A stretch of DNA of 64,000 bases, taken from the NCBI RefSeq assembly GCF_004798665.1, contig NZ_CP039292.1:806001-870000 (forward strand). The letters are read 5' to 3'. Shown piece after piece: positions 1-64,000 of this stretch. Position 1 is the stretch's first letter; the number at the start of each line of letters is the position of its first letter. This DNA comes from Actinomyces procaprae (GTDB lineage: Bacteria; Actinomycetota; Actinomycetes; Actinomycetales; Actinomycetaceae). The notes under the pieces are model-generated. The model saw only the letters and a list, made by a program, of their open reading frames with translations, searched no databases and was not told the DNA's origin. A program made the translations under genes and the position numbers.

Positions 1-992
1 AGACGGTCCGGGTGCTCAACCTGCTGCGCCTCGACGTGCATGCCGGCGAAGTACAGCGTCAGGAACGGCGCGGTCGGCACCGGCCAGGCGACCCTAGCCG
101 TGCGCACGTCATGGTCCAGCTTTCGCAGGCGGGCAGCCAGGCCATCCACGGCCTGAGCGACGGGCGGCGTCGAGCACGCGCCGGGCATGACCGCATTGGC
201 TGCCAAGAGGATGCGTAGTCGGGGCGGTGGTGCGTCCACGGCGTCAACGAACCGCCGGGTAGGGGCATCGAGCCGCCACCGGTCCACCGGCTCGTTGCCG
301 CTGATGACGTCCATGACCACGGCCAGGTCGTGGGCGGTGCGCGTGAGCGCCCCGAAGCCCGCCAGTCCGAACCAGTGGTCCGCCGACGGCGCCGAACTGA
401 CCCGGCCGCGTGTCGGCTTCAGCCCCAGCACCCCGCAGGCCGAGGCCGGAATGCGCAGCGAACCCCCGCCGTCGGAACCCATGGCCACCGGAACCGCGCC
501 GGTGGCGACGGCGACCGCCGAGCCCGCAGAGGAGCCGCCGGGGGAGCGTGCAGGGTCCCAGGGGTTCAGGCAGTCGTCGTGATGGGCGGACTCTCCCACC
601 GGGAACTGGCCGAACTCGGGCATATTGGTGCGCCCGACGATGATCGCCCCCGCCTGCCGCAGGCGCCCGACGACGGCGCAGTCCGCCCGGGCGGGACTGC
701 TATTGCCTCGGCCGCCAAGTGTGGTGACTTCCCCGGCGACGTCGTACTCCTCCTTGACCGCCACCGGCACGCCGGCGAGCGGTCCGGCTGCGCCCGGGCC
801 GGCTGCCGCGATGCGCCGGTCGAGGGCATCGGCCTCCCGCAGGGCGGCTTCGCGGCGCACCACGGTGAAGGCGTTGAGATTCGGGTCCAGTGCGTCAATG
901 CGTTCCAGCGCGGCCTGGATCGTGGCCCGGGCGGTGATGCTCCCGGCGCTGACGGCACGGGCGATGTCGACGGCGTTGCGCGGAATGGTCAT
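1..992 (-). CDS. Amidase signature family enzyme (C-terminal end outside the window)
   Basis: Hydrolyses a carbon-nitrogen amide bond; the substrate cannot be told from sequence. The reading frame is open from an ATG at 992 to the window edge, so about 330 N-terminal residues are present and the C-terminus is missing (family members are usually 450-500 aa). The Ser-cisSer-Lys triad is visible: Lys80 in GVPVAVKEEYD, Ser155 in PGGSSAGSAVAVATG and Ser178 in SDGGGSLRIPASACG. It resembles amidase/AtzF/GatA-type proteins, but no GatB or GatC gene is adjacent, so a stand-alone amidase is more likely than the amidotransferase subunit. It is divergent from ilvD across a 291-bp gap in which I see no other gene. 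Confidence 0.9.
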   Translation of the reverse strand, partial: MTIPRNAVDIARAVSAGSITARATIQAALERIDALDPNLNAFTVVRREAALREADALDRRIAAAGPGAAGPLAGVPVAVKEEYDVAGEVTTLGGRGNSSPARADCAVVGRLRQAGAIIVGRTNMPEFGQFPVGESAHHDDCLNPWDPARSPGGSSAGSAVAVATGAVPVAMGSDGGGSLRIPASACGVLGLKPTRGRVSSAPSADHWFGLAGFGALTRTAHDLAVVMDVISGNEPVDRWRLDAPTRRFVDAVDAPPPRLRILLAANAVMPGACSTPPVAQAVDGLAARLRKLDHDVRTARVAWPVPTAPFLTLYFAGMHVEAQQVEHPDR

Positions 993-1283
993 GCGGCCTC
1001 CGTTGATCTGGTGCTCAAGAGTGTAAGGGGGCGTCGTTATGGGCTCCGGCGGGTGGGACGGGCCCGGCGGCGGGGCAGGAGATGGGAGGCGTGAGGGGTG
1101 CGTGCCGTAATTCGGCAGGTGCCGACGGGGCTTTTCGCTCTCCGGCGAGCGGGGGCATCGTCGTCGGATCGTTGCTGTACCGCGGAAAACCGGCGGTCTG
1201 GTGAGCGAACGCACACGGCCTGCCGGCGTTGCTGACACTACGCTGTGGCCATTCGAAAATCGTCCGCATCCCAGGAGACGCTC

Positions 1284-3179
1284 ATGCCCCGCTATCGCAG
1301 CGCTACCTCCACCACCGGCCGCAACATGGCCGGCGCCCGCGCCCTGTGGCGCGCCACCGGCGTGAAGGACTCGGACTTCGGCAAGCCCATCATCGCCATC
1401 GCCAACTCCTTCACCGAGTTCGTCCCCGGGCACGTGGGCCTGCGGGACGTCGGCCGCGTCGTCGCCGAACAGGTGGAGGCCGCCGGCGGCATCGCCAAGG
1501 AGTTCAACACGATCGCCGTCGACGACGGCATCGCCATGGGGCACGACGGCATGCTCTACTCCCTGCCCAGCCGCGAGCTGATCGCCGACTCCGTGGAGTA
1601 CATGGTCAGCGCCCACTGCGCCGACGCCCTGGTGTGCATCTCCAACTGCGACAAGATCACCCCCGGCATGCTCATGGCCTCGCTGCGCCTGAACATCCCC
1701 ACGATCTTCGTGTCCGGCGGTCCCATGGAGTCCGGGAAGATGGTCGCCGCCGACGGCACCACCCGCAAGCTCGACCTGATCGACGCCATGATGGACGCCG
1801 CCGACCCCACCGTCCCCGACGAGACCATCTCCGCCATCGAGCGCCTGGCCTGCCCCACCTGCGGCTCCTGCTCGGGCATGTTCACCGCCAACTCCATGAA
1901 CTGCCTGACCGAAGCCCTCGGGCTCGCGCTGCCCACCAACGGCTCGCTGGTGGCCACCCACGCGGACCGCAAGGCCCTGTTCCAGGAGGCCGGCCGCCGG
2001 ATCGTTCAGATCACCAAGGCCTACTACGAGGAGGACGACGCCTCCGTCCTGCCGCGGTCGATCGCCACCAAGCCCGCCTTCGAGAACGCCATGAGCCTGG
2101 ACATCGCCATGGGCGGGTCCACCAACACGGTGCTACACCTGCTGGCCGCCGCCCAGGAGGCGGAGGTCGACTTCAAGATGGCCGACATCGACCGGCTCTC
2201 CCGCAAGGTGCCCCACCTGTGCAAGGTGGCCCCCTCCACCAACCTCGTGCACGTGGAGGACGTCCACCGTGCCGGCGGCATCATGGGCATCCTCGGCGAG
2301 CTCGACCGCGGTGGCCTGCTCGACACCACCACCCGCACCGTGCTGCGCGGCACCCTGGCCGACGAACTCGACCAGTACGACATCGGCCGCCCCGGCGAGG
2401 ACGGCGTACGCGACCCGCAGGCGAGCCGCGTGGATGAGGCGATCCGCACCCTCTACCTGGCCGCCCCCGCGGGCGTGCGCACCACCCAGATGTTCTCCCA
2501 GAACTCCCGTTGGGAGGCCCTGGACGTGGACCGGGTAGGCGGCGCCATCCGCGACATCGCCCACGCCTACTCCGCCGACGGCGGCCTGGCCGTCCTGTTC
2601 GGAAACGTCGCGGAGAAGGGCTGCATCGTCAAGACCGCCGGGGTGGATGCCTCGATCCTGACCTTCTCCGGCCCCGCCGTCGTCTTCGAGTCTCAGGAAC
2701 AGGCCGTGGACGGCATCCTCGGCGGCAAGGTGAAGGCCGGGGACGTCGTCATCATCTCCCACGAGGGGCCGCGCGGCGGTCCGGGCATGCAGGAGATGCT
2801 CTACCCGACCACCTACATCAAGTCCATGCACCTGGGCAAGGAGTGCGCGCTGCTCACCGACGGGCGCTTCTCCGGCGGCACCTCCGGGCTGTCCATCGGG
2901 CATGTCTCCCCGGAGGCGGCAGCGGGCGGGCTCATCGGGTTGGTGCGCACCGGCGACCGCATCGTCATCGACATCCCGAACCGCTCCATTGAGCTGGATG
3001 TGGACGAGGCGGAGATCGCCCGGCGTCGCGCCGAGGAGGAGGCCCGCGGGGAGGAGGCGTGGACGCCGCACAGCCCGCGTCCCCGCCACGTGTCCAAGTC
3101 GCTGCGCGCCTACGGCATGCTGGCCACCAGCGCCGACCTCGGCGCCGTGCGTGACCTGAGCCGGATCCGCGTTCGCTGA
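1284..3179 (+). CDS. ilvD: Dihydroxy-acid dehydratase
   Basis: Dehydrates 2,3-dihydroxy-isovalerate and 2,3-dihydroxy-3-methylvalerate to the 2-keto acids, the third common step of branched-chain amino acid synthesis; cytoplasmic iron-sulfur enzyme. It has 631 aa against about 616 in E. coli. The N-terminus [20 protein letters not shown] matches the family start. Cluster ligands are visible as Cys122 in [10 protein letters not shown] and in the [11 protein letters not shown] block (Cys190, 193, 196). The [21 protein letters not shown] active-site region lies near the C-terminus. The start at 1284 is preferred over an in-frame GTG at 1245 because AGGAGA lies just upstream at 1273-1278 and homology begins here. 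A second branched-chain gene, ilvA, is 3.5 kb away on the other strand. Confidence 0.97.
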
Positions 3180-3250
3180 CGCCTGCCGCATTCGGAACTG
3201 GCGCAGCTGAGCGGGGGTGCGCGCGCCGTCGTCGTCGGGGCCGCACCCGC

Positions 3251-4129
3251 TCAGCGCGTGAGCGCCCAGCATGCGGTGGAGAGCATGCAGGCGACGAGTG
3301 CGGGAACGTACTTGCGCGGGTGGCGGATTACTTCGCGCTCGGACTTCCAATCGAGCAGCGGCCAGCGCCATTCCATGAGGACGGCGGCCAGGGCCGCGGA
3401 TGAAGCCGTGGTGACCACGAAGGCGACGTCGTTGCCGAAGTGTGCGAGCGTTGGCTCGGGTCCGAACACGGCGACGGCACCGCATATCAGATACAGGGCC
3501 GCGAGTTGGAGGGCGTAAACGCATAGCGTGCGCCACGTGCGCGGGCAGGTCTTGACCACGAGCCAGGTGCTCGGATGCCGGGAGAAGTAGGCATTGAGCG
3601 GGGTGTTTTGCACCACCATGACGGCCCCGAGCGGCAGCGCGGCACCGTGGTTGTGGAGCATTGCGTTGAACAGCCAGCCGAAGGCGACCAGCGCGGCGGT
3701 GTTGATCTGCGTCATCCGGGAGCTCGCCAGCTCACCGAGTATGAGGCTGGAGGTGCGCGGTCCGGCTCTGCGCCGTCGTGCGGCGTCGTCAACCACCTCG
3801 AAGCCGAGCAGGAAACAGACGGTGCCCTCGACGGCGAGCATCACGGCCGCTGTGAGCGGACTTAGGACAATGCCAAGGACGATCCCCGCCGCCAATGCGA
3901 TGAGCGCTCCCAGGCGATGACGGCGCGTGGGGCCGGTCCAGAGCAGGAGGACCAGGGGCGCCATTCCGAGGGCGAGCAGAGTCACCGTGATGGCATTGGG
4001 CCAGGTGATGCTTTGAGCCGTGGAGATGAACGCGATCACGGGTAGAACGACTTCAAGGAGCACCACCAGCGAACCGACGAGGTAGGCGGCACGCGCCAGG
4101 TCCCTGGCGGCGATCGGGAACCGCGTCAC
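3251..4129 (-). CDS. Multi-pass membrane protein, probable ABC exporter permease
   Basis: 292 aa with about eight hydrophobic segments and no recognised catalytic motif. The GTG start at 4129 overlaps the stop of the upstream small membrane gene (GTGA, 4126-4129), a sign of translational coupling; the frame is also open further upstream, but that extension would overlap the neighbour. It is the last gene of a leftward unit: 65-aa membrane peptide, ATPase, 81-aa membrane protein, this gene. By position and topology it is the transmembrane half of the ABC system whose ATPase is encoded at 4346-5041. Such arrangements are common for antibiotic or bacteriocin export/immunity transporters, but the substrate is unknown here. 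Confidence 0.7.
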   Translation of the reverse strand: MTRFPIAARDLARAAYLVGSLVVLLEVVLPVIAFISTAQSITWPNAITVTLLALGMAPLVLLLWTGPTRRHRLGALIALAAGIVLGIVLSPLTAAVMLAVEGTVCFLLGFEVVDDAARRRRAGPRTSSLILGELASSRMTQINTAALVAFGWLFNAMLHNHGAALPLGAVMVVQNTPLNAYFSRHPSTWLVVKTCPRTWRTLCVYALQLAALYLICGAVAVFGPEPTLAHFGNDVAFVVTTASSAALAAVLMEWRWPLLDWKSEREVIRHPRKYVPALVACMLSTACWALTR

Positions 4130-4371
4130 GTCAGGCCCGGCCAGCGTTCGCTGTGGACCCAGGTCCAGGCGATTGATGACATGGTTGCCGCCGTGGCCAA
4201 GAAGACCCCGGCGGAGGCGACCCGCAGGTTGACCACGACGCCCAGGTGCATGCCAACCCATGCCGCGACCGCCGTCAGGATCAGGCTGGACCATACGGTC
4301 CGTTTGCTGAGGAACTCGCCCGCCACGGCCCGAGCTGCCAGAGCGCTAGTTGACGAGGGCTGCGACAGCAT
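4126..4371 (-). CDS. Small membrane protein of the ABC exporter operon
   Basis: 81 aa with two predicted transmembrane stretches (about residues 28-48 and 52-72). The reading frame overlaps the end of the ATPase gene by 26 bp and the start of the next membrane gene by 4 bp, so all are probably translated in series. The sequence runs directly into the frame of a longer membrane protein, so it could be a split N-terminal part of that permease. I do not recognise a family. Start at ATG 4371. Confidence 0.55.
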   Translation of the reverse strand: MLSQPSSTSALAARAVAGEFLSKRTVWSSLILTAVAAWVGMHLGVVVNLRVASAGVFLATAATMSSIAWTWVHSERWPGLT

Positions 4372-5041
4372 CGGAATCCCCAGGAGTGTCGAAGGGGCCG
4401 CTGAGCCGGCCCGAGGAGAGCACGTAGAGTCGAGTGGTGCACCGGGTGAAGGACTCGGCGATGTGGGAGCTCAGTAGTACCGCCTGCCCACGTTCGGCGG
4501 CGGCGACTATGCAGTGGTAGAGATACTCCGTTGCCGAGAAGTCGAGGAAGTCCACCGGCTCGTCGAGGAACAGGATGTCGGCCGGTGTTTGGAAGGCGGC
4601 GATGAGCGCGGCCTTCTTTCGGGTGCCGCTGGACAGCTGTCCGAATGGGGTTGACCGATAGCCGCGGAAGTTGAAGCCGTCGATGAGTTCGTCGAGCAGC
4701 TGCGGGCGTTCTCGCTTCCCGTAGGCGCGGTCCAGGAAACGAATGAAGGTGTCCAATGACCAGGTGGGGAACGAGGCGTCGTTGGTTAAGGCGAAATAGC
4801 GCTGCTGTTTGAATGTGGGCGTATCCGGTCTGCATGCGCGTCCGCGGTACCGCATGGACCGGAGCTCGTAACCGCGGTGCGCGTCGCAGAGCGCCTTGAG
4901 CATGGTGGTTTTTCCGGCGCCGTTGACGCCCAGTAACCCCACGGCCTCGCCCGCATCGAGTGTCAGCGAGACATCGGTCAGGACGGGGGCGGAGCGGTTG
5001 TACCAGGCGCGCAGGCCGCTGACCTCGAGGACGTGTTCCAT
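4346..5041 (-). CDS. ABC transporter ATP-binding protein
   Basis: 231 aa, a single nucleotide-binding domain. Walker A is LLGVNGAGKTTM (residues 36-47, Lys44), the signature is LSSGTRKKAAL, Walker B is ADILFLDEPVDFLD and the switch histidine lies in LLSSHIAES. The order and the short length fit exporter-type ATPases (CcmA/BcrA-like). The start at ATG 5041 is chosen because GAGGTA sits 4 bp upstream; a longer frame exists but its extra 88 residues do not look like protein. It probably powers the two membrane proteins encoded just downstream. Confidence 0.9.
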   Translation of the reverse strand: MEHVLEVSGLRAWYNRSAPVLTDVSLTLDAGEAVGLLGVNGAGKTTMLKALCDAHRGYELRSMRYRGRACRPDTPTFKQQRYFALTNDASFPTWSLDTFIRFLDRAYGKRERPQLLDELIDGFNFRGYRSTPFGQLSSGTRKKAALIAAFQTPADILFLDEPVDFLDFSATEYLYHCIVAAAERGQAVLLSSHIAESFTRCTTRLYVLSSGRLSGPFDTPGDSDAVAALVN

Positions 5042-5088
5042 GATTACCTCCTCAACCGGGGTGAAGAGAAGAGCGGGGGAACGGGTGG

Positions 5089-5286
5089 TCAGTGTGGGGC
5101 TCGGGTCTTGGATGATCTGGGGCGCCCTAGAAGCGCGGCGGCGACAAACAGTACCCCTAGAACGAGGCTCGCGATAGCTTCGATGGTATTGCCGATCATG
5201 AGTGCTCGCACCGCCACCGCCAATGCTAGCAGGCCAATTATCGAGCGTACTGTGCGACGTGAGCGGGTGGCGGGTTCGGAGGGCAT
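5089..5286 (-). CDS. 65-aa membrane peptide at the head of the ABC operon
   Basis: Small protein with a basic N-terminus (PATRSRRTVR), two hydrophobic stretches (about residues 15-30 and 34-53) and a basic tail (GRPRSSKTRAPH). AAAGGCG lies upstream of the ATG at 5286, and the ATPase start is 48 bp downstream. Peptides like this at the front of ABC exporter operons may be immunity proteins, transporter subunits or exported hydrophobic peptides. The lack of cysteines and of a leader cleavage motif gives no support for a processed bacteriocin. No family recognised. Confidence 0.55.
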   Translation of the reverse strand: MPSEPATRSRRTVRSIIGLLALAVAVRALMIGNTIEAIASLVLGVLFVAAALLGRPRSSKTRAPH

Positions 5287-5379
5287 TGTTGATCACGCCT
5301 TTCAAATGCGGGTATCGCCCTTCATAAATGTATCAGATATGTAATGAAGGTGCAAGGCGTAGTGTTGAATTGGTCTTAA

Positions 5380-6060
5380 TGTGGCGATGTTTAGAGGCGC
5401 TTCCGGTTTGCGGTTGTGGGGTTTGGCCGGGGCTGTGGGTGGGGGTGGTGGTTGGGGTGATGCGGGGGTGGTCGGGTCGGTGGGACATCGTCGGGCCGCC
5501 GAGGACGCTTTCCCGGGAGGTGTCCTTGAGGGCCGGGGCGTGTCCTCTAGCAGCCCCGCCAGGTCATCTGGACCGGCTCGTCGTGCTTGTGGATGTGGCG
5601 GCCGGCGTGTCGCCGGGTGAGGAGACCGGTGGGCCTGCCGGTTCGACACGGTGACCGTCGCCCGGCTGTCACTGATTGCACCGCTTTACCTGCCCGGACG
5701 CGAGCCGCCTAGCGCACATCGTTGAAATCATGCGGTTCTGTTGGCCAGGTTCCCGGCGCGTCCCAGCAAAGTGGTGCAATCTGTGACAGCTGGGAGCACC
5801 ATCGGATGCTCGCGGGCGCTGCGCGTTTGTGGGTGTGGTGGTGCGGGCCCGCGGGTGGTCGCGCCCGGGCTCGCGGGTGGTCGTGCCCGGGCGCGCTGTT
5901 CGGCGTGCACCTGGCCGGCGGGTGGTCATGCTCGGGACGAGGAGGTCGTGCTCGAGCGTCCGGGCGGGCTCTGCGTGGGGCCTGCGAGGACGTTCTGGGG
6001 CTGACGAGGACTTGTGGCCGGCGGGGGGTGTCCTCGGGGCGGTGTCGCGGGCGTAGAGCG
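5380..6060. repeat. Mosaic intergenic repeat, G-rich family
   Basis: Gene-free, strongly strand-asymmetric (G/T-rich top strand) sequence. The motif TTTGTGGGTGTGGTGGTGCG at 5824-5843 recurs near 42,390, and weaker versions preceded by CTTCCGG occur near 5402, 26,033 and 46,580, with an inverted one at 6392-6415. The block GGTCGTGCTCGAGCGTCCGG to the GAGGACGTTCTG motif (5945-5998) has a close second copy at 42,740-42,790. Open frames over this stretch have low-complexity Arg/Pro/Gly products and are not believable genes. Confidence 0.65.
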
Positions 6061-6345
6061 AGTGGGGTCAGCGCCAGGGGCAGATCGTTGGGTACGCCCC
6101 TTCGGCGTCTGCTACGCCAGTTTGACCTCCGCTGAAGGGCACAGATCCCTTCAGCAGACACCAAACCCGAGTAGTAAACCCCGAACCGGCGTAGCAGACG
6201 ACGCCAGCGCAAAGCACGCCGGCGAACTGGCTCCCGGCTCCACCCACACCCTCGAACGCGAAGAGCCGGTTAACCGTCTGCTGCAAGGCTCCGAGGTGTA
6301 CAGCAAACCGTTAAGTGACGTTGTTAACGCCCAACCGGCGTAGTG
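6061..6345. repeat. Mosaic intergenic repeat, hairpin family
   Basis: Contains a long imperfect inverted repeat with 27-nt arms at 6113-6139 and 6147-6173 (TACGCCAGTTTG to CTGAAGGG). A second block at 6266-6342 (CCGGTTAACCGTCTGCTG to GTTGTTAACGCCC) is present in reverse complement at 46,628-46,700. The part at 6170-6225 (AGTAAACCCCGAACCGGCGT) recurs at 42,926-42,980. No coding potential. The unit looks like a dispersed non-coding hairpin element. Confidence 0.65.
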
Positions 6346-6464
6346 GAGCCCCCAGTCCACTCGCTCGCCAGCCCAGGCTCTCGACCGGCCCGTGGACACC
6401 ACACCCACAAACCGGAAGAGCCCCTTAACGCGAAGAGACCGCTGAGGGTGCAACCGACCTCGGT

Positions 6465-6627
6465 ACGTAAGATCTGCCGACTTCGGTACGTAAGATCTAC
6501 CGACCTCGGTACGTAAGATCTACCGACTTCGGTACGTAAGATCTACCGACCTCGGTACGTAAGATCTACCGACCTCGGTACGTAAGATCTACCGACCTCG
6601 GTATGTAAGATCTACCGACCTCGGTGA
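6465..6627. repeat. Array of seven 23-bp palindrome-rich repeats after ilvA
   Basis: Seven direct copies of a 23-bp unit built from CTCGGTACGTAAGATCT plus ACCGAC, with C/T changes at the first position and one TATGTA variant. Each unit carries the short palindromes TACGTA and AGATCT and the interrupted palindrome ACCGA-GG-TCGGT. The array ends 24 bp from the ilvA stop codon. Other arrays of this family lie at 12,796, 19,746, 26,596 and 33,505. Confidence 0.9.
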
Positions 6628-6651
6628 AGGGGTTGCGGCGGGGCGGCGGGG

Positions 6652-8226
6652 TCAGCGGGCCAGGAAGAAGCGGGCGGAGGGGTCGTCCGTCTCCTCGTGG
6701 TAGGCGTAGCCGAGCCGGTCCATGTGCTCGGTCAGCTCGGCATCGTCCGGGCCGGCCTCGAAGGCCGTCAGGATGCGCCCGTAGTCGGCGCCATCGGTGC
6801 GGTAGTGGAACAGGGTGATGTTCCAGCGGGTCCCCAGGATCTCCAGGAAACGGGTCAGCGCCCCGGGGGACTCCGGGAACTCGAAGCTGAACAGCCGCTC
6901 CACCAGGCCCTCCGGGGCGCGCCCGCCGATCATGGAGCGCACATGCACCTTGGCGAGCTCGTCCTCGGTCAGGTCCACCACGCCGTAGCCGGCGGCCTCC
7001 AGGTCGGCGACGATCTCGCGGCGCTCGTCGCGTCCGCGAGTGAGCCGCACGCCCACAAAGATCCGGGCCGGTGCGCCCGCGGGGGCGGAGGCCGAGACCC
7101 GGTAGTTGAACTCGGTGACCGCCCGGCCGCCGAGCACGGAGGCGAAGCGCAGGAACTCGCCCTGCACCTCCGGGATGGTCACCCCCAGGATGGCCTCGCG
7201 CTGCTCGCCGATCTCGGCGCGCTCGGAGATATAGCGCAGCTGATGGAAGTTCAGATTCGCGCCCGACAACACGCAGGCCAGCCGCTCGCCGGCGAGGTAG
7301 TGCGCGGCCACGTACTGCTTCAGCCCCGCCAGGGCAACAGCGCCGCTCGGCTCCGGCACGGCGCGCAGGTCCTCGAACAGGTCGCGCACAGCGGCGGAGA
7401 CCTCATCGGAGGAGACGGTGACCACGTCGTCGAGCAGCTGCGCGCACAGGCGGAAGGTCTCATCCCCGATGCGGCGCACCGCCACACCCTCGGCGAACAG
7501 GCCGACGTGCTCGAGCGTCACCGGCTCCCCGGCGGCCAGGGCGGCATTCAGGCAGGCGGACTCCTCGTGCTCCACGCCGATTACCTGCACCTGCGGCATC
7601 AGCTGCTTGATCAGCACGGCGATGCCGGAGACCAGGCCGCCGCCGCCCACGGGCACGAACACGCGATCCAGATCGGCGTCCTGCTGAATCATCTCCAAGC
7701 CAATGGTGCCCTGGCCGGCGATGACGCGGGGATCGTCGAAGGGAGCGATGTAGGTCAGCCCCTCCGCCTGGGCCAGGCGCAGCGCCTCGGCCTTGGCGGC
7801 GTCGAAGTTGTCCCCGCTCAGCAGCACCTCGCCGCCCAGGGCGCGCACGGCGTCGACCTTGATGCGGGGGGTGACGGTGGGCATGACGATCAGTGCGCGC
7901 ACCCCCAGCAGGGAGGCGGAGCGGGCGACCCCCTGGGCGTGGTTGCCGGCGGAGGCGGTCACCACGCCGCGCTCGCGCTCGGCGTCGGACAGGGAGCGCA
8001 TGGCGTTGTAGGCGCCGCGGATCTTGAAGGAGTGGACCGCCTGCAGGTCCTCGCGCTTGACCTCAACCGTGTTGCCCAGGCGGGTCGACAGCGTGGGCAT
8101 CGGCTGTAGGGGGGTGTGCTCGGCGGCCTCATAGACGGGGGCGCGCAGAATCTCCCGCAGGTAGCGGGCGCCGTCCCAGGGGGAGTCGGGGTCGGCGTGG
8201 TTTCCGTTGCTTCCAGCATCGCTCAC
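6652..8226 (-). CDS. ilvA: Threonine ammonia-lyase, biosynthetic (threonine deaminase)
   Basis: PLP enzyme converting L-threonine to 2-oxobutanoate and ammonia, the committed step of isoleucine synthesis. 524 aa: a fold-type II catalytic domain (about 1-350) with the PLP lysine in VHSFKIRGAYNAM (Lys68), the phosphate-binding VPVGGGGLVSG loop and TASAGNHAQGVA. The C-terminal regulatory half (about 350-524) has two ACT-like subdomains, as in isoleucine-inhibited biosynthetic enzymes. The downstream side carries the 23-bp repeat array; the upstream side is divergent from the FMN reductase gene. Confidence 0.97.
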   Translation of the reverse strand: MSDAGSNGNHADPDSPWDGARYLREILRAPVYEAAEHTPLQPMPTLSTRLGNTVEVKREDLQAVHSFKIRGAYNAMRSLSDAERERGVVTASAGNHAQGVARSASLLGVRALIVMPTVTPRIKVDAVRALGGEVLLSGDNFDAAKAEALRLAQAEGLTYIAPFDDPRVIAGQGTIGLEMIQQDADLDRVFVPVGGGGLVSGIAVLIKQLMPQVQVIGVEHEESACLNAALAAGEPVTLEHVGLFAEGVAVRRIGDETFRLCAQLLDDVVTVSSDEVSAAVRDLFEDLRAVPEPSGAVALAGLKQYVAAHYLAGERLACVLSGANLNFHQLRYISERAEIGEQREAILGVTIPEVQGEFLRFASVLGGRAVTEFNYRVSASAPAGAPARIFVGVRLTRGRDERREIVADLEAAGYGVVDLTEDELAKVHVRSMIGGRAPEGLVERLFSFEFPESPGALTRFLEILGTRWNITLFHYRTDGADYGRILTAFEAGPDDAELTEHMDRLGYAYHEETDDPSARFFLAR

Positions 8227-8291
8227 ACTCTCAGCCTAACTGGGGGCCGGTGTTGGCATCGCAAGCCGTTCTAGAAGTCGAGTCGATGAGT

Positions 8292-8325
8292 ATGAGCAAG
8301 CTCATTGAAGTGTCTATATGTAGAC
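8292..8325. promoter_or_regulatory. Palindromes in the ilvA / FMN reductase divergent region
   Basis: Two close dyads: ATGAGC-AA-GCTCAT at 8292-8305 and GTCTA-TATG-TAGAC at 8312-8325, in the 165-bp gap between divergent starts. They are well placed to be repressor sites for the reductase (start 8392). No local regulator gene is adjacent, so the binding protein is unknown. Confidence 0.4.
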
Positions 8326-8391
8326 TGGGACGTATGACCTAGAGTCCGATCTGCTTGATTTGCTTCCAACTGTGCTTCCAAGGAGTACAAC

Positions 8392-8949
8392 ATGACCAAG
8401 ATCGCCGTGATCACCGGTTCCATCCGCCCCAACTCCGTGGGTGGCCCCGTCGCCCAGTGGGTTGCCGAGAGGGCCAACACCGTTGCGGGCGTCGAGGCCA
8501 CCGTCCTCGAGCTCGCCGACTTCAACCTGCCGGTCTTCGCCGAGGAGCTGCCCCCGATGGCCGCCCCCGCCAAGGACCCGGCCGCGGTGAAGTGGAACGA
8601 GACCCTGGCGGCTTACGACGCCTACGTCTTCGTGACCCCGGAGTACAACCACTCCGTCCCGGGCGCGCTGAAGAACGCGATTGACTTCATCACCCCGTCC
8701 GTGCTGGCCAACAAGGCCGTCGGCCTGGTCGGCTACTCCTTCTCCGCCGGCCACCGGCCGATCGAGGCCCTGCGCCTGATTCTGTCGAACTTCACCACCG
8801 GCGTGGTGGGGCCGCAGGTCAACCTGCACCTGGCCACCGACTTCGAGAACATGTCCAGCTTCGCCCCGGCCGCCTTCCACGACAGCGAGGTCCCCGCGAT
8901 GGTTGAGGCAATCGTCGCCCAGGACCGGGCGCTGGCCGCGCTGCGCTGA
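8392..8949 (+). CDS. NAD(P)H-dependent FMN reductase
   Basis: 185-aa flavodoxin-fold flavoprotein of the NADPH-dependent FMN reductase (YieF/ChrR/azoreductase-like) family; reduces FMN, quinones or similar electron acceptors in the cytoplasm. The phosphate-binding loop is GSIRPNSVG (residues 9-17) and the family signature PEYNHSVPGALKNAIDF is at 83-99. AAGGAG lies upstream of the ATG. It is a single-gene unit ending in two strong hairpins. Confidence 0.92.
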   Translation: MTKIAVITGSIRPNSVGGPVAQWVAERANTVAGVEATVLELADFNLPVFAEELPPMAAPAKDPAAVKWNETLAAYDAYVFVTPEYNHSVPGALKNAIDFITPSVLANKAVGLVGYSFSAGHRPIEALRLILSNFTTGVVGPQVNLHLATDFENMSSFAPAAFHDSEVPAMVEAIVAQDRALAALR

Positions 8950-9004
8950 CCCCGCCCCGGCGGGGTTCAGCCCCGCGGCGCACGCTCAGGCAGGCCGCGC
9001 CCAA

Positions 9005-9060
9005 CCTCCGTAATCGCCACTTATCCCTGCAATGGCGGGCGAAAGTGGTGATTATCCGGA
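9005..9060. repeat. Long imperfect hairpin downstream of the FMN reductase
   Basis: CTCCGTAATCGCCACTT pairs with AAGTGGTGATTATCCGGAG across a loop holding CAATGGCGGGCG. It lies in the 284-bp gap between two convergent genes and just before a second hairpin. Its role may be termination; it may also be a small dispersed repeat. Confidence 0.5.
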
Positions 9061-9075
9061 GTGGGCCGGTAATGC

Positions 9076-9132
9076 GATAAGGGGTCTCCCGTGTGCGGCC
9101 GAGGTCGCGGCGCACACGGGAGACCCCTTATC
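9076..9132. terminator. Perfect 22-bp inverted repeat, probable bidirectional terminator
   Basis: GATAAGGGGTCTCCCGTGTG(CG) at 9076-9097 is exactly complementary to 9111-9132 with a 13-nt loop, followed on the top strand by CATTTTG. It lies between the convergent FMN reductase gene and the ABC-class ATPase gene, where a terminator for both would be expected. Confidence 0.7.
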
Positions 9133-9233
9133 CATTTTGAGATCATTCGAGAAACCGCATGATTCCGCGGTTTCCCCTGACCCGTAGGAAAAACGAGCGT
9201 GCGGGGCGACGCCGAGCGCCGCCCCGCACGCGC

Positions 9234-11924
9234 TCAGGCCAGCTTGAGCCTGCGGTAGCGGTTGACCGCCGCCGCCACGTCAACCATGCGCGGACGCACC
9301 AGGAAGGCCGGGCGGCGATCCAGCGCGTCCAGGCCCTCGTCGTCCAGCAGCGCGTCCAGGTCCTCCAGGCACTCGGCCAGCGTCGACTCCCCGTCGAAGC
9401 GCTGCTCCAAAAGCGCCCGCAGCGCGTAGGCCACGGCCTCCGCCTGCCCGGAGTCGACGACCCCGGCGACGTCGGAGATGTCGATGTCCTCCCGGTCCAG
9501 CGTGAGCGAGTCGGTGCCCCGTGCGCGCGTGCGTACCGGGCCGCGCTGGGTGCGCTGCGAGGGCAGCGGCACCCGCGGGGACTGCATGGGGAAGTCGGCC
9601 AGTGCCGTAGTCTCCCGCGGCTGTGCCGCGGCCACCTCGGCGGCACGCTGGGTGGCGTCATGCAGCACGTAGGAGTCCAGCAGCAGCACCCGGTCCGCCA
9701 CGTCCAGGTAGTCCCCGGATCCGCCCATCACCAGCACCGTGGACACGCCTGCCTCGGCCAGCGCGCCCACGCGGTCCACGAAGGGAGTGATCGGCTCCTG
9801 GTCATCAGACACCAGCGTGCGCATGCGTGCATCACGGATCAGCAGGTTGGTGGCGGAGGTGTCCTCATCCAGCAGCAGCGCGGACGCGCCCGCCTCAATC
9901 GACTCCACGATGGAGGCCGCCTGTGAGGTCGAGCCCGAGGCGTTGGTGGTGGTGAAGGAGGCGGTGTCCCGCTCTCCGGGCAGGTGGGAGATGAAGGGGG
10001 TCAGGTCGACGCCGGTCACCGCCCGCCCGTCGGCGGCCCGCACCTTGACGGCATCGGGAACCGTGGCCACCAGCTCGCGGCCGTCGCCCGGGACGTGGGG
10101 GTAGACGCCCCGCTCGATCGCGCTCAGCAGCGTGGACTTGCCGTGGTAGCCGCCGCCGACGACGAGTGTTACGCCGGAGCCGATGGCGGTGCCGCGCACC
10201 TCGCCGGCGTGCGGCAGGGTCACGGTCGCCGCCAGCGAATCGGGGGCGCTCAGGGGGACGGCGCCCTCCTCCATGGGGGCGTTGCTGACGCCGGAGCGGC
10301 GCGGCAGGATCGAGTCGTCCGCAAGGAAGGACACCCAGCCGTTGTCGAGCACCGCCTGAGTCAGGGCCCGGTGGTCCTCCAGGGTGGCGACGTGCTCCAG
10401 CAGGCGCTCGGCCCGCTCCCCGGTCAGGTCCAGGGCCGCGTTGACCTCGCGGGTCAGGTCGTGGCTGAAGATGTTGGCGGCCTCCCGGCCGCGAATGGTG
10501 CGGCCGCGGGCCGGCAGCGCCACGCGGGCGCGGATCTCGATGATGACGCCTGCGGGGGCCTTGCGCTCGTTGTCGGCGTCGGCACCGGGTGCGTCCGCGT
10601 CGTCCGCATCAGCCTCGGCGTCTGCGGCGGAGGCTGCGGACGCGGGGGAGGAGGCCGACTCCGCGGCCGTGTCGGTTGCGGGGGCGGCGACCTCTTCGGG
10701 GTCGGCTGTCTGGGTTGAGCCGATGGCTGCGGCGAATGCGTCCGCTGTGTCCGTGTCAGTGTCCTCGGCGGGGGCCGTGGTCTCCTCGGCGGCGTCGCCC
10801 TCCTCGGACTCCGTGAGCACCGTGAAGAGGTCGACGACGGCGCTGTCCTGCCCGTCCTCAGCGGGTGAGCCGTCCGTGTTGGCGGCAGCGGCCGCAGCGG
10901 CGTCGGACTGGGCGTCGCCGTCGAGGGCGTCGTCGGACGGTGTGGAGACGATCACCGAGCAGCGCTCGAGGATCTCCTGCCCCGGTGCGGCGATCGACAG
11001 GTTGGTGCCGCGGAAGCCCCGGTGCAGCTCACGGGTGAGGAAGTCGGAGACGGCGATGCGCCGGTCGCGCGTGGACAGCAGGTCCGCGTCCTGCAGCAGC
11101 TTCAGGCCGGGCAGGTCGGCCGGGGCCTGGATGCGGATGCGCGTGGGCGGTGCGTAGGGGTCGGGCTGGACGTAGTCGACGTGCAGGGTCCAGCCCTCCG
11201 TGGCGCGGTAGTGGCCGATGGTGTCGCGGTAGGCGCCGTAGGGGCGGTTGTCCAGCACGTGCAGGTAGTCCACCAGGTCGCTGAGCGTGCCTGTGCGCGG
11301 GCCCTTGTCGTAGCGGCGGCCTTCGCGGCGGTCGTCGCGGCCGTAGCCCTGACCGCGACGGTCACGGTCATACCCCCGGTCCCGGCCGTAGCCGCGGTCG
11401 TAGCGGCCCTCGCGGTTGCCCTCGCGCCGGTCGCCGTAGCCGCGGTTGTTGTCCCGGTCGTAGCTGCGGTTGCCGCGGTCATATCCCCGGTTGCCGCGGT
11501 CGTAGCCGCGGCGGTCGCTGTAGTCGCGGTCTCGGTCGTAGCCCCGGCCGCCCCGGTTGTCCCGGTCGTAGCCGCCGCGGTCGTAGCGGCCCTCGCGGTT
11601 GCCCTCGCGCCGGTCGCCGTAGCCGCGGTTGTTGTCCCGGTCGTAGCTGCGGTTGCCGCGGTCATATCCCCGGCTGCCGCGCTCGTAGCCGCGGCGGTCG
11701 CTGTAGTCGCGGTCTCGGTCGTAGCCCCGGCCGCCCCGGTTGTCCCGGTCATAGCCGCCGCGGTCATCATAGCCGCGCCCGCCGTCGCCCCGGTAGCCGC
11801 GTTCGCTCCGCTCGCCCCGGTCATAACCCCGGTCGTTTCCCCTGTCATATCGGTCGTATCGGTCGCGACGGCTGCCGCGATCCCCGTAGCCGCGGCTGTC
11901 TGTGTAGTCACTGCGCTCAGTCAT
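9234..11924 (-). CDS. ABC-class P-loop ATPase (MRB1590-like family) with a long RGG/RGY-rich N-terminal tail
   Basis: 896 aa. Residues 1 to about 205 are low-complexity Arg/Gly/Asp/Tyr sequence (DRGNRGYDRG, GYGDRREGNREGRYDRG). The conserved ATPase follows: GTLSDLVDYLHVLDNRPYGAYRDT, Walker A VGGGYHGKSTLL (Lys596), the serine-rich signature SGSTSQAASI and Walker B ALLLDEDTSATN (Asp686). These match the ABC_ATPase family (COG3044), whose trypanosome member MRB1590 binds RNA through this fold. An Ala/Asp/Glu-rich insertion (about 345-465) interrupts the domain. RGG-type tails bind RNA and can form condensates, so an RNA-related role is inferred. The start at ATG 11924 is at the beginning of the repeats; an open extension upstream is antisense to lysE-like sequence and rejected. 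Confidence 0.88.
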   Translation of the reverse strand: MTERSDYTDSRGYGDRGSRRDRYDRYDRGNDRGYDRGERSERGYRGDGGRGYDDRGGYDRDNRGGRGYDRDRDYSDRRGYERGSRGYDRGNRSYDRDNNRGYGDRREGNREGRYDRGGYDRDNRGGRGYDRDRDYSDRRGYDRGNRGYDRGNRSYDRDNNRGYGDRREGNREGRYDRGYGRDRGYDRDRRGQGYGRDDRREGRRYDKGPRTGTLSDLVDYLHVLDNRPYGAYRDTIGHYRATEGWTLHVDYVQPDPYAPPTRIRIQAPADLPGLKLLQDADLLSTRDRRIAVSDFLTRELHRGFRGTNLSIAAPGQEILERCSVIVSTPSDDALDGDAQSDAAAAAAANTDGSPAEDGQDSAVVDLFTVLTESEEGDAAEETTAPAEDTDTDTADAFAAAIGSTQTADPEEVAAPATDTAAESASSPASAASAADAEADADDADAPGADADNERKAPAGVIIEIRARVALPARGRTIRGREAANIFSHDLTREVNAALDLTGERAERLLEHVATLEDHRALTQAVLDNGWVSFLADDSILPRRSGVSNAPMEEGAVPLSAPDSLAATVTLPHAGEVRGTAIGSGVTLVVGGGYHGKSTLLSAIERGVYPHVPGDGRELVATVPDAVKVRAADGRAVTGVDLTPFISHLPGERDTASFTTTNASGSTSQAASIVESIEAGASALLLDEDTSATNLLIRDARMRTLVSDDQEPITPFVDRVGALAEAGVSTVLVMGGSGDYLDVADRVLLLDSYVLHDATQRAAEVAAAQPRETTALADFPMQSPRVPLPSQRTQRGPVRTRARGTDSLTLDREDIDISDVAGVVDSGQAEAVAYALRALLEQRFDGESTLAECLEDLDALLDDEGLDALDRRPAFLVRPRMVDVAAAVNRYRRLKLA
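11401..11766 (-). repeat. Tandem 183-bp (61-codon) duplication inside the RGG tail
   Basis: The segment beginning TAGCGGCCCTCGCGGTTGCC at 11,401 recurs at 11,584 in the same frame, so 61 residues of the Arg/Gly/Tyr-rich tail are doubled almost perfectly. Within each copy there are shorter repeats of YDRGN/RGYDRD type. Such an array can change length by slippage or recombination. Confidence 0.85.
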
Positions 11925-12039
11925 GCCCTGATATTGGCACATTTCCGGCGCAACTCCCGACGCGCGTGCCGACGACGGCGGGTCGCGCGTGCGCTCGCCC
12001 GGCTTACGAGGTGTTGCCGGAACCCATAGGGTCACCCCC

Positions 12040-12759
12040 ATGACGCTCCTGTTCGCCCCGTCGACTTCCCTCCAAGTCCTGGCTGCTGCAGGGACCGTCG
12101 CAGCCGCCCCCGCGCTCGGGGGCCTGGTCTCTGCCCCGTTGGCGGTTTCCGCGTCCTGGTCCGGCTTCGCGCCCGCCGTCACCGGCTTCGCCACGGGGCT
12201 GGGGCTGATCGTGGCCATCGGAGCGCAGAACGCCAGGGTGCTGCGCCAGGGGGTGCGGCGGGAGCATGTGGGGCTGGTGGTTGCCATCTGCGCGCTCAGC
12301 GACCTGGCACTGATCGCTATCGGCACCGGCGGGATCGGCGTGGTCGCCCGCCTGGCACCGTGGGTGCTGGAAGTGCTGCGCTGGGGCGGGGTGCTGTACC
12401 TGCTCGGCTTCGCGATCTCCAGCTTCCGCTCGGCCATGCGCCCGGGCGCGCTTGAGCAGGAACAGGCGCGCCCGGCGTCGTCGGTGGCGCTGACCACCCT
12501 GGCGCTGACCTGGCTGAATCCGCACGTCTACCTCGACACCGTGCTGATGCTGGGCACGGTGACCAACGGCTTCGGGGCGGCCCGGTGGGTGGCCGCGGCC
12601 GGCGCCGGGGCGGCGTCGATCCTGTGGTTCACGGCGCTGGGCCTGGGGGCGCGGGCGCTGTCCGGGCCGCTGTCCAGCCCGCGCACCTGGCGGGTGCTGG
12701 ACGTACTGGTCGGCCTGGTCATGCTGGGGGTGGCACTCCACCTGGCCCTGGGCTCCTGA
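12040..12759 (+). CDS. LysE/ArgO-type amino acid exporter
   Basis: 239-aa inner-membrane protein of the LysE/RhtB superfamily, expected to export lysine, arginine or another amino acid. The family motif GLGLIVAIGAQNARVLRQGV is near residues 50-69, followed by five hydrophobic helices and the TWLNPHVYLDT motif. The N-terminus is about 40 residues longer than usual, so an internal start is possible; ATG 12040 gives the longest plausible protein. The closest relatives by motif are actinobacterial LysE/ArgO. The repeat-bounded island begins 21 bp after the stop. Confidence 0.9.
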   Translation: MTLLFAPSTSLQVLAAAGTVAAAPALGGLVSAPLAVSASWSGFAPAVTGFATGLGLIVAIGAQNARVLRQGVRREHVGLVVAICALSDLALIAIGTGGIGVVARLAPWVLEVLRWGGVLYLLGFAISSFRSAMRPGALEQEQARPASSVALTTLALTWLNPHVYLDTVLMLGTVTNGFGAARWVAAAGAGAASILWFTALGLGARALSGPLSSPRTWRVLDVLVGLVMLGVALHLALGS

Positions 12760-12780
12760 CCGGCGCGGCCGCGTCGCTCG

Positions 12781-12838
12781 TCCGCCCCCACTCACCGAGA
12801 TCGGTAGATCTTACGTGCCGAGGTCGGTAGTTATGGCG
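12781..12838 (+). repeat. Left direct repeat of the lipase/NTPase island
   Basis: TCCGCCCCCACTCACCGAGA and on into CGGTAGAT (12,781-12,809) recurs at 19,736-19,764. The 43-bp stretch 12,796-12,838 (CGAGATCGGTAGATCTTACG to GTTATGGCG) recurs exactly at 19,774-19,816. The core is the same 23-bp palindrome-rich unit as after ilvA. The two copies bracket exactly the lipase and NTPase genes. Confidence 0.88.
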
Positions 12839-12918
12839 TGCTGGTTTGGGCACGTCGGCGACGGGCGATCCATATACTTCCAGCCTGGGCTGCGAGGTGG
12901 CGGGCTGAGGAGGCAGTA

Positions 12919-14322
12919 ATGGTGATGCCGCTGGTGGTGGTGCTTCCCGGGATCGGTGGCAGTGAGCTCGCCGACGACGACGGTCGTTCCGTCTACTCCA
13001 TCAACACGCGAGCACTGCTGACCCGGATACTTGCCCCCGCGGCTTTGGATGCCTCACGTCCCTTGCGCGCCACAGGCCTGATTGGTAGTTATGGCCTGGC
13101 CTGGAAGCAGCTGATTACCGGATACGACGGATTGATGCGCGAGCTGATTGGCGCACTTCAGCTGCGCCCCGAGGTCGTCGCAACCGCGGGGCGGGACCAG
13201 CCGAACCCACTCGTCTCCCTACTGGCCTTCCCGTATGACTTCCGGCAGTCGGTGGGCGCCTGTGCGCAGGCGCTGGACCAGGAGCTGCGGAAGTGGCTTT
13301 ACGGGCGCCCAGTGGTAATGGTGGGACACTCCATGGGCGGTCTGGTGGCCGCCTGTTGGTGGGCGCATCTGAGCGACGGCGTGGACGTCAAGGAGATCAT
13401 CACCCTGGGCACCCCGTTCCGCGGGGCCACCAAGGCGCTCGACTTCCTCGTCAATGGCGTGCATGTGGGCGGACTCGGCCTGCCGGAGATCAGCACGGTG
13501 CTGCGGGGCTGGGACTCGGTGTTCGATCTGCTGCCGCATGCGCAGGTGATCGAGGGGAACAGCGAGAGGAACAGCGGGGGGAACAGGGAGAAGAACCATG
13601 ACGGTCTCTACCCTTTCCAGCTGCCAACGGAGCTGATGGCGGCGGTGCCGGGATTCGCGGAGCGTGCCCGGCGGGCGTATGAGACCAATCAGAGTCTGCA
13701 CAAGGCAATGGTCGCGCGTGCGGAGCGAAATGGCGGGCATCCGTTCACGCACTACTACTCGCAGGGGCACACCACGTCGTCGATGGCCCTGCTGGACGGG
13801 GACCGGCTCGCGGTCAACAAGACTGACCCCGACTGGGTGCCCCGAGGCTGGGAGGCGGGGGATGGCACGGTTCCCAGGTTCTCGGCGATTTCGCGGCTTG
13901 CCGAGCAGGAGCCGCGGGCGTGGCGCCGACTCGCGCGGCGGCACGGAGAACTGGTGGATGAGGTGGCCGTCGTGCAACATGTGCGCGACTACGGGCTCGC
14001 GCCCCTACCCGCGGCGGCCCGTGGCGGAAGCGAAGCAGAAGCCGCCCCTTATCTGCGCCTGGACCTGGATGAGGTGGTGCTGGCGGAGCGGCCGGTGCCG
14101 CTGCGCATCAGTGTGGTGAGTGCCGATGGCGAGCCGCTGCCGGCCGGCGAGGTGGCTGGCAGGGTCGCCAGGGTCGGCTTGCGTGCCGCGGCTGACGGAG
14201 ACTCCTGGGCTGCGGAGTTGCCGCCGCTGTCTGAAGGACTGCATGAACTCAGGATCACCGCGACCGGTGTGCCCGGCGTGGACCGTATTACTACCCGAAT
14301 GAGGATTGGAGCCGTGTCATGA
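12919..14322 (+). CDS. LCAT-like alpha/beta-hydrolase (putative phospholipase/acyltransferase)
   Basis: 467 aa. The N-terminus PLVVVLPGIGGSEL is typical of lecithin:cholesterol acyltransferase-like hydrolases (PF02450). The nucleophile elbow is VMVGHSMGGLVA (Ser138), the acid lies in AGDGTVPRFS (Asp315) and the likely histidine is His354 in VVQHVRDYG; this triad order fits LCAT. Residues about 375-467 form a separate beta-rich domain. No signal peptide is visible, so it should act inside the cell, for example on membrane lipids. Start 12919 is chosen for GAGGAGG six bases upstream. The stop overlaps the next start (ATGA), so it is coupled to the NTPase-TPR gene. Inferred role: effector of a two-gene conflict system. 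Confidence 0.82.
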   Translation: MVMPLVVVLPGIGGSELADDDGRSVYSINTRALLTRILAPAALDASRPLRATGLIGSYGLAWKQLITGYDGLMRELIGALQLRPEVVATAGRDQPNPLVSLLAFPYDFRQSVGACAQALDQELRKWLYGRPVVMVGHSMGGLVAACWWAHLSDGVDVKEIITLGTPFRGATKALDFLVNGVHVGGLGLPEISTVLRGWDSVFDLLPHAQVIEGNSERNSGGNREKNHDGLYPFQLPTELMAAVPGFAERARRAYETNQSLHKAMVARAERNGGHPFTHYYSQGHTTSSMALLDGDRLAVNKTDPDWVPRGWEAGDGTVPRFSAISRLAEQEPRAWRRLARRHGELVDEVAVVQHVRDYGLAPLPAAARGGSEAEAAPYLRLDLDEVVLAERPVPLRISVVSADGEPLPAGEVAGRVARVGLRAAADGDSWAAELPPLSEGLHELRITATGVPGVDRITTRMRIGAVS

Positions 14323-17000
14323 GGGAACCTCTGCGCTGGGACTCCCAGGCCGAACCGACCGCCTTGGCGCAGGTGGTGCACGCGGGCTGGCTGCAGCGCC
14401 TGCTGCGTGCCGAGGATGCACGCCGATTTCCGGGGCCGGGCGGGGGCGTTGGGGTTGGGGCCCTGGCGCGTCGAGTCTTCGAGGGCTTCGTCGAGTTGGG
14501 CATCAGCTACGTGCATGAGCCCGCCGATTCCGGGCCCGGCACGCAGTTGCTGCGCCCGCTAGATGAGGTGGTGTCACTGCACCAGGCGACCTGCCTGGAT
14601 ATGTGCGCGGCCTTTTGCAGCGCGGCGCTGGACGCCGGGGTCTACCCGCTGATCCTGACAATTCGCAAGGAGGGGCGGCGGCACGCACTGGTGCTAGTGC
14701 CGCTGGAGCGGAACTGGTCCAGGGGCTGCGAGCCGGTACTTGAGGCTGGCTTCAGCAGCGAGGTGCTGACTGTCGATGGTGCGCCCGTGGTGCAGCTGCT
14801 CGCGGCACATCCGGGTGATGCCCTGGCCACATGGCTGGCTGTTGATGTGCAGCAGGCGAGTACCGTGGGCGGCTCGGTCGGCGACTGGGAGAGTGCCCTC
14901 GACCGCGGGGCGGAGTATGTGCGCGACTGGCAGTGGGAGGTCTGCGTTGATGTTGGGGGACTGTGCGCGCAACGACGTGCGGACGACTCCTTGCCCCCGG
15001 TGGTGCGGGCGGGGGAGGTGCTGGCGCAGGCGTATACGGAGCTGCCGCAGGACTTCACCGCCCTGCAGCTGATTCGGAGCCGGTACAACGTGGTCCCCTT
15101 CTGCCCGCGGCCGGAGCTGGCCCAGCTGCGCGAGTGGGCGCTCAGCACGGCGGAGGCGGGAAGCGCCTCTGCTGGCTCCGCGGGGGCGAGGACGGCGCCG
15201 GACCTCGCCATTGCCGTGGTGGCGGGCGCGGGCGGTACGGGGAAGACGCGTCTGGCCGCGCAGCTGTGCCACAGTCTCTCGGCCATCGGCTGGTGCACGG
15301 GCTTTGTGCCCAGTACCAGCGAGCTCACCGAGGCGGACCTGGAGGTCTTGGCGGAGCTGACCACGGAGCTGCTGATCGTGGTGGACTACGCCGAGGAGGC
15401 CCGGAAGGAGCAGCTGGCCACCCTGCTGCGGCGCCTGCGGGAGCGGAGGTCGCCCACGCGCATTGTGCTCACCGCGCGGGGCACGGATGTGTGGTGGCAG
15501 CAGTTCCAGGAGGAACTGGTGCAGGACGGCATCCGCCTGGGGCGGACGCTGATGATCGCCGGCCTGGGGCGGCACCCCGACTCCCCACTGCTGTTCCGCA
15601 AGGCGGTGCGCAGGTTCTCTCAGCGGCTGGGCCTGCCTGCGCCCCAGAAGCTGGAGGCGCCTGCGGAGCCGGGGACGACGGCGCTGGAGGTGGTGCTGCG
15701 GGCCTGGTTGGCCGTGGTCGGGCAGGTCGGCGAAGCGGAGGTGCCTGATAGCTCAGTGGGGCGAGAGGCGCTGTTTGACCGCGTTCTGGATGTGGAGTTT
15801 GCGCGCTGGAAGCAGTTCCCGGCCCTGGGCGAGGTCAGTGCTGTGCAGCTGCGGCGGGCGGCGGCGACCGTGAGCCTGCTGGCTCCGCGAGGAGAAACCG
15901 GGGTTGATGAGGTGCTGTCTCGCCTGCCCGAGTGGGCCGGTGCTCCGCGGGAGCGGAGCCGCTTTGCGGAGTTGCTGACCACGGCGCTGCTGCGGCCGGC
16001 AACTGCTGGTGAGGGGGTGTATTTGCAGCCCGACCCGGTGGCGGATCACCTGATCTGCTCGGAATTTGGCGAGGACCCGGGACTGCTTGAGCACATTCTG
16101 CCCGCTGACCTGGAGAGCGATGAGCGCCTGCGGCAGGCGGTCAACGCCTGCGTGGTTCTAACACGCGCGGCCGGCGCTGACCAAGCGGTGGCACAAAGCC
16201 TTGCGAGCGCTGCCCTTCACACGCGCTCACAGCTATGGCGTGAAGCGCTGGACGTTGCACTCACACAGGGAGGTCCCTTCGCAAGTGCGCTTGATGAGCT
16301 CGCCAAGTCCGGCTACGAACTGCCCTTCGCTGAGATTGATGCCGCAATCCCCCTCGGGCATAGTTGGCTCCGAGGCCTGGCGGTGACAGCGGCGCGCCGC
16401 TTGCTGGAGGCCGGGGGCCAAGAACCGGCGCGCCGGGCCGCACTACTCAACAACCTGGCGAACAGATTGTCTGAGGTGGGTCGGCGGGGTGAGGCTCTGG
16501 GGGCGGCTCGTGAGGCGGTGGGGCTGCGGCGGGTGCTGGCCGAGCAGGACCCGGCTGCCTTCACCCCGGACCTGGCGATGTCGTTGAACAACCTGGCGAA
16601 CATGCTGTCTGAGGTGGGCCGGCGGGGTGAGGCGCTGGAGGCGGCCCGTGAGGCGGTGGGGCTGTACCGGGGGTTGGCTGAGCAGAACCCGGCCGCCTAT
16701 GCCTCGGGCCTGGCGGGGTCGTTGAGCAACCTGGCGAACATGCTGTCTGAGGTGGGCCGGCGGGGTGAGGCGTTGGAGGTGGCCCGTGAGGCGGTGGGGC
16801 TGTACCGGGGTCTGGCCGAGCAGAACCCGGCCGTCTTCACCCCGGACCTCGCGACATCGTTGGGAAACCTGGCGATCATGCTGTCTGAGGTGGGCCGGCG
16901 GGGTGAGGCGCTGGAGGCGGCCCGTGAGGCGGTGGACCTGTACCGGGGTCTGGCCGAGCAGAACCCGCCGCCTTTACTCCGGGCCTGGCGGGGTCGTTGA
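14319..17000 (+). CDS. STAND-like P-loop NTPase with TPRs, N-terminal part before a frameshift
   Basis: 893 aa as read. Residues about 75-130 resemble a transglutaminase/papain-like fold: TCLDMCAAFC (Cys92) followed by RRHALVLVPL (His122). The P-loop NTPase follows with Walker A VVAGAGGTGKTRLAAQ (Lys309), Walker B ELLIVVDYAEEA (Asp356) and IVLTARG, then helical sequence, then TPR units from about residue 709. Actinobacterial TPR-NTPases with a LLVVDYAE Walker B are known and fit STAND-type switches. The 46-residue TPR period breaks by one base near 16,967 (GAACCCGCCGCC instead of GAACCCGGCCGCC), so translation ends at 17000. With one base restored the protein would continue into 16997-19762 and total about 1814 aa. 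It overlaps the lipase gene by 4 bp. Confidence 0.8.
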   Translation: MREPLRWDSQAEPTALAQVVHAGWLQRLLRAEDARRFPGPGGGVGVGALARRVFEGFVELGISYVHEPADSGPGTQLLRPLDEVVSLHQATCLDMCAAFCSAALDAGVYPLILTIRKEGRRHALVLVPLERNWSRGCEPVLEAGFSSEVLTVDGAPVVQLLAAHPGDALATWLAVDVQQASTVGGSVGDWESALDRGAEYVRDWQWEVCVDVGGLCAQRRADDSLPPVVRAGEVLAQAYTELPQDFTALQLIRSRYNVVPFCPRPELAQLREWALSTAEAGSASAGSAGARTAPDLAIAVVAGAGGTGKTRLAAQLCHSLSAIGWCTGFVPSTSELTEADLEVLAELTTELLIVVDYAEEARKEQLATLLRRLRERRSPTRIVLTARGTDVWWQQFQEELVQDGIRLGRTLMIAGLGRHPDSPLLFRKAVRRFSQRLGLPAPQKLEAPAEPGTTALEVVLRAWLAVVGQVGEAEVPDSSVGREALFDRVLDVEFARWKQFPALGEVSAVQLRRAAATVSLLAPRGETGVDEVLSRLPEWAGAPRERSRFAELLTTALLRPATAGEGVYLQPDPVADHLICSEFGEDPGLLEHILPADLESDERLRQAVNACVVLTRAAGADQAVAQSLASAALHTRSQLWREALDVALTQGGPFASALDELAKSGYELPFAEIDAAIPLGHSWLRGLAVTAARRLLEAGGQEPARRAALLNNLANRLSEVGRRGEALGAAREAVGLRRVLAEQDPAAFTPDLAMSLNNLANMLSEVGRRGEALEAAREAVGLYRGLAEQNPAAYASGLAGSLSNLANMLSEVGRRGEALEVAREAVGLYRGLAEQNPAVFTPDLATSLGNLAIMLSEVGRRGEALEAAREAVDLYRGLAEQNPPPLLRAWRGR

Positions 17001-18649
17001 GCAACCTGGCGGCCAGGTTGTCTGAGGTGGGCCGGCGGGGTGAGGCGCTGGAGGCGGCCCGTGAGGCGGTGGACCTGTACCGGGGTCTGGCCGAGCAGAA
17101 CCCGGCCGCCTTTACTCCGGGCCTGGCGGGGTCGTTGAGCAACCTGGCGGCCAGGTTGTCTGAGGTGGGCCTGCGGGGTGAGGCGTTGGTGGTGGCTCGT
17201 GAGGCGGTGGGGTTGAGGCGGGGTCTGGCCGAGCAGGATCCGGCCGCCTTTACTCCGGGCCTGGCGGGGTCGTTGAGCAACCTGGCGGCCAGGTTGTCTG
17301 CGGTGGGCCTGCGGGGTGAGGCGTTGGTGGTGGCTCGTGAGGCGGTGGGGCTGTACCGGGGTCTGGCCGAGCAGAACCCGGCCGCCTATGCCTCGGGCCT
17401 GGCGGGGTCGTTGAACAACCTGACGGCCAGCTTGTCTGCGGTGGGCCTGCGGGGTGAGGCGCTGGAGGCGGCCCGTGAGGCGGTGGGGCTGCGGCGGGTG
17501 CTGGCCGAGCAGAACCCGGCCGCCTTCACCCCGGACCTGGCGATGTCGTTGAACAACCTGGCGATCAGCTTGTCTGAGGTAGGTCGGCGCGATGAGGCGC
17601 TGGAGGCGGCCCGTGAGGCGGTGGGGCTGCGGCGGGTGCTGGCCGAGCAGAACCCGGCTGCCTTCACCCCGGACCTCGCGACATCGTTGGGAAACCTGGC
17701 GAACAGATTGTCTGAGGTAGGCCGGCGCGATGAGGCGCTGGAGGCGGCCCGTGAGGCGGTGGACCTGTACCGGGGTCTGGCCGAGCAGAACCCGGCCGCC
17801 TTCACCCCGGACCTGGCAATGTCGCTGAACAACCTGGCGATCAGCTTGTCCGAGGTAGGTCGGCGCGATGAGGCGCTGGAGGCGGTCCGTGAGGCGGTGG
17901 GGCTGTACCGGGGTCTGGCCGAGCAGAACCCGGCCGCCTATGCCTCGGGCCTGGCGGGGTCGTTGAACAACCTGACGGCCAGCTTGTCTGCGGTGGGCCT
18001 GCGGGGTGAGGCGCTGGAGGCGGCTCGTGAGGCGGTGGGGCTGCGGCGGGTGCTGGCCGAGCAGGACCCGGCTGCCTTCACCCCGGACCTGGCGATGTCG
18101 TTGAACAGCCTGACGGCCAGCTTGTCTGAGGTAGGTCGGCGCGATGAGGCGCTGGAGGCGGCCCGTGAGGCGGTGGGGCTGTACCGGGGTCTGGCCGAGC
18201 AGAACCCGGCCGCCTATGCCTCGGGCCTGGCGGGGTCGTTGAACAACCTGACGGCCAGCTTGGCTGAGGCGAGCCAGCGCGATGAGGCGTTGGAGGTGGC
18301 CCGTGAGGCGGTGGGGCTGTACCGGGGTCTGGCCGAGCAGGACCCGGCCGCCTTCACCCCGAACCTGGCGAGCTCGTTGAACAACCTGGCGAACAGCTTG
18401 GCTGAGGCGAGCCAGCGCGATGAGGCGTTGGAGGTGGCCCGTGAGGCGGTGGGGCTGCGGCGGGGGTTGGCTGAGCAGGACCCGGCCGCCTATGCCTCGG
18501 GCCTGGCGGGGTCGTTGAACAACCTGGCTAAGTTCCTGTCTGAGGTGGGGCAGCGGGGTGAGGCTCTGGAGGCGGCCCGTGAGGCGGTGGGGCTGTACCG
18601 GGTGCTGGCCAAGCAGGATCCGGCTGCCTTCACCCCGGAACTGGTTATA
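16443..18649 (+). repeat. Sixteen near-identical 138-bp TPR repeats
   Basis: Unit starts are at 16443, 16581, 16719, 16857, 16994, 17132, 17270 and then every 138 bp to 18512; the only irregular step is 137 bp (16857 to 16994), which is the frameshift. Blocks of more than 80 bp are identical between non-adjacent units, for example 17,387-17,471 and 17,939-18,023, four units apart. This implies recent recombination within the array. Confidence 0.93.
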
Positions 18650-19762
18650 TCGCTTCACGTCCTGGCGAGTCTTCTAGCGGAGGGCGGCAACGACGAGGAA
18701 GCGCTTTCGGTGTTCACGGCGCACAGCGAGAGCTTCAGCCCCTCCACCCGCGCCCGCCTCCTGCTCGCCCGTGCCAACTGGCGCGCTCACGGCAAGGCAG
18801 AAGACCTGGTCCAAGCGGCCCAAATGGCGGACGACTCGGACGATCCGGCGCTACTCGGCCCGGCCCGCCGCGAGGTAGCACAAGCAATCCGGACTGCCGA
18901 GGTGGACATTCACCCAGAGGCGCTTCCGGCCTGGGCATTGCTGCCCCCACAGGACCCACGGATGGAACTGCTACAGGGATGGCTGAAGTGTTCGGACATC
19001 TCCGAACACGCAGACTTCCTGGAATGGAACTGCCCCGATCCCACAGCGGATGACGTGGCTTTCTACGCTGCCGTCGCCGAGCTGTATGCGGACATCCCTG
19101 CGATCGGGGTGCTGGCGCAAATGGTTGAGAACATCGCGGAGACGGGCATCGAGCCGGTGGCCGAGCAGCTGCGACTCGTTGCACGTGCCGATTCGCTTGC
19201 CCAGCGCTGGCTGGGCGCCCACCAGTCCGGCAGCGGCAGCAGCTTCCTGCGCGAGCAGCTCTCCGCCGCGGACGGAACACCTCGGGACCAGCCTGCCTGG
19301 GAACGGAACCTGTCCCATCCACAGATGCGCGACGCCGTGACTTCCGTACTGGATGACAATCTCCCAGAAGCACTGGCCCAGCGCATGCGCGCCGTACTGG
19401 ACCTCGCTTTGCTCGCCGACCCGGAGCTCGCCTATGCGGTCCACGACAGCTCCGAGGGTGCGGAGGATGCCCTCCAAGAACTGCTCGAGGCCCACAACTG
19501 GCGAGCACTCGCGGCGGCGGTGAAGGTGCGCGCGGAGCTATCGGAGGGCACCTACGGGCGCGTAGCCCTGGCGGTTTCCGCGGCTGCGGCAGGTGATGTG
19601 GACGAGGCCCTCACGCGTGTGCAACCCGTCTGGCAGGGGGACCCGGTAGACTGCCGCCTTATCGACGACCTCCTCGCACATGCGGCGCTCGACCCCGAGT
19701 GCCCCGAGGGCCTGACCGAACTCCGCACCCGCCTGTCCGCCCCCACTCACCGAGATCGGTAG
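16997..19762 (+). CDS. TPR array and C-terminal part of the STAND-like NTPase, after the frameshift
   Basis: 921 aa in the frame that continues the TPR array. Its first codon TTG (16,997) overlaps the upstream stop as TTGA; reinitiation is conceivable, but the simplest reading is the second half of one gene. It holds 12 near-identical 46-residue TPRs of SLNNLA-LSEVG-RGEALEAARE type, one degenerate unit (about 18,650-18,790) and about 370 residues of C-terminal helical sequence with further TPR-like helices. The last residues SAPTHRDR and the TAG stop are supplied by the right direct repeat. TPR arrays of this kind bind protein partners and may be the sensor. Confidence 0.75.
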   Translation: MSNLAARLSEVGRRGEALEAAREAVDLYRGLAEQNPAAFTPGLAGSLSNLAARLSEVGLRGEALVVAREAVGLRRGLAEQDPAAFTPGLAGSLSNLAARLSAVGLRGEALVVAREAVGLYRGLAEQNPAAYASGLAGSLNNLTASLSAVGLRGEALEAAREAVGLRRVLAEQNPAAFTPDLAMSLNNLAISLSEVGRRDEALEAAREAVGLRRVLAEQNPAAFTPDLATSLGNLANRLSEVGRRDEALEAAREAVDLYRGLAEQNPAAFTPDLAMSLNNLAISLSEVGRRDEALEAVREAVGLYRGLAEQNPAAYASGLAGSLNNLTASLSAVGLRGEALEAAREAVGLRRVLAEQDPAAFTPDLAMSLNSLTASLSEVGRRDEALEAAREAVGLYRGLAEQNPAAYASGLAGSLNNLTASLAEASQRDEALEVAREAVGLYRGLAEQDPAAFTPNLASSLNNLANSLAEASQRDEALEVAREAVGLRRGLAEQDPAAYASGLAGSLNNLAKFLSEVGQRGEALEAAREAVGLYRVLAKQDPAAFTPELVISLHVLASLLAEGGNDEEALSVFTAHSESFSPSTRARLLLARANWRAHGKAEDLVQAAQMADDSDDPALLGPARREVAQAIRTAEVDIHPEALPAWALLPPQDPRMELLQGWLKCSDISEHADFLEWNCPDPTADDVAFYAAVAELYADIPAIGVLAQMVENIAETGIEPVAEQLRLVARADSLAQRWLGAHQSGSGSSFLREQLSAADGTPRDQPAWERNLSHPQMRDAVTSVLDDNLPEALAQRMRAVLDLALLADPELAYAVHDSSEGAEDALQELLEAHNWRALAAAVKVRAELSEGTYGRVALAVSAAAAGDVDEALTRVQPVWQGDPVDCRLIDDLLAHAALDPECPEGLTELRTRLSAPTHRDR

Positions 19763-19816
19763 ATGTTACGTGCCGAGATCGGTAGATCTTACGTGCCGAG
19801 GTCGGTAGTTATGGCG
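19736..19816 (+). repeat. Right direct repeat of the lipase/NTPase island
   Basis: Second copy of the left repeat (12,781-12,838) with one additional 23-bp unit. It begins inside the last codons of the NTPase-TPR gene and provides its stop codon. Downstream sequence leads to msrA. Confidence 0.85.
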
Positions 19817-19874
19817 GGCCCGGGCGGCCCGAACCCGCCAAACGCGGCGTACTTGAGCGCCTGCACGGCGACTT

Positions 19875-20603
19875 CTACACCGCCTCGGGCGGCAGCACCT
19901 CCGTCTGTGCGGGCACGTTCGCGATCCCGATCGGGCAGGTGATCCCGTTGGGGCCGTGGTTGCAGTAGCCGTCGGGGTTCTTCTCCAGGTAGCCCTGGTG
20001 GTAGTCCTCCGCCAGGTAGAAGGGCCCGCCGAACTCGTCGTACAGCTCCGTGGCCGGGGCGATCGTGGTCACGCAGGTTCCGCGACCCAGCCGGGTCAGC
20101 TCCCCCTGGAAGGCGGTGCGGATCGCCAGGGCTGCATTGGCCTGCGCCGACGTCGTCGTCCACACCGCCGAGCGGTACTGGGTGCCGACGTCATTGCCGT
20201 GCCGGTTCAGCTGCGTGGAGTCGTGGTTCTCCCAGAAGGTGCGCAGCAGGCTCTCACCGCCCTGCCCGCACACGGTCGGGTCATAGGCCACGCGCACCGT
20301 CTCGGCGTGACCGGTGGCGCCGGTGCACACCTCCCGGTAGGTGGCATTGGGGGTGGTGCCGCCCATGTAGCCGACGGCGGTTGCCACCACGCCGGGCTGG
20401 CGCCACAGGAAGCGCTCCACGCCCCAGAAGCAGCCACCCGCCAGATAAATGACCTGAGTGCCCTCGGGCCACGGTCCGTCCAGCGGCGTGCCCAGGACTA
20501 CATGCTCGCCCGGGCTTGGCAGGAGGGTGGTCTCCCGGCCGGGAATCTGAGGATTGCGGGACGGGCGGGGCGTCGTCGTGCCTGACTGTGCGGATACTGC
20601 CAT
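19875..20603 (-). CDS. msrA: Peptide methionine (S)-S-oxide reductase
   Basis: Reduces methionine-S-sulfoxide in proteins using thioredoxin; oxidative damage repair in the cytoplasm. 242 aa. The catalytic motif GGCFWGVERF has Cys58, with Tyr/Glu partners expected in the GYMGGTTPNATYREVCTG block. STQLNRHGNDVGTQYRS and DEFGGPFYLAEDYHQGYLEK are diagnostic. Additional cysteines near the C-terminus may resolve the disulfide. The 30-residue N-terminal extension matches other actinobacterial and E. coli-type long MsrA forms. Confidence 0.97.
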   Translation of the reverse strand: MAVSAQSGTTTPRPSRNPQIPGRETTLLPSPGEHVVLGTPLDGPWPEGTQVIYLAGGCFWGVERFLWRQPGVVATAVGYMGGTTPNATYREVCTGATGHAETVRVAYDPTVCGQGGESLLRTFWENHDSTQLNRHGNDVGTQYRSAVWTTTSAQANAALAIRTAFQGELTRLGRGTCVTTIAPATELYDEFGGPFYLAEDYHQGYLEKNPDGYCNHGPNGITCPIGIANVPAQTEVLPPEAV

Positions 20604-20745
20604 GGAGGCGAAGCTACTCGAGCGAACTGGGCGAGCACAGGACGTCCCAGGGGTGTACGCCGGGAGCGTAGGCGCGGAAAACGACGGAATAGGGCGGATA
20701 CCCGCGTAACGAGCGAACTGGGGCGGGACGCCTCCCGGGAAGGGG

Positions 20746-20785
20746 CGCGCCCCGCTCCCACCGCGATGGCCGGGAACGGGGCGCG
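20746..20785 (-). terminator. Hairpin downstream of greA
   Basis: CGCGCCCCG at 20,746-20,754 pairs perfectly with CGGGGCGCG at 20,777-20,785. It lies about 20 bp after the greA stop on the minus strand. No clear U-run follows, which is common in high-GC actinobacteria. Confidence 0.5.
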
Positions 20786-20806
20786 AGACCGATGCGCAGC
20801 GGCGAG

Positions 20807-21301
20807 TCAGAGCGCCTTGACGTCGACGATCTCCGCGGTGATCTCCCTGCCGTTGGGCGCGTTGTAGCTGACCGTGTCGCCGGCGCGGTGGCCCATGAGG
20901 GCACGCCCCAGGGGAGCGTCGGGGGAGAAGACCTTGACACCCTCGGGGACGTCCTCGGTGATCTCCTGCCCGCCCAGGGCGAAGGTCTGCTCGCGGCCGG
21001 CCACCTTCGCAGTGACGATCGTCCCCGCGGTGACGGAGCCGTCGAAGGGGGCGGCGCCGACCTGCGCGTGCTCCAGCATCTCGGTGAGCGTGACAATGCG
21101 GGCCTCGTTGAGCGAGGCCTCCTCGCGAGCCGCGTGGTAGCCGGCGTTCTCGCGCAGGTCGCCCTCCTGGCGCGCGGCCTCCACGCGCTGGGCGATCGCC
21201 TTGCGCTCAACGCTCTTGCGGCGCTCGAGCTCCTCGGTGAGTCGGTCGTACGCCTCCTGGGTGAGCCAGGTGCCCTGCTGTTCGGTGGTCTCGTCGGCCA
21301 T
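20807..21301 (-). CDS. greA: Transcription elongation factor GreA
   Basis: 164 aa. Rescues backtracked RNA polymerase by stimulating transcript cleavage. The N-terminal coiled coil (about 1-80) contains the EGDLRENAGYHAAREE tip with the acidic residues that enter the polymerase secondary channel. The C-terminal FKBP-like domain ends with SYNAPNGREITAEIVDVKAL. GGAGGAACC lies upstream of ATG 21301. The length matches the family. Confidence 0.97.
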   Translation of the reverse strand: MADETTEQQGTWLTQEAYDRLTEELERRKSVERKAIAQRVEAARQEGDLRENAGYHAAREEASLNEARIVTLTEMLEHAQVGAAPFDGSVTAGTIVTAKVAGREQTFALGGQEITEDVPEGVKVFSPDAPLGRALMGHRAGDTVSYNAPNGREITAEIVDVKAL

Positions 21302-21373
21302 GGTTCCTCCTTGCGAACGGGCGGCAGTAATCCTCAGAAATCCTCAGGTGCTGTCTGGATATAAAGGGCGAGT

Positions 21374-22408
21374 CTATACGCTCCCGCCGGATCGTGCCTC
21401 GGCGGCCGCTGCATCGACGACGGCGTCCTTGCCGTTGGCCCGCCTCAGCCGCTCCTTGCTGCGGGCGTCGTAGCGGGCGAGCGCCCCGGGGGAGAGGGTG
21501 GAACGAACACGCTCCCGCTCCGCCTCGACGTCGAACGCGGCCAGCGGCCAGGAGACCTCCTGGTCGGCCAGGGCGTGCAGCAGCAGCTCGGTGACCACCA
21601 GCCGCGTGTACCACTTGGAGTCCGCAGGCACCGCATACCACGGAGCCGTCTCGAAGGAGGTGGCCGGCAGCATCCGCTGGTAGATCGCCTGGTAGTCGAA
21701 CCACTTGGCGCGCGTGCTCAGGTCCGACGGCGAGTACTTCCAGCGCTTGTCCGGGCGGTCGATGCGCTCCAGCAGACGCAGCCCCTGCTGCTCGTGCGAG
21801 ATCATCAGCGCCACCTTCAGGATCGTGGTGCCTGCCGCGATGAGCTCCTCCTCAAAGGCCCGGATCTGCTCCACGCGCTCAGTGAAGGCGTCGTCGTCGA
21901 GCATGCCGCTGGCTCCGGGCACGAGGATGTCCTCGTAGTGGGAGCGGTCGAAGAAGCCGATCATGCCGGGGTCGGGAACGGCCTTGCGGATCCGCCACAG
22001 GAAGTCGTGCGCCAGTTCCTCCTCGGTGGGGGCCTTGAAGGCCTTCAACTGCACGCCCTGCGGATCTACCAGGCCCATGACGTGGCGTGCGAGCCCGCCC
22101 TTGCCGGAGGTGTCCAGGCCCTGGGCAACCACGAGGATGCGCTTGGGGGAGCCCTCCCTTGAGGCGGCGAACAGGCGCTCCTGCAACGAGGCCAGCAGCG
22201 GCGTGGCCGCCTCCACGTAGGTGGCCGCCTCCGCGTCGCCTCCCTCCCATCCGGGGGTGGCCGCGTGTTCGAAGGACGCCAGGACGAAGGAGGGCCCTAC
22301 GCGCAGGGCCTCGCGCGGGTCGCGGGACCAGCGGCTCACATCGCGCAGCGGGCCCCGGCGATGGTGGTTGTGTGCGGAACTGCCGTTCTTGCCGTTCTTC
22401 TTGGGCAT
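21374..22408 (-). CDS. ppk2: Polyphosphate kinase 2 family protein
   Basis: 344 aa; uses polyphosphate to phosphorylate nucleoside mono- or diphosphates. Walker A is VAQGLDTSGKGGLARHVM, the lid/Walker B region is GMIGFFDRSHYEDILVPG, and KVALMISHEQQGLRLLERIDRPDKRWKYS and WYAVPADSKWYTRLVV are typical PPK2 blocks. The start ATG 22408 (MPKKNGKNG) is preferred to the longer frame at 22444. The subclass (AMP or ADP as acceptor) cannot be fixed by eye. Its 5' end faces hlyIII across a hairpin-containing gap. Confidence 0.93.
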   Translation of the reverse strand: MPKKNGKNGSSAHNHHRRGPLRDVSRWSRDPREALRVGPSFVLASFEHAATPGWEGGDAEAATYVEAATPLLASLQERLFAASREGSPKRILVVAQGLDTSGKGGLARHVMGLVDPQGVQLKAFKAPTEEELAHDFLWRIRKAVPDPGMIGFFDRSHYEDILVPGASGMLDDDAFTERVEQIRAFEEELIAAGTTILKVALMISHEQQGLRLLERIDRPDKRWKYSPSDLSTRAKWFDYQAIYQRMLPATSFETAPWYAVPADSKWYTRLVVTELLLHALADQEVSWPLAAFDVEAERERVRSTLSPGALARYDARSKERLRRANGKDAVVDAAAAEARSGGSV

Positions 22409-22492
22409 CTCGGTTCCCCGTCCTGTACCGGTCGCGTGGATCACAGCGTAGCTGTGCGCGGGTCTGCCTCTCGCACACGACTTCGCCTCTGA

Positions 22493-22590
22493 GACACGCG
22501 TTTTCGGCGCTTTGCGGGTGTTTAGAGCGTGTAGAACTCCAAAACACGTGTTCGTGGCGGGATCGCGTGTCTATGAGGCGAGTGCGCGCC
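22493..22590. repeat. Intergenic hairpin-like repeat between ppk2 and hlyIII
   Basis: Sequence ACACGCGTTTTCGGCGCTTT to AACTCCAAAACACGTGTTCG resembles the hairpin at 55,340-55,405 (ACACGAGTTCCGGAGCTTTG to AAGCTCCAAAAGTCGTGT) at about two-thirds of positions. Both have dyad symmetry and no coding capacity. Confidence 0.4.
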
Positions 22591-22653
22591 GCGGTGGCTT
22601 CGCCGGGCTGGGGCGTGCGAGGCCGGTGGAGGGGTGCGGCTCCTACTCCATCA

Positions 22654-23349
22654 TCACAGCACAGCCAGGTAGCAGGCCGTGCACTGGCAGGCCCAGGCGG
22701 CCACCGTGCACGCGTGGAAGATCTCGTGAAAGCCGAACCAGCGGGGGAAGGGGTCGGGCCGCTTGCGGGCGTAGATGACGCCGCCGACCGTGTAGACGAC
22801 GCCGCCGGCCACCAGCAGCCACACGATGGCCGGGCCGCCGGTGATCCAGAACTGGGGGAGGAACCACAGTGCCACCCAGCCGAGCAGGATGTAGAACAGT
22901 GTGCCCAGCCAGCGCGGCGCCGTCGGCCACAGCAGGGTGGTCAGGATGCCGAGCGCGGCCCCGCCCCACACGATCCCCAGCACCACTCGGGCGGTGCCGG
23001 CGTCGAGCAGCGCCACCGACAACGGCGTATAGGTGCCGGCGATCAGCAGGTAGATGTTGGCGTGGTCGAAGCGCTGCAAGACAGTGGATACCGCGCGGGG
23101 GAAATGACCGTTGGAGATGTGGTAGACGCCCGAGTTGGCGAACAGCAGCAGCGAGCAGACCAGGTAGGCCGCGCAGGCCCACTTCAGGCCCGCTCCCGGC
23201 GCCAGTGCCGTCAGCACGATGCACGCCGCCAGCGCCAGCGGCGCGGTGCAGGCGTGGATCCACCCGCGCAGCTTGGGCTTGACGACGCGGGCGAGCTCGT
23301 TGGCGGCGCTGATCGCGGCCGCACCGCGCGACTGGATGGTGGTACGCAT
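22654..23349 (-). CDS. Hemolysin III family membrane protein (TrhA/YqfA-like)
   Basis: 231 aa with seven predicted transmembrane helices. Conserved metal-site residues of the PAQR/HlyIII superfamily are present: NSGVYHISNGHF (Ser and His), RFDHANIYLLIAGTYTP (Asp) and GFHEIFHACTV (two His). Family members adjust membrane lipid state; direct haemolysis is not established for this protein. GAGGAGA lies upstream of ATG 23349. Tandem operator-like sites lie in its promoter region. Confidence 0.93.
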   Translation of the reverse strand: MRTTIQSRGAAAISAANELARVVKPKLRGWIHACTAPLALAACIVLTALAPGAGLKWACAAYLVCSLLLFANSGVYHISNGHFPRAVSTVLQRFDHANIYLLIAGTYTPLSVALLDAGTARVVLGIVWGGAALGILTTLLWPTAPRWLGTLFYILLGWVALWFLPQFWITGGPAIVWLLVAGGVVYTVGGVIYARKRPDPFPRWFGFHEIFHACTVAAWACQCTACYLAVL

Positions 23350-23386
23350 CGACGGTTCTCCTCACGGGCGGTGGCCCAACTGCAAC

Positions 23387-23416
23387 TTACGCTACCGTAG
23401 GTTACGCTGCCGTAGG
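23387..23416. promoter_or_regulatory. Tandem 15-bp operator-like repeats before hlyIII
   Basis: TTACGCTACCGTAGG (23,387-23,401) is directly followed by TTACGCTGCCGTAGG (23,402-23,416); the first contains the palindrome CTACCGTAG. They lie about 40-70 bp upstream of the hlyIII start and between divergent genes. CTACNGTAG-type sites are bound by TetR regulators of lipid genes in actinobacteria, so lipid-linked control of hlyIII is a reasonable guess. Confidence 0.45.
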
Positions 23417-23532
23417 TTTGTTGGAAAGGTGGGCTGCGGCTCACTCGCGCGCTACCCTCGGACCTGGGCGCGCCCGCCGACCCTGGTGCGGTGGCGTCAT
23501 GGGCAACCGGCGCGCACAGAAAGAGACGAGTT

Positions 23533-24405
23533 ATGGCGGGCGACAACCTCCTCTACAACCTCTACGAGCGCCGCCTCGCCGCTCAGGTCAAGCCCGAGCG
23601 CGTGCCCCAGCACGTCGGCGTCATCCTCGACGGCAACCGCCGCTGGGCCCGGGCCATGGGCATAGGCACCGCCCAGGGCCACAAGCGCGGCGCCGACAAG
23701 ATCGAGGACTTCCTCGGCTGGGCGGAGGACGCCGGGGTCGGGGTGGTCACGCTGTGGCTGCTGAGCACCGACAACCTCACCCGCGACCCCGCGGAACTCT
23801 CCCCACTGCTGGACATCATCGCCCACGCCGTCGACGAGCTGGCCGCCACCGGCCGCTGGCGGCTGCGCCTAGTGGGGGCCGTCGACCTGCTGCCCGCGCC
23901 GGTGGCCGAGCGGCTGCGCGCCGCCGTCGCCTCAACTGCTCGCGCCGACGGCGCTGCCGGGGATGGCGTTTCTGCAAGCGGCGGCGGCGGGAAGGCTCGG
24001 GCGGCTGTGACGGGATCCGCGGGCTCCCGGGACGCGGCGGACAGTGGCGAGGGTGACTCGCGCATGCAGGTGAACGTCGCCGTCGGGTACGGCGGGCGCC
24101 AGGAGATTGCCGACGCCGTCCGCGACCTGCTGCGGGAGCGCGCCGCCGCCGGCGCCACGCTGGAGGAGGTGGCGGGCTCCCTGTCCGAGGAGGACATCAC
24201 CGCGCACCTGTACACCAAGGGGCAGCCCGACCCCGAGCTGGTCATCCGCACCTCAGGGGAGCAGCGCCTGTCCGGCTTCCTGCTGTGGCAGTCGGTTCAC
24301 TCCGAGTACTACTTCTGCGAGGTGTACTGGCCGGCCTTCCGCCGCATCGACTTCCTGCGGGCGCTGCGCGACTACGGTCAGCGCGAGCGACGCCTGGGCA
24401 GGTAG
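23533..24405 (+). CDS. uppS: Polyprenyl (undecaprenyl) diphosphate synthase, cis type
   Basis: Condenses isopentenyl diphosphate units in cis to make the lipid carrier for cell-wall synthesis. 290 aa. The catalytic Asp33 is in GVILDGNRRWARAMG, the LWLLSTDNLTRDPAEL and ELVIRTSGEQRLSGFLLWQS motifs are intact, and YFCEVYWPAFRRIDFLRAL ends the fold. Residues 138-176 form a Gly/Ala/Ser-rich insertion absent from typical members. DGNRRW, rather than DGNGRW, is the usual actinobacterial form. ATG 23533 follows AGACGAG. Confidence 0.95.
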   Translation: MAGDNLLYNLYERRLAAQVKPERVPQHVGVILDGNRRWARAMGIGTAQGHKRGADKIEDFLGWAEDAGVGVVTLWLLSTDNLTRDPAELSPLLDIIAHAVDELAATGRWRLRLVGAVDLLPAPVAERLRAAVASTARADGAAGDGVSASGGGGKARAAVTGSAGSRDAADSGEGDSRMQVNVAVGYGGRQEIADAVRDLLRERAAAGATLEEVAGSLSEEDITAHLYTKGQPDPELVIRTSGEQRLSGFLLWQSVHSEYYFCEVYWPAFRRIDFLRALRDYGQRERRLGR

Positions 24406-24434
24406 CCGGAGCCCTCCGGGAGGCGCGACTGCCG

Positions 24435-24465
24435 CCCCGGCGCGCCTGTGGCGGGTGCGCCGGGG
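24435..24465 (+). terminator. Hairpin downstream of uppS
   Basis: CCCCGGCGCGCC at 24,435-24,446 pairs with GGTGCGCCGGGG at 24,454-24,465 (one mismatch, 7-nt loop), 30 bp after the uppS stop. No U-run. Confidence 0.5.
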
Positions 24466-24612
24466 AGGACTTGACCGCCCGACGACGCAGGCGTGGTCAC
24501 CACACCGTCGTCGGCCAGCATCCCGACGGCAACTGCGGGTATGGTGAGCAGCATCACAGGCGGGCCTGGTGTGGGCCCCCGCACCACCCGCCGCGCACAG
24601 ACGGAGACAACC

Positions 24613-25950
24613 ATGCGAACCTACGTCCTGGACACCTCGGTCCTCCTGTCCGACCCCCGTGCCGTACTGCGCTTCGACGAGCACGCCGTCGTGCTGCCGG
24701 TGGTGGTGATCACCGAGCTGGAGGGCAAGCGGCACCACCCCGAGCTCGGCTACTTCGCCCGCGCCGCGCTGCGCCTGCTCGACGGCCTGCGCGAGCAGCA
24801 CGGAAGGCTCGACCGGCCCATCCCCGTCGGTGACCGCGGCGGCACGGTGCGGGTGGAGCTCAACGGCGCCGACGACCACGTGCTGCCCGCCGCCATGCGC
24901 CTGGGCGACAACGACTCCCGCATACTGTCCGTGGCCGTGACCCTCGCCCGCCGGACCCGCCAGGGCAGTGACGAGGAGGGAGGCGAAGTCGTCGTCGTGT
25001 CCAAGGACCTGCCCATGCGCATCAAGGCCGCTGCCGTGGGCCTGGCTGCCGAGGAGTACCGGGCCGAGCTCGCCAGCGAGGACATCTACTCCGGCATGAC
25101 CGCCTTGTCCGTCACCGAGGAGGAGGTCTCCCGCCTGTGGGACGACGGCGTCCTGGACCTGGCGGGACTTGCGGACGAGGAGGCTGCCGATGAGGTCGCA
25201 GCCCAGCCCACTCACACCGGCGTCGTGATCAGCTCCCCACGCGGGTCGGCACTGGCCACCGTGGTCGGCGGGACCCTGCACCTGGTTGATCCCTCACGCG
25301 AGGTATTCGGTGTGCGCGGGCGCAGCGCCGAGCAGCGCATCGCCATCGACCACCTGCTCAACCCCAGCATCGGCATCGTCTCGCTCGGCGGCCGCGCCGG
25401 CACCGGCAAGTCCGCCCTGGCGCTGAGCGCCGGACTGGACGCCGTCGTCAATCGGCGCGAGCACCGCAAGGTCATGGTGTTCCGGCCCCTGTACGCGGTG
25501 GGTGGGCAGACCCTCGGCTTCCTGCCCGGCGACTCTGCGGAGAAGATGTCCCCCTGGGGGGACGCGGTGTTCGACACCCTCAGCTCGGTGGTGCCCACGG
25601 ACCGGATCGAGCGGATCGTCGCCGCCGGCCAGCTGGAGGTGCTGCCGCTGACGCACGTACGCGGCCGCTCCCTCCACGATGCCTTCGTGATCGTGGACGA
25701 GGCCCAGTCGCTGGAGCGCAACGTGCTACTGACGGTGCTGTCCCGGATCGGCCAGAACTCCAAGGTGGTGCTCACCCACGACGTCGCCCAGCGGGACAAC
25801 CTGCGGGTGGGGCGCTGGGACGGCGTGGTCAGCGTGGTCGAGTCGCTGAAGGACCGGGACCTGTTTGCGCATGTGGACCTGGTGCGCACCGAGCGCAGCG
25901 AGATCGCCGAGCTGGTCACGCGCATGCTCGATGAAGTGCCGCTGTACTAG
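24613..25950 (+). CDS. PIN domain-PhoH family ATPase
   Basis: 445 aa with two domains. Residues 1-150 form a PIN nuclease ([13 protein letters not shown] with Asp7; [38 protein letters not shown]). Residues about 225-445 are a PhoH-type P-loop ATPase with [12 protein letters not shown] (Lys266), [12 protein letters not shown] (Asp362) and [16 protein letters not shown]-PhoH (PhoH2/YlaK-like) proteins have RNase and RNA helicase activity in mycobacteria. ATG 24613 is chosen because the PIN fold begins there. Confidence 0.93.
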
Positions 25951-26595
25951 GCGGGAAGTCGCGGCTCTGCCTGTCAGTCTGCCAAGTTCTTAGTCGTTGT
26001 CGGCGCCGATCCCTGAGGCCTGTTGCACCTCTTCCGGTTTGAAGGCACGGAGTTGGGGGTGCGGTCCGGGCGTGTGTACCGCGCCGTCGGGCCTAGCGCA
26101 GTCGTGTCTGGCACCGCCGTCGGCCGGGGCGGGCGCTCCCTGGTCGCGAACGAGCCGAAGGGCGCGGGTGGCGAGGCCGGTGACGCCTTCGTGCCCGTGG
26201 CGGGGGTCGTCTGTTACGCCACTTCGTCGTTGGGTACGCCGGTTTGGCGTTTGCTGAAGGCTCCGGAACCCTCAGTAGACACCAAACCGGCGTAGTAGAC
26301 GTCAAAGGGGCGTACTCAAACCCCTCCCGTGCCTGTGCGCTCACAGCATCCCCTACGCAGGCGAGGCGGAGACCGGCTCCTTAGGTGCGGGGTGTGGTTG
26401 AGCTCTGGCGGGTGTGGGGTGTCCGAGCTCGGCGCAAAGGCGGTTGGTGGCCGCTGGGGCCGATCTGGGGCATCGTGCTCTACCGTTTGTGGTGTCGGGC
26501 GCCAGCGGTGGGGTGCGGGGCGGGGCGGTGGACTGAGCCGCAAACAGCCACACATCCCGAACACCGCCGCGCCCTCAAGCCGGAAGAGCACGCAA
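25951..26595. repeat. Gene-free repeat region between PhoH and fructokinase genes
   Basis: Contains the hairpin repeat with 26-nt arms at 26,235-26,260 and 26,269-26,294 (TACGCCGGTTTGGCGT to CTGAAGG), the same family as at 6,113 and 46,621, and boundary motifs CTCTTCCGGTTTG (26,030) and its inverse AGCCGGAAGAGC (26,577). Between about 26,375 and 26,560 is G-rich sequence of the 5.4-kb type. No credible gene was seen. Confidence 0.6.
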
Positions 26596-26661
26596 CTTCT
26601 ACCGACCTCGGTACGTAACTTCTACCGACCTCGGTACGTAACTTCTACCGATCTCGGTGAA
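26596..26661. repeat. 23-bp palindrome-rich array after the fructokinase gene
   Basis: About two and a half units of the 23-bp repeat, here with ACTTCT in place of AGATCT. The array ends 5 bp from the fructokinase stop codon and shares the junction CTCGGTGAAGGGGT with the ilvA array. Confidence 0.88.
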
Positions 26662-26665
26662 GGGG

Positions 26666-27625
26666 TCAGGCGCTGGGGCGGGCGTCCAGCTCGGCGCGGG
26701 TGGGCGGGTTGGCGCCGGCGCGGGAGACCGTGATGTCCGCGATGGCGGCCGCATGCCGCAGGACGCGCTCCAGGGCGGCGGCGTCGATGTTGCGCAGCGC
26801 CTCGCGCTGGTCGGCACCCACCAGGCCCTCCGCCCAGATGCCGTCCTCGAGCCCGCCCATGAAGGAGTCGCCCGCGCCGACCGTGTCGGAAACCACCACG
26901 GTGGGGTCTGCCGGCACCTCCATGCGCAGGCCGGAGGCGGTCACGGCAAGCGAGCCCTGCTTGCCGCGGGTGACGACCACGACGGCCGCGCCCAGCTTCA
27001 GCCAGCCCCGCGCCACCTCCTCAATGTCCGCGTCCTCGCCGTAGAACCACTCGATGTCCTCGTCGGAGCACTTGACCAGGTCGGCCAGGGAGATCAGCCG
27101 CTCGACCTGCGTGCGGGCCTGCTCGGGCGTGCCCATCAGCTGCGGGCGCGCGTTGGGGTCATAGCAGATCGTGGAGGTGGCCCGGAACTCGGAGAGCACA
27201 CGCTCTACCGTGGCGGCGCCCGGTTCCAGGATCGCGGCGATCGAGCCGGTGTGCACCAGCAGCGGAGCCGCGGTGCCCTCCGCGCGCTGCGGGAAGGGCG
27301 GGTTCCAGTCCAGGTCGAACACGTAGGTGGCGGCACGGTTGGCGCCGATCGTCGCCTGTGCGGTCGAGGTACGCGCGGCGCCGTGGGAGCCCGGTGTCAG
27401 CCGCACCCCGGAGGCCTCCAGGTGCTCGCGCACGGCCTGCCCGCGCGCATCGGTGCCGATCCAGCAGTCGAGCTCGGCGTCGCGACCGAGGCGGCTGAGG
27501 CCCAGGGCGACGTTGGCCGGTGACCCTCCGGGGATGTCTTGGGCGGGCTGGCCGGGGTGAATCACGACGTCGACGAGCGCCTCGCCGATGACGAGGGCGG
27601 TGCCTGCGGGGCCGGGTACGGACAT
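26666..27625 (-). CDS. PfkB family carbohydrate kinase, probable fructokinase
   Basis: 319-aa ribokinase-fold kinase. The N-terminal GGSPANVALGLSRLG and the C-terminal catalytic signature SDTVGAGDSFMGGL (Asp base) are present. Fructose as substrate is inferred from the adjacent GH32 and sugar-transport operon. The start ATG 27625 follows GAGGAG at the right distance; a start at 27640 is also open. It lies downstream of xseB on the same strand and ends against a 23-bp repeat array. Confidence 0.9.
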   Translation of the reverse strand: MSVPGPAGTALVIGEALVDVVIHPGQPAQDIPGGSPANVALGLSRLGRDAELDCWIGTDARGQAVREHLEASGVRLTPGSHGAARTSTAQATIGANRAATYVFDLDWNPPFPQRAEGTAAPLLVHTGSIAAILEPGAATVERVLSEFRATSTICYDPNARPQLMGTPEQARTQVERLISLADLVKCSDEDIEWFYGEDADIEEVARGWLKLGAAVVVVTRGKQGSLAVTASGLRMEVPADPTVVVSDTVGAGDSFMGGLEDGIWAEGLVGADQREALRNIDAAALERVLRHAAAIADITVSRAGANPPTRAELDARPSA

Positions 27626-27683
27626 GTTTGGGCTCCTCATGGGTGGCGGCCGGGGCCGGATGCGAACTGGATGGTCAGGCTGG

Positions 27684-27986
27684 TCAGAACGGGGTGGAGG
27701 CGGCGTTGCGCGGATCGTCGGTGCCGTTGGCGGCCTCGCCGGTATTGCCGGCGTCGGCTACGGCTGCCAGGCGGGCTCGCGCGTCATCCAGCCAGGACTG
27801 GCAACGGGCTGCCAGGGCCTCGCCGCGTTCCCAGAGCTTGAGTGCCTCCTCCAGGGGAACCTGGCCCGCCTCGAGACGCTGGACCACGCCGACCAGTTGC
27901 TCGCGGGCCTGCTCATAGGGCAGGGAGGCGACGTCGGCGTTGGCGTCTGCGGGGCTGATCGGCTCAGCGGGGGAGGGCGCGCTCAT
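27684..27986 (-). CDS. xseB: Exodeoxyribonuclease VII small subunit
   Basis: 100 aa. SLPYEQAREQLVGVVQRLEAG and PLEEALKLWERGEALAARCQSWLDDARARL match XseB, which binds XseA to form the exonuclease that degrades single-stranded DNA. In many actinobacteria xseA and xseB are adjacent; here xseA lies about 7 kb away beyond the sugar cluster, suggesting that cluster was inserted between them. Start ATG 27986. Confidence 0.92.
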   Translation of the reverse strand: MSAPSPAEPISPADANADVASLPYEQAREQLVGVVQRLEAGQVPLEEALKLWERGEALAARCQSWLDDARARLAAVADAGNTGEAANGTDDPRNAASTPF

Positions 27987-28064
27987 GGATCCGATTGTTG
28001 CATGCGCGCGGCGGATGCGCGCCGGTTCGCGGAGAGCTCCGCGCCGGAGCCGAGGACGGTTGCA

Positions 28065-28120
28065 AAAACGTCTTGACACGGTTGCGATGGACGTGCAAGA
28101 TGTGCCTGCCAAATCGTTTA
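28065..28120 (+). promoter_or_regulatory. Predicted promoter and LacI-type operator of the sugar operon
   Basis: A -35 box TTGACA (28,073-28,078), 17 bp, then CAAGAT (28,096-28,101) precede the first permease gene. AAAACGTCTT (28,065-28,074), overlapping the -35, and AAATCGTTTA (28,111-28,120) have the central CG and A/T arms of LacI/GalR operators, so the LacI regulator at 33,724 may act here. Assignment by eye only. Confidence 0.5.
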
Positions 28121-28184
28121 GGGCGCCAGTTTCCCGCCGTCTGAAGCGAACGGCGCCCGCTCCCCACCCATATGGAGGACAACG

Positions 28185-29126
28185 ATGTCTAGTCCCGCTC
28201 CCGCCGTCCCGAAGCGACGCCGCACGTCCCTGTGGGCCCGCGTCGCCCGCCACTGGCAGCTGTACCTGCTGCTGGCGCCGGCCCTGATCTACCTGGTGCT
28301 GTTCAAGTACTGGCCCATGTACGGCGTCCAGATCGCCTTCCGCAACTACAACCCCATTGACGGCTTCATGGGCAGCGAGTGGGTGGGTCTGGAGCACATC
28401 ACCCGCTTCCTGCACTCCTTCCAGTTCTCCCGGATCTTCTTCAACACCATCGCCATCAACGTCCTCGGGCTCGTCTTCGGCTTCCCGGTGCCGATCATCC
28501 TGGCGCTGCTGATCAACCAGCTGGCCTCCCGCAGGCTGAAGTCCTTCATCCAGACGGTGCTGTTCTCCCCGGCCTTCATCTCCACCGTGGTGGTGGTCGG
28601 CATGCTGTTCGTGCTGCTGTCGCCCCGCTCCGGGCTGGTCAACAACCTGATCACCCTGACCGGCGGGCAGCCGATCAACTTCATGAACGAGGAGGGCTGG
28701 TTCAGGCCCATCTACGTCCTGAGCGACATCTGGCAGAACGCCGGCTTCTCCATGATCGTCTACCTCGCCGCGCTTGCGGGCATCGACCCCAGCCTGCACG
28801 AGGCCGCCCGGGTCGACGGTGCTAATCGCTGGCAGCGCCTGTGGCACATCGACCTGCCCGGCATCCGCCCAATCGTGTCCATCATGCTGATCCTGGCGGT
28901 CGGCAACCTGCTCAACCTCGGCTTCGAGAAGGCGCTGCTCATGCAGACCGACCTGAACCTGGGTGCCTCGCAGATCATCCAGACCTACGTCTACGACGTG
29001 GGCCTCAAGAGCGCCCAGTTCTCCTACTCGGCCGCCATCTCCCTGTTCAACTCCGTCCTCAACATGATCCTGCTGCTGGTGTTCAACCAGGTCGCCAAGC
29101 GCGCGGGTCAGTCGAGCCTGTTCTGA
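28185..29126 (+). CDS. Sugar ABC transporter permease (LplB-like)
   Basis: 313-aa inner-membrane protein with six hydrophobic helices and the EAA loop LHEAARVDGANRWQRLWHIDLPGI that contacts the ATPase. It starts the operon permease-permease-binding protein-GH32. The LWARVARHWQLYLLLAPAL N-terminus and YNPIDGFMGSEWVGLEHITRF fit the LplB/YteP group of CUT1 transporters, which import oligosaccharides. GGAGG-type RBS (GGAGGAC) precedes the ATG. Confidence 0.93.
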   Translation: MSSPAPAVPKRRRTSLWARVARHWQLYLLLAPALIYLVLFKYWPMYGVQIAFRNYNPIDGFMGSEWVGLEHITRFLHSFQFSRIFFNTIAINVLGLVFGFPVPIILALLINQLASRRLKSFIQTVLFSPAFISTVVVVGMLFVLLSPRSGLVNNLITLTGGQPINFMNEEGWFRPIYVLSDIWQNAGFSMIVYLAALAGIDPSLHEAARVDGANRWQRLWHIDLPGIRPIVSIMLILAVGNLLNLGFEKALLMQTDLNLGASQIIQTYVYDVGLKSAQFSYSAAISLFNSVLNMILLLVFNQVAKRAGQSSLF

Positions 29127-29156
29127 CCCCGCCCGCGAACCAACCGAGGAATCATC

Positions 29157-30110
29157 ATGACCACCCCAACCGCGTCCGCACTCGACGCCGCCCCCACCTT
29201 CCGCGCCTCCGGCCCGCGCCGATTCATGGAGCGGATCGCAGACCCGCTCTACACGCTGTTCGTCGTCCTGCTACTGGGCGGCGCCGTGATCGCGATCATC
29301 TACCCGCTGTACTTCGTAGTCATCGCCTCCATCTCCGACCCCAACCAGGTCTACGAGGGCAACGTGTGGCTGTGGCCCAAGAACATCACCTTTGAGGGGT
29401 ATCAGCGCATCTTCTCCACCTCCACCGTGATGCGCGGCTTCGGCAACTCGCTGCTGTACACCGCCCTCGGCACCACCATTTCGGTGTGCTCCATCCTCGG
29501 CGCCGGCTACGCCCTGTCCCGCAAGTCCCTGCCCGGCCGGAACTTCTTCATGGTGCTGTTCATCGTCACCATGTTCTTCGACGGCGGCATGATCGCCCGC
29601 TACCTGGTGGTGCGCGACCTGGGGATGCTTGACACCATGTGGGCCGTGGTACTGCCCGGGGCGATCGGCGTCACCAACCTGATCATCGCCCGCACCTTCT
29701 TCGAGACGACCATCCCCGAGGAGCTGCATGAGGCGGCCGCCCTCGACGGCGCCAGCGAGTGGCGCTACTTCTTCCGGATTGTGCTGCCCCTGTCCAAGGC
29801 GCTGATCATGCTGCTGGTGATCACCCACGCGGTGGCCTACTGGAACTCCTTCTTCGACGCCCTGATCTATCTGAACGACGACGCCAAGTACCCGCTGCAG
29901 CTCGTCCTGCGCAACATCCTGATCCAGTCCGACGTCTCCGGCTCCGGGGTCTCCGCCACCGGCATGGACTCCTACGCCGAGTCCCAGCGCATCGCCGAGC
30001 TGATGAAGTACGGGATGATCGTCGTCTCCACGTTCCCGCTGCTGTCCATACTCCCCTTCACCCAGAAGTACTTCGCTCAGGGCGCCCTCATCGGTGCCGT
30101 GAAGAGCTGA
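29157..30110 (+). CDS. Sugar ABC transporter permease (YtcP/LplC-like)
   Basis: 317 aa, six predicted transmembrane helices and the EAA motif EELHEAAALDGASEWRYFFRIVLPLS. Partner of the preceding permease, 30 bp downstream of it. Its C-terminus PFTQKYFAQGALIGAVKS is typical of the YtcP/LplC group. No ATPase gene is in the cluster, so an MsiK/MsmK-like ATPase encoded elsewhere is probably shared. Confidence 0.93.
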   Translation: MTTPTASALDAAPTFRASGPRRFMERIADPLYTLFVVLLLGGAVIAIIYPLYFVVIASISDPNQVYEGNVWLWPKNITFEGYQRIFSTSTVMRGFGNSLLYTALGTTISVCSILGAGYALSRKSLPGRNFFMVLFIVTMFFDGGMIARYLVVRDLGMLDTMWAVVLPGAIGVTNLIIARTFFETTIPEELHEAAALDGASEWRYFFRIVLPLSKALIMLLVITHAVAYWNSFFDALIYLNDDAKYPLQLVLRNILIQSDVSGSGVSATGMDSYAESQRIAELMKYGMIVVSTFPLLSILPFTQKYFAQGALIGAVKS

Positions 30111-30122
30111 GAGGCCACTCAA

Positions 30123-31850
30123 ATGCTGCCCCACCACACCACCTCCAATAGCGCCGTCAACACCGCCGTCACCGCCGCCGAGGCCGCCCTGAAGGCCGCC
30201 CCCGGAGTCCCTGCGCCCCACCCGATCAGCCGCCGTCTGCTGCTGCGCGGCTCGCTGGCCGGTGCCGGGCTGCTCGCCCTGGCCGCCTGCTCGAGCAAGA
30301 AGACCGACGCCGACTACCGAGTGCCGGACGAGTCCGCCTCCGCCGGCCTGGCCGAGGCCGCGGACTCCCTGCCGATCGTCTCCACTCCGATCACAGTCAC
30401 CGCCACGGGCTCGCGCTCGGCGCTGTCCGTGCCCTACGGTCAGATGGAGCTCACCCAGCAGTGGGAGCGGGACACCAACGTCCAGGTGCAGTGGAACATG
30501 CTCACCGAGGACGTGTACGCGGAGAAGAAGAACCTGCTACTGGCCTCCGGGGACCTGCCGGACATCCTGTGGAACACCGGACTGACCGACGCCGAGGTCG
30601 CCACCTACTCCGCCAACCACACGCTGGTGCCACTGGACGAGTTCTTCGCCGACAACTGCCCCAACATCTCCGCGCTGCTGGATGCCCGCCCCGACATCCG
30701 CTCGGCCATCACCAGCGAGGACGGGCACATCTACACGCTTCCCAGTGTGGAGGAGCTCGGGCTCGTGCCCTTCCCGAACTTCCTGTACATCAACACCGAC
30801 TGGCTGGCCGCCGTCGGCCGCGAGATGCCCACCACGATCGAGGAGCTGCACGAGGCCCTGCTGGAGTTCAAGGCGCAGGACCCCTCCGGGACCGGCAAGC
30901 TGCTGCCGCTGTCCTTCATCCCGGGATCCTTCTGCGCCAACCCGTGGGACATCATCGCCGCCTACGGCGGCCAGGCGGACAACAACGACCACCGCATCGT
31001 GATTGACCGCAAGGCGGTGTTCACCGCCAACACCGAGCAGTGGAAGGAGGGCGTCAAGCAGCTGCACAACTGGTACGCCGAGGGACTGATCGACTCCGAG
31101 TCCTTCTCTCAGGACGACACCGCCTACCTGGCCAAGGGCAAGACGGAGCAGGAGTCGCTGGCGGCCTTCTACTGGTGGGAGGCCACCGAGTTCGTGGGGG
31201 CGGACCGCGAGGACCACTATGCGCTGTGCCCGGTGCTGGCGGGCGTGGACGGCGTGCGCCGCGCCTCGGTGTCGAACAACCAGGAGATCTCCCGCGGCGC
31301 CTTCGCCATGACCCGCACCTGCCGCTACCAGGCGGCCGTGATGCGCTGGGTTGACCGCATGTACGACCCGGTCATGTCCGCCCAGAACAGCTGGGGACCG
31401 ATCGGCGTCACCCTGGAGTACGACGACGCCGGCATGCTGTCCCAGATCCCGGCCGCCGAGGGCGAGTCGGAGGGGGAGCGCCGGCAGAAGGTGGCCCCCG
31501 GCGGACCCAAGTCCACCACTGCGAAGGACTTCGAGGAGGTGGTTCTGCCCGAGCCGCGTGCCTCCCTGCGCCAGGAGCAGGTAACCGCCGAGTTCGCCGA
31601 CTGGGCCGCCAATGACGCCTTCCCGCCCGTGGTGTTCACCAACGCCGAGCTCGATGACCTGTCCCTGATCGACTCCGACGTGTCCACCCTCGTCAAGCAG
31701 CGGTTCGCCCAGTGGGTGGTGAACGGCGGCATCGACGCCGAGTGGGGCGGTTATCTTAAGGACCTTGAGACCACGGGTCTGAGCCGGCTCATGGAGATCT
31801 ACCAGGCGGCGCTGGACCGTTACTACGAGGAGCTCGACGCACGCTCATGA
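30123..31850 (+). CDS. Extracellular sugar-binding lipoprotein, probably Tat-exported
   Basis: 575-aa substrate-binding protein for the two permeases. The N-terminus has a twin-arginine stretch (PISRRLLLRGSLAG, residues 35-46) leading to the lipobox LALAAC with Cys56, so a Tat-exported lipoprotein is likely. The mature part has the large type-1 solute-binding fold seen with LplB/LplC permeases. The preceding 36 residues are unusually long and Ala-rich, so translation might start further in. The stop overlaps the GH32 start (ATGA). Confidence 0.9.
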   Translation: MLPHHTTSNSAVNTAVTAAEAALKAAPGVPAPHPISRRLLLRGSLAGAGLLALAACSSKKTDADYRVPDESASAGLAEAADSLPIVSTPITVTATGSRSALSVPYGQMELTQQWERDTNVQVQWNMLTEDVYAEKKNLLLASGDLPDILWNTGLTDAEVATYSANHTLVPLDEFFADNCPNISALLDARPDIRSAITSEDGHIYTLPSVEELGLVPFPNFLYINTDWLAAVGREMPTTIEELHEALLEFKAQDPSGTGKLLPLSFIPGSFCANPWDIIAAYGGQADNNDHRIVIDRKAVFTANTEQWKEGVKQLHNWYAEGLIDSESFSQDDTAYLAKGKTEQESLAAFYWWEATEFVGADREDHYALCPVLAGVDGVRRASVSNNQEISRGAFAMTRTCRYQAAVMRWVDRMYDPVMSAQNSWGPIGVTLEYDDAGMLSQIPAAEGESEGERRQKVAPGGPKSTTAKDFEEVVLPEPRASLRQEQVTAEFADWAANDAFPPVVFTNAELDDLSLIDSDVSTLVKQRFAQWVVNGGIDAEWGGYLKDLETTGLSRLMEIYQAALDRYYEELDARS

Positions 31851-33517
31851 CAACCACCGTCCCCAACGCCACCAGCGCCCCGTCCCGCCCGTGGATGGTT
31901 CGGTCTGAGGACCGCCTCAGCCTCGCGCCCGCCGAGCAGGCGGCCCACGCCCAGGCGGATCCGGCCCGCCCCCGCTGGCACGTGACCCCGCCCTGGGGGT
32001 GGATGAACGACCCCAACGGCCTGAGCGTCTGGCCCGGGCCCGACGGCGCGCCCCTGGTGCACCTCTTCTACCAGCACAATCCCCACGCCCCGGTGCACCA
32101 GCGGATCGAGTGGGGGCACCAGTACTCCTCCGACCTGGTGCACTGGCACGACCTGCCCACCGCCATCCGCCCCGGCGACGACGGCCCGGACGCCTACGGC
32201 TGCTGGTCCGGCATCGTGCTGGCAGATGAGCGCACGGGGCCGGACGGAACCGCCACCGTGGTGCCCACGATGCTCTACTCCGGGGCCTCGGAACGGGACA
32301 CGCAGACCGCCTGCCTGGCCACCGCGGTCCCCGGCGACCCGTTGCTGACCCAATGGGTCAAGCACCCGGGAAACCCGGTCATCGACGCCGCCCCGGCCTC
32401 CACGGAAGGCCTGGTGGTGCCCGAGATGCGCGATCACTCGGCGTGGCGTGAGAACGGGCGCTGGTACCAGGTGATGGGAACCGGCCTCCCGGGAGCCGGG
32501 CGCGACGGTGCCCAGGCGGGTGCGGCCCTGTGCTTCTCCAGCGAGGACCTGCGCAGCTGGGCCTACGAGGGCCCGTTCGCCGTCGGCGACGGTGACGTGA
32601 CCGCCACCGGCACGGTGTGGGAGTGCCCGGAGCTGATACGGCTGGGAGAGGCCGATGTCCTCTTCGTCTCCGCCTGGCACGCCTCGCGCACCCTGCGCTC
32701 GATGTGGATGCGGGGTCGACGCGTCGGCACGCGCATGAGCATCGACGCCGTCGGCCGCTCCGACTTGGGTGAGAACTACTTCTACGCGCCCCAGTCCGTG
32801 CTGCTGCCCGATGGGCGGCGCGTAACCATCGGCTGGATGCAGCCCAACGCCACACGCGCCCAACGGCTGGAGGTGGGCTGGGCCGGCTCCATGTCCGTAC
32901 CCCGGGAGGTCACCCAGGCCCCGGACGGCACGCTCCGCTTCCACCCGATCGTGCAGGTCGACTCCCTGCGCGCCCGGCACCTGGCCGACGCGGCCGGCGC
33001 GCAGGACGTTGCCGCGGCCGGTTCCGCCCTGCACGGCGACAGCCTTGACCTGGTGCTGACCGGACGGCTGCGGGAGGGGGAGGTCGTCGTCGACCTGGCC
33101 GTGTCGGCGGACGGCGCGCGGCGCACCCGGCTGCGACTGGCCCGTCGCGCCCCGAGCGGACGTGCGGGGCAGGACGCCTGGACGGGGTGGCTGTCCCTGG
33201 ACCGCTCCGCCTCCGCCGCGCCCGGTCCGCCCTGGGAGGCGCCCGATCGCCGGGAGCTGTGCGGGCCGGTGCCGCTCGGCCCGGACGGGGAGGTGGCGCT
33301 GCGGGTGCTGCGGGATCGTTCCAGCCTGGAGGTCTTCGTCAACGGACAGCCCCTGTCCGCCCGCCTGGGTACCGACCCGGGCGACGACGGCGTGAGCATC
33401 GACGTCGGCTCGCTTACGGATGCGCGCCTGCAGGTGTGGTCCATGGCCGACGCCTACGCGCGCAGGCTCGCCCCGCAATCCTTCCCCGACGCCGCCCCCA
33501 TCGCCGAGGTCGGTTGA
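31847..33517 (+). CDS. Glycoside hydrolase family 32 (sucrose/fructan hydrolase)
   Basis: 556 aa; cleaves terminal fructose from sucrose, sucrose-6-phosphate or fructo-oligosaccharides. The nucleophile Asp55 is in PPWGWMNDPNGLSVW, the transition-state Asp196 in VPEMRDHSAW and the acid/base Glu259 in TVWECPELIR, followed by a C-terminal beta-sandwich (RSSLEVFVNG). There is no signal peptide, so it acts on imported sugar. It is coupled by a 4-bp overlap to the binding-protein gene. Its last codons and TGA stop fall inside the first unit of a 23-bp repeat array. Confidence 0.95.
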   Translation: MTTTVPNATSAPSRPWMVRSEDRLSLAPAEQAAHAQADPARPRWHVTPPWGWMNDPNGLSVWPGPDGAPLVHLFYQHNPHAPVHQRIEWGHQYSSDLVHWHDLPTAIRPGDDGPDAYGCWSGIVLADERTGPDGTATVVPTMLYSGASERDTQTACLATAVPGDPLLTQWVKHPGNPVIDAAPASTEGLVVPEMRDHSAWRENGRWYQVMGTGLPGAGRDGAQAGAALCFSSEDLRSWAYEGPFAVGDGDVTATGTVWECPELIRLGEADVLFVSAWHASRTLRSMWMRGRRVGTRMSIDAVGRSDLGENYFYAPQSVLLPDGRRVTIGWMQPNATRAQRLEVGWAGSMSVPREVTQAPDGTLRFHPIVQVDSLRARHLADAAGAQDVAAAGSALHGDSLDLVLTGRLREGEVVVDLAVSADGARRTRLRLARRAPSGRAGQDAWTGWLSLDRSASAAPGPPWEAPDRRELCGPVPLGPDGEVALRVLRDRSSLEVFVNGQPLSARLGTDPGDDGVSIDVGSLTDARLQVWSMADAYARRLAPQSFPDAAPIAEVG

Positions 33518-33606
33518 TCTTACGTACCGAGGTCGGTAGATCTTACGTACCGAGGTCGGTAGATCTTACGTACCGAGGTCGGTAGATCTTACGTACCGAG
33601 GTCGGT
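33505..33606. repeat. 23-bp palindrome-rich array at the end of the GH32 gene
   Basis: About four and a half direct units reading GAGGTCGGTAGATCTTACGT, the first variant (GGTTGA) supplying the GH32 stop codon. The orientation relative to the upstream gene is the same as in the other arrays. Confidence 0.92.
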
Positions 33607-33723
33607 TCAGCCGGTTTGCCCCGGGGCCGGAGCGGGGAGGCGACCTGTGCGGGGTGGCGGACGGTGCAGGGAATATGGGGGATACTGACCGCCTGCACAA
33701 AAGCTCGCCGGAGGAGGGGACCG

Positions 33724-34749
33724 ATGAGCCCTGGCCGCTCGAACGACCGGGTCACGATCAAGGACGTTGCCAGGGAGGCCGGCGTTTCCGTCACGACGGT
33801 CTCGCACGCCCTCAACAACCCGGAGGGCTCGCGTGTCTCCGAGGAGACTCGCACCCATGTCAAGTCCGTCGCGACCGCCCTCGGCTACCGGGCCAATCCC
33901 TCCGCCCGCGCCCTGCGCACACGCCGCACGGACACAATCGCGCTGGTCGGGCGGCAACTCGCGACCACCGAGCACTTGGGCCGCATGGTGCGGGGGGCGC
34001 AGGACGCCGTACGCGCGCACGGCGGTCTGCTGATCGTGGCTGACACCGCCGACGACGAAGACGGTGTGATCGACGCGCTCATCGACCACCAGGTCGACGG
34101 CATCATCCTCGGCGCGCTCTACCACCAGGAGGTCACGGTGCCATCCGCCCTGGCGGGCGTGCCCACGGTGGTGGTAAACGCCTTCACCTCTGACACGCGC
34201 TACTCCTGGGTGGTGCCCGATGAGGTGGCCGGTGGCAGGGCGGGCGCAGAAGTACTGCTGGCCTCAGGACACCGACGCGTAGCCATGATCAACAACCGTG
34301 ATGACATCCCCGCGGCCCATGGCCGTGCCGAGGGATTCGTCGCTCGCTGCCGTGAGAGCGGCGTCGAACCGGTGGTCGCCGCCTGTGGACCGTCTGGCCG
34401 CGCCGCCTACGACGTCGCCCTCCGGCTACTGGACGCCCCTCCCGCCGAGCGCCCCACGGGGATGTTCTGCTTCGCCGATTCCATGGCTATGGGAGTGTAT
34501 GCGGCCGCCGCCCAGGCGGGGGTGCACGTCCCGCAGGAGCTGTCCGTGGTCGGATTCGACGACATGGTGCTGATCAACGAGTCGCTGTCTCCGCCGCTGA
34601 CCTCCATCGCCCTGCCCCACGCCGAGATGGCGGCGTGGGCGGTGGAGCGGCTCTACGAGCTGCTGGACACGCCCGACGCGGCTGCGCAGAACCTGCGGAT
34701 CGTCGGGCGCGTGGTCGAGCGGGGGTCGGTGATGCGGCCGAGCAGCTGA
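33724..34749 (+). CDS. LacI family transcriptional regulator
   Basis: 341 aa. The helix-turn-helix VTIKDVAREAGVSVTTVSHAL and hinge helix region (residues about 10-60) are followed by a periplasmic-binding-protein-like effector domain; VVGFDDMVLINESLSPPLTSIALPH is characteristic. It most likely represses the upstream sugar operon and responds to fructose or sucrose derivatives. ATG 33724 follows GGAGGAGGGG; a longer frame from 33616 starts inside repeat-flanking sequence and is rejected. Confidence 0.94.
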   Translation: MSPGRSNDRVTIKDVAREAGVSVTTVSHALNNPEGSRVSEETRTHVKSVATALGYRANPSARALRTRRTDTIALVGRQLATTEHLGRMVRGAQDAVRAHGGLLIVADTADDEDGVIDALIDHQVDGIILGALYHQEVTVPSALAGVPTVVVNAFTSDTRYSWVVPDEVAGGRAGAEVLLASGHRRVAMINNRDDIPAAHGRAEGFVARCRESGVEPVVAACGPSGRAAYDVALRLLDAPPAERPTGMFCFADSMAMGVYAAAAQAGVHVPQELSVVGFDDMVLINESLSPPLTSIALPHAEMAAWAVERLYELLDTPDAAAQNLRIVGRVVERGSVMRPSS

Positions 34750-34832
34750 TCCTCGCGCCCGAACCAGCCCCGCATGAGCCGCCGCGCCCGGCCCCGTCGC
34801 CTGTGCCCGTAGTCGGCGGAGGAGGGAGAGGG

Positions 34833-36200
34833 TCAGGGCTCGACTGTGGGCTTGGTGGTGCCGACCACCTGCGCCACCAGGCGGCCCGAGGCCAGCACCC
34901 CCTCGATCAGGTCGCCCTTCTTCAACTGCTGGGCGGAGGTGATGATGCCGCCACCCGGGCTGCGCAGGATCGCATAGCCCCGGTCGAGCACGCCCTGTGG
35001 GGAAAGCGCCCGCAGGCGGGCGTGATCCGCGCGGAGCTCGGCGCCGGCCAGTGACAGCACGGAGGACAGGGCGCGACGCATGCGCTCGCGGGCCTGGTCC
35101 AGCTCGACGACGCGGTCGCGCACGATGAGCGTGGGGTCCGCCATCACGGGCCGGGCGAGTACCTGGTCCAGGCCCCGCTGCTCGGCGTCAAGGCGGGAGC
35201 GCAGCACCGTGCGCATGCGCTCGCGGGCCTGGTCCAGTCCCATGACCTCCTCCGCCAGGTCCGGCACGATGCGGCGGGCCGCATCCGTCGGCGTGGAGGC
35301 CCGGTAGTCAGCCACTAGGTCCAGCAGCGGGCAGTCGGTCTCATGGCCGATCGCGGAGACGATCGGGGTGCGCGCGGCCGCCGCGGCGCGCACCAGCCCC
35401 TCGTCTGAGAAGGGCAGCAGGTCTTCCACGGCTCCGCCTCCGCGAGCCACCACGATCACGTCCACCTCCGGGTCGGCGTCGAGCTCGCGGATGGCGGCGG
35501 TGACCTCCCGTACCGCCTGCGCGCCCTGCACGGCGACCTCACGGATCTCGAAGGGCAGGCCGGCCCACCGCAGGCGGGCGTTGACTATGACGTCGTCCTT
35601 GGCCTTGGCGTTGCGGCCGCACACGAGCCCGACCTTGCGGGGCAGGAACGGCAGCGGGTGCTTGCGCTCGGCGTCGAACAGGCCCTCGGCGGCCAGGATC
35701 CGCCGCAGCTGCTCAATGCGGGCCAGCAGGTCGCCGATTCCGACCGGGCGGATGTCGTCGGCCCGCAGCTCGAGGCTGCCGCGCTTGGTCCAGAACCGTG
35801 GCTTGGCATGGACGACGACGCGTGCCCCCTCCGTCACCTGTGCGCCGGTGGCCCGCTCGATGGTGGCCAGCTCCCGGGTGAACACGGACACGGACATGGA
35901 CATGTCGGCGTCCGTGTCGCGCAGGGTCAGGTACTGCATGCCCGATCCGGGGCGGCGGTTGAACTGGACGATCTGCCCCTCGACCCACACGAAGGTCATC
36001 TTGTTGATGTACTCGTCGATCTTGGTCGACAGCAGCCGCAGCGGCCAGGGATTGTCCGGTGTGGTCTCCCGCGCCAGGCGGGCCATTGGTCGGCCCGCGG
36101 CGCTTCCTGCCGGAGTGCCGGCGGGAGCGCTCGCCGGGGGCTGCGCAGGCGGGATGGTGCTCCGGCTGCGGTTGGGCGGATACTCGGTCACGGGCCCCAC
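34833..36200 (-). CDS. xseA: Exodeoxyribonuclease VII large subunit
   Basis: 455 aa catalytic subunit of the single-strand exonuclease with XseB. An OB-fold domain (VWVEGQIVQFNRRPGSGMQYLTLRDTDADM) precedes the catalytic core (VGLVCGRNAKAKDDVI; VDVIVVARGGGAVEDLLPFSDEGLVRAAAAARTPIVSAIGHETD; DLVADYRASTPTDAA) and a coiled-coil region. The 35-residue Pro/Ala-rich N-terminus is atypical, and an internal start (for example MARLARE) is possible. It is divergent from ispH, as in many actinobacteria. Confidence 0.96.
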   Translation of the reverse strand: MGPVTEYPPNRSRSTIPPAQPPASAPAGTPAGSAAGRPMARLARETTPDNPWPLRLLSTKIDEYINKMTFVWVEGQIVQFNRRPGSGMQYLTLRDTDADMSMSVSVFTRELATIERATGAQVTEGARVVVHAKPRFWTKRGSLELRADDIRPVGIGDLLARIEQLRRILAAEGLFDAERKHPLPFLPRKVGLVCGRNAKAKDDVIVNARLRWAGLPFEIREVAVQGAQAVREVTAAIRELDADPEVDVIVVARGGGAVEDLLPFSDEGLVRAAAAARTPIVSAIGHETDCPLLDLVADYRASTPTDAARRIVPDLAEEVMGLDQARERMRTVLRSRLDAEQRGLDQVLARPVMADPTLIVRDRVVELDQARERMRRALSSVLSLAGAELRADHARLRALSPQGVLDRGYAILRSPGGGIITSAQQLKKGDLIEGVLASGRLVAQVVGTTKPTVEP

Positions 36201-36264
36201 TGTGCCACGTTAAACGCCCGGCGGTCGTGTTCGCCGGGCGGGCACCTGTGGCACAGTGGTGGGC

Positions 36265-37317
36265 GTGACCACGAGTGACACCACCACTGCCAGTACCGAG
36301 GCGATCACTGCGGGCTCCGGCAAGCGCATCCTGCTGGCTGCGCCGCGCGGCTACTGCGCCGGCGTGGATCGCGCAGTCGACGCCGTGGAGCAGGCCCTGG
36401 CCCACTACGGGGCACCCATCTACGTGCGCAAGGAAATCGTCCACAACAAGTACGTGGTGGAGGCGCTGAGCAGGCGTGGGGCCGTGTTCGTATCGGAGAC
36501 CGACCAGGTTCCCGAGGGAGCACGTGTGGTCTTCTCCGCCCACGGCGTGTCCCCGGAAGTGCACGCGCAGGCCGCCGCACGCCACCTGCAGACCATTGAC
36601 GCCACCTGCCCACTGGTCACCAAGGTCCACAAGCAGGCCATCCGCTTCGCCAAGGACGACTACGACATCATCCTCGTTGGCCATGCCGGGCACGAGGAGG
36701 TTGAGGGAACCCAGGGTGAGGCCCCCGAGCACATCCAGGTGGTCAACGGGCCCGCCGAGGTCGACTCCGTGCAGGTGCGCGACCCCGATAAGGTCGTCTG
36801 GATCAGCCAGACCACCCTGTCGGTGGACGAGACCATGGAGACTGTGCGGCGCCTGCGGGAGCGCTTCCCTCACCTGAGCGACCCGCCGGGCGACGACATC
36901 TGCTACGCGACCCAGAACCGGCAGGGCGCTGTGAAGGCCATCGCCCCGCGGGTCGACGTCATGATTGTGGTCGGCTCCGGGAACTCCTCCAACTCGGTGC
37001 GGCTGAAGGAGGTTGCCCTGGAGGCCGGCGCGCCTGCTGCGCATCGGGTCGACTTTGCGCGCGAGCTGGAGGCCTCCTGGTTTGACGGCGCCGCCACCGT
37101 CGGTCTGACCTCCGGGGCGTCCGTGCCTGAGATCCTCGTGCGTGAGGTCATCGAACGGCTGGGGGAGCTGGGGTTCTCCGAGGTCGAGCAGGTGCGCACG
37201 GCCACGGAGAAGATCGCCTTCTCCCTGCCCAAGAACCTGCGGGCGGACCTGAAGGCGGCAGCCGGTGGCCAGGTGCCGGAGCGACGGCGTCGCCCGGCCC
37301 AGGACCACACCTGCTGA
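36265..37317 (+). CDS. ispH: 4-hydroxy-3-methylbut-2-enyl diphosphate reductase
   Basis: Last enzyme of the MEP isoprenoid pathway, producing IPP and DMAPP, which uppS in this window would use. About 350 aa with three iron-sulfur ligands: Cys31 in [12 protein letters not shown], Cys115 in [11 protein letters not shown] and Cys213 in [26 protein letters not shown] and [13 protein letters not shown] are typical substrate-site blocks. Three in-frame GTGs (36256, 36259, 36265) are possible starts; no clear ribosome binding site decides, so the start is uncertain by a few codons. Confidence 0.95.
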
Positions 37318-37352
37318 CGGCAGTGGCCGACGGCGTCGCTCCGGGCGGATGC

Positions 37353-38030
37353 TCAGCCGATGATGCGGCTGAGCGCCTCGGCGTCGGCAATCACTCGGTC
37401 GAAGGGGACTACCCACACCGAGCCATTCGGTCCGGTGACCTGCACCACCAGGTTCTCGGCCCGCAGGCACTCCAGGCGGGAGGCGGTGTCATCGCCCTGC
37501 GTCTGCCATGAGGGTTCCTCGGTGGGGATGATGTAGCCGCCGAGCGCCGGGTTGGCCCAGCGCAGCAGCAGGACTCGGGCGCCTGCACGTGCCGGCACCG
37601 CCGGGTTGGTGGCAAGCGATGAGGCGACGCCCTTGGCCGATCCGATGCCCACGGCCTCGGCGAGCGCGCCGTAGGTGGTGCAGACCGCGGGGGTGTGCGC
37701 GACCAGCTTGGACATCGCCTCCGCTACGCGCTCGCGGGCGGAGGAGTCCGCAGCGGCGTCGGCGATCGCGCGGACGCGCGCCCCGGTCAGCTTGGCCTTT
37801 GCGGCCAGTTCGGAAGAGCTCAGGCCGCTGGCGAGACCACGCAGGATGAGGTCATCGCGTTCGCCCCGAAGCGTGTTGAGCTGGTCTTGCAGCTGCTGCT
37901 GCCTGGCTGCAAGCGTGTTCAGGTGGCTTAGCACCTCGGCGGGGTCGTCGCCCCCGGTACGCGCGGAGGCGTCAGGGACTTGGGCTGCGCCGACGTCGGA
38001 CGGGGTGCTGCTTGTGGTTGCGGCTGCCAT
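37353..38030 (-). CDS. Alkyltransferase-like (MGMT-fold) DNA-binding protein lacking the catalytic cysteine
   Basis: 225 aa. Residues about 35-65 form a coiled coil (HLNTLAARQQQLQDQLNTLRGERDDL), followed by a short HTH-like stretch (SSSELAAKAKLTGARVRAIAD). Residues about 115-165 resemble the winged-helix of O6-alkylguanine alkyltransferases and alkyltransferase-like proteins (CTTYGALAEAVGIGSAKGVA, then ALATNP-like SLATNPAVPAR), but there is no PCHR. It may sense modified DNA or act as a regulator. ATG 38030 with GGAGGA upstream; a GTG at 38048 is in frame. Assignment is tentative. Confidence 0.6.
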   Translation of the reverse strand: MAAATTSSTPSDVGAAQVPDASARTGGDDPAEVLSHLNTLAARQQQLQDQLNTLRGERDDLILRGLASGLSSSELAAKAKLTGARVRAIADAAADSSARERVAEAMSKLVAHTPAVCTTYGALAEAVGIGSAKGVASSLATNPAVPARAGARVLLLRWANPALGGYIIPTEEPSWQTQGDDTASRLECLRAENLVVQVTGPNGSVWVVPFDRVIADAEALSRIIG

Positions 38031-38308
38031 AGGAAGGTGGTCCTCCACATGTTGCGGTCAGAGGTTGCCAGGTACGCTACGGGGCGTACCTGGGAGGTTG
38101 CTGCGAAATATCGCACGAGGCCAGTTTATGTGAATGGTACCGCAGATGTAACCCGGCCGTTGTGATTATGGCGGTATGTGGGCGCTGGCTGCGGCCCTCT
38201 GCGGCCGCGGCGGGAGGCTTGCCCAAGTCCTTCTATCGGCGTCCTGGAGCCACTTTCGGCGCCCCGCTGACCTCCAGGTTCGGCTCGGGGCGGAGCGACT
38301 CGCAGGTG

Positions 38309-39544
38309 CTACTCGGAGGGGCGCGTCAGCTCCGCGCTGGCGAAGATCCTGACCTGGGCGTCGTCCGGCGAGACGGGCTCCGGCGTGGTGAGCCCATCGC
38401 CCAGCGCCTCGAACCGGCGCGCCGTCACCAGGAGCCGTGACTCCATGGACCCGACCGCCCGGTTGTACGCGGCGACCGATCGTGTCAGCGAGCTGCCCAG
38501 TGTGTCCAGGTGCTTGGCCACCGTGCCCAGTCGCTCGTAGAGCGTACGGCCCAGGGCGAGCAGCTCGCGCGCATCGTCGTTGATGGCGGTGCGGGCCCAC
38601 GCGGACGCGCAGGTTCGCAACAGTGCCAGGAGCGACGCGGGAGTCGTCAGGGATACCCCGCGATCGAGGGCGTGCTCCATGAGCGTGGGGTCCGCGTCCA
38701 GGGCGGCGGCCAGGATCGGCTCCGCCGGCACGAACAGCACTACCAGCTCCGGGGAGTCCTGAAGCGTGCGCGCATAGTGGCGCTCCGCCAGCGCGTCGAC
38801 GTGCCCGCGCAGCGCCTTCGCGTGCGCGGCCAGCAGCTTGGCGCGGTGCCGCTGGGTGTCCGCCTCGGAGGCGCCGCCGTCGTCGCCCGTGCCGAGGGCG
38901 CAGGCCTCTAGGTAGGAGTCCAGCGGCACCTTGGCGTCCAGGGCCAGGTAGCCGTTGCCGGGAAGGTGCACGACGACGTCGGGACGGGCCTTCGCCGCGC
39001 CGTCCGGGCCGGCTCCGGCGCCGTTTCGGCGGCCGATCACCGAGGCCACCGAGCGCTGCTCGACGAAGTCGATGTGCCGCATCATGCCGGAGGCTTCGAG
39101 CACTCGCGCCAGCTCGACCTCCCCCCAAACCCCGCGGGATGAGCGCGACCGCAGCGCGCCCGCGAGCGCCGTCGTCGTGCGGCGGAGCTCGCGATCGGAC
39201 TCGGCGCCCGCACGCAGCTGCTCGGTCAACGTGGCGTGCTGGGCGGCTCGCTGCTTCTCCATCTGCTCCACCCTGGCGCCGACCTGCTCCAGCTGGGCTC
39301 GGACCGGGGCGAGTGCGCGCAGGACGGAGCCGTCGCGCTCGGCGCGCTCCTCGGCAACGTTGGCGCGGGCCGCCAGTTCCTCCGCGCGGGCGCGCCACTG
39401 GGCCGCCTCCGCGTGCAGTGCGGCGGCCTCATCGCGGCCGCCGGCCCGGGCTGTGGCGGTGCGCGCCACTGCCAGGGCATAACCGGTCACGGCCCCGACG
39501 AGCAGGCCGATGAGCAGGAGCAGGATGGGAAGCGCTGTGGACAT
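38309..39544 (-). CDS. rmuC: DNA recombination protein RmuC
   Basis: 411 aa. An N-terminal membrane anchor (ALPILLLLIGLLVGAVTGYAL) is followed by a long coiled coil (about 35-120) and the RmuC domain with SSRGVWGEVELARVLEASGM, PDVVVHLPGNGYLALDAKVPLDSY and VVLFVPAEPILAAAL. RmuC limits DNA inversions at short inverted repeats and has a nuclease-like fold. Its presence is relevant given the abundance of inverted repeats here. Divergent from ychF. Confidence 0.95.
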   Translation of the reverse strand: MSTALPILLLLIGLLVGAVTGYALAVARTATARAGGRDEAAALHAEAAQWRARAEELAARANVAEERAERDGSVLRALAPVRAQLEQVGARVEQMEKQRAAQHATLTEQLRAGAESDRELRRTTTALAGALRSRSSRGVWGEVELARVLEASGMMRHIDFVEQRSVASVIGRRNGAGAGPDGAAKARPDVVVHLPGNGYLALDAKVPLDSYLEACALGTGDDGGASEADTQRHRAKLLAAHAKALRGHVDALAERHYARTLQDSPELVVLFVPAEPILAAALDADPTLMEHALDRGVSLTTPASLLALLRTCASAWARTAINDDARELLALGRTLYERLGTVAKHLDTLGSSLTRSVAAYNRAVGSMESRLLVTARRFEALGDGLTTPEPVSPDDAQVRIFASAELTRPSE

Positions 39545-39657
39545 GGAGACAACATGCCACGGGCCACTGACACGAATCCCGGGGCGGTGCCTCGTGGGTG
39601 AGACGCCGGAGGGGCCGGGGTGCCGTCCTGCCGGGCGGACTCATCTACACTCGCCCC

Positions 39658-40743
39658 GTGGCACTCACTATCGGAATCGTTGGACTGCCCAACGTCGGCA
39701 AGTCGACCCTGTTCAACGCCCTGACTCGGGCGACCGTTCTCGCGGCGAACTACCCCTTCGCCACGATCGAGCCGAACGTCGGCGTCGTCCCCCTGCCTGA
39801 CCCGCGGCTGGACGCCCTGGCCCAGATGTTCCACTCCCAGAAGGTCGTGCCCGCCACCGTCTCCTTCGTGGACATCGCCGGGATCGTGCGCGGCGCCAGC
39901 GAGGGGGAGGGCCTGGGCAACCAGTTCCTCGCCAACATCCGTGAGGCCGACGCCATCTGCATCGTCACCCGCGCCTTCGACGACCCCGACGTGGTCCACG
40001 TCGCCGGGAAGGTGGAGCCCGCCTCGGACATTGAGACCATCACCACCGAGCTGATCCTGGCCGACATCCAGACCATGGAGAAGACGATCCCGCGCCTGGA
40101 GAAGGAGGTGCGCGGCAAGAAGACCGACGCCGCCGTGCTGGAGGCGGCGCGGGCCGCGCTGAAGGTACTGGAGGACGGCGAGCTGCTGTCGGCCGCCGCG
40201 GCCGGCAAGGCGCTGGATGAGGAGATCCTGCGCGAGTTCCAGCTGATGACCACCAAGCCCTTCATCTACGTGTTCAACCTGGACGACGCCGGTATGCACG
40301 ACGCCGCCCGGCAGCAGGAGCTCGGCGCTCTGGTGGCGCCGGCGGAGGCGGTGTTCCTGGACGCCCAGTTCGAGGCCGAACTGGTGGAGCTTGAGCCCGA
40401 GGAAGCCGCCGAGATGCTCCACGAGAACGGCCAGGACGAGTCCGGCCTGGACCAGCTGGCGCGGGTCGGCTTCGACACCCTTGGCCTGCAGACCTACCTG
40501 ACCGCGGGGGAGAAGGAGTCGCGCGCCTGGACGATCCACAAGGGCTGGACCGCCCCGCAGGCCGCGGGCGTGATCCACACCGACTTCGAGAAGGGCTTCA
40601 TCAAGGCCGAGGTCGTCTCCTACGAGGATCTGGTCGAATACGGCTCCATGGCCGAGGTCCGCGCCCACGGCAAGGTGCGCATGGAGGGCAAGGACTACGT
40701 CATGGCCGACGGCGACGTGGTCGAGTTCAGGTTCAACGTGTAG
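39658..40743 (+). CDS. ychF: Redox-regulated ATPase YchF
   Basis: 361-aa Obg-related P-loop protein that binds ribosomes and prefers [23 protein letters not shown] and [23 protein letters not shown] are the G1 and G3 motifs; the C-terminal TGS domain (about 270-361) ends [17 protein letters not shown] 39658 is the start that gives the conserved [13 protein letters not shown]-terminus. A second, partial copy of its 3' end lies at 41289-41653, on the far side of a toxin-antitoxin pair. Confidence 0.97.
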
Positions 40744-40752
40744 CGAGTCGGC

Positions 40753-41037
40753 TTAGTCGTTGTACACCTTGTCGCGGCGTCCGATGGAGAAGACCTCGAT
40801 CGTGACGATGTCGTCGTGGATGAGCGCGAGGATCCGGTAGGAGCCCACGCGGTAACGCCATTCGCCCGAGCGGTTCGCGGTCAGCCCCTTGCCGAAGGCA
40901 CGGGGGTCGGCACACCCATCGAGGTTGTTCTTGATCCAGGTGGCGAGGATCCTGGCGTCAAACCGGTCCATCTTCTTCAGTTGTCTGCGGGCCCGCATGG
41001 TCAACTCGACCCGGTACGGGCTGGTCTGCGCGGTCAT
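40753..41037 (-). CDS. RelE/ParE-superfamily toxin
   Basis: 94-aa RelE-fold protein: RVELTMRARRQLKKMDRFDARILATWI, then GEWRYRVGSYRILALIHDDIVTIEVFSIGRRDKVY. These match the RelE family, which cleaves mRNA in the ribosomal A site. It overlaps the antitoxin gene by 4 bp (ATGA), the normal order antitoxin then toxin. It ends 10 bp from the end of the convergent ychF gene. Confidence 0.9.
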   Translation of the reverse strand: MTAQTSPYRVELTMRARRQLKKMDRFDARILATWIKNNLDGCADPRAFGKGLTANRSGEWRYRVGSYRILALIHDDIVTIEVFSIGRRDKVYND

Positions 41038-41249
41038 GTGGCGAGTTCGGACAGGATCTCGTCGATGCTGAAGCGCTCGCCGGAATCATGCGCGATCGCC
41101 TCGCGCAGCTCCTGTAGATCGTAGGAGTCCTCGATCTTCTCCAGGATCGCTGTACGGGCGAAATCGGAGACGGTTACGCCCTCGAACTGGGCGAACTTGC
41201 GGACGAGTTCGGCATCTTGCTCGTTCATGCGCACTGTCATGGTGCTCAC
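41034..41249 (-). CDS. RelB-type antitoxin
   Basis: 71-aa ribbon-helix-helix protein: TMTVRMNEQDAELVRKFAQFEG and VTVSDFARTAILEKIEDSYDLQ, with an acidic C-terminal part that would wrap the toxin. GTG 41249 with AGGGAG upstream is chosen; ATG 41240 is an alternative. It should repress its own operon. The promoter region is only about 40 bp before the ychF remnant begins. Confidence 0.88.
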   Translation of the reverse strand: MSTMTVRMNEQDAELVRKFAQFEGVTVSDFARTAILEKIEDSYDLQELREAIAHDSGERFSIDEILSELAT

Positions 41250-41288
41250 GGTCGGCTCCCTCTCGTGGCTCGTGAATACATTGTATTC

Positions 41289-41653
<365 letters not shown>

Positions 41654-41697
41654 CGCTCTAGGTGAGTGATCGGATCATTCGGTGACCGGGACGTGGC

Positions 41698-42135
41698 TCA
41701 CGACCATTCCGGAAGGCCGACGGCGTCGGCCTCGACGTGGTGGCCCTGGCGACAGGACAGGCGCGCCTCGACTGGGCTGCCGCAGCCCAGGTGAACCGGC
41801 TCCGGCGCTATCGGTGCCACGTCCGGCAGGTGCTTGAGCCCCCACTGCTGCAGCGCCGCCAGCACGAGGGCAAGATCGCGTCCCTTGGTGCTGAGGGTGT
41901 AGGCGTGTCGCTGCCTGCGGCCGGGCTCCCGGTAGGGCTCGGCCCGCAGGATGTCGTGTTCGACGAGTTTCCTCAGTCGCGCCGACAGTACCGAGCGCGG
42001 GCAGCCGAGGCTCTCCTCCAGGTCGCTGAACCGGTGTATGCCCCGGTGGACATCGCGAAGGATCAGTAGAGTCCACTTCTCGCCCAGCAGCTCCAGGCTG
42101 GAAGCGATGGGGCAGGTGGTTTCTGGTGCCGTCAT
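41698..42135 (-). CDS. HxlR family transcriptional regulator
   Basis: 145 aa winged-helix protein: CPIASSLELLGEKWTLLILRDV, then HRFSDLEESLGCPRSVLSARLRKL and YTLSTKGRDLALVLAAL. HxlR proteins often use an N-terminal cysteine (here Cys8) to sense quinones or electrophiles and to control neighbouring oxidoreductases. The divergent neighbour, beyond a 1.1-kb repeat region, is a quinone-reductase-like gene, which fits. Confidence 0.9.
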   Translation of the reverse strand: MTAPETTCPIASSLELLGEKWTLLILRDVHRGIHRFSDLEESLGCPRSVLSARLRKLVEHDILRAEPYREPGRRQRHAYTLSTKGRDLALVLAALQQWGLKHLPDVAPIAPEPVHLGCGSPVEARLSCRQGHHVEADAVGLPEWS

Positions 42136-43240
42136 GGTCTCTGGTACTCCCTGATCCGTTGCGGCTGCCGACGGCGCCGCGGTCTGCTGGATGGGTATGT
42201 GCGGCGTCGATGTGGGCGGAACGGGGTCGTTGGCTCGCCTGCAGGTGCGACGCGCATCCGTGCATGTTTGCCGCGTCTGCGCCCGCTCGTCGCCTGCGAG
42301 CCCGGCGCCACTCTGAGTCCGCTATTGATACCCAGGGAGCGTAGCACTGAGCTCCGCGGCTCGCGACCGGGATGTGCGCAGGCTCTTCGTGTTTGTGGGT
42401 GTGGTGGTGCGGGCTGCGGGTGGTTGTGTTTGGGGTGCTGTTCGGTGCGGACTGCTCCGACTACGTGGTCGTGTTCGGGCGCACGTGGTCGTGTTCGCCC
42501 GTTCAGGGTCGTGTTCGGGCGCATGTGGTCGTGTTCGGGCGTCTGGGTGGGGTCGTTGTGGGGCTGGCGAGGTCGTTTTGGGGCTGATGAGGTCGTGTTC
42601 GAGCACCCCATGTCGGTCGAATACGACCTCATTCGCCTGAAACCCTCCACATTCGGGAGGGTTTGGGGCGGATAAGGTCGTGTTCGCCTGTTCAGGGTCG
42701 TGTTCGGGACGAGGAGGTCGTACTCGGGCGCACGAGGTCGTGCTCGGGCGTCCGGGCGGGCTCGTCGTGGGGCCTGCGAGGACGTTCTGAGGTTGGCGAC
42801 GACGTTATGGCCGGTGGGAACGTTGTTGGGCTGGCGGGGACGTCCACGGATCCGCGTCACGGACGTAGAGCCAGTGGGGTCAAGGCCAGAGCCCGATCAT
42901 TGGGTACGCCTCTTCGGCGTAGTAAACCCCGAACCGGCGTAGCGGACGACTTCAGCGCTAAGCACGCGGGCGAGCCGACTCCGGGCACGATCCACGCCCA
43001 CAAACACGAAGTGCCCCATTGGGTGCCGCGCCCAAGACGCCCCGGGCCCTCGCACCGGCATTCCAGACGCGCACGCCGACCGCCGGCCCGCCGCACCCTG
43101 CGAACGCGAAGAACCCGTGAAGGCTGTGCATGACAGGTCGGTGTCGGCTGGACTGTCCGGTTGACAGCGCAGTCGGTGCAGGCTAGGTTCGGATTCCGAA
43201 CTTAGATGGTTGCTCCTTCTCAGACGGCTTAGTCGCCAGG
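42136..43240. repeat. 1.1-kb gene-free mosaic repeat region
   Basis: Left part: TTTGTGGGTGTGGTGGTGCG (42,390) and about four tandem degenerate copies of GTGGTCGTGTTCGGGCGCA (42,466-42,545). Middle: an inverted repeat of ATGAGGTCGT-TTCGA arms (about 42,586-42,632) and a perfect AAACCCTCC/GGAGGGTTT hairpin (about 42,646-42,670). Right part: copies of the 5.9-6.1-kb block (42,740-42,870) and of the hairpin family (42,896-42,980). No believable gene; frames here encode Arg/Pro/His-rich low-complexity products. Confidence 0.65.
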
Positions 43241-43267
43241 AGCATGACCGGGACAGGAGCACATGTG

Positions 43268-44272
43268 ATGAAGGCCTACGCCCTTACCTCCTACCGCAAC
43301 GGTGGGACGCTCGAGCGGCTGGACGTACCCGAGCCGACGGCCGGCCAGGGGCAGGTGGTGGTTGGAGTCCGCGCGGCCGGCCTCAACCCGCTGGACCGCA
43401 TGATCGCCGCCGGGCAGTTCCGGCAGCTTATTCCCTACCGGTTGCCGCAGGTGCTGGGGCAGGAGCTCGCCGGCGTGGTCACCGAGGTCGGCCCCGGCGT
43501 GGAGGACTTCGCGGTGGGTGATTACGTGTTCGGGCGCCCGGCCATCAACCGGATCGGCACCTTCACGCGGGCCATCGCCGTCGACGCCGCCGACCTCGCC
43601 CCCATGCCCGCCGGGCTCGGCTTTGCCGAGGCGGCCTCCCTGCCGCTCGTGCTGCTCACGGCCGCGCAGGCCTTCATGGAGAAGGCACGAGTCAAGCCGG
43701 GGGACAAGGTCTTCATCCAGGGCGGCACCGGGGGCCTCGGCTCAGTCGCCATCCAGGTGGCCAAGCATCTCGGCGCCACGGTTGCGACCACCGTGAGCAC
43801 CAAGAACGTCGACCTGGCCCGCGAGCTGGGCGCCGACGTCGTCGTGGACTACCGCACCCAGAGGTACGAGGACCATGTCCAGGACTACGACGTCGTCCTG
43901 GACACCCTGGGGAAGGATGAGACCCTGCGCTCCATGAAGGTGCTGCGACCGGGAGGCACCATGGTCTCGGTCGTTGGCGCGCCCGACCCCGACTTCGCGG
44001 CACAGCTGGGCAAGCCGATTCTGAAGCCGGTCATGTGGCTGATGGGCCGCAAGGTGCGCCGCGCCGCCAAGCAGCAGGGGGTCTCCTACAAGTTCCTGTT
44101 CATGCGCGCCGACGGCGGCCGCCTCGCGCAGCTCACCCCCGCCATTGAGGACGGCAGCATCAAGCCGCTGGTGGGGCACACCTTCGGGTTGGACGAACTG
44201 GAGCAGGCCATGGAGTTGTCCGCCTCCGGGAAGGCCGCCCCGGGCAAGGTCATCGTGGAGGCAGGGGAGTGA
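43268..44272 (+). CDS. NADPH:quinone oxidoreductase-like, zinc-independent MDR family
   Basis: 334 aa: N-terminal GroES-like fold (MKAYALTSYRNGGTLERLDV, LPQVLGQELAGVVTEVGPGVEDF) and a Rossmann domain with FIQGGTGGLGSVAIQVAKHLGA. The zinc-binding cysteines of alcohol dehydrogenases are absent, so quinone or enone reduction is likely. ATG 43268 has AGGAGC upstream. It overlaps the following hydrolase gene (GTGA). Probably controlled by the HxlR regulator. Confidence 0.92.
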   Translation: MKAYALTSYRNGGTLERLDVPEPTAGQGQVVVGVRAAGLNPLDRMIAAGQFRQLIPYRLPQVLGQELAGVVTEVGPGVEDFAVGDYVFGRPAINRIGTFTRAIAVDAADLAPMPAGLGFAEAASLPLVLLTAAQAFMEKARVKPGDKVFIQGGTGGLGSVAIQVAKHLGATVATTVSTKNVDLARELGADVVVDYRTQRYEDHVQDYDVVLDTLGKDETLRSMKVLRPGGTMVSVVGAPDPDFAAQLGKPILKPVMWLMGRKVRRAAKQQGVSYKFLFMRADGGRLAQLTPAIEDGSIKPLVGHTFGLDELEQAMELSASGKAAPGKVIVEAGE

Positions 44273-45117
44273 GCGCCGTGAAGTACTTCGACGGCCCATA
44301 CGTGGACGCGCCGGTCGAGCGCATGAGCACACCCCAAGGGGCGCATTTCGCGTACCGGGCGGTCGGTTCCGACGGCGGGGTACCCCTACTGCTCCTGAAC
44401 CATCTGGCGGCCACCCTCGACGGCTGGGACCCGCTGCTGGTCGACCGGTTGGCGCAGGACCGCCCGATAGTAGCGGTCGACTACCGCGGCATGGGCGGCT
44501 CCTCCGGATTAGCGCCAACCACGGTTGCGGGAATGGTCGACGGCGTTATCGAGTTCCTGGACGCCGCAGGACTGGAGCGGGTCGACGTCCTCGGGCTCTC
44601 GCTGGGCGGCTTCGTTACCCAGCAGCTGCTGCTGACCCATCCGCAGCGGTTCCGCAGGGCCGTGCTGGCCGGAACCGGTCCGGCGGGAGGTGCGGGCATC
44701 ACCAGGGTGCCGGGCCTGACCTTCCGGGCCATGGCGAAGGCGGCGCTGACCCGGAAGGACACCCGTCACTACCTGTTCTTCCCCGTGACCGCCTGGGACA
44801 GGGCGGATGAGTTCCTGGGCCGCGTGGCGGCCTTCAAGCATCCCGACACGGCTGCGCGGGTGCCCGGGCTCCTGCGCCAGCTCAGGGCCGTGCGTGGCTG
44901 GGGGCGGCAGGAGCCGCAGGACCTGTCCCGGATCGAACACCCGGTCCTGGTGGTGAACGGCGACAACGACCTCATGGTTCCCAGCCCCAACACGCTGGAC
45001 CTGGGGCGGCGCCTGCCCGCCGCCAGGCTCGAGGAGCTCTACCCCGGCGCCGGCCACGGCGCCATCTTCCAGGAGCCGGACCTCTTCGCCTCGCAGGTTC
45101 GCGCCTTCTTGGACTGA
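44269..45117 (+). CDS. Alpha/beta-hydrolase
   Basis: 282 aa. Oxyanion region LLLLNHLAATLDGWDP, nucleophile VLGLSLGGFV (Ser111), acid in VVNGDNDLMVP and histidine in YPGAGHGAIFQ. The fold and sequence fit the haloperoxidase/esterase-like group; the substrate is unknown. The GTG start overlaps the stop of the oxidoreductase, so both enzymes probably act in one detoxification unit. Confidence 0.9.
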   Translation: MSAVKYFDGPYVDAPVERMSTPQGAHFAYRAVGSDGGVPLLLLNHLAATLDGWDPLLVDRLAQDRPIVAVDYRGMGGSSGLAPTTVAGMVDGVIEFLDAAGLERVDVLGLSLGGFVTQQLLLTHPQRFRRAVLAGTGPAGGAGITRVPGLTFRAMAKAALTRKDTRHYLFFPVTAWDRADEFLGRVAAFKHPDTAARVPGLLRQLRAVRGWGRQEPQDLSRIEHPVLVVNGDNDLMVPSPNTLDLGRRLPAARLEELYPGAGHGAIFQEPDLFASQVRAFLD

Positions 45118-45145
45118 CGGAACTGCGTTGCCCGGATAGCTTCGT

Positions 45146-45357
45146 TCATCGGGGCATGCCCTCCCACGGGTTGACGACCGCTACCTCCAGCGGTGCGAAG
45201 TCCTTGACGTTGCACGTCACGACGGTCAGGCCGTGGACCGCGGCGGTGGCCGCGATCAGTGCGTCGCGCTCCGGCCGCGGGTCGGGGACATGCAGGTGTG
45301 CGGCGCGGCGGGCTTGCGGAGCTCGCTGACTACATTGGTATCCAACAGGTAGCTCAT
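45146..45357 (-). pseudogene. Decayed VapC-type PIN toxin
   Basis: The start MSYLLDTNVVSELRKPAA is a perfect VapC N-terminus (Asp in LLDTNV), but it is followed directly, in another frame, by PERDALIAATAAVHGLTVVTCNVKDF, the normal C-terminal third. About 70 central residues are missing and the frame is shifted; the first frame stops after 34 codons. The start overlaps the antitoxin stop by 4 bp (ATGA), the expected operon layout. Confidence 0.85.
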
Positions 45358-45593
45358 AACTCCGGAACCTTCAGACCGATAGAGGCCGGCTCGAACTCGA
45401 CGTCGACGTCGTCATCCATGCTCAGCCTGTCCACGAGCGAGGCGCCCGTCTCCCCGAGTCGGTGGTAGTCGTTGATGGTCAGTAAAACGTAAGCCGGCTT
45501 GCCTCGGTCCGTGATGATGACCGGTCCCTCATTGGCCGCCCGCTTGGCGGCACTGACATCGTGGTTGAAGTCGCGAGCGGTGATCGAGGGCAT
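45354..45593 (-). CDS. Phd/YefM-type antitoxin
   Basis: 79 aa: ITARDFNHDVSAAKRAANEGPVIITDRGKPAYVLLTINDYHRL is the Phd/YefM DNA-binding fold, followed by an acidic toxin-binding tail. The gene is intact with AGGAGG upstream, although its VapC partner is broken. It may remain as an autorepressor or protect against related toxins. Confidence 0.88.
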   Translation of the reverse strand: MPSITARDFNHDVSAAKRAANEGPVIITDRGKPAYVLLTINDYHRLGETGASLVDRLSMDDDVDVEFEPASIGLKVPEL

Positions 45594-45706
45594 GTCAACA
45601 CCTCCTGTGTAGCTACATACCCTACGTTATGTCGGGTGTATAGCCCGTGCGAGGGGATGACGCGCCCCCTTGCATCTGACACGGTGTGAGGATGTTCCAT
45701 GGAGGC

Positions 45707-46540
45707 ATGGATCACGACGAGGGACTGCTGCGTATTGGTCTGTTCTCCAGGCTCACGGCGATCAGCGTGAGGATGCTGCGCTACTACCAGGAGCAGCGTG
45801 TACTCGAGCCCGCCGCCATTGACCCATTCACCGGGCACCGGTCCTATGCGCCCTCTCAGCTCACTGACGCGCATTGGATCGTGCGACTGCGTGACGCCGG
45901 AATGCCGGTCGGCGAGATCGCCGAGATTATGGCCAACCGTGGTGATCCGACGCGTGTGCGCGCCATCATGTCCGCCCACGGCGACCGCTTGGATGCCGAG
46001 CGGGAACGTCTGGAACGCATGAGCGCCGCGTTTGAACATATCAACGCCTATCTCAAGGAGTCGACCATGGATATCGATGTCCGCCAGATTCACATGCCTG
46101 CCATGACCGTGGCAGTCCTGCGCCGCGTCCTGCCGTCCTACAACGACGAGGGCCGACTGTGGCAGGAGATCGTGCCGCTCATGGAACGCAGCGGCCTGGA
46201 ACTGCCCAGCCATGACGAAGGGTTGGGCGGGGCGACCTACCTAGACCCGGAGTACAGGGAGACCGATGTGGAGATCGAGGTCTGGATCAGGGTCCCGGAA
46301 ACCTTCACGCCGGTGGCGCCGCTGGAATGCCGCGAGGTGCCTGCGCGCGACGTCGTGGCCGCCACGCTACATGGCGGATATGACGGCATGCCGGAGGTCA
46401 CCGCGGCGATCGGTAGTTACATCGCGGCCCACAACCTTCGCACGGGACCCATGCTCAACATCTACCGGGTCGGCCCGGCGCACAACCCCGACCCGTCCAC
46501 CTGGGTTACGGATGCGTGCTTCCCGATCATCGAGGAGTGA
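45707..46540 (+). CDS. MerR family regulator with GyrI-like effector domain
   Basis: 277 aa. Residues about 5-75 are a MerR winged helix (LRIGLFSRLTAISVRMLRYYQEQRVL, DPFTGHRSYAPSQL), then a coiled coil, then a GyrI/BmrR-like ligand-binding domain (about 125-277; EVPARDVVAATLHGGYDGMPEV, TGPMLNIYRVGP). Such proteins activate drug-efflux or stress genes on binding hydrophobic ligands. Possible starts are GTG 45686, ATG 45692 and ATG 45707; none has ideal ribosome-binding spacing. Confidence 0.9.
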   Translation: MDHDEGLLRIGLFSRLTAISVRMLRYYQEQRVLEPAAIDPFTGHRSYAPSQLTDAHWIVRLRDAGMPVGEIAEIMANRGDPTRVRAIMSAHGDRLDAERERLERMSAAFEHINAYLKESTMDIDVRQIHMPAMTVAVLRRVLPSYNDEGRLWQEIVPLMERSGLELPSHDEGLGGATYLDPEYRETDVEIEVWIRVPETFTPVAPLECREVPARDVVAATLHGGYDGMPEVTAAIGSYIAAHNLRTGPMLNIYRVGPAHNPDPSTWVTDACFPIIEE

Positions 46541-46575
46541 CCGCGCGCCCGTGTGCGACGTCTGCGGTGTTACCG

Positions 46576-46735
46576 GTTCTTCCGGTTTGGGTGTGTGGTG
46601 ATTGCATCGGGGCCGAGGTGTCTGCTGCGCCGGTTGGACGTTAACAACGCTACTTAACGTTCTGCTGTATACCCCAGGAGCTTTCAGCAGACGGTTAACC
46701 GGCGTTGTTAACCCCGAAGTGGCGTTGCAGACGGT
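46576..46735. repeat. Hairpin-family repeat before the GNAT gene
   Basis: Begins with the boundary motif TTCTTCCGGTTTGGGTGTGT and contains GTTAACAACGC (46,640-46,650) pairing with GCGTTGTTAAC (46,702-46,712). The stretch 46,628-46,700 is the reverse complement of 6,266-6,342 with few differences. Confidence 0.7.
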
Positions 46736-46802
46736 GAAGTGGCGCAGCCCAGGGCTGAGTGACATACGTTGCTGGGAGCAATTCCGCCGTAGGATCCCCG
46801 CC

Positions 46803-47237
46803 ATGGACGAGCTGACCTACCTCACCGGCCGCGGCGCCGTCGCTCCCGGACAGATCGAGGGCATGTTCGTCGGCTGGCCGTCTCCTCCCTCCCCGCAGCA
46901 GCTGGTGGCGGTCATGGACGGCAGTTACCGGCGCGTCTGGGCGCTCGACGGCGACCGCGTCATCGGCTACATCAACGCCATCAGCGACGGCGTGCTCAAC
47001 GCCTTCATCCCCTGGCTCGAGGTCCACCCCGACTACCAGGGCCGGGGGATCGGCGCGGAACTGGTGCGTCGACTGCTAGCCCAGCTCGACGACATGTACG
47101 CCGTCGATCTGTGCTGTGATCCGGGAATGCTGCCGTACTACGAGAAGCTCGGATTCACGCGCCTGGCCGGCGCGGGCCTGCGCAATCCCGGTGCGTTGAC
47201 GGGCGGGGAAACTGCAAAGACGCTCGCGGGTCTCTGA
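46803..47237 (+). CDS. GNAT family N-acetyltransferase
   Basis: 144 aa. The acetyl-CoA pyrophosphate loop VHPDYQGRGIGAELVRRLL (motif A) and LPYYEKLGFTRL (motif B) are clear. The substrate is unknown. The start ATG 46803 is where the GNAT fold begins; the frame is open further upstream but that part is repeat sequence. Confidence 0.92.
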   Translation: MDELTYLTGRGAVAPGQIEGMFVGWPSPPSPQQLVAVMDGSYRRVWALDGDRVIGYINAISDGVLNAFIPWLEVHPDYQGRGIGAELVRRLLAQLDDMYAVDLCCDPGMLPYYEKLGFTRLAGAGLRNPGALTGGETAKTLAGL

Positions 47238-47303
47238 GACCGCTCGCCCACATCCCTGCCGCCCGGCAAGCGCCCGCGGCTCTACTCGGCGGGCGGTCTG
47301 CGC

Positions 47304-47620
47304 CGGGCCTACCCTGGGCGCATGCCTCCGTCCCAGCCGACCTCGCCCGTGTTCACCGCCGCGGGCCGGCATTCGCTTGCCCTGGTCGCCCGCGAGGTCC
47401 GTGCCGACGGCGTCCGCGAGGTCCTCACACCCCGCGTGCGCTGCACCGCCATGGCCATCCCCTTCGAACTCGAGGGCCTGCGCGTCACCGACATCGAGTG
47501 CGGCCCCTCCGGCCTGCTTGCACCCGGCGCGCTCACCACAGCGCTCGCGGCCTGCACGCGCCCGCCACAGCGGGGCGCTCATCGTCGTTGACGCCACACA
47601 CGGCAACACCCCACACCCGC
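47304..47620 (+). pseudogene. Truncated 5' copy of the PLP-fold gene at 49,553
   Basis: From GCCGGGCCTACCCTGGGCGC, upstream of the ATG (47,322), to codon about 80 it follows the intact gene at 49,553 (MPxSQP-PVFTAAGRHxLALVA). It then lacks about 80 bp present in the intact gene, picks up the match again in another frame at ATCGTCGTTGACGCCAC and dissolves. The open frame has 89 codons. It sits 2.2 kb upstream of the complete copy. Confidence 0.85.
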
Positions 47621-47698
47621 ACGCCAGAACCAACCCCGACCAAACCAGTCCCGGCACCCCCAAACTACACCCGGACGCTTGCTGAAAAACCGAGGCTT

Positions 47699-47749
47699 AT
47701 CCCTGGTGGCCGGGCCGTTTGACCAGGAGGCGGCCCGGCCACCAGGGAT
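47699..47749 (-). terminator. Terminator of the Cys-hydrolase gene
   Basis: A perfect 19-bp stem, ATCCCTGGTGGCCGGGCCG (47,699-47,717) against 47,731-47,749, 11 bp beyond the hydrolase stop. On the minus strand it is followed within 10 nt by GGTTTTTC, so it looks like a Rho-independent terminator. Confidence 0.8.
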
Positions 47750-47760
47750 CGGGAAATGAC

Positions 47761-48639
47761 CTAGTGTCGCTCGAGGATCTCGTTGGCGCCTCCCGCCTCG
47801 ACGTCTGCTATGAAGCTGAAGAACTCGGCTGCCACGCGCTCCGGGCAGTCGATTTCCATCAGGTGGCACTCGCCCTGCAGGAGTACCGTACGCGCCCCGC
47901 GCGTGTTTCTGATGGCGTATAGGTTGCTGTCGTAGAAGTCGTTGAAGAACGGGTCGTCAGTGCCAAAGAGATAGCCCACGGGAATGTTCACGCTGCGCAG
48001 GAACTCGTCGCACTCCTCCAGGCTGTCCCACACGCCTTCTGATGCGCCGGCATACTTCTGGATGATGCTCGCCATGGCCCTTGCCCGCTCAGGGTCGGCC
48101 TTGTTTATGCCGATAGCCTGAACCTCTTCCATCTTCTTGGTCAGACCTGCTTCGGGTTTGCGCAGACCGGCAGCCATCATCTGGGCGGGGTCGCCTGAAT
48201 TCATCATCTGGAACCACTGATTGTCGGTCTGGCCCTTCAGATGCGGCGCCAGGAAGAAGCTCGCAAGTGCCTTCACCATCTCGGGGTGATTCTTTGCCAT
48301 GTACCAGCCCGGCGTGGTGGAGTGGCACTTACCGAAGTGGATGAAGCGATCAATGCCGAGAATCTTGCAGAACTCATACTCGTCCCTGCCCCACTGCTTG
48401 GCCCAGTTGATGCTTTCGTCTGCATCAAATTCGTTGACGGGGCCGTCAAAGCGCATGACCAGGCCGTACACGTGATAGCGCTCGGCTATGGCCTCAACTA
48501 ACTCCATGAACGTGTAGAAGAAGAAGCCCGGGAATACGACTATCTCGTCGTGCTCTTCGCCGCGCTCGCAGTAGGTAAGTTCCGCGCCGTAACTCGTAGT
48601 TACGGACTTCGCCTCGCCCTTGACCTTGAAGTCCTCCAT
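47761..48639 (-). CDS. Alpha/beta-hydrolase with cysteine at the nucleophile position
   Basis: 292 aa. The elbow normally reading GxSxG is HFGKCHSTTPG, with Cys105 in the nucleophile place, as in dienelactone hydrolases. Candidate partners are Asp228/229 in LFGTDDPFF and His259 in LQGECHLMEID. No signal peptide. Base composition is visibly less GC-rich than the neighbours, and with the divergent TetR gene it looks recently acquired. AGGAGG precedes ATG 48639. The substrate is unknown. Confidence 0.85.
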   Translation of the reverse strand: MEDFKVKGEAKSVTTSYGAELTYCERGEEHDEIVVFPGFFFYTFMELVEAIAERYHVYGLVMRFDGPVNEFDADESINWAKQWGRDEYEFCKILGIDRFIHFGKCHSTTPGWYMAKNHPEMVKALASFFLAPHLKGQTDNQWFQMMNSGDPAQMMAAGLRKPEAGLTKKMEEVQAIGINKADPERARAMASIIQKYAGASEGVWDSLEECDEFLRSVNIPVGYLFGTDDPFFNDFYDSNLYAIRNTRGARTVLLQGECHLMEIDCPERVAAEFFSFIADVEAGGANEILERH

Positions 48640-48692
48640 TGTCGGCCTCCTGTGTTGGTTGACTTGTATCTGGTGGGTTCAGAGTGCCCTGT

Positions 48693-48734
48693 ATGGTTGG
48701 TCTTCGCAACCATCAAAACGAGATGCAGTATAAT
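48693..48734. promoter_or_regulatory. TetR operator and promoter between hydrolase and tetR genes
   Basis: ATGGTTG (48,693-48,699) and CAACCAT (48,707-48,713) form a 21-bp dyad of the size bound by TetR dimers. A consensus -10 TATAAT lies at 48,729-48,734 toward the tetR gene, so a repressor on the dyad would cover the -35 region and could also block the divergent hydrolase promoter. Confidence 0.65.
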
Positions 48735-48808
48735 GATAAGCAACATCGTCACCCGATCTGTATGTGTATATCGACGGAACGGCAGGATCGTTCCGGGGAA
48801 GGACTGCC

Positions 48809-49366
48809 ATGAGAGGCAGGGAGGATCTGCGCGTCGTTAAGACGCGCGCCAACATCCAGGCCACGTTCGTGAAGCTGCTGGCCGCTAAGGGGTTCCGACA
48901 TGTGACAGTGCAGGACATCTTGGATGATGCACTCATCAACCGCACGACATTCTACCGCCACTACAGCTCGAAATACGACTTGGCCGACAAAATGGCAGCC
49001 GAATTCTTGGCGCGGTTCGCCGCAGCGCTCGACTCCGCGCGTGAGGACCGTGCAAGCGGGATAGCTGCTGTTTACGCCGTTCTGGTTGAGGATCGGGATC
49101 GTACTATGGCGCTGTGGGATCTGCGTACCCATAACACGGATGTTCGCGCCGAAATGGAGTTGGTGCTCCGGAAGGCGTATCCAATGCTCGCGGGTGTACG
49201 GCCCCGCGGCGGGGAAGGGTTCCCTGCCCGCGTGTTCTCTGCGATAGCGCTGGCTGCCTTCGGCTATGTTCTCGAGGGTGGTGATCAACATTCCATGGAT
49301 GACGTGCGTGCGGGCATGCGAGAATATATAACGGCATCCACCAAGGTGCTGTCCGCGTTTGAATGA
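48809..49366 (+). CDS. TetR family transcriptional regulator
   Basis: 185 aa. The HTH is FVKLLAAKGFRHVTVQDILDDALINRTTFYRHYSSKYDLADKM in pieces: helix 2-3 around residues 30-50. The C-terminal ligand domain is unassigned. AAGGA lies five bases before ATG 48809. It is divergent from the Cys-type hydrolase and probably represses it. Confidence 0.92.
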   Translation: MRGREDLRVVKTRANIQATFVKLLAAKGFRHVTVQDILDDALINRTTFYRHYSSKYDLADKMAAEFLARFAAALDSAREDRASGIAAVYAVLVEDRDRTMALWDLRTHNTDVRAEMELVLRKAYPMLAGVRPRGGEGFPARVFSAIALAAFGYVLEGGDQHSMDDVRAGMREYITASTKVLSAFE

Positions 49367-49552
49367 TCGTGGTTATGTCCATCGGCGCATAAGGTCTTCT
49401 CGTGGTGATGCGCCCCATGGTGAAAGACTCTCCTATCCCCGCGCGGCTTGACGGAGAAAACGTGGTTTACACAAACGGGGGCGATGTGCGTCAGGTACGC
49501 CGCGAGTGCTTTGTCCCTCTCGACCAGTGTGCGCCGGGCCTACCCTGGGCGC

Positions 49553-50581
49553 ATGCCTACGTCCCAGCCGGCATTGCCCGTGTTCACCGCCGCGGGCAGG
49601 CACGCGCTGGCCCTGGTGGCCCGCGAGGCTCGCGCCGACGGCGTCCGCGAGGTCCTGGCGCCCCGCGTGCGCTGCACCGCCATGACCACCCCCTTCGAGC
49701 TCGAGGGCCTGCACGTCACCGACGTCGACTGCGCACCATCCGGCCTGCTCGCCCCCGGCGCCCTCGCCGCCGCGCTCGCGGCCTGCGACCGGCCGCCACT
49801 GATCCTGCACGCCGAGACCTTCGGCAACCGGGCCGACGGCGAACTCCGCACCGTGCTCGCCGCCGCCCGCTCGACCGGGGCGCGCATCGTCGTCGACGCC
49901 ACCCACACGGCACTGGAACGTGCCGAAGAACTGCTGACAGACGCCGGACCCGGGACCGGTGCCGCTGACCTCGACAACGCCGACTACCTGGTGGCGAGCC
50001 TGCGCAAGCTGCTGCCCATCCCGCTCGGCGGCGTGGTCCACGGGCTCGTCCGCCCGGCGGCGCCGACCGGGGACGAGCTGAACGCGGACCTGGCCGCCGT
50101 CGCCGCGATCGCCGAGCGCCACCGGGATGTGCCCGCGCTCATGGACGCCGTCGAGGACCTGCTCGACCTCGCCTGGGCGCCCGCCCCCATGCCGGGCCCT
50201 TACCGCGCCCGGCTCGCCGCCCCGGGGATAGGTGCCGAGCTCACCCGGCGTCGCACCCGCCTGGCGCGCCTGCACGCCGCCGTCGCCGAACTGGACGTCA
50301 TCAACCCCGGGGCCGCCTACCCGCCGGTGATCGCCCATCCCCAAGCCGCCGCCATCCGCACGGCGCTCGCGCGAGCCGGCTTCTCCCCGCCCCTGCACTG
50401 GCCCGGTGCCACCGATGGGCTCGTGGCCCTGCCCGACGATCCTTGGGCAGCAGCCATTGCACGCCGCGCGGCGGGGCCGACGGCACTGCGCGAGGCGCTT
50501 GCGGAAGGCGAGGCGAGTGGGCCTGCTGAGCCCTTAGACTTTGACGCCTTCATTGCCTCCAAAACCTCAAAGACGGCATGA
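49553..50581 (+). CDS. PLP-dependent (fold type I) aminotransferase-like protein
   Basis: 342 aa. GARIVVDATHTALERAEELL and NADYLVASLRKLLPIPLGG resemble the aspartate-containing strand and the Schiff-base lysine loop of fold-type I PLP enzymes (DegT/class V-like), though the protein is shorter than typical aminotransferases. The function is unknown. ATG 49553 is chosen because the truncated copy at 47,322 shares this start and upstream sequence. No operon partner. Confidence 0.65.
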   Translation: MPTSQPALPVFTAAGRHALALVAREARADGVREVLAPRVRCTAMTTPFELEGLHVTDVDCAPSGLLAPGALAAALAACDRPPLILHAETFGNRADGELRTVLAAARSTGARIVVDATHTALERAEELLTDAGPGTGAADLDNADYLVASLRKLLPIPLGGVVHGLVRPAAPTGDELNADLAAVAAIAERHRDVPALMDAVEDLLDLAWAPAPMPGPYRARLAAPGIGAELTRRRTRLARLHAAVAELDVINPGAAYPPVIAHPQAAAIRTALARAGFSPPLHWPGATDGLVALPDDPWAAAIARRAAGPTALREALAEGEASGPAEPLDFDAFIASKTSKTA

Positions 50582-50622
50582 GCGTCTATCGGCTGACCCC
50601 GGCCGCGCGCTGAGCGCGACCG

Positions 50623-51144
50623 CTAAACCCGCAGCACGCCGCGCCAGCCACGCGCCCCGTAGTAGGAGTCGGCGCCGTTGTGGTAGACGAAGACCCGGCC
50701 GAAGCGCCGGTCGCCGAACAGTGCGCCTCCCAGCGTCCGCACATCCACCGGCGTCGCCAGCCAGGTCGAGGTCTTCCGATCGAACTCGCCCAGGCTCTGC
50801 AAGTGGTGGTAGTCCGCCTCGCCCATGAGCTCAACGCCGATCTCCGCCGCCTCGCCCGCGGCACTGCCCCGCGGCGGGTTCTTCTTGCGGGAGCGCAGGG
50901 CCTCATCATCCAGGCACAGGCTGCGCCGGCCGGCGGGCGTCTCGGCCGAACAGTCGTAGAAGACGAATTCGTCCGCCTGCGCGTCGTAGCCGACCACGTC
51001 CGGCTCCCCGCCCGTGTCCTCCATGCGTCCGAGCGCGGCCAGCGCCTCGGGATGCGCGGCCAGGCGGGCGGCGACCGCGTCCCAGGAGATGCCCTCATGC
51101 CGGTGCGGATGCGCCTCGAACCGTTCCCTGAGCAGATCGATCAT
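50623..51144 (-). CDS. DUF4256 family protein
   Basis: 173 aa covering the whole family: LLRERFEAHPHRHEGISW, MEDTGGEPDVVGYDAQADEFVFYDC, RRSLCLDDEALRSRKKNPP, FDRKTSTWLATPVDVRTLGGALFGDRRFGRVFVYHNGADSYYGARGWRG (listed in pieces of the conserved core). Function is not established. GGAAGAGG precedes ATG 51144; the longer frame upstream is rejected. Confidence 0.9.
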   Translation of the reverse strand: MIDLLRERFEAHPHRHEGISWDAVAARLAAHPEALAALGRMEDTGGEPDVVGYDAQADEFVFYDCSAETPAGRRSLCLDDEALRSRKKNPPRGSAAGEAAEIGVELMGEADYHHLQSLGEFDRKTSTWLATPVDVRTLGGALFGDRRFGRVFVYHNGADSYYGARGWRGVLRV

Positions 51145-51305
51145 GCTGCCTCTTCCGTTGTGCTGCGTCATTGGCCGGGCACATTGTCCCCTACACGCGC
51201 GCGGGACGGTTGATCCTCCTGAGGAGACCACTTCCTGGCCTGTCACACGGCGGCAACACGGCTGGTCTCTAGGATCGTCCCGAAGCAAGCACATCAGGAG
51301 GAAGC

Positions 51306-52277
51306 ATGATCAGGGTAGCGATCAACGGATACGGCAACCTCGGGCGCGGAGCCGAGCAGGCCATCACCAAGAACGAGGACATGGAACTCGTCGTCGTCTT
51401 CACCCGGCGCGACCCGGCCACGGTCACCACGCAGGGCGCGCCCGTCGCGCACGTGGACGACATGCCCGCCTGGGCGGACAAGGTCGACGTCTGCCTCAAC
51501 TGCGGCGGCTCGGCCACCGACCTGATCGAACAGACCCCGGCCGCCGCCGCCCTGTTCAACACGGTCGACTCCTTCGACACCCACGCCCGCATCCCCGAGC
51601 ACTTCGCGGCCGTCGACGCCGCCGCCAAGGCATCCGGGCACGTGGCCGTGATCTCCACCGGCTGGGACCCGGGCCTGTTCTCCATGATGAGGGTCCTGGG
51701 CGAGGCCGTCCTGCCCGACGGCGCCACCACCACCTTCTGGGGCCCCGGCGTCTCCCAGGGGCACTCCGACGCCCTGCGCCGCATCGACGGCGTCGTGGAC
51801 GCCAAGCAGTACACCCGCCCGGTCGAGGCGACCGTCGCCGCGGTCAAGGCCGGTGACGACGTCGAACTCACCACCCGCTCCATGCACACGCGCGAGTGCT
51901 ACGTGGTGGCCGAGGAGGGTGCCGACCTGGCCCGCATCGAGCGGGAGATCAAGGAGATGCCCAACTACTTCGCCGACTACGACACCACCGTCAACTTCAT
52001 CACTGCCGAGGAACTGGCCGCCGAGCACGCCGGCATCCCGCACGGCGGCACCGTGGTTCGCCGCGGACACACCTCCGACGACGTCGCCGAGACCGTGAAC
52101 TTCGAGCTCCAGCTCGACTCCAACCCGGAGTTCACCGGCTCCGTCGTGGCCGCCATGGGGCGGGCGGCGGTGAGGCTGGCCGCCCGGGGCGAGTCCGGCG
52201 CGCGCACGGTCTTCGACGTGACGCTGGCGGACCTGTCCGCCAAGTCACCGGAGGACCTGCGCGCCCACTACCTGTGA
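51306..52277 (+). CDS. ddh: meso-Diaminopimelate D-dehydrogenase
   Basis: 323 aa NADPH enzyme that aminates tetrahydrodipicolinate directly to meso-diaminopimelate, the one-step branch of lysine and cell-wall precursor synthesis. INGYGNLGRGAEQAI is the Rossmann loop; STGWDPGLFSMMRV, WGPGVSQGHSDALRRI and GIPHGGTVVRRG match the Corynebacterium enzyme closely. AGGAGGA lies upstream of the ATG. Monocistronic. Confidence 0.96.
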   Translation: MIRVAINGYGNLGRGAEQAITKNEDMELVVVFTRRDPATVTTQGAPVAHVDDMPAWADKVDVCLNCGGSATDLIEQTPAAAALFNTVDSFDTHARIPEHFAAVDAAAKASGHVAVISTGWDPGLFSMMRVLGEAVLPDGATTTFWGPGVSQGHSDALRRIDGVVDAKQYTRPVEATVAAVKAGDDVELTTRSMHTRECYVVAEEGADLARIEREIKEMPNYFADYDTTVNFITAEELAAEHAGIPHGGTVVRRGHTSDDVAETVNFELQLDSNPEFTGSVVAAMGRAAVRLAARGESGARTVFDVTLADLSAKSPEDLRAHYL

Positions 52278-52593
52278 GGCCCGACCGGACGCGGGCGACG
52301 GCCCGCCGATCGCTCACGCGAGCGGGGCGGCGTGACTGCGTCCCGCGGGAGCTGGCCGCCGTGGCCGCTTGGGAGGCGAACGCGCTGCGGTCTCAGGGGC
52401 CGCGCCGTTAGCACACCAACCGGAACGGCCCTGAACGTGTCCGTGGTCGCATGCCGATGACAGGCGCGTCGTCGTCGAGGCGGAATCAACTCTTCATGTC
52501 GAGGCATTCAAAACGTTATGTTGGTAGCTTCGTGGCTGTAGGCGCCCCGAGGCGCCGTCCGCCCAGCACCTCCTGACAGACGGGATCACCAAG
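52278..52593. other. Intergenic region before the lipoprotein gene
   Basis: 316 bp without a gene. A weak promoter-like pair TTCATG (52,493) and TATGTT (52,517) with 18-bp spacing may serve the lipoprotein gene. Nothing else was seen. Confidence 0.35.
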
Positions 52594-53163
52594 ATGAACA
52601 CTCCTCTCCTTAAGACCGCTTCCACGGCGGCCGCACTCGTACTCGCGCTCGGCCTTGCCGCCTGCAGCAGCGACTCGAACGACGCCGAGCAGTCCTCCTC
52701 ACCCGCAGCCGCCGACTCCGCGACTGAAGCCGGTGCGGGAACCGACTCTCAGGCGGATCCGGGCGCGGACGCTCCCTTGCCCGTCGACGGCGTCGAGGTA
52801 GGGGGCTCCTTCTCCGGCACGCTAGGGGGTGAGCCCTTTGAAATCGAGAACGTCGGGGTGGCCTGCACTTCGCAAGACGGGCAGACCACGATCGGTGTTG
52901 GCCCGCTAGACGCCGTGGTCACTGACCAGGGAGTCCGCTCGGTGTCTATGGCGATCGACGACTCCTCAAGCGAGGTGCGCCTGATCACAATCGTTCCTGG
53001 TGATGACGCATCCCTCAACTTCACGAATATCGAGGGCTACCGCAGTCAGGCGGGCAGCGCGGAGGCTGAAGTCGACGGAACGACCTACACCGTCACCGGC
53101 GAGGCCGCCCCGAGCGGATCCACGGAGACGAAGAGCTTCGACTTCGTCATTACCTGCCCCTGA
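52594..53163 (+). CDS. LpqH-like (19-kDa antigen family) lipoprotein
   Basis: 189 aa. Signal peptide with lipobox LGLAACSSDS (Cys24), an Ala/Ser/Asp-rich linker (about 25-65), then a domain with VACTSQDGQTTIGVG, GYRSQAGSAEAEVDGTTYTVTG and a final FVITCP, the pattern of the mycobacterial 19-kDa lipoprotein antigen family. Cell-surface anchored. The conserved cysteine pair probably forms a disulfide. Confidence 0.85.
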   Translation: MNTPLLKTASTAAALVLALGLAACSSDSNDAEQSSSPAAADSATEAGAGTDSQADPGADAPLPVDGVEVGGSFSGTLGGEPFEIENVGVACTSQDGQTTIGVGPLDAVVTDQGVRSVSMAIDDSSSEVRLITIVPGDDASLNFTNIEGYRSQAGSAEAEVDGTTYTVTGEAAPSGSTETKSFDFVITCP

Positions 53164-53425
53164 GGCGCGCAAGCGCAATCGGCTCGCGCTGCGGGCGGCG
53201 TCCTTCCAAGTGGAGGGCGCCGCCCGCCGCCATCTAGGGGCGGCTTCATCGGCGGCGGCTAGCGGAAGCGGCTCCTGCGGGGGAATCTGCGCAGGAGTGG
53301 CGCAGGAGACGGTGCCCCGCAATCCGTTGACGTCGAATCGAGGTAAACTGGATTCGTCTGGGCGGTTTGGCGGAATTGGCGCGCCCCGCCCCGGACTCGG
53401 CATCGCCCGCCCCATTAGGAGGAAA

Positions 53426-54301
53426 GTGCACGACACCTGGAACCCCTGGCACGGCTGCCGTCGCGTATCCGAGGGCTGCGACAACTGCTTCATGATGTTC
53501 CAAGACGCCTCGCGAGGCGTCGACGGCGAGCTCATCCGCCGCGTCGGGTCCGACGGCTTCCGCTACCCCCTCGCCGTCGACCGCACCGGCGCCTACAAGG
53601 TGCGCGCCGGAGAGATGCTGCGCGTATGCATGACCAGCGACTTCTTTCTGCGCCAGGCCGACCCCTGGCGCGAGGAGGCCTGGGACATCATCCGTGCCCG
53701 CCCGGACGTGAAGTTCTTCCTGCTGACCAAGCGCCCGCACCGGGTCGCCCGCTGCCTGCCCAATGACTGGGGCGACGGCTGGGACAACGTCATGCTCTCC
53801 GTCTCCATCGAGAACCAGCGCCGCGCCGACCAGCGCCTGCCCGTGCTGCTCGACCTGCCCTTCACTCACAAGGGCGCCATGGCCGCGCCCCTGATCGGCC
53901 CCATCGAGCTTGGCCGCTACCTGGCTGATGGGCAGATCGAGCAACTGATCGTGGGCGGGGAGAACTACGGCGGCGCCCGCCCGCTCGATGTCGACTGGGT
54001 CCGCTCCCTGCGCGCCCAGTGTGAGCAGGCGGACGTGTCCATGACCTTCATCGAGACCGGCTCCACGCTGATCAAGGACGGGCGCACCTACCGGATGGGC
54101 TCCAAGCGCAACCAGTCGGTGCAGGCCCATCGCTCCGGCCTGTCCTACACCGCTCAGGGCCGCAGGCCCTGGCGCCTGCGCGCCCCGCTCGGCTGGGAGA
54201 TTCCCGCCGCCCAGCTGCACGTGCCCCAATTCGACGGCGACTGCCTGAACTGCGGCTCCCGCCCCATCTGCAACGGCCTGTATCGGGGGCGCTGCGCCTG
54301 A
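53426..54301 (+). CDS. DUF5131 (phage Gp37/Gp68-like) family protein
   Basis: 291 aa. The N-terminal TWNPWHGCRRVSEGCDNCF motif and internal FFLLTKRPHRVARCLPNDW and VSIENQRRADQRLPVLLDLP are diagnostic. A C-terminal Cys cluster (GDCLNCGSRPICNGLYRGRC) suggests metal or iron-sulfur binding. The biochemical function is unknown; many relatives are phage-borne. GTG 53426 has AGGAGG only 3 bp upstream, so the start is approximate. A long upstream in-frame extension is mostly antisense-like and not accepted. Confidence 0.85.
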   Translation: MHDTWNPWHGCRRVSEGCDNCFMMFQDASRGVDGELIRRVGSDGFRYPLAVDRTGAYKVRAGEMLRVCMTSDFFLRQADPWREEAWDIIRARPDVKFFLLTKRPHRVARCLPNDWGDGWDNVMLSVSIENQRRADQRLPVLLDLPFTHKGAMAAPLIGPIELGRYLADGQIEQLIVGGENYGGARPLDVDWVRSLRAQCEQADVSMTFIETGSTLIKDGRTYRMGSKRNQSVQAHRSGLSYTAQGRRPWRLRAPLGWEIPAAQLHVPQFDGDCLNCGSRPICNGLYRGRCA

Positions 54302-54351
54302 GGCGCTTCGTTTCCCGGCGCCAAGCGCGCGACAGCGGCTAGGCTCGGATC

Positions 54352-54942
54352 ATGACGACGCTTCCCTGGTCCGCAGGACACTGGCTGAACCCGCCCGCCG
54401 CAGTCGAGGAGAGGGACGGAGACCTGCTGGTCACCGCCGTGGAGAAGTCCGACGCCTGGCGACGCACCAGCTACGGCTTCATCGTCGACACCGCCCACGC
54501 CCTGCTGGCCCCCTTCGAGCAGAACACCGCGGTCGAGGTGGACATGACCGCCGCCTTCACCGAGAACTTCGACCAGGCCGGCATCATGGTGCGCGTCGAC
54601 GCCGAGAACTGGGTCAAGGCCGGGGTGGAGTTCTCCGACGGCGCCTGCCAACTTGGCGCCGTAGTCACGGCCGGCAACTCCGACTGGTCGGTGGCACCCG
54701 TGCCCGACTGGCAGGGCAAGCGCGTGCGCATCCGCGTCAGCCGCAAGGGCGATGCAATCACCATGCGCGCCGGTCTGATCGCGCCCGACGGCACCGCTGC
54801 ACTGCGCATGGTGCGCCTACTGCCCTTCCCGGAGGACGCCGTAGCCGAGGCCGGCCCATTCCTGTGTGCTCCCAGTCGAGCCGGGCTGACCGTGCCCTTC
54901 CACGCCTGGCGGGTCACGGACGCGGACATCTCCCTTCACTGA
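54352..54942 (+). CDS. DUF1349 domain protein (concanavalin-like fold)
   Basis: 196 aa: HWLNPPAAVEERDGDLLVTAVEKSDAWRRTSYGF, then FDQAGIMVRVDAENWVKAGVEFSDG, and LLPFPEDAVAEAGPFLCAPSRAGLTVPFHAW in pieces match DUF1349 (YesU-like). Predicted beta-sandwich carbohydrate-binding or hydrolase-like fold; cytoplasmic. Monocistronic; the next 940 bp hold only RNA-type features. Confidence 0.9.
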   Translation: MTTLPWSAGHWLNPPAAVEERDGDLLVTAVEKSDAWRRTSYGFIVDTAHALLAPFEQNTAVEVDMTAAFTENFDQAGIMVRVDAENWVKAGVEFSDGACQLGAVVTAGNSDWSVAPVPDWQGKRVRIRVSRKGDAITMRAGLIAPDGTAALRMVRLLPFPEDAVAEAGPFLCAPSRAGLTVPFHAWRVTDADISLH

Positions 54943-55065
54943 CTTCCCCTAGCGAGGGGATGTTCGCCTGCGGAAGGACGGATCTTCACGCCGCAGAGGC
55001 CGTGAGGGTCTGTCGAGCGAACTCGGACCTATTGACTCCGGCTCGGGCGGTGGTATCACGGGTGG

Positions 55066-55094
55066 TTGACGGGGTACCGGGCGAGCGTTACGGT
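55066..55094 (+). promoter_or_regulatory. Predicted promoter of Y RNA 1
   Basis: TTGACG (55,066-55,071), 17-bp spacer, TACGGT (55,089-55,094), placing a transcription start at about 55,101, exactly where the terminal stem of the RNA begins. Confidence 0.6.
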
Positions 55095-55100
55095 ACAAGC

Positions 55101-55227
55101 GTTCGGGCGGGCCGGAGATGGTCGGTTATCGGACCGGCGGTTCGGGGTTCGAGTCCTCGTCGGCGCTTCGCCGGTAGCTCAAGGGTAGAGCGGTCGGCTC
55201 CGGTCATCGTGCCACGCCCGCTCGGAC
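55101..55227 (+). ncRNA. yrlA: Y RNA (YrlA-like) with a circularly permuted tRNA-like module
   Basis: Foldable by eye into a bacterial Y RNA. A 12-bp terminal stem joins 55,101-55,112 to 55,216-55,227 and a 9-bp helix joins 55,117-55,125 to 55,200-55,208 (wobbles included). Inside, a 5-bp anticodon-stem-like helix joins 55,132-55,136 (GACCG) to 55,191-55,195 (CGGTC). There follow, in permuted order, a T-arm (CGGGG-TTCGAGT-CCTCG, a 7-nt loop), an acceptor stem closed by a 3-nt loop (TCGGCG-CTT-CGCCGG) and a D-arm (GCTC-AAGGGTA-GAGC). This matches the tRNA-mimicking YrlA family that binds Ro60. The Ro60 gene lies 650 bp downstream on the same strand. Confidence 0.85.
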
Positions 55228-55337
55228 AGTCCGCCAGGTTCACGCCCGCTCGCGCACATATGTTGCCCGGGCCGATGGCGTGGGGGGCGTGGGAGTCGGC
55301 GCGGTGGCAGGAACACGAGTTTGCGTCGGATACACGA

Positions 55338-55405
55338 GTTCCGGAGCTTTGCGCGTACACAGCGCACGCGAAGCTCCAAAAGTCGTGTCTTTGCAGAGAA
55401 CTCGT
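55338..55405. repeat. Large imperfect hairpin between Y RNA loci
   Basis: GGAGCTTTGCGCGTAC pairs with GCGCACGCGAAGCTCC, extended outward by ACACGAGTT against AAAAGTCGTGT. Similar to the repeat at 22,493-22,590. It could be a dispersed repeat or a further structured RNA. Confidence 0.4.
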
Positions 55406-55530
55406 GTACGAGACGCGGCCCGGAGTCGGAGGGCTCTGAGACGGTCTCGCGTGCTGGTAGGGAGCCGGTTCTGGCGGGCGGCGTGGTAGGGCGGGTGTGT
55501 CACCTCACAAACATCACCGGTGAGGATGGA

Positions 55531-55560
55531 TTGAGTTCCGGGTGTGTAGGGGTCTACACT
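55531..55560 (+). promoter_or_regulatory. Possible promoter of Y RNA 2
   Basis: TTGAGT (55,531-55,536), 18 bp, TACACT (55,555-55,560). The start would be about 27 nt before the terminal stem of the second RNA, so the fit is weaker than for Y RNA 1. Confidence 0.4.
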
Positions 55561-55593
55561 CCTGCGAGTCGGCCACGGCCGATATGCGCGAAC

Positions 55594-55723
55594 GGTGCGC
55601 CCGCGGGCCGGAAGGTCTTCGGTTATCGGTATTAGTTGGTTCGACCCCAACCCTCCTCGGAGGATCCGGAGGCCGAACACACGCCCGCCTCCGCCGTTCG
55701 TGCAGCCTGAATACGGGCGCACC
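55594..55723 (+). ncRNA. Second Y-RNA-like candidate
   Basis: A perfect 10-bp terminal stem (GGTGCGCCCG, 55,594-55,603, with 55,714-55,723) encloses the motif GGGCCGGAAGG then TTCGGTTATCGG shared with Y RNA 1. A T-arm-like hairpin GTTGG-TTCGACC-CCAAC (55,635-55,651) has the 7-nt UUCRA-type loop. A 7-bp CGGAGGC/GCCTCCG hairpin follows (55,667-55,693). The remaining tRNA-like parts are less clear than in the first RNA. Confidence 0.55.
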
Positions 55724-55733
55724 CCCTGTGCTC

Positions 55734-55838
55734 GTGCGGGATGGCGGCGGGCCGAAGCCGGTCGGTTATCGCTCTCCAACAGCGCGGTTGACACCGCTTG
55801 TCCGGCGGGCAAGAACACGCCCGCCGCCACCCCGGCAC
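55734..55838 (+). ncRNA. Third Y-RNA-like candidate
   Basis: A long terminal stem with 11 perfect pairs (TGGCGGCGGGC, 55,742-55,752, with 55,819-55,829), extended outward by GTGCGGG/CCCGGCAC, encloses the shared motif GGGCCGAAG then GGTCGGTTATCGC. A GCCGG/CCGGC helix and a small CGCT/AGCG hairpin lie inside. No tRNA-like module is seen, so this would be a minimal Y RNA. It ends 41 bp before the Ro60 start and might instead be the leader of that mRNA. Confidence 0.5.
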
Positions 55839-55879
55839 ATCTCATATCCCCGTAAGCAGGAAAGGAGAGGGAAGAAGAA

Positions 55880-57502
55880 ATGGATTTCTTGAAGGGCATC
55901 AGTACTCGGCGCACGCCGCAGCGTGAGTCGGCTCGAACCGGCCAGGTGCGTAACGCCGCCGGCGGCTACGGCTTCGCGCTCGATGACGCCGCCCGCCTGC
56001 GTCGCTTCCTGATCCTGGGGGTGGACGGCGGTACCTACTACACCGACGCCCGCACGCTGGCACTCGAGAACGCCGAGGTCCTGCACCGCATGGCGGTCGC
56101 CGACCCGCAGGGGCTGGTGAACACGATCATCGAGGTCTCCACCGCCGGTGCTGCGCCGAAGCAGAACCCGACGCTGTTCGCCCTGGCGTACGCCGCCTCC
56201 GTGTCGCAGGCCCGTGACGCCGCGCTCGCGGCGCTGCCGCGTGTGGCCCGCACCGGAACGCACCTGTTCACCTTCGCCACCTACGTCGAGCAGTTCCGTG
56301 GATGGGGGCGCGGCCTGCGCCGCGCCGTCGGCTCCTGGTACACGACCAAGACCGCCGAGCAGCTCGCCTACCAGGCGGTCAAGTACCGCCAGCGCGACGG
56401 CTGGACGCACCGCGACCTGCTGCGCCTGGCTCACCCGGCCGCCGCGGAGGCCGACATGCGCGCCACCCTCGACTGGATCGCCCACGGCACCGTAGGGGAG
56501 GAGGTGCCCTCCCTGATCGAGGGTTTCGTCAAGGCTCAGGAAGTGGATGCCGCTCGGGCCGACGCCGATGCCACCTGGGCGCGGATCGTCCGCGACTACC
56601 GCCTGACCTGGGAGATGCTGCCGGATGCGGCGCTGGCCCGGCCCGAAGTCTGGGATGCGCTGCTCGACGCCGGGGTGCCGCTGACCGCACTCATGCGCCA
56701 GCTGCCGCGCCTGACCCGACTGGGGCTGCTGCCCGCAATGGGCGGGCGCACCGATGAGGTCTGCGCGCAGTTGACCGACACCGAGCGCCTGCGTGCCGCC
56801 CGCGTGCACCCGGTATCCGCGCTGATCGCCCAGCGCACCTACGCCTCCGGGTTCTCCCGGCGCGGCAAGAGCGCCTGGACGCCGACGACGAAGGTTGCCG
56901 ACGCGCTGGACGCCGCCTTCTACGCGGCCTTCGGTGCCGCGGAGAGTGCGGGGAAGCGCACCATGCTGGCCGTCGACGTGTCCGGCTCCATGGGTATGCC
57001 GATCTCCGGCATGGCCTTGACGGCCCGCGAGGCGGCGGCCGCGCTGGCGCTGGTGCAACTGGCCACCGAGCCGGGCTCCGCCGCCTTCGCCTTCTCCAGC
57101 GCTCGCCCGGGATACTGGCAGCCGGCCGCCATGGCCCCGCTGGACATCAGCCCCCGCCGTCGTCTCGACGACGCGCTGAAGGTGGTGGACGCGATGCCCT
57201 TCGGTGGTACGGACTGCGCACTGCCCATGCTGTACGCCGCCGAGCACGACCTGGAAGTGGACACCTTCGTCATCTACACCGATAACGAGACCTGGGCCGG
57301 TGACATCCACCCGTTCCAGGCGCTGCGTCGCTACCGCGAGCACAGCGGCATCCCCGCCAGGCTCGTCGTGGTGGGAATGACCTCCACGGGCTTTTCCATC
57401 GCCGACCCGGACGATGCCGGCATGCTCGACGTCGTTGGCTTCGACACCGCGGTGCCGAGCCTGATCACGGAGTTCTCGCGGGGGCTCTCAGGTGGGCTCT
57501 GA
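55880..57502 (+). CDS. rsr: Ro60 ortholog (TROVE domain RNA-binding protein, Rsr)
   Basis: 540 aa. The TROVE domain (about 20-350) is a ring of HEAT-like repeats that binds Y RNAs and misfolded RNA ends; landmarks are NAAGGYGFALDDAARLRRFLILGVDGGTYY split over residues 24-54 and FRGWGRGLRRAVGSWYTTKT. The C-terminal von Willebrand A domain (about 355-540) has an intact MIDAS motif, LAVDVSGSMGMP (Asp366, Ser368, Ser370), and IYTDNETWAGD. In other bacteria Rsr works with Y RNA and polynucleotide phosphorylase in RNA turnover and stress survival. AAAGGAGAGGG precedes ATG 55880. Confidence 0.95.
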   Translation: MDFLKGISTRRTPQRESARTGQVRNAAGGYGFALDDAARLRRFLILGVDGGTYYTDARTLALENAEVLHRMAVADPQGLVNTIIEVSTAGAAPKQNPTLFALAYAASVSQARDAALAALPRVARTGTHLFTFATYVEQFRGWGRGLRRAVGSWYTTKTAEQLAYQAVKYRQRDGWTHRDLLRLAHPAAAEADMRATLDWIAHGTVGEEVPSLIEGFVKAQEVDAARADADATWARIVRDYRLTWEMLPDAALARPEVWDALLDAGVPLTALMRQLPRLTRLGLLPAMGGRTDEVCAQLTDTERLRAARVHPVSALIAQRTYASGFSRRGKSAWTPTTKVADALDAAFYAAFGAAESAGKRTMLAVDVSGSMGMPISGMALTAREAAAALALVQLATEPGSAAFAFSSARPGYWQPAAMAPLDISPRRRLDDALKVVDAMPFGGTDCALPMLYAAEHDLEVDTFVIYTDNETWAGDIHPFQALRRYREHSGIPARLVVVGMTSTGFSIADPDDAGMLDVVGFDTAVPSLITEFSRGLSGGL

Positions 57503-57523
57503 CCCGCTGCGCACAGTGCGCAA

Positions 57524-57564
57524 CCGGAGGGCGGCCGTCCCAGACGGGGATGGCCGCCCTCCGG
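57524..57564 (+). terminator. Hairpin terminator after the Ro60 gene
   Basis: A perfect 13-bp stem, CCGGAGGGCGGCC (57,524-57,536) with GGCCGCCCTCCGG (57,552-57,564), 15-nt loop, 22 bp after the stop codon. It ends 9 bp before the next start. Confidence 0.7.
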
Positions 57565-57572
57565 CACGCTCA

Positions 57573-57788
57573 ATGGGAGTATCCGACCCGTTGGCGGCCC
57601 GGGCCGCCGAGTTGCACGCACAGGCCCTCGAGGCCGACGCCTTGGCCGCCCGCTACCGGGCCGAGCGGGACGAGCTCATCGACCGGCTCCGCGAGGCCGA
57701 GCCGAAGCGCTGGTCCTACACCGCCCTCGCCCAGGCACTCGGCTGCAGCCGGGAACTGATCGCCCAGATCGTGCGTCGGCGGCGCTGA
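57573..57788 (+). CDS. Small HTH/coiled-coil protein
   Basis: 71 aa: an Ala/Glu-rich helix with coiled-coil character (AARAAELHAQALEADALAARYRAERDELIDRL) in the first 45 residues, then WSYTALAQALGCSRELIAQIVRRRR, a plausible helix-turn-helix. Lies just after the Ro60 terminator. ATG 57573 is used; a GTG at 57492 in the same frame would run through the hairpin. The family is not recognised; similar small DNA-binding proteins are common in actinobacteria. Confidence 0.6.
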   Translation: MGVSDPLAARAAELHAQALEADALAARYRAERDELIDRLREAEPKRWSYTALAQALGCSRELIAQIVRRRR

Positions 57789-57954
57789 GTAGGACCTGCG
57801 GAGCGAACGTCTAGCAATTCGTGTCGTGAGGAGCCGGTAGCCTGCTCGAGTCGGCTCCACCCCGCCCTGTGGAGCCGTCCGCCGGGGAGTGCTGGGCATA
57901 CGCTCAAACGCCCGGTAGCTCAGGGCAACCTCAACCATCTCCGCACCGAAATCC

Positions 57955-60900
57955 ATGAAGCTCAGTAATCACGACCTGGCCCTGCACGGCATGCTCAGCG
58001 TTCTCCCGCCTTACCTGGAGCGCTACCTGCGCAACACGCTGGGGAATCGTTGCACACCTGAAATGCTGCGTGCTCTGCTCGCCGGGTCGGGCCCGGTTCC
58101 GGAGCTCCCCGACCTGGCGGACCTGTCCATCCAGATCCGCATCCTTACCGCGCGTGGCTCCAACGGCCGCTACCTCATGCCGCTGCCACCGGGCGCGGGC
58201 AGCAAGCTGCACGAGGTGCGCCGCTTCCGCAATCAAGCGGTACACGGGGCTCGTTTCGACGCCGACAAGACCCTCGCGGCCCTGGTGGCCGTGAGCGAGC
58301 TGCTGCGGCTGATTAGAGCTGAGTCGGGGCGTGAGCAGATACGCGAGCTCATAGGCAGCATCGACGACGGCCGGGGCGCACGCCGCGGCCCGCTCGACGC
58401 CGTCGGTATCAAGGTCGAGTGCGCGCCCGTGATCGGCTACGCGCACGCGGTCGCAGGCCTGGAGGCGGAGGTATCCGTTGCCCTGAGCCTTCCCGACTCT
58501 GTGGCAGGCGCCCCGGGCCCCGTCGAGGCGACCGTGACCATTATTGAGGACGACGGCGGCCACGAGCTGGTCGAGCCGTGGCGGTTCACCTGGGACGCGG
58601 GTGCGCAGCGCGAACTGCACACCAGCAGGGCCTTGAAACTGAACCGGGACAACCTGGCGCAGGTCGATCAGCCGGGTCCTGCGCACGGGCGCGTGGAGCT
58701 GCGCACTCGGGATGGTGCGAAGCTGGTCCGGCGGATTGATGCCCTGTCCGCATTGCCCCCGCGCCAGTGGCAGCAGGCCGGAGGCGACTGTTGGGCCGGC
58801 CCGGCGCTGGCGACCTTCGTCCAGCCCGATCAGCCTGCGGTTCAGGCGCTGGCAGCGCAGGCGCGCTTGCGCGCCGGCCTGGGTACAGCCGCCTCTGCAC
58901 CCGACGACGTTGCCGATGCGGCCTGCGCCCTACTGCGCAGTCGCGGCATCGCAGCGGACGGGGATGGTTTTCGAGGGCGGGATCCGCTTACGGTCCGCAC
59001 CGCGGGCGAGGTCATGGATGCGCGTTCCGGCAGCGCGCTCGACGTCGCAGTCCTGCTCGCCGGCATCCTGGAACAGCTCGGGGGCCACCCGGTGCTGGCG
59101 CTGACGCCCGCCTCGGTGCTGCTCGGCTACGCGAGGAATGACGCGGTGAGCACGGATGGCTCCCCGGAGGCCTTCGCCGCAGGGGTGCGGCAGGGCGGCA
59201 TCGGACTGATAGACCCGGTTGCCGCGCTGCGCTCGCCCGCGGGGGTGCTACACGCGCCGGGTGACGCGGCCCAGCAGATCGTGGAGGCCACCCTCGCAGA
59301 ACTGACCCTGGTGGTTCCGCTCGCTGCGGCACGCTCCGGCGGTGCGGTGCCGCAGCCGGTGCTCGAACGCGACGAGGACGACGTCGTCGTGGAGCTGCCC
59401 CTGCCCCCGTCCGCCGCCCGGGCGGAACAGGATGCTGCGGGCCTGTCCGCTCCGACGCCCGCGCCCGCAGACCAGACGCGCCCGGCGCCCGAGCCGGGCA
59501 CCGGGCGGGCGGCGGATGCGGCACCGGCGCGCGTGGAGGAGTGGAAACGGTCCCTGCTAGACCTGTCCCTGCGCAACCCGCTGATCGACCGCACCGCGCG
59601 CTCAGCGATCGAGCTCAAGGTGCCGCCGGAACTCGTCGGCGACTTCGAGGACATCGTCAACAAGCGCGACAACCTGGGCCTCAGGGCCGCAGCCGGCTTC
59701 GGCGGCAGGCCCGCCCGGGGCGCCGCGCAGGCGGCGGATGACGCCACGGAGTTGCTGAAGGCGCACACCGTGGGTGCGGTTCTTGGAAGCAAGGAGTACG
59801 TGCGGCGCCTACAGAACCTGGCCGCATCCGCTCGCACCACCCTGGAGGAGACCGGGGCGAACAACCTGTACCTCGCGATCGGCACGCTCTGCTGGTACGC
59901 CGATGGTCAGCGTGTGCGCTCTCCCCTGATCCTTATCCCCGTGAAGCTGGAACGGGAGGGGGACACGTTCATTGTGTCGCTGGATGAGGCCGGCGTGTCC
60001 ACCCCCAACTACTCCCTGCTCGCACGCTTCCAGGCGGATACGGGCATCGAGCTGACGGCGCTGCGTGAGCCCGTATACGACGACCACGGCGTCAATGTTG
60101 AGGCCACGCTGGACAAGCTGCGTCAGCAGCTGCGTGCCGCAGGTCGCCGCGACCGCGTCGAGCCCACCGTCCACCTCGGGCTGTTCCGCTTCTCCACTTA
60201 CCGCATGTGGCGGGACCTCGCGGAGGACTGGCCGACCATAATCGCCAATCCGCTGGTGGCGCGCCTGCTGGGCGGCACTCCCGGCGCCGGCGCTGCGGAT
60301 CAGGCGGCCGGGTCGGCGACGGATCTCGATGAGGTGGTGGAGAACCTGCCCCTGGTGGCGGACTCCGCCCAGGCCCAGGTGATCGCCGACGCCGTCTCCG
60401 GGCGCAACCTGGTGGTTGAGGGGCCTCCCGGCACGGGGAAGTCCCAGACGGTCGCCAACCTCATCTTCCGTTCCCTGGCGCTGGGGCGCACCGTCATGTT
60501 CGTGGCGGAGAAGCAGTCCGCGCTCGACGTCGTCGCCCGGCGCCTGGGCGAGGAGACCGGCATCGGGGACCTGCTGCTCAACCTGCACGACAACGGCATG
60601 CGCCCCACCCGGGTTCGCGAGGCGCTACGCAGGGCACTGGAGCTGCAGGCACCCGGCCACGACGCCGCGGCAATGGCGGGACTGCGTCGCCAGCTGGCGG
60701 ACTCGCGGGGCGAGCTGGAGGCGTATCGCGAGCACCTGCACGCACCGGGGCAGGAGGGCAAGTCCTACTATGCGGCTCGCCAGGCACTGGTGGAGGCCAT
60801 GGGGACGTCCGCGGCGCCGCATGTGCAGGCAGTCTTCAACGCCTGCGCCACCCGTAGCGGGCTGGACGGCTTCGACGCGGGCAAGCACGAGGCGCAGCTG

Positions 60901-63168
60901 GACGAGTACCGGCGGTTGCAGGCGAGCCTGCGCGAACAGCTGGCGCCGGAGCTGCTCGATGCGGTCCTGAGGCGTCGCGACCGCGTGCTGCGCGAGTCCG
61001 GTGACCGCGCCGAGAAGCTGCGCCGCGAGCTCGAGCGCCGCAAGGGCACTTTGAATGTCCGTGAGCTGGTCAACTCCTACTGGGACCTGATCACCGCGAT
61101 CACCCCCTGTATCCTCGTGTCCCCGGACTCGGTGGCCCGCTTCTTCCCGGCGAACAGGCGTTACGTGGATATGGTGGTCTTCGACGAGGCCTCCCAGATC
61201 ACCGTCGCCGACGCCGTCGGCGCCCTGGGGCGGGGCCACACCGCAGTGGTGGTGGGGGACCCCAAGCAGATGCCGCCCACGCCCTCGCCGGGCACGGCGG
61301 CCGCAACTGGTCGTAGCGCCTCCGGGGACGGCGGCGCGGACTCGATCCTAGACCGCTGCCTGGAGCTAGGCCTCCCAACCCGCCGCCTGACCTGGCACTA
61401 CCGCAGCCGGGTCGAGTCACTCATCGCCTTCTCCAACCGGCACTACTACGACGGAAGGCTGCTGTCCTTCCCGAGCCCGCTGGTGATGGCCGCAGCTCCG
61501 GACGACGGGCCGGACGGCTACGGCATCTCGTTGCGGCGCGTCAACGGCACCTACTACCGCGCCGAGACGGCCAAGCACCGCGGTATCAGACCCAACACCA
61601 ATCCCGTGGAGGCCCGGCAGATCGTAGACGAGGTCAGCAGGCGCTTTGAGGCATCACCGCAGGCCACGCCGTCGCTGGGAATCATCACCTTCAACAATCA
61701 CCAGTGCGAGTTGATCGAGGCCGAGCTGCGCAACAGCGGCCGCAAGCGCATCATTGACGCGCTGAAGGCGCCTGATGGCCTGTTCGTGCGCAACCTGAAC
61801 AATGTTCAGGGGGAGGAGCGCGACACGATCCTGGTGTCGGTGACCTTCTCAGCCAACGAGCGCGGCGACCTGCCGCTCAACTTCGGCTCCCTGAGCCAGG
61901 CCGGCGGTCAGCGGCGGCTGAATGTGGCGATTACTCGGGCCCGCAGGCAGGTGGTCGTATTCTCCAGCTTCGATCCGGAGGACCTGCACGCCGAGCGCTC
62001 CACCCACCAGGGGGTGAAGGACCTGCGCGAGTACCTGGGGCGGGCCCGCAGCGGCATCGCGCCGCACGGCCGACCCCGCTCGGCCGCCTCCGTGGACCTG
62101 CACCGAGATCAGATCGCCGAGCGCTTGCGGGAGGCGGGCGCGGAGGTGATGTCCGGCGTCGGGCACTCGGACTTCGAGATCGACCTGGTGGTCACCGGGG
62201 CCGGGGGACAGCGCGTTGCGGTGCTGCTCGACGGGCCCGGCTGGAGCCGGCGGGCGAGCGTCGCGGACCGTGACCTGCTGCCGGTCGACGTGCTGCATTC
62301 CATGGGGTGGGAGCGGATTGAGCGCGTCTGGATGCCCACATGGGTGGCTGATGCGGATGCCGTGGTCGCGCGCCTGCTCGCCGCCTCCGGAGGCGCGCCG
62401 GAGCCGACAGGCGTGCAGGCCGCAGCCCCTGCCCTGCCGGCAGCGTCGACGGTGTCTGCGGCGTCTCCAGCCTCGCCGTCGACGGCGCCCTCTCAACCAC
62501 GGCCGACGGCGCCGGAGCCACAGGCGGCAACGGCGCTGGAGGAGGACGTGGCGCCCGCGCCCCGGCCCGAGCAGACGCAAGCCGCGGCGTCGGCTGATGC
62601 GGCCGCCCCGGAGGCCGCACCACGGACTGCTACGGAGTACCGGCAGTGGCGGCCCGAGGGCGTGCAGCCAATCGAGGTGCTCGATCGCGCCCAGGACAAG
62701 AACTCGCCGGAACGTGCGCAGGTGGTCGAAACGGCTCGTGCCATCTGCGACGTCGAGTCCCCACTCACCCGGCACCGGCTGATCGTCAAGCTCTGCCGCG
62801 CCTATGGGCTCACCCGGGTGGTGAAGTCACGGGAGCAGAAAGTCGATGAGCTGCTGGGCGACGCATTCGCCTACACCGATGGCGAGGGCTTCGTGTGGCG
62901 GAGCATGGACGCCGCCCAGTTGCCCATGCACTATCGGCGTCACGCGCTCGATCACGTGGACTCCATCAAGGAGATCCACCCCCGTGAACTGCAAGCGCTG
63001 ATGCGTGAAGTCCGTGCCGGCTCGGCCGGATGGGTATCCACCGAGGATCTTTGCAATCAGGCGCTCAAACGGCTCAGCGTCAAGAAGCGCAGGCTCAGCG
63101 CCAGCGGAGTAAAGGACGCCCTGACCGATGCGCTGGCGCAGGTCGAGCGGGAGGACGACGGGTGGTAG
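57955..63168 (+). CDS. HEPN-DUF4011-superfamily 1 helicase-nuclease protein, putative defence effector
   Basis: 1737 aa. Residues 1-135 resemble a Swt1-type HEPN domain with RNQAVH (Arg92, His97), the Rx4H RNase motif. Around 345-380 a transglutaminase-like segment (RSGSALDVAVLLAGILEQLGG in part) has lost the expected Cys and His. DUF4011 starts near Trp530 (WKRSLLDLSLRNPLIDR). SF1 helicase motifs are EGPPGTGKSQTV (Lys829), VVFDEASQITVADA (Asp1077), VVVGDPKQMPPT, NNVQGEERDTILVS and LNVAITRARRQ. A restriction-endonuclease-like domain (about 1385-1470) has DFEIDLVV (Asp1410) and LLDGPGW (Asp1426) and ends GWERIERVWMPTW. A linker and DUF3320-like tail follow. This architecture is typical of single-protein defence systems. 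Confidence 0.88.
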   Translation: MKLSNHDLALHGMLSVLPPYLERYLRNTLGNRCTPEMLRALLAGSGPVPELPDLADLSIQIRILTARGSNGRYLMPLPPGAGSKLHEVRRFRNQAVHGARFDADKTLAALVAVSELLRLIRAESGREQIRELIGSIDDGRGARRGPLDAVGIKVECAPVIGYAHAVAGLEAEVSVALSLPDSVAGAPGPVEATVTIIEDDGGHELVEPWRFTWDAGAQRELHTSRALKLNRDNLAQVDQPGPAHGRVELRTRDGAKLVRRIDALSALPPRQWQQAGGDCWAGPALATFVQPDQPAVQALAAQARLRAGLGTAASAPDDVADAACALLRSRGIAADGDGFRGRDPLTVRTAGEVMDARSGSALDVAVLLAGILEQLGGHPVLALTPASVLLGYARNDAVSTDGSPEAFAAGVRQGGIGLIDPVAALRSPAGVLHAPGDAAQQIVEATLAELTLVVPLAAARSGGAVPQPVLERDEDDVVVELPLPPSAARAEQDAAGLSAPTPAPADQTRPAPEPGTGRAADAAPARVEEWKRSLLDLSLRNPLIDRTARSAIELKVPPELVGDFEDIVNKRDNLGLRAAAGFGGRPARGAAQAADDATELLKAHTVGAVLGSKEYVRRLQNLAASARTTLEETGANNLYLAIGTLCWYADGQRVRSPLILIPVKLEREGDTFIVSLDEAGVSTPNYSLLARFQADTGIELTALREPVYDDHGVNVEATLDKLRQQLRAAGRRDRVEPTVHLGLFRFSTYRMWRDLAEDWPTIIANPLVARLLGGTPGAGAADQAAGSATDLDEVVENLPLVADSAQAQVIADAVSGRNLVVEGPPGTGKSQTVANLIFRSLALGRTVMFVAEKQSALDVVARRLGEETGIGDLLLNLHDNGMRPTRVREALRRALELQAPGHDAAAMAGLRRQLADSRGELEAYREHLHAPGQEGKSYYAARQALVEAMGTSAAPHVQAVFNACATRSGLDGFDAGKHEAQLDEYRRLQASLREQLAPELLDAVLRRRDRVLRESGDRAEKLRRELERRKGTLNVRELVNSYWDLITAITPCILVSPDSVARFFPANRRYVDMVVFDEASQITVADAVGALGRGHTAVVVGDPKQMPPTPSPGTAAATGRSASGDGGADSILDRCLELGLPTRRLTWHYRSRVESLIAFSNRHYYDGRLLSFPSPLVMAAAPDDGPDGYGISLRRVNGTYYRAETAKHRGIRPNTNPVEARQIVDEVSRRFEASPQATPSLGIITFNNHQCELIEAELRNSGRKRIIDALKAPDGLFVRNLNNVQGEERDTILVSVTFSANERGDLPLNFGSLSQAGGQRRLNVAITRARRQVVVFSSFDPEDLHAERSTHQGVKDLREYLGRARSGIAPHGRPRSAASVDLHRDQIAERLREAGAEVMSGVGHSDFEIDLVVTGAGGQRVAVLLDGPGWSRRASVADRDLLPVDVLHSMGWERIERVWMPTWVADADAVVARLLAASGGAPEPTGVQAAAPALPAASTVSAASPASPSTAPSQPRPTAPEPQAATALEEDVAPAPRPEQTQAAASADAAAPEAAPRTATEYRQWRPEGVQPIEVLDRAQDKNSPERAQVVETARAICDVESPLTRHRLIVKLCRAYGLTRVVKSREQKVDELLGDAFAYTDGEGFVWRSMDAAQLPMHYRRHALDHVDSIKEIHPRELQALMREVRAGSAGWVSTEDLCNQALKRLSVKKRRLSASGVKDALTDALAQVEREDDGW

Positions 63169-63269
63169 CACCGCGGGGCTGAGGGACTCGGAGGTTCGTG
63201 CTTCTGCGCGGCCCGCCACTGCGCTGAGCCGGTTCGATAGGTGTCGGACCCCGCCCGTATGGTGGGGAC

Positions 63270-64000
63270 ATGGCCCGAGAGATCACGCCTGAGGACTGGC
63301 CGGCACGGATAGCCGATGCCGAGATCGCGGCCGTGGTCGGCGCGCCGGCCTTCGGCCGCGGACGCTGCTACGCGGAGCAGGGACGGGTAGCCAACCTCTC
63401 CATGTCGGGCAACGGCGAGATTCTTGCCGCCGCAGTGCGCGGCGCGCAGGGGCGGGTTTATCAGACCATGGTCTATGCCCGCACCTCAGGTGAGCGCGTG
63501 AACTGGTCCGGCACCTGCTCCTGCCCGGTGAGCGGGAACTGCAAGCACACGGCCGCCCTGGTGCTGACCGCCCGCCACCTGGCGCATGCAGCCTCCGCCC
63601 CGCCCGGCGACGTCGACTGGGAGCGCCGCCTGGCCCAACTGCTACGCACCCGGCAGACGGCGAACCGTGCGGTCGCCATTGAGGTAACCGCCGCTCCGGG
63701 CGGCGGCCGCGGCGCCTACGGAATGGGCCGTTTCGCCGGCGCCTCCGGCTCCGGCCGCCTGCACCTGCGACCACTGATCGCCGGCAAGCGCGGCTGGGTC
63801 AAGCAGGGCATCTCCTGGCGCGGCCTCATGAACGGGGACCTGGCCGGTGAGGTGGCTCCGGACGCACTGGCCGCCCTGGCCGAGTTGGCGGCGGTGGATC
63901 CCTACGGCGACTTCTACTACAGCAACTCCGTCATCGATCTGGGGGCACAGCCGGCCCGCGTCTGGGATGCGCTGCGGCGTGCCGTCGCCGCCGGGGTGAC
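63270..64000 (+). CDS. SWIM zinc-finger protein, probable N-terminus of a SNF2-type helicase (truncated by window end)
   Basis: 243 codons are open to the window edge. The SWIM finger is GTCSCPVSGNCKHTAALVL (CxCx6CxH, about residues 85-97), near the N-terminus as in actinobacterial SWIM-SNF2/RapA-like helicases; the ATPase domain would lie beyond the window. ATG 63270 follows GGTGGGG. It is 101 bp downstream of the HEPN-helicase gene. Assignment of the helicase part is an inference from domain order. Confidence 0.8.
   Translation, partial: MAREITPEDWPARIADAEIAAVVGAPAFGRGRCYAEQGRVANLSMSGNGEILAAAVRGAQGRVYQTMVYARTSGERVNWSGTCSCPVSGNCKHTAALVLTARHLAHAASAPPGDVDWERRLAQLLRTRQTANRAVAIEVTAAPGGGRGAYGMGRFAGASGSGRLHLRPLIAGKRGWVKQGISWRGLMNGDLAGEVAPDALAALAELAAVDPYGDFYYSNSVIDLGAQPARVWDALRRAVAAGV

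Follow-up and report, generated by a model that had tools for sequence, protein, structure and literature searches.

Among the described systems that come closest to the locus considered here, the nuclease-protease pairs of Hachiman, AVAST, Lamassu, DRT and Canu have an experimentally shown mechanism (PMC12799240), and some variants of the gasdermin/CARD-NLR systems carry phospholipases in place of gasdermin (PMC13236601). The pairing of an alpha/beta-hydrolase with a caspase was published in 2020 for the VMAP/MoxR-vWA ternary systems, in which a transglutaminase-like peptidase is a rare VMAP N-terminus (Kaur et al., PMC7159879). In bacterial death-domain systems the effectors include alpha/beta-hydrolases meant to act against membrane lipids, and papain/transglutaminase-like peptidases are also listed among conflict-system effectors (PMC8195603). 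What is said of these articles refers to their accessible parts; within that text, no word starting with LCAT or lipase occurs in PMC7159879. In a search that covered few subscription papers, we recognised no publication on the exact pair of genes described below by its title or abstract opening.

The locus lies in a window of 64,000 nucleotides from Actinomyces procaprae (the whole stretch of DNA that was analysed) and consists of two genes, both of them real: a gene for an LCAT-type lipase followed by a STAND gene (14319-19762; Table 1). As an earlier note on this DNA had claimed, the two overlap by ATGA at the lipase stop, and the placement between a LysE-type exporter and msrA is borne out by Pfam matches on both flanks. 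Neither a tRNA nor an Rfam element was found within the window. With moderate confidence, we propose that the pair may be a two-gene NLR-like cell-suicide unit, in which a sensor-activated protease would unleash a membrane-attacking lipase as a form of abortive immunity. What is observed, and underlies this proposal, is the order of the domains, the conservation of their catalytic residues, the repeated occurrence of lipase and protease genes side by side across unrelated sensor proteins, and the patchy insertion.

Table 1. Features of the two-gene locus and its flanks (positions in the window)
Feature	Position	Strand	Remark
LysE-type exporter (left flank)	11989..12759	+	PF01810
Left repeat array: 15-bp leader and two 23-bp-type units	12780..12838	.	
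LCAT/lysosomal-PLA2-type lipase, 467 aa	12919..14322	+	PF02450 match
First open frame of STAND gene, 893 aa	14319..17000	+	ATGA overlap with lipase stop
Transglutaminase-like cysteine peptidase domain	14319..15023	+	Cys92, His122, acidic Asp176
nSTAND5-type P-loop NTPase domain	15036..15998	+	GAGGTGKT; PF25199, E 1e-11
Helical arm, NTPase to TPR array	15999..16433	+	all-helical in structure model
Array of 138-nt (46-aa) TPR units, 16 copies in register	about 16410-18754	+	
Second open frame: remaining TPR array and C-terminal domain	16997..19762	+	
Right repeat array: leader of the left array and three units	19735..19816	.	
msrA (right flank)	19875..20603	-	PF01625

The lipase starts with an ATG at 12919 after GAGGAG and has a hydrolase strand from the very N-terminus; no signal peptide is apparent on inspection by eye, in agreement with the earlier claim. 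It is composed of a hydrolase domain (about 1-362), a low-confidence linker (364-373) and an Ig-like C-terminal domain (375-467). The LCAT family PF02450 is matched with 33.2 bits (cut-off 21), and in a profile search of PDB sequences the lipase recovers the group XV PLA2 4x90 (E 9.5e-13). With the whole model, the top Foldseek ranks were other folds and the Ig-like domain; a second look with VIA-align gave the PLA2/LCAT match. A phospholipase or acyltransferase activity is predicted for this domain. In the catalytic triad proposed before (Ser138-Asp315-His354) the first two residues stand, but the histidine is most likely His342, because it is invariant in the 26 close and the 9 diverse lipases alike; invariance of His354 is limited to the close set (n = 26). 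S138 and D315 are likewise invariant in the 9 diverse sequences.

The product of the second gene comprises, in this order, a transglutaminase-like domain, an nSTAND5 NTPase, a helical arm, the TPR array and a C-terminal domain. What had been described as a protease-like domain does appear to be of cysteine-peptidase type, and can be named more exactly as transglutaminase-like from its motif and from weak matches of the distant relative L079 to Transglut_core, DUF553 and Peptidase_C93 (E 3e-4 to 3e-3). C92, H122 and D176 are invariant in 24 close sequences; across 9 diverse domains C92 and H122 are invariant and position 176 is D or E, which preserves the Cys-His-acid set. Pfam gave no family match for the peptidase domain of the window protein or of 7 aligned members, residues 1-227 of the STAND model are barely covered by structure rows in VIA-align, and the NCBIfam anti-phage ProA model NF058533 reaches 25 bits over 69 positions in this domain (cut-off 1500 over 1903). 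The STAND-like NTPase with a P-loop is confirmed by the match to nSTAND_NTPase5 (PF25199; 45.3 bits, cut-off 34), which is shared by all 7 aligned members (E <= 0.1), together with the P-loop motif. In Foldseek, the STAND model is matched best by the SIR2-STAND protein EfAvs5 (E 1.7e-7), and a profile search with this protein against PDB sequences gave no match at E <= 0.01.

The array of 16 TPR units is just as previously described. TPR_10 is matched in the Pfam search, and the FxSxx-COOH system TPR protein NF040586 is matched in the TPR part only (54.4 bits, cut-off 300). Twelve units from 16961 onwards have DNA identities of 77-99% (mean 85%). Moreover, some of the homologue lengths are spaced at steps of 46 aa (1248, 1294, 1340, 1386, 1432, 1478 and 1524 among the 119 matches listed), and therefore indicate variation in repeat number, as expected of a sensor. 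Such high identity among internal repeats and lengths stepping by one unit would also suit a role in allorecognition or cell-cell conflict, in which the array would recognise signals of self or of neighbours, and mismatched cells would be killed by the lipase. Many close homologues come from metagenome-type sources and a few are named Actinomyces oris or Actinomyces naeslundii, both oral species, which is again in line with such a role. However, no signal peptide is apparent and we noticed no gene for delivery; a lipase in the cytosol would act within the cell that makes it, and we consider allorecognition rather improbable.

One repeat spacing is 137 rather than 138, and the frame shifts at about 16.82-17.0 kb. 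The STAND gene is broken as sequenced, and therefore the local copy may be inactive, although an error in sequencing these near-identical repeats may also explain the break. This break would fit a decaying genomic island whose unit is a relic without present function in this strain, and so would a P. hongkongensis copy (L029) that stops early with a transposase-like frame alongside, and a second copy in G098 that carries a stop. Against such decay, long frames are unbroken in A. ruminicola, A. oricola, [Pseudopropionibacterium] massiliense, G098, G177, G307 and one Streptomyces plasmid; we regard the relic as very improbable.

The earlier description of a repeat-bounded island stands with regard to geometry but not to specificity. 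A 44-bp exact match and the 15-bp leader are found at both ends of the pair, and the second open frame of the STAND gene terminates within the right repeat. The bounding repeats belong, however, to a family of 23-bp tandem repeats with 139 + 160 = 299 exact core sites genome-wide, and with 5 arrays in the window (19 matches at <= 2 mismatches against 0.11 expected). Because the repeat is such a genome-wide family, the direct repeats were ruled out as att sites or transposon flanks, and a mobile element defined by them is not supported.

The patchy insertion is seen at the site itself. All 49 congeners possess msrA, and among the 10 of these loci examined LysE and msrA are adjacent with the pair absent in 7, which is the empty site that the earlier note proposed to look for; the site is filled in one (G587, A. 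ruminicola), LysE is located elsewhere in one, and one shows no LysE match within the stretch. Only 2 of 37 same-genus genomes, our own included, possess the lipase. In one genome-contig set the pair is present in 6 of 7 lipase loci, the seventh ending at a contig edge. In the family search of 151 genomes, three have the NTPase and the lipase adjoins it each time among the candidates scored, so that the co-occurrence check suggested earlier is in favour of the pair; a fourth genome has two lipases and lacks an NTPase of that type. No phage-borne copy was matched at E <= 1e-5 among 50,697 phage records.

The neighbours of 7 Actinomyces-type loci appear housekeeping-like by eye, and the suggested proximity to defence genes was not seen there. 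In some plasmid relatives, an Mrr-type endonuclease, AbiE genes or Tni transposition genes lie within 7 kb. No PADLOC model covers the pair, and the search gave no Avs match, with a weak JetB match in the TPR part only. The logic of immunity invoked in the earlier note thus gains from the patchy presence, the empty site and the tie between lipase and STAND gene, but not from defence neighbours or a PADLOC model. Housekeeping-like neighbours could instead accompany an ordinary lipase of lipid metabolism or stress response with a regulatory NTPase, and LCAT-family hydrolases have metabolic roles elsewhere. The rarity of the lipase in the genus, the empty site and the occurrence of CHAT, caspase, TIR and AAA/EAD1 genes beside it in relatives (both an AAA and an EAD1-TIR gene at locus L136, for instance) argue against this, and make an ordinary metabolic role improbable.

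A stronger pattern than the pairing of lipase and NTPase emerges from loci selected on the lipase sequence alone: the lipase tracks the protease domain rather than the NTPase. A transglutaminase-like or caspase-like gene is adjacent to the lipase in 21 of 24 genome loci (12 transglutaminase-like, and 9 caspase-like with His-Gly...Cys motifs), and 8 of the 9 caspase-like neighbours are fused to a STAND-type NTPase. In three of these 9 loci the two genes do not share a direction: they converge in L075 and diverge in L082 and L130. Elsewhere a trypsin gene lies within the cluster, not adjacent to the lipase (L134), the locus is cut by a contig end (L032), or the protease neighbour is ambiguous (L076). 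On plasmids (all 9 records at E <= 1e-5) the adjacent gene is a protease in 8: three transglutaminase-like by motif, three CHAT, one caspase-STAND and one trypsin-like. Lipase and protease are divergent in plasmid locus H6, and no protease neighbour was seen in the open frames of H8 (Embleya). These lipase-protease loci span three phyla and differ in their sensor parts.

In a limited control, none of 21 partial LCAT-like matches had a transglutaminase-like or caspase-STAND profile match within 1.5 kb, the caspase profile being built from positives; the same test also missed the first locus of G217 and that of G191, where the protease is further off or different. All 28 NTPase-only loci with 1.5-kb flanks lacked both lipase and peptidase profile matches. 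The six nSTAND5 loci without the transglutaminase-like domain that we examined likewise showed no lipase match; two of them possess TIR (L083 and L084), one has a trypsin-like domain just below the Pfam cut-off (L088), and the other three have no assignment. The N-terminus hence looks like an effector slot, since other nSTAND5 NTPases carry TIR or trypsin-like N-termini.

In the cell-suicide unit that we favour, the TPR array would sense a trigger, probably phage-made, and the nSTAND5 NTPase would then oligomerise. Oligomerisation would render the N-terminal transglutaminase-like cysteine protease active, which would cut or otherwise free the co-translated lipase, and the phospholipase-like domain of the latter would attack the membrane of its own cell. 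Alternatively, the transglutaminase-like domain may crosslink, deamidate or dock the lipase, which would be activated, with no proteolysis involved, on binding to the oligomerised STAND protein. The transglutaminase-like fold serves several chemistries, and the proteases of other folds beside the lipase gene might be docking partners; nevertheless, proteolysis is the trait common to the transglutaminase-like, caspase-like/CHAT and trypsin-like partners, and a non-proteolytic switch seems unlikely.

That lipase relatives in distant bacteria are usually beside a protease suggests a portable, protease-controlled cell-death switch. As a tentative extension, to which we give a little less than even weight, LCAT/PLA2-type pro-lipases may form a module that kills at the membrane and is gated by a protease, as a membrane equivalent of the nuclease-protease pairs. 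In three or more bacterial phyla, this module would have been combined repeatedly with proteases of the transglutaminase-like, caspase, CHAT and trypsin-like kinds, carried by sensors of STAND-TPR, STAND-WD40, HEAT and VMAP-like type. A possible activation site in the Actinomyces branch is the conserved Arg-Gly of the linker, ahead of the Ig-like domain. If true, bacterial immunity would have a lipase under proteolytic control, in addition to the pore-formers and nucleases already known to be controlled in this way, and undescribed defence systems could be searched for by lipase-protease adjacency. With two genes and an array varying by single units, the compact version would also be a tractable model for the diversification of NLR-like sensors.

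Compared with known proteins, the lipase shares the fold and the order of GxSxG and GDGTV with the lysosomal phospholipase A2/LCAT family, but differs in being bacterial without an apparent signal peptide, in its extra Ig-like C-terminus and in its protease-STAND partner. Avs5 (PDB 9jap) has a similar effector-STAND-repeat layout, whereas its SIR2 effector is in the same chain, its NTPase is nSTAND3 instead of nSTAND5, and the accessible text mentions no lipase partner (PMC12931631). In contrast to VMAP/MoxR-vWA systems, the chassis is nSTAND5-TPR with a transglutaminase-like peptidase, and LysE and msrA, not MoxR ATPase and vWA genes, are beside the pair. Effectors of the death-domain systems, as far as described in the accessible text, are fused to adaptor or other domains, while here the genes are separate and overlapping and have no known adaptor domain. 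The nuclease-protease pairs resemble our locus in their separate, usually upstream effector gene, in proteases fused to varied sensors, in recurrent acquisition and in having a caspase version too; their effector is an experimentally proven metallo-beta-lactamase-type nuclease, whereas the partner here is a predicted LCAT-type lipase. Finally, the NTPase and protease families differ from those of the gasdermin/CARD-NLR systems (PMC13236601), with which the pair would share, as proposed here, the STAND-controlled proteolysis of a membrane-destroying effector.

Among the 24 loci opened starting from the lipase sequence alone, an adjoining transglutaminase-like peptidase gene was found in 12, assigned by profile matches in the window, L025, L026, L028, L029, L030, L031, L077, L078, L079 and L080, and by motif and alignment in L136 (truncated by the contig end on the lipase side). 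An adjoining caspase-like gene was observed in nine others (L075, L081, L082, L129, L130, L131, L132, L133 and L135). The Pfam caspase model lies above cut-off in L075 (5e-21) and L081 (1e-6) and near it in L135 (0.003), and the other six are assigned from aligned His-Gly and Cys motifs preceding a P-loop NTPase. The remaining three loci were counted in neither protease group: L134, with an EAD1-trypsin gene within the cluster, L076, and L032, which is cut off. One of the lipase searches gave 12 places at E<=6e-35, all opened except a fragment (G435 contig 25). Weaker partial lipase matches lie outside the 24-locus set and served as control only; within 1.5 kb of 21 such loci, no match to the transglutaminase-like or the caspase-STAND profile turned up, in a test whose caspase profile was built from the positive loci and which also failed to detect the first locus of G217 and those of G191. 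In L136 (G435) the lipase shares one cluster with a transglutaminase-like protein, a TIR protein carrying three EAD1 stretches and an AAA ATPase. The terms VMAP-like and MoxR-like were applied to L080 and L136 by eye, and Pfam gave no VMAP match at either.

Plasmids provided an independent set, comprising every record in which the lipase matched at E<=1e-5, nine in total and all opened (13 weaker records fall outside it). A protease gene adjoins the lipase in eight of the nine: transglutaminase-like by motif in Streptomyces NBC_00057, Rhizobium johnstonii and Sphaerospermopsis; CHAT in Rhodococcus, Bradyrhizobium and R. acidisoli; caspase-STAND (divergent, by motif) in Streptomyces NBC_00015; and trypsin-like in R. 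ruizarguesonis. The Embleya plasmid showed no protease gene among the open frames beside the lipase, judged by eye. All eight annotated plasmid lipases score above the LCAT cut-off, and the sole plasmid match to the N-terminal 706 residues of the STAND protein is the Streptomyces gene adjoining the lipase. On the R. acidisoli plasmid (L141), TniQ/TniB transposition genes directly adjoin the lipase-CHAT pair.

The NTPase is not the constant partner of the lipase. The STAND alignment was matched in at least 46 of 394 genomes in the class search, a lower bound as two candidates were scored per genome, and 53 of 59 matched places start at alignment position 202 or later, hence without most of the peptidase domain. 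Six of these were opened (L083-L088), and none has a lipase match. At the N-terminus, TIR is present in two and a trypsin-like domain scoring slightly below cut-off in one, and the other three have no assignment there. The TIR-nSTAND5-TPR proteins (L083 and L084) have the NTPase type of the window, with no lipase match across the 18-19 kb examined. Likewise, no lipase or peptidase profile match was found in 28 NTPase-only loci, 1.5-kb flanks included.

The genome carrying the window (3.6 Mb, single contig) gave single matches for the lipase and for the NTPase. Among named relatives of the lipase, the nearest come from Actinomyces procaprae (86% identity) and A. ruminicola (80%), and one further relative reaches 94%. 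Ten of 49 msrA-bearing congeners were opened (four in addition to the six best matches), and in seven of them LysE directly neighbours msrA, the matched ends lying 45-233 bases apart. A. ruminicola has the pair at this same site, flanked on both sides by repeat arrays. The unit was therefore acquired at, or lost from, one spot. Other relatives possess it at different junctions, where adjoining genes are housekeeping-like by eye. Degenerate repeat-like units were seen by eye at three empty sites (L091, L093 and L094), from which a pattern search found the exact repeat absent. The 23-bp tandem family has 299 exact core sites genome-wide. The arrays on the two sides of the island have a 15-bp leader in common, and both A. 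ruminicola arrays share a different one (by eye), as if leaders had been homogenised inside each genome. The second STAND copies at L030 and L077 suggest tandem duplication and decay.

Coordinates of features in the window and at loci of relatives
Place	Coordinates	Strand	Feature
Window	6469-6623		23-bp repeat array
Window	9234-12497	-	Long open frame; Arg/Gly/Tyr/Asp-rich repetitive part with internal direct repeats, later part ATPase-like (by eye)
Window	12796-12838		23-bp repeat array
Window	19751-19816		23-bp repeat array
Window	26594-26656		23-bp repeat array
Window	33505-33590		23-bp repeat array
L080 (G544)	7367-10836		Lipase, then transglutaminase-like domain on a protein VMAP-like by eye, without Pfam match
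L030	7884-9893		Second STAND copy, partial or stop-containing, adjoining intact pair
L077	7133-11470		Second STAND copy, partial or stop-containing, adjoining intact pair
L029	12732-14515		P. hongkongensis STAND frame stops beside open frame resembling IS21-type transposase (by eye)

As a class, STAND-controlled effectors are ordinary; this combination and the breadth of the lipase-protease link are new to our knowledge. Across the gene neighbourhoods opened, lipase plus protease is the constant feature and the sensor the exchangeable one. The same layout is found in the experimentally proven nuclease-protease pairs (PMC12799240), and for VMAP systems PMC7159879 had already described a pairing of hydrolase and caspase. 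We therefore infer that the lipase is probably released by its protease partner. An Ala-(Ala/Ser)-Arg-Gly motif, present in the linker region of 117 of 120 homologues listed and falling in a low-confidence loop of the predicted lipase structure, might, as a guess, be the cleavage site.
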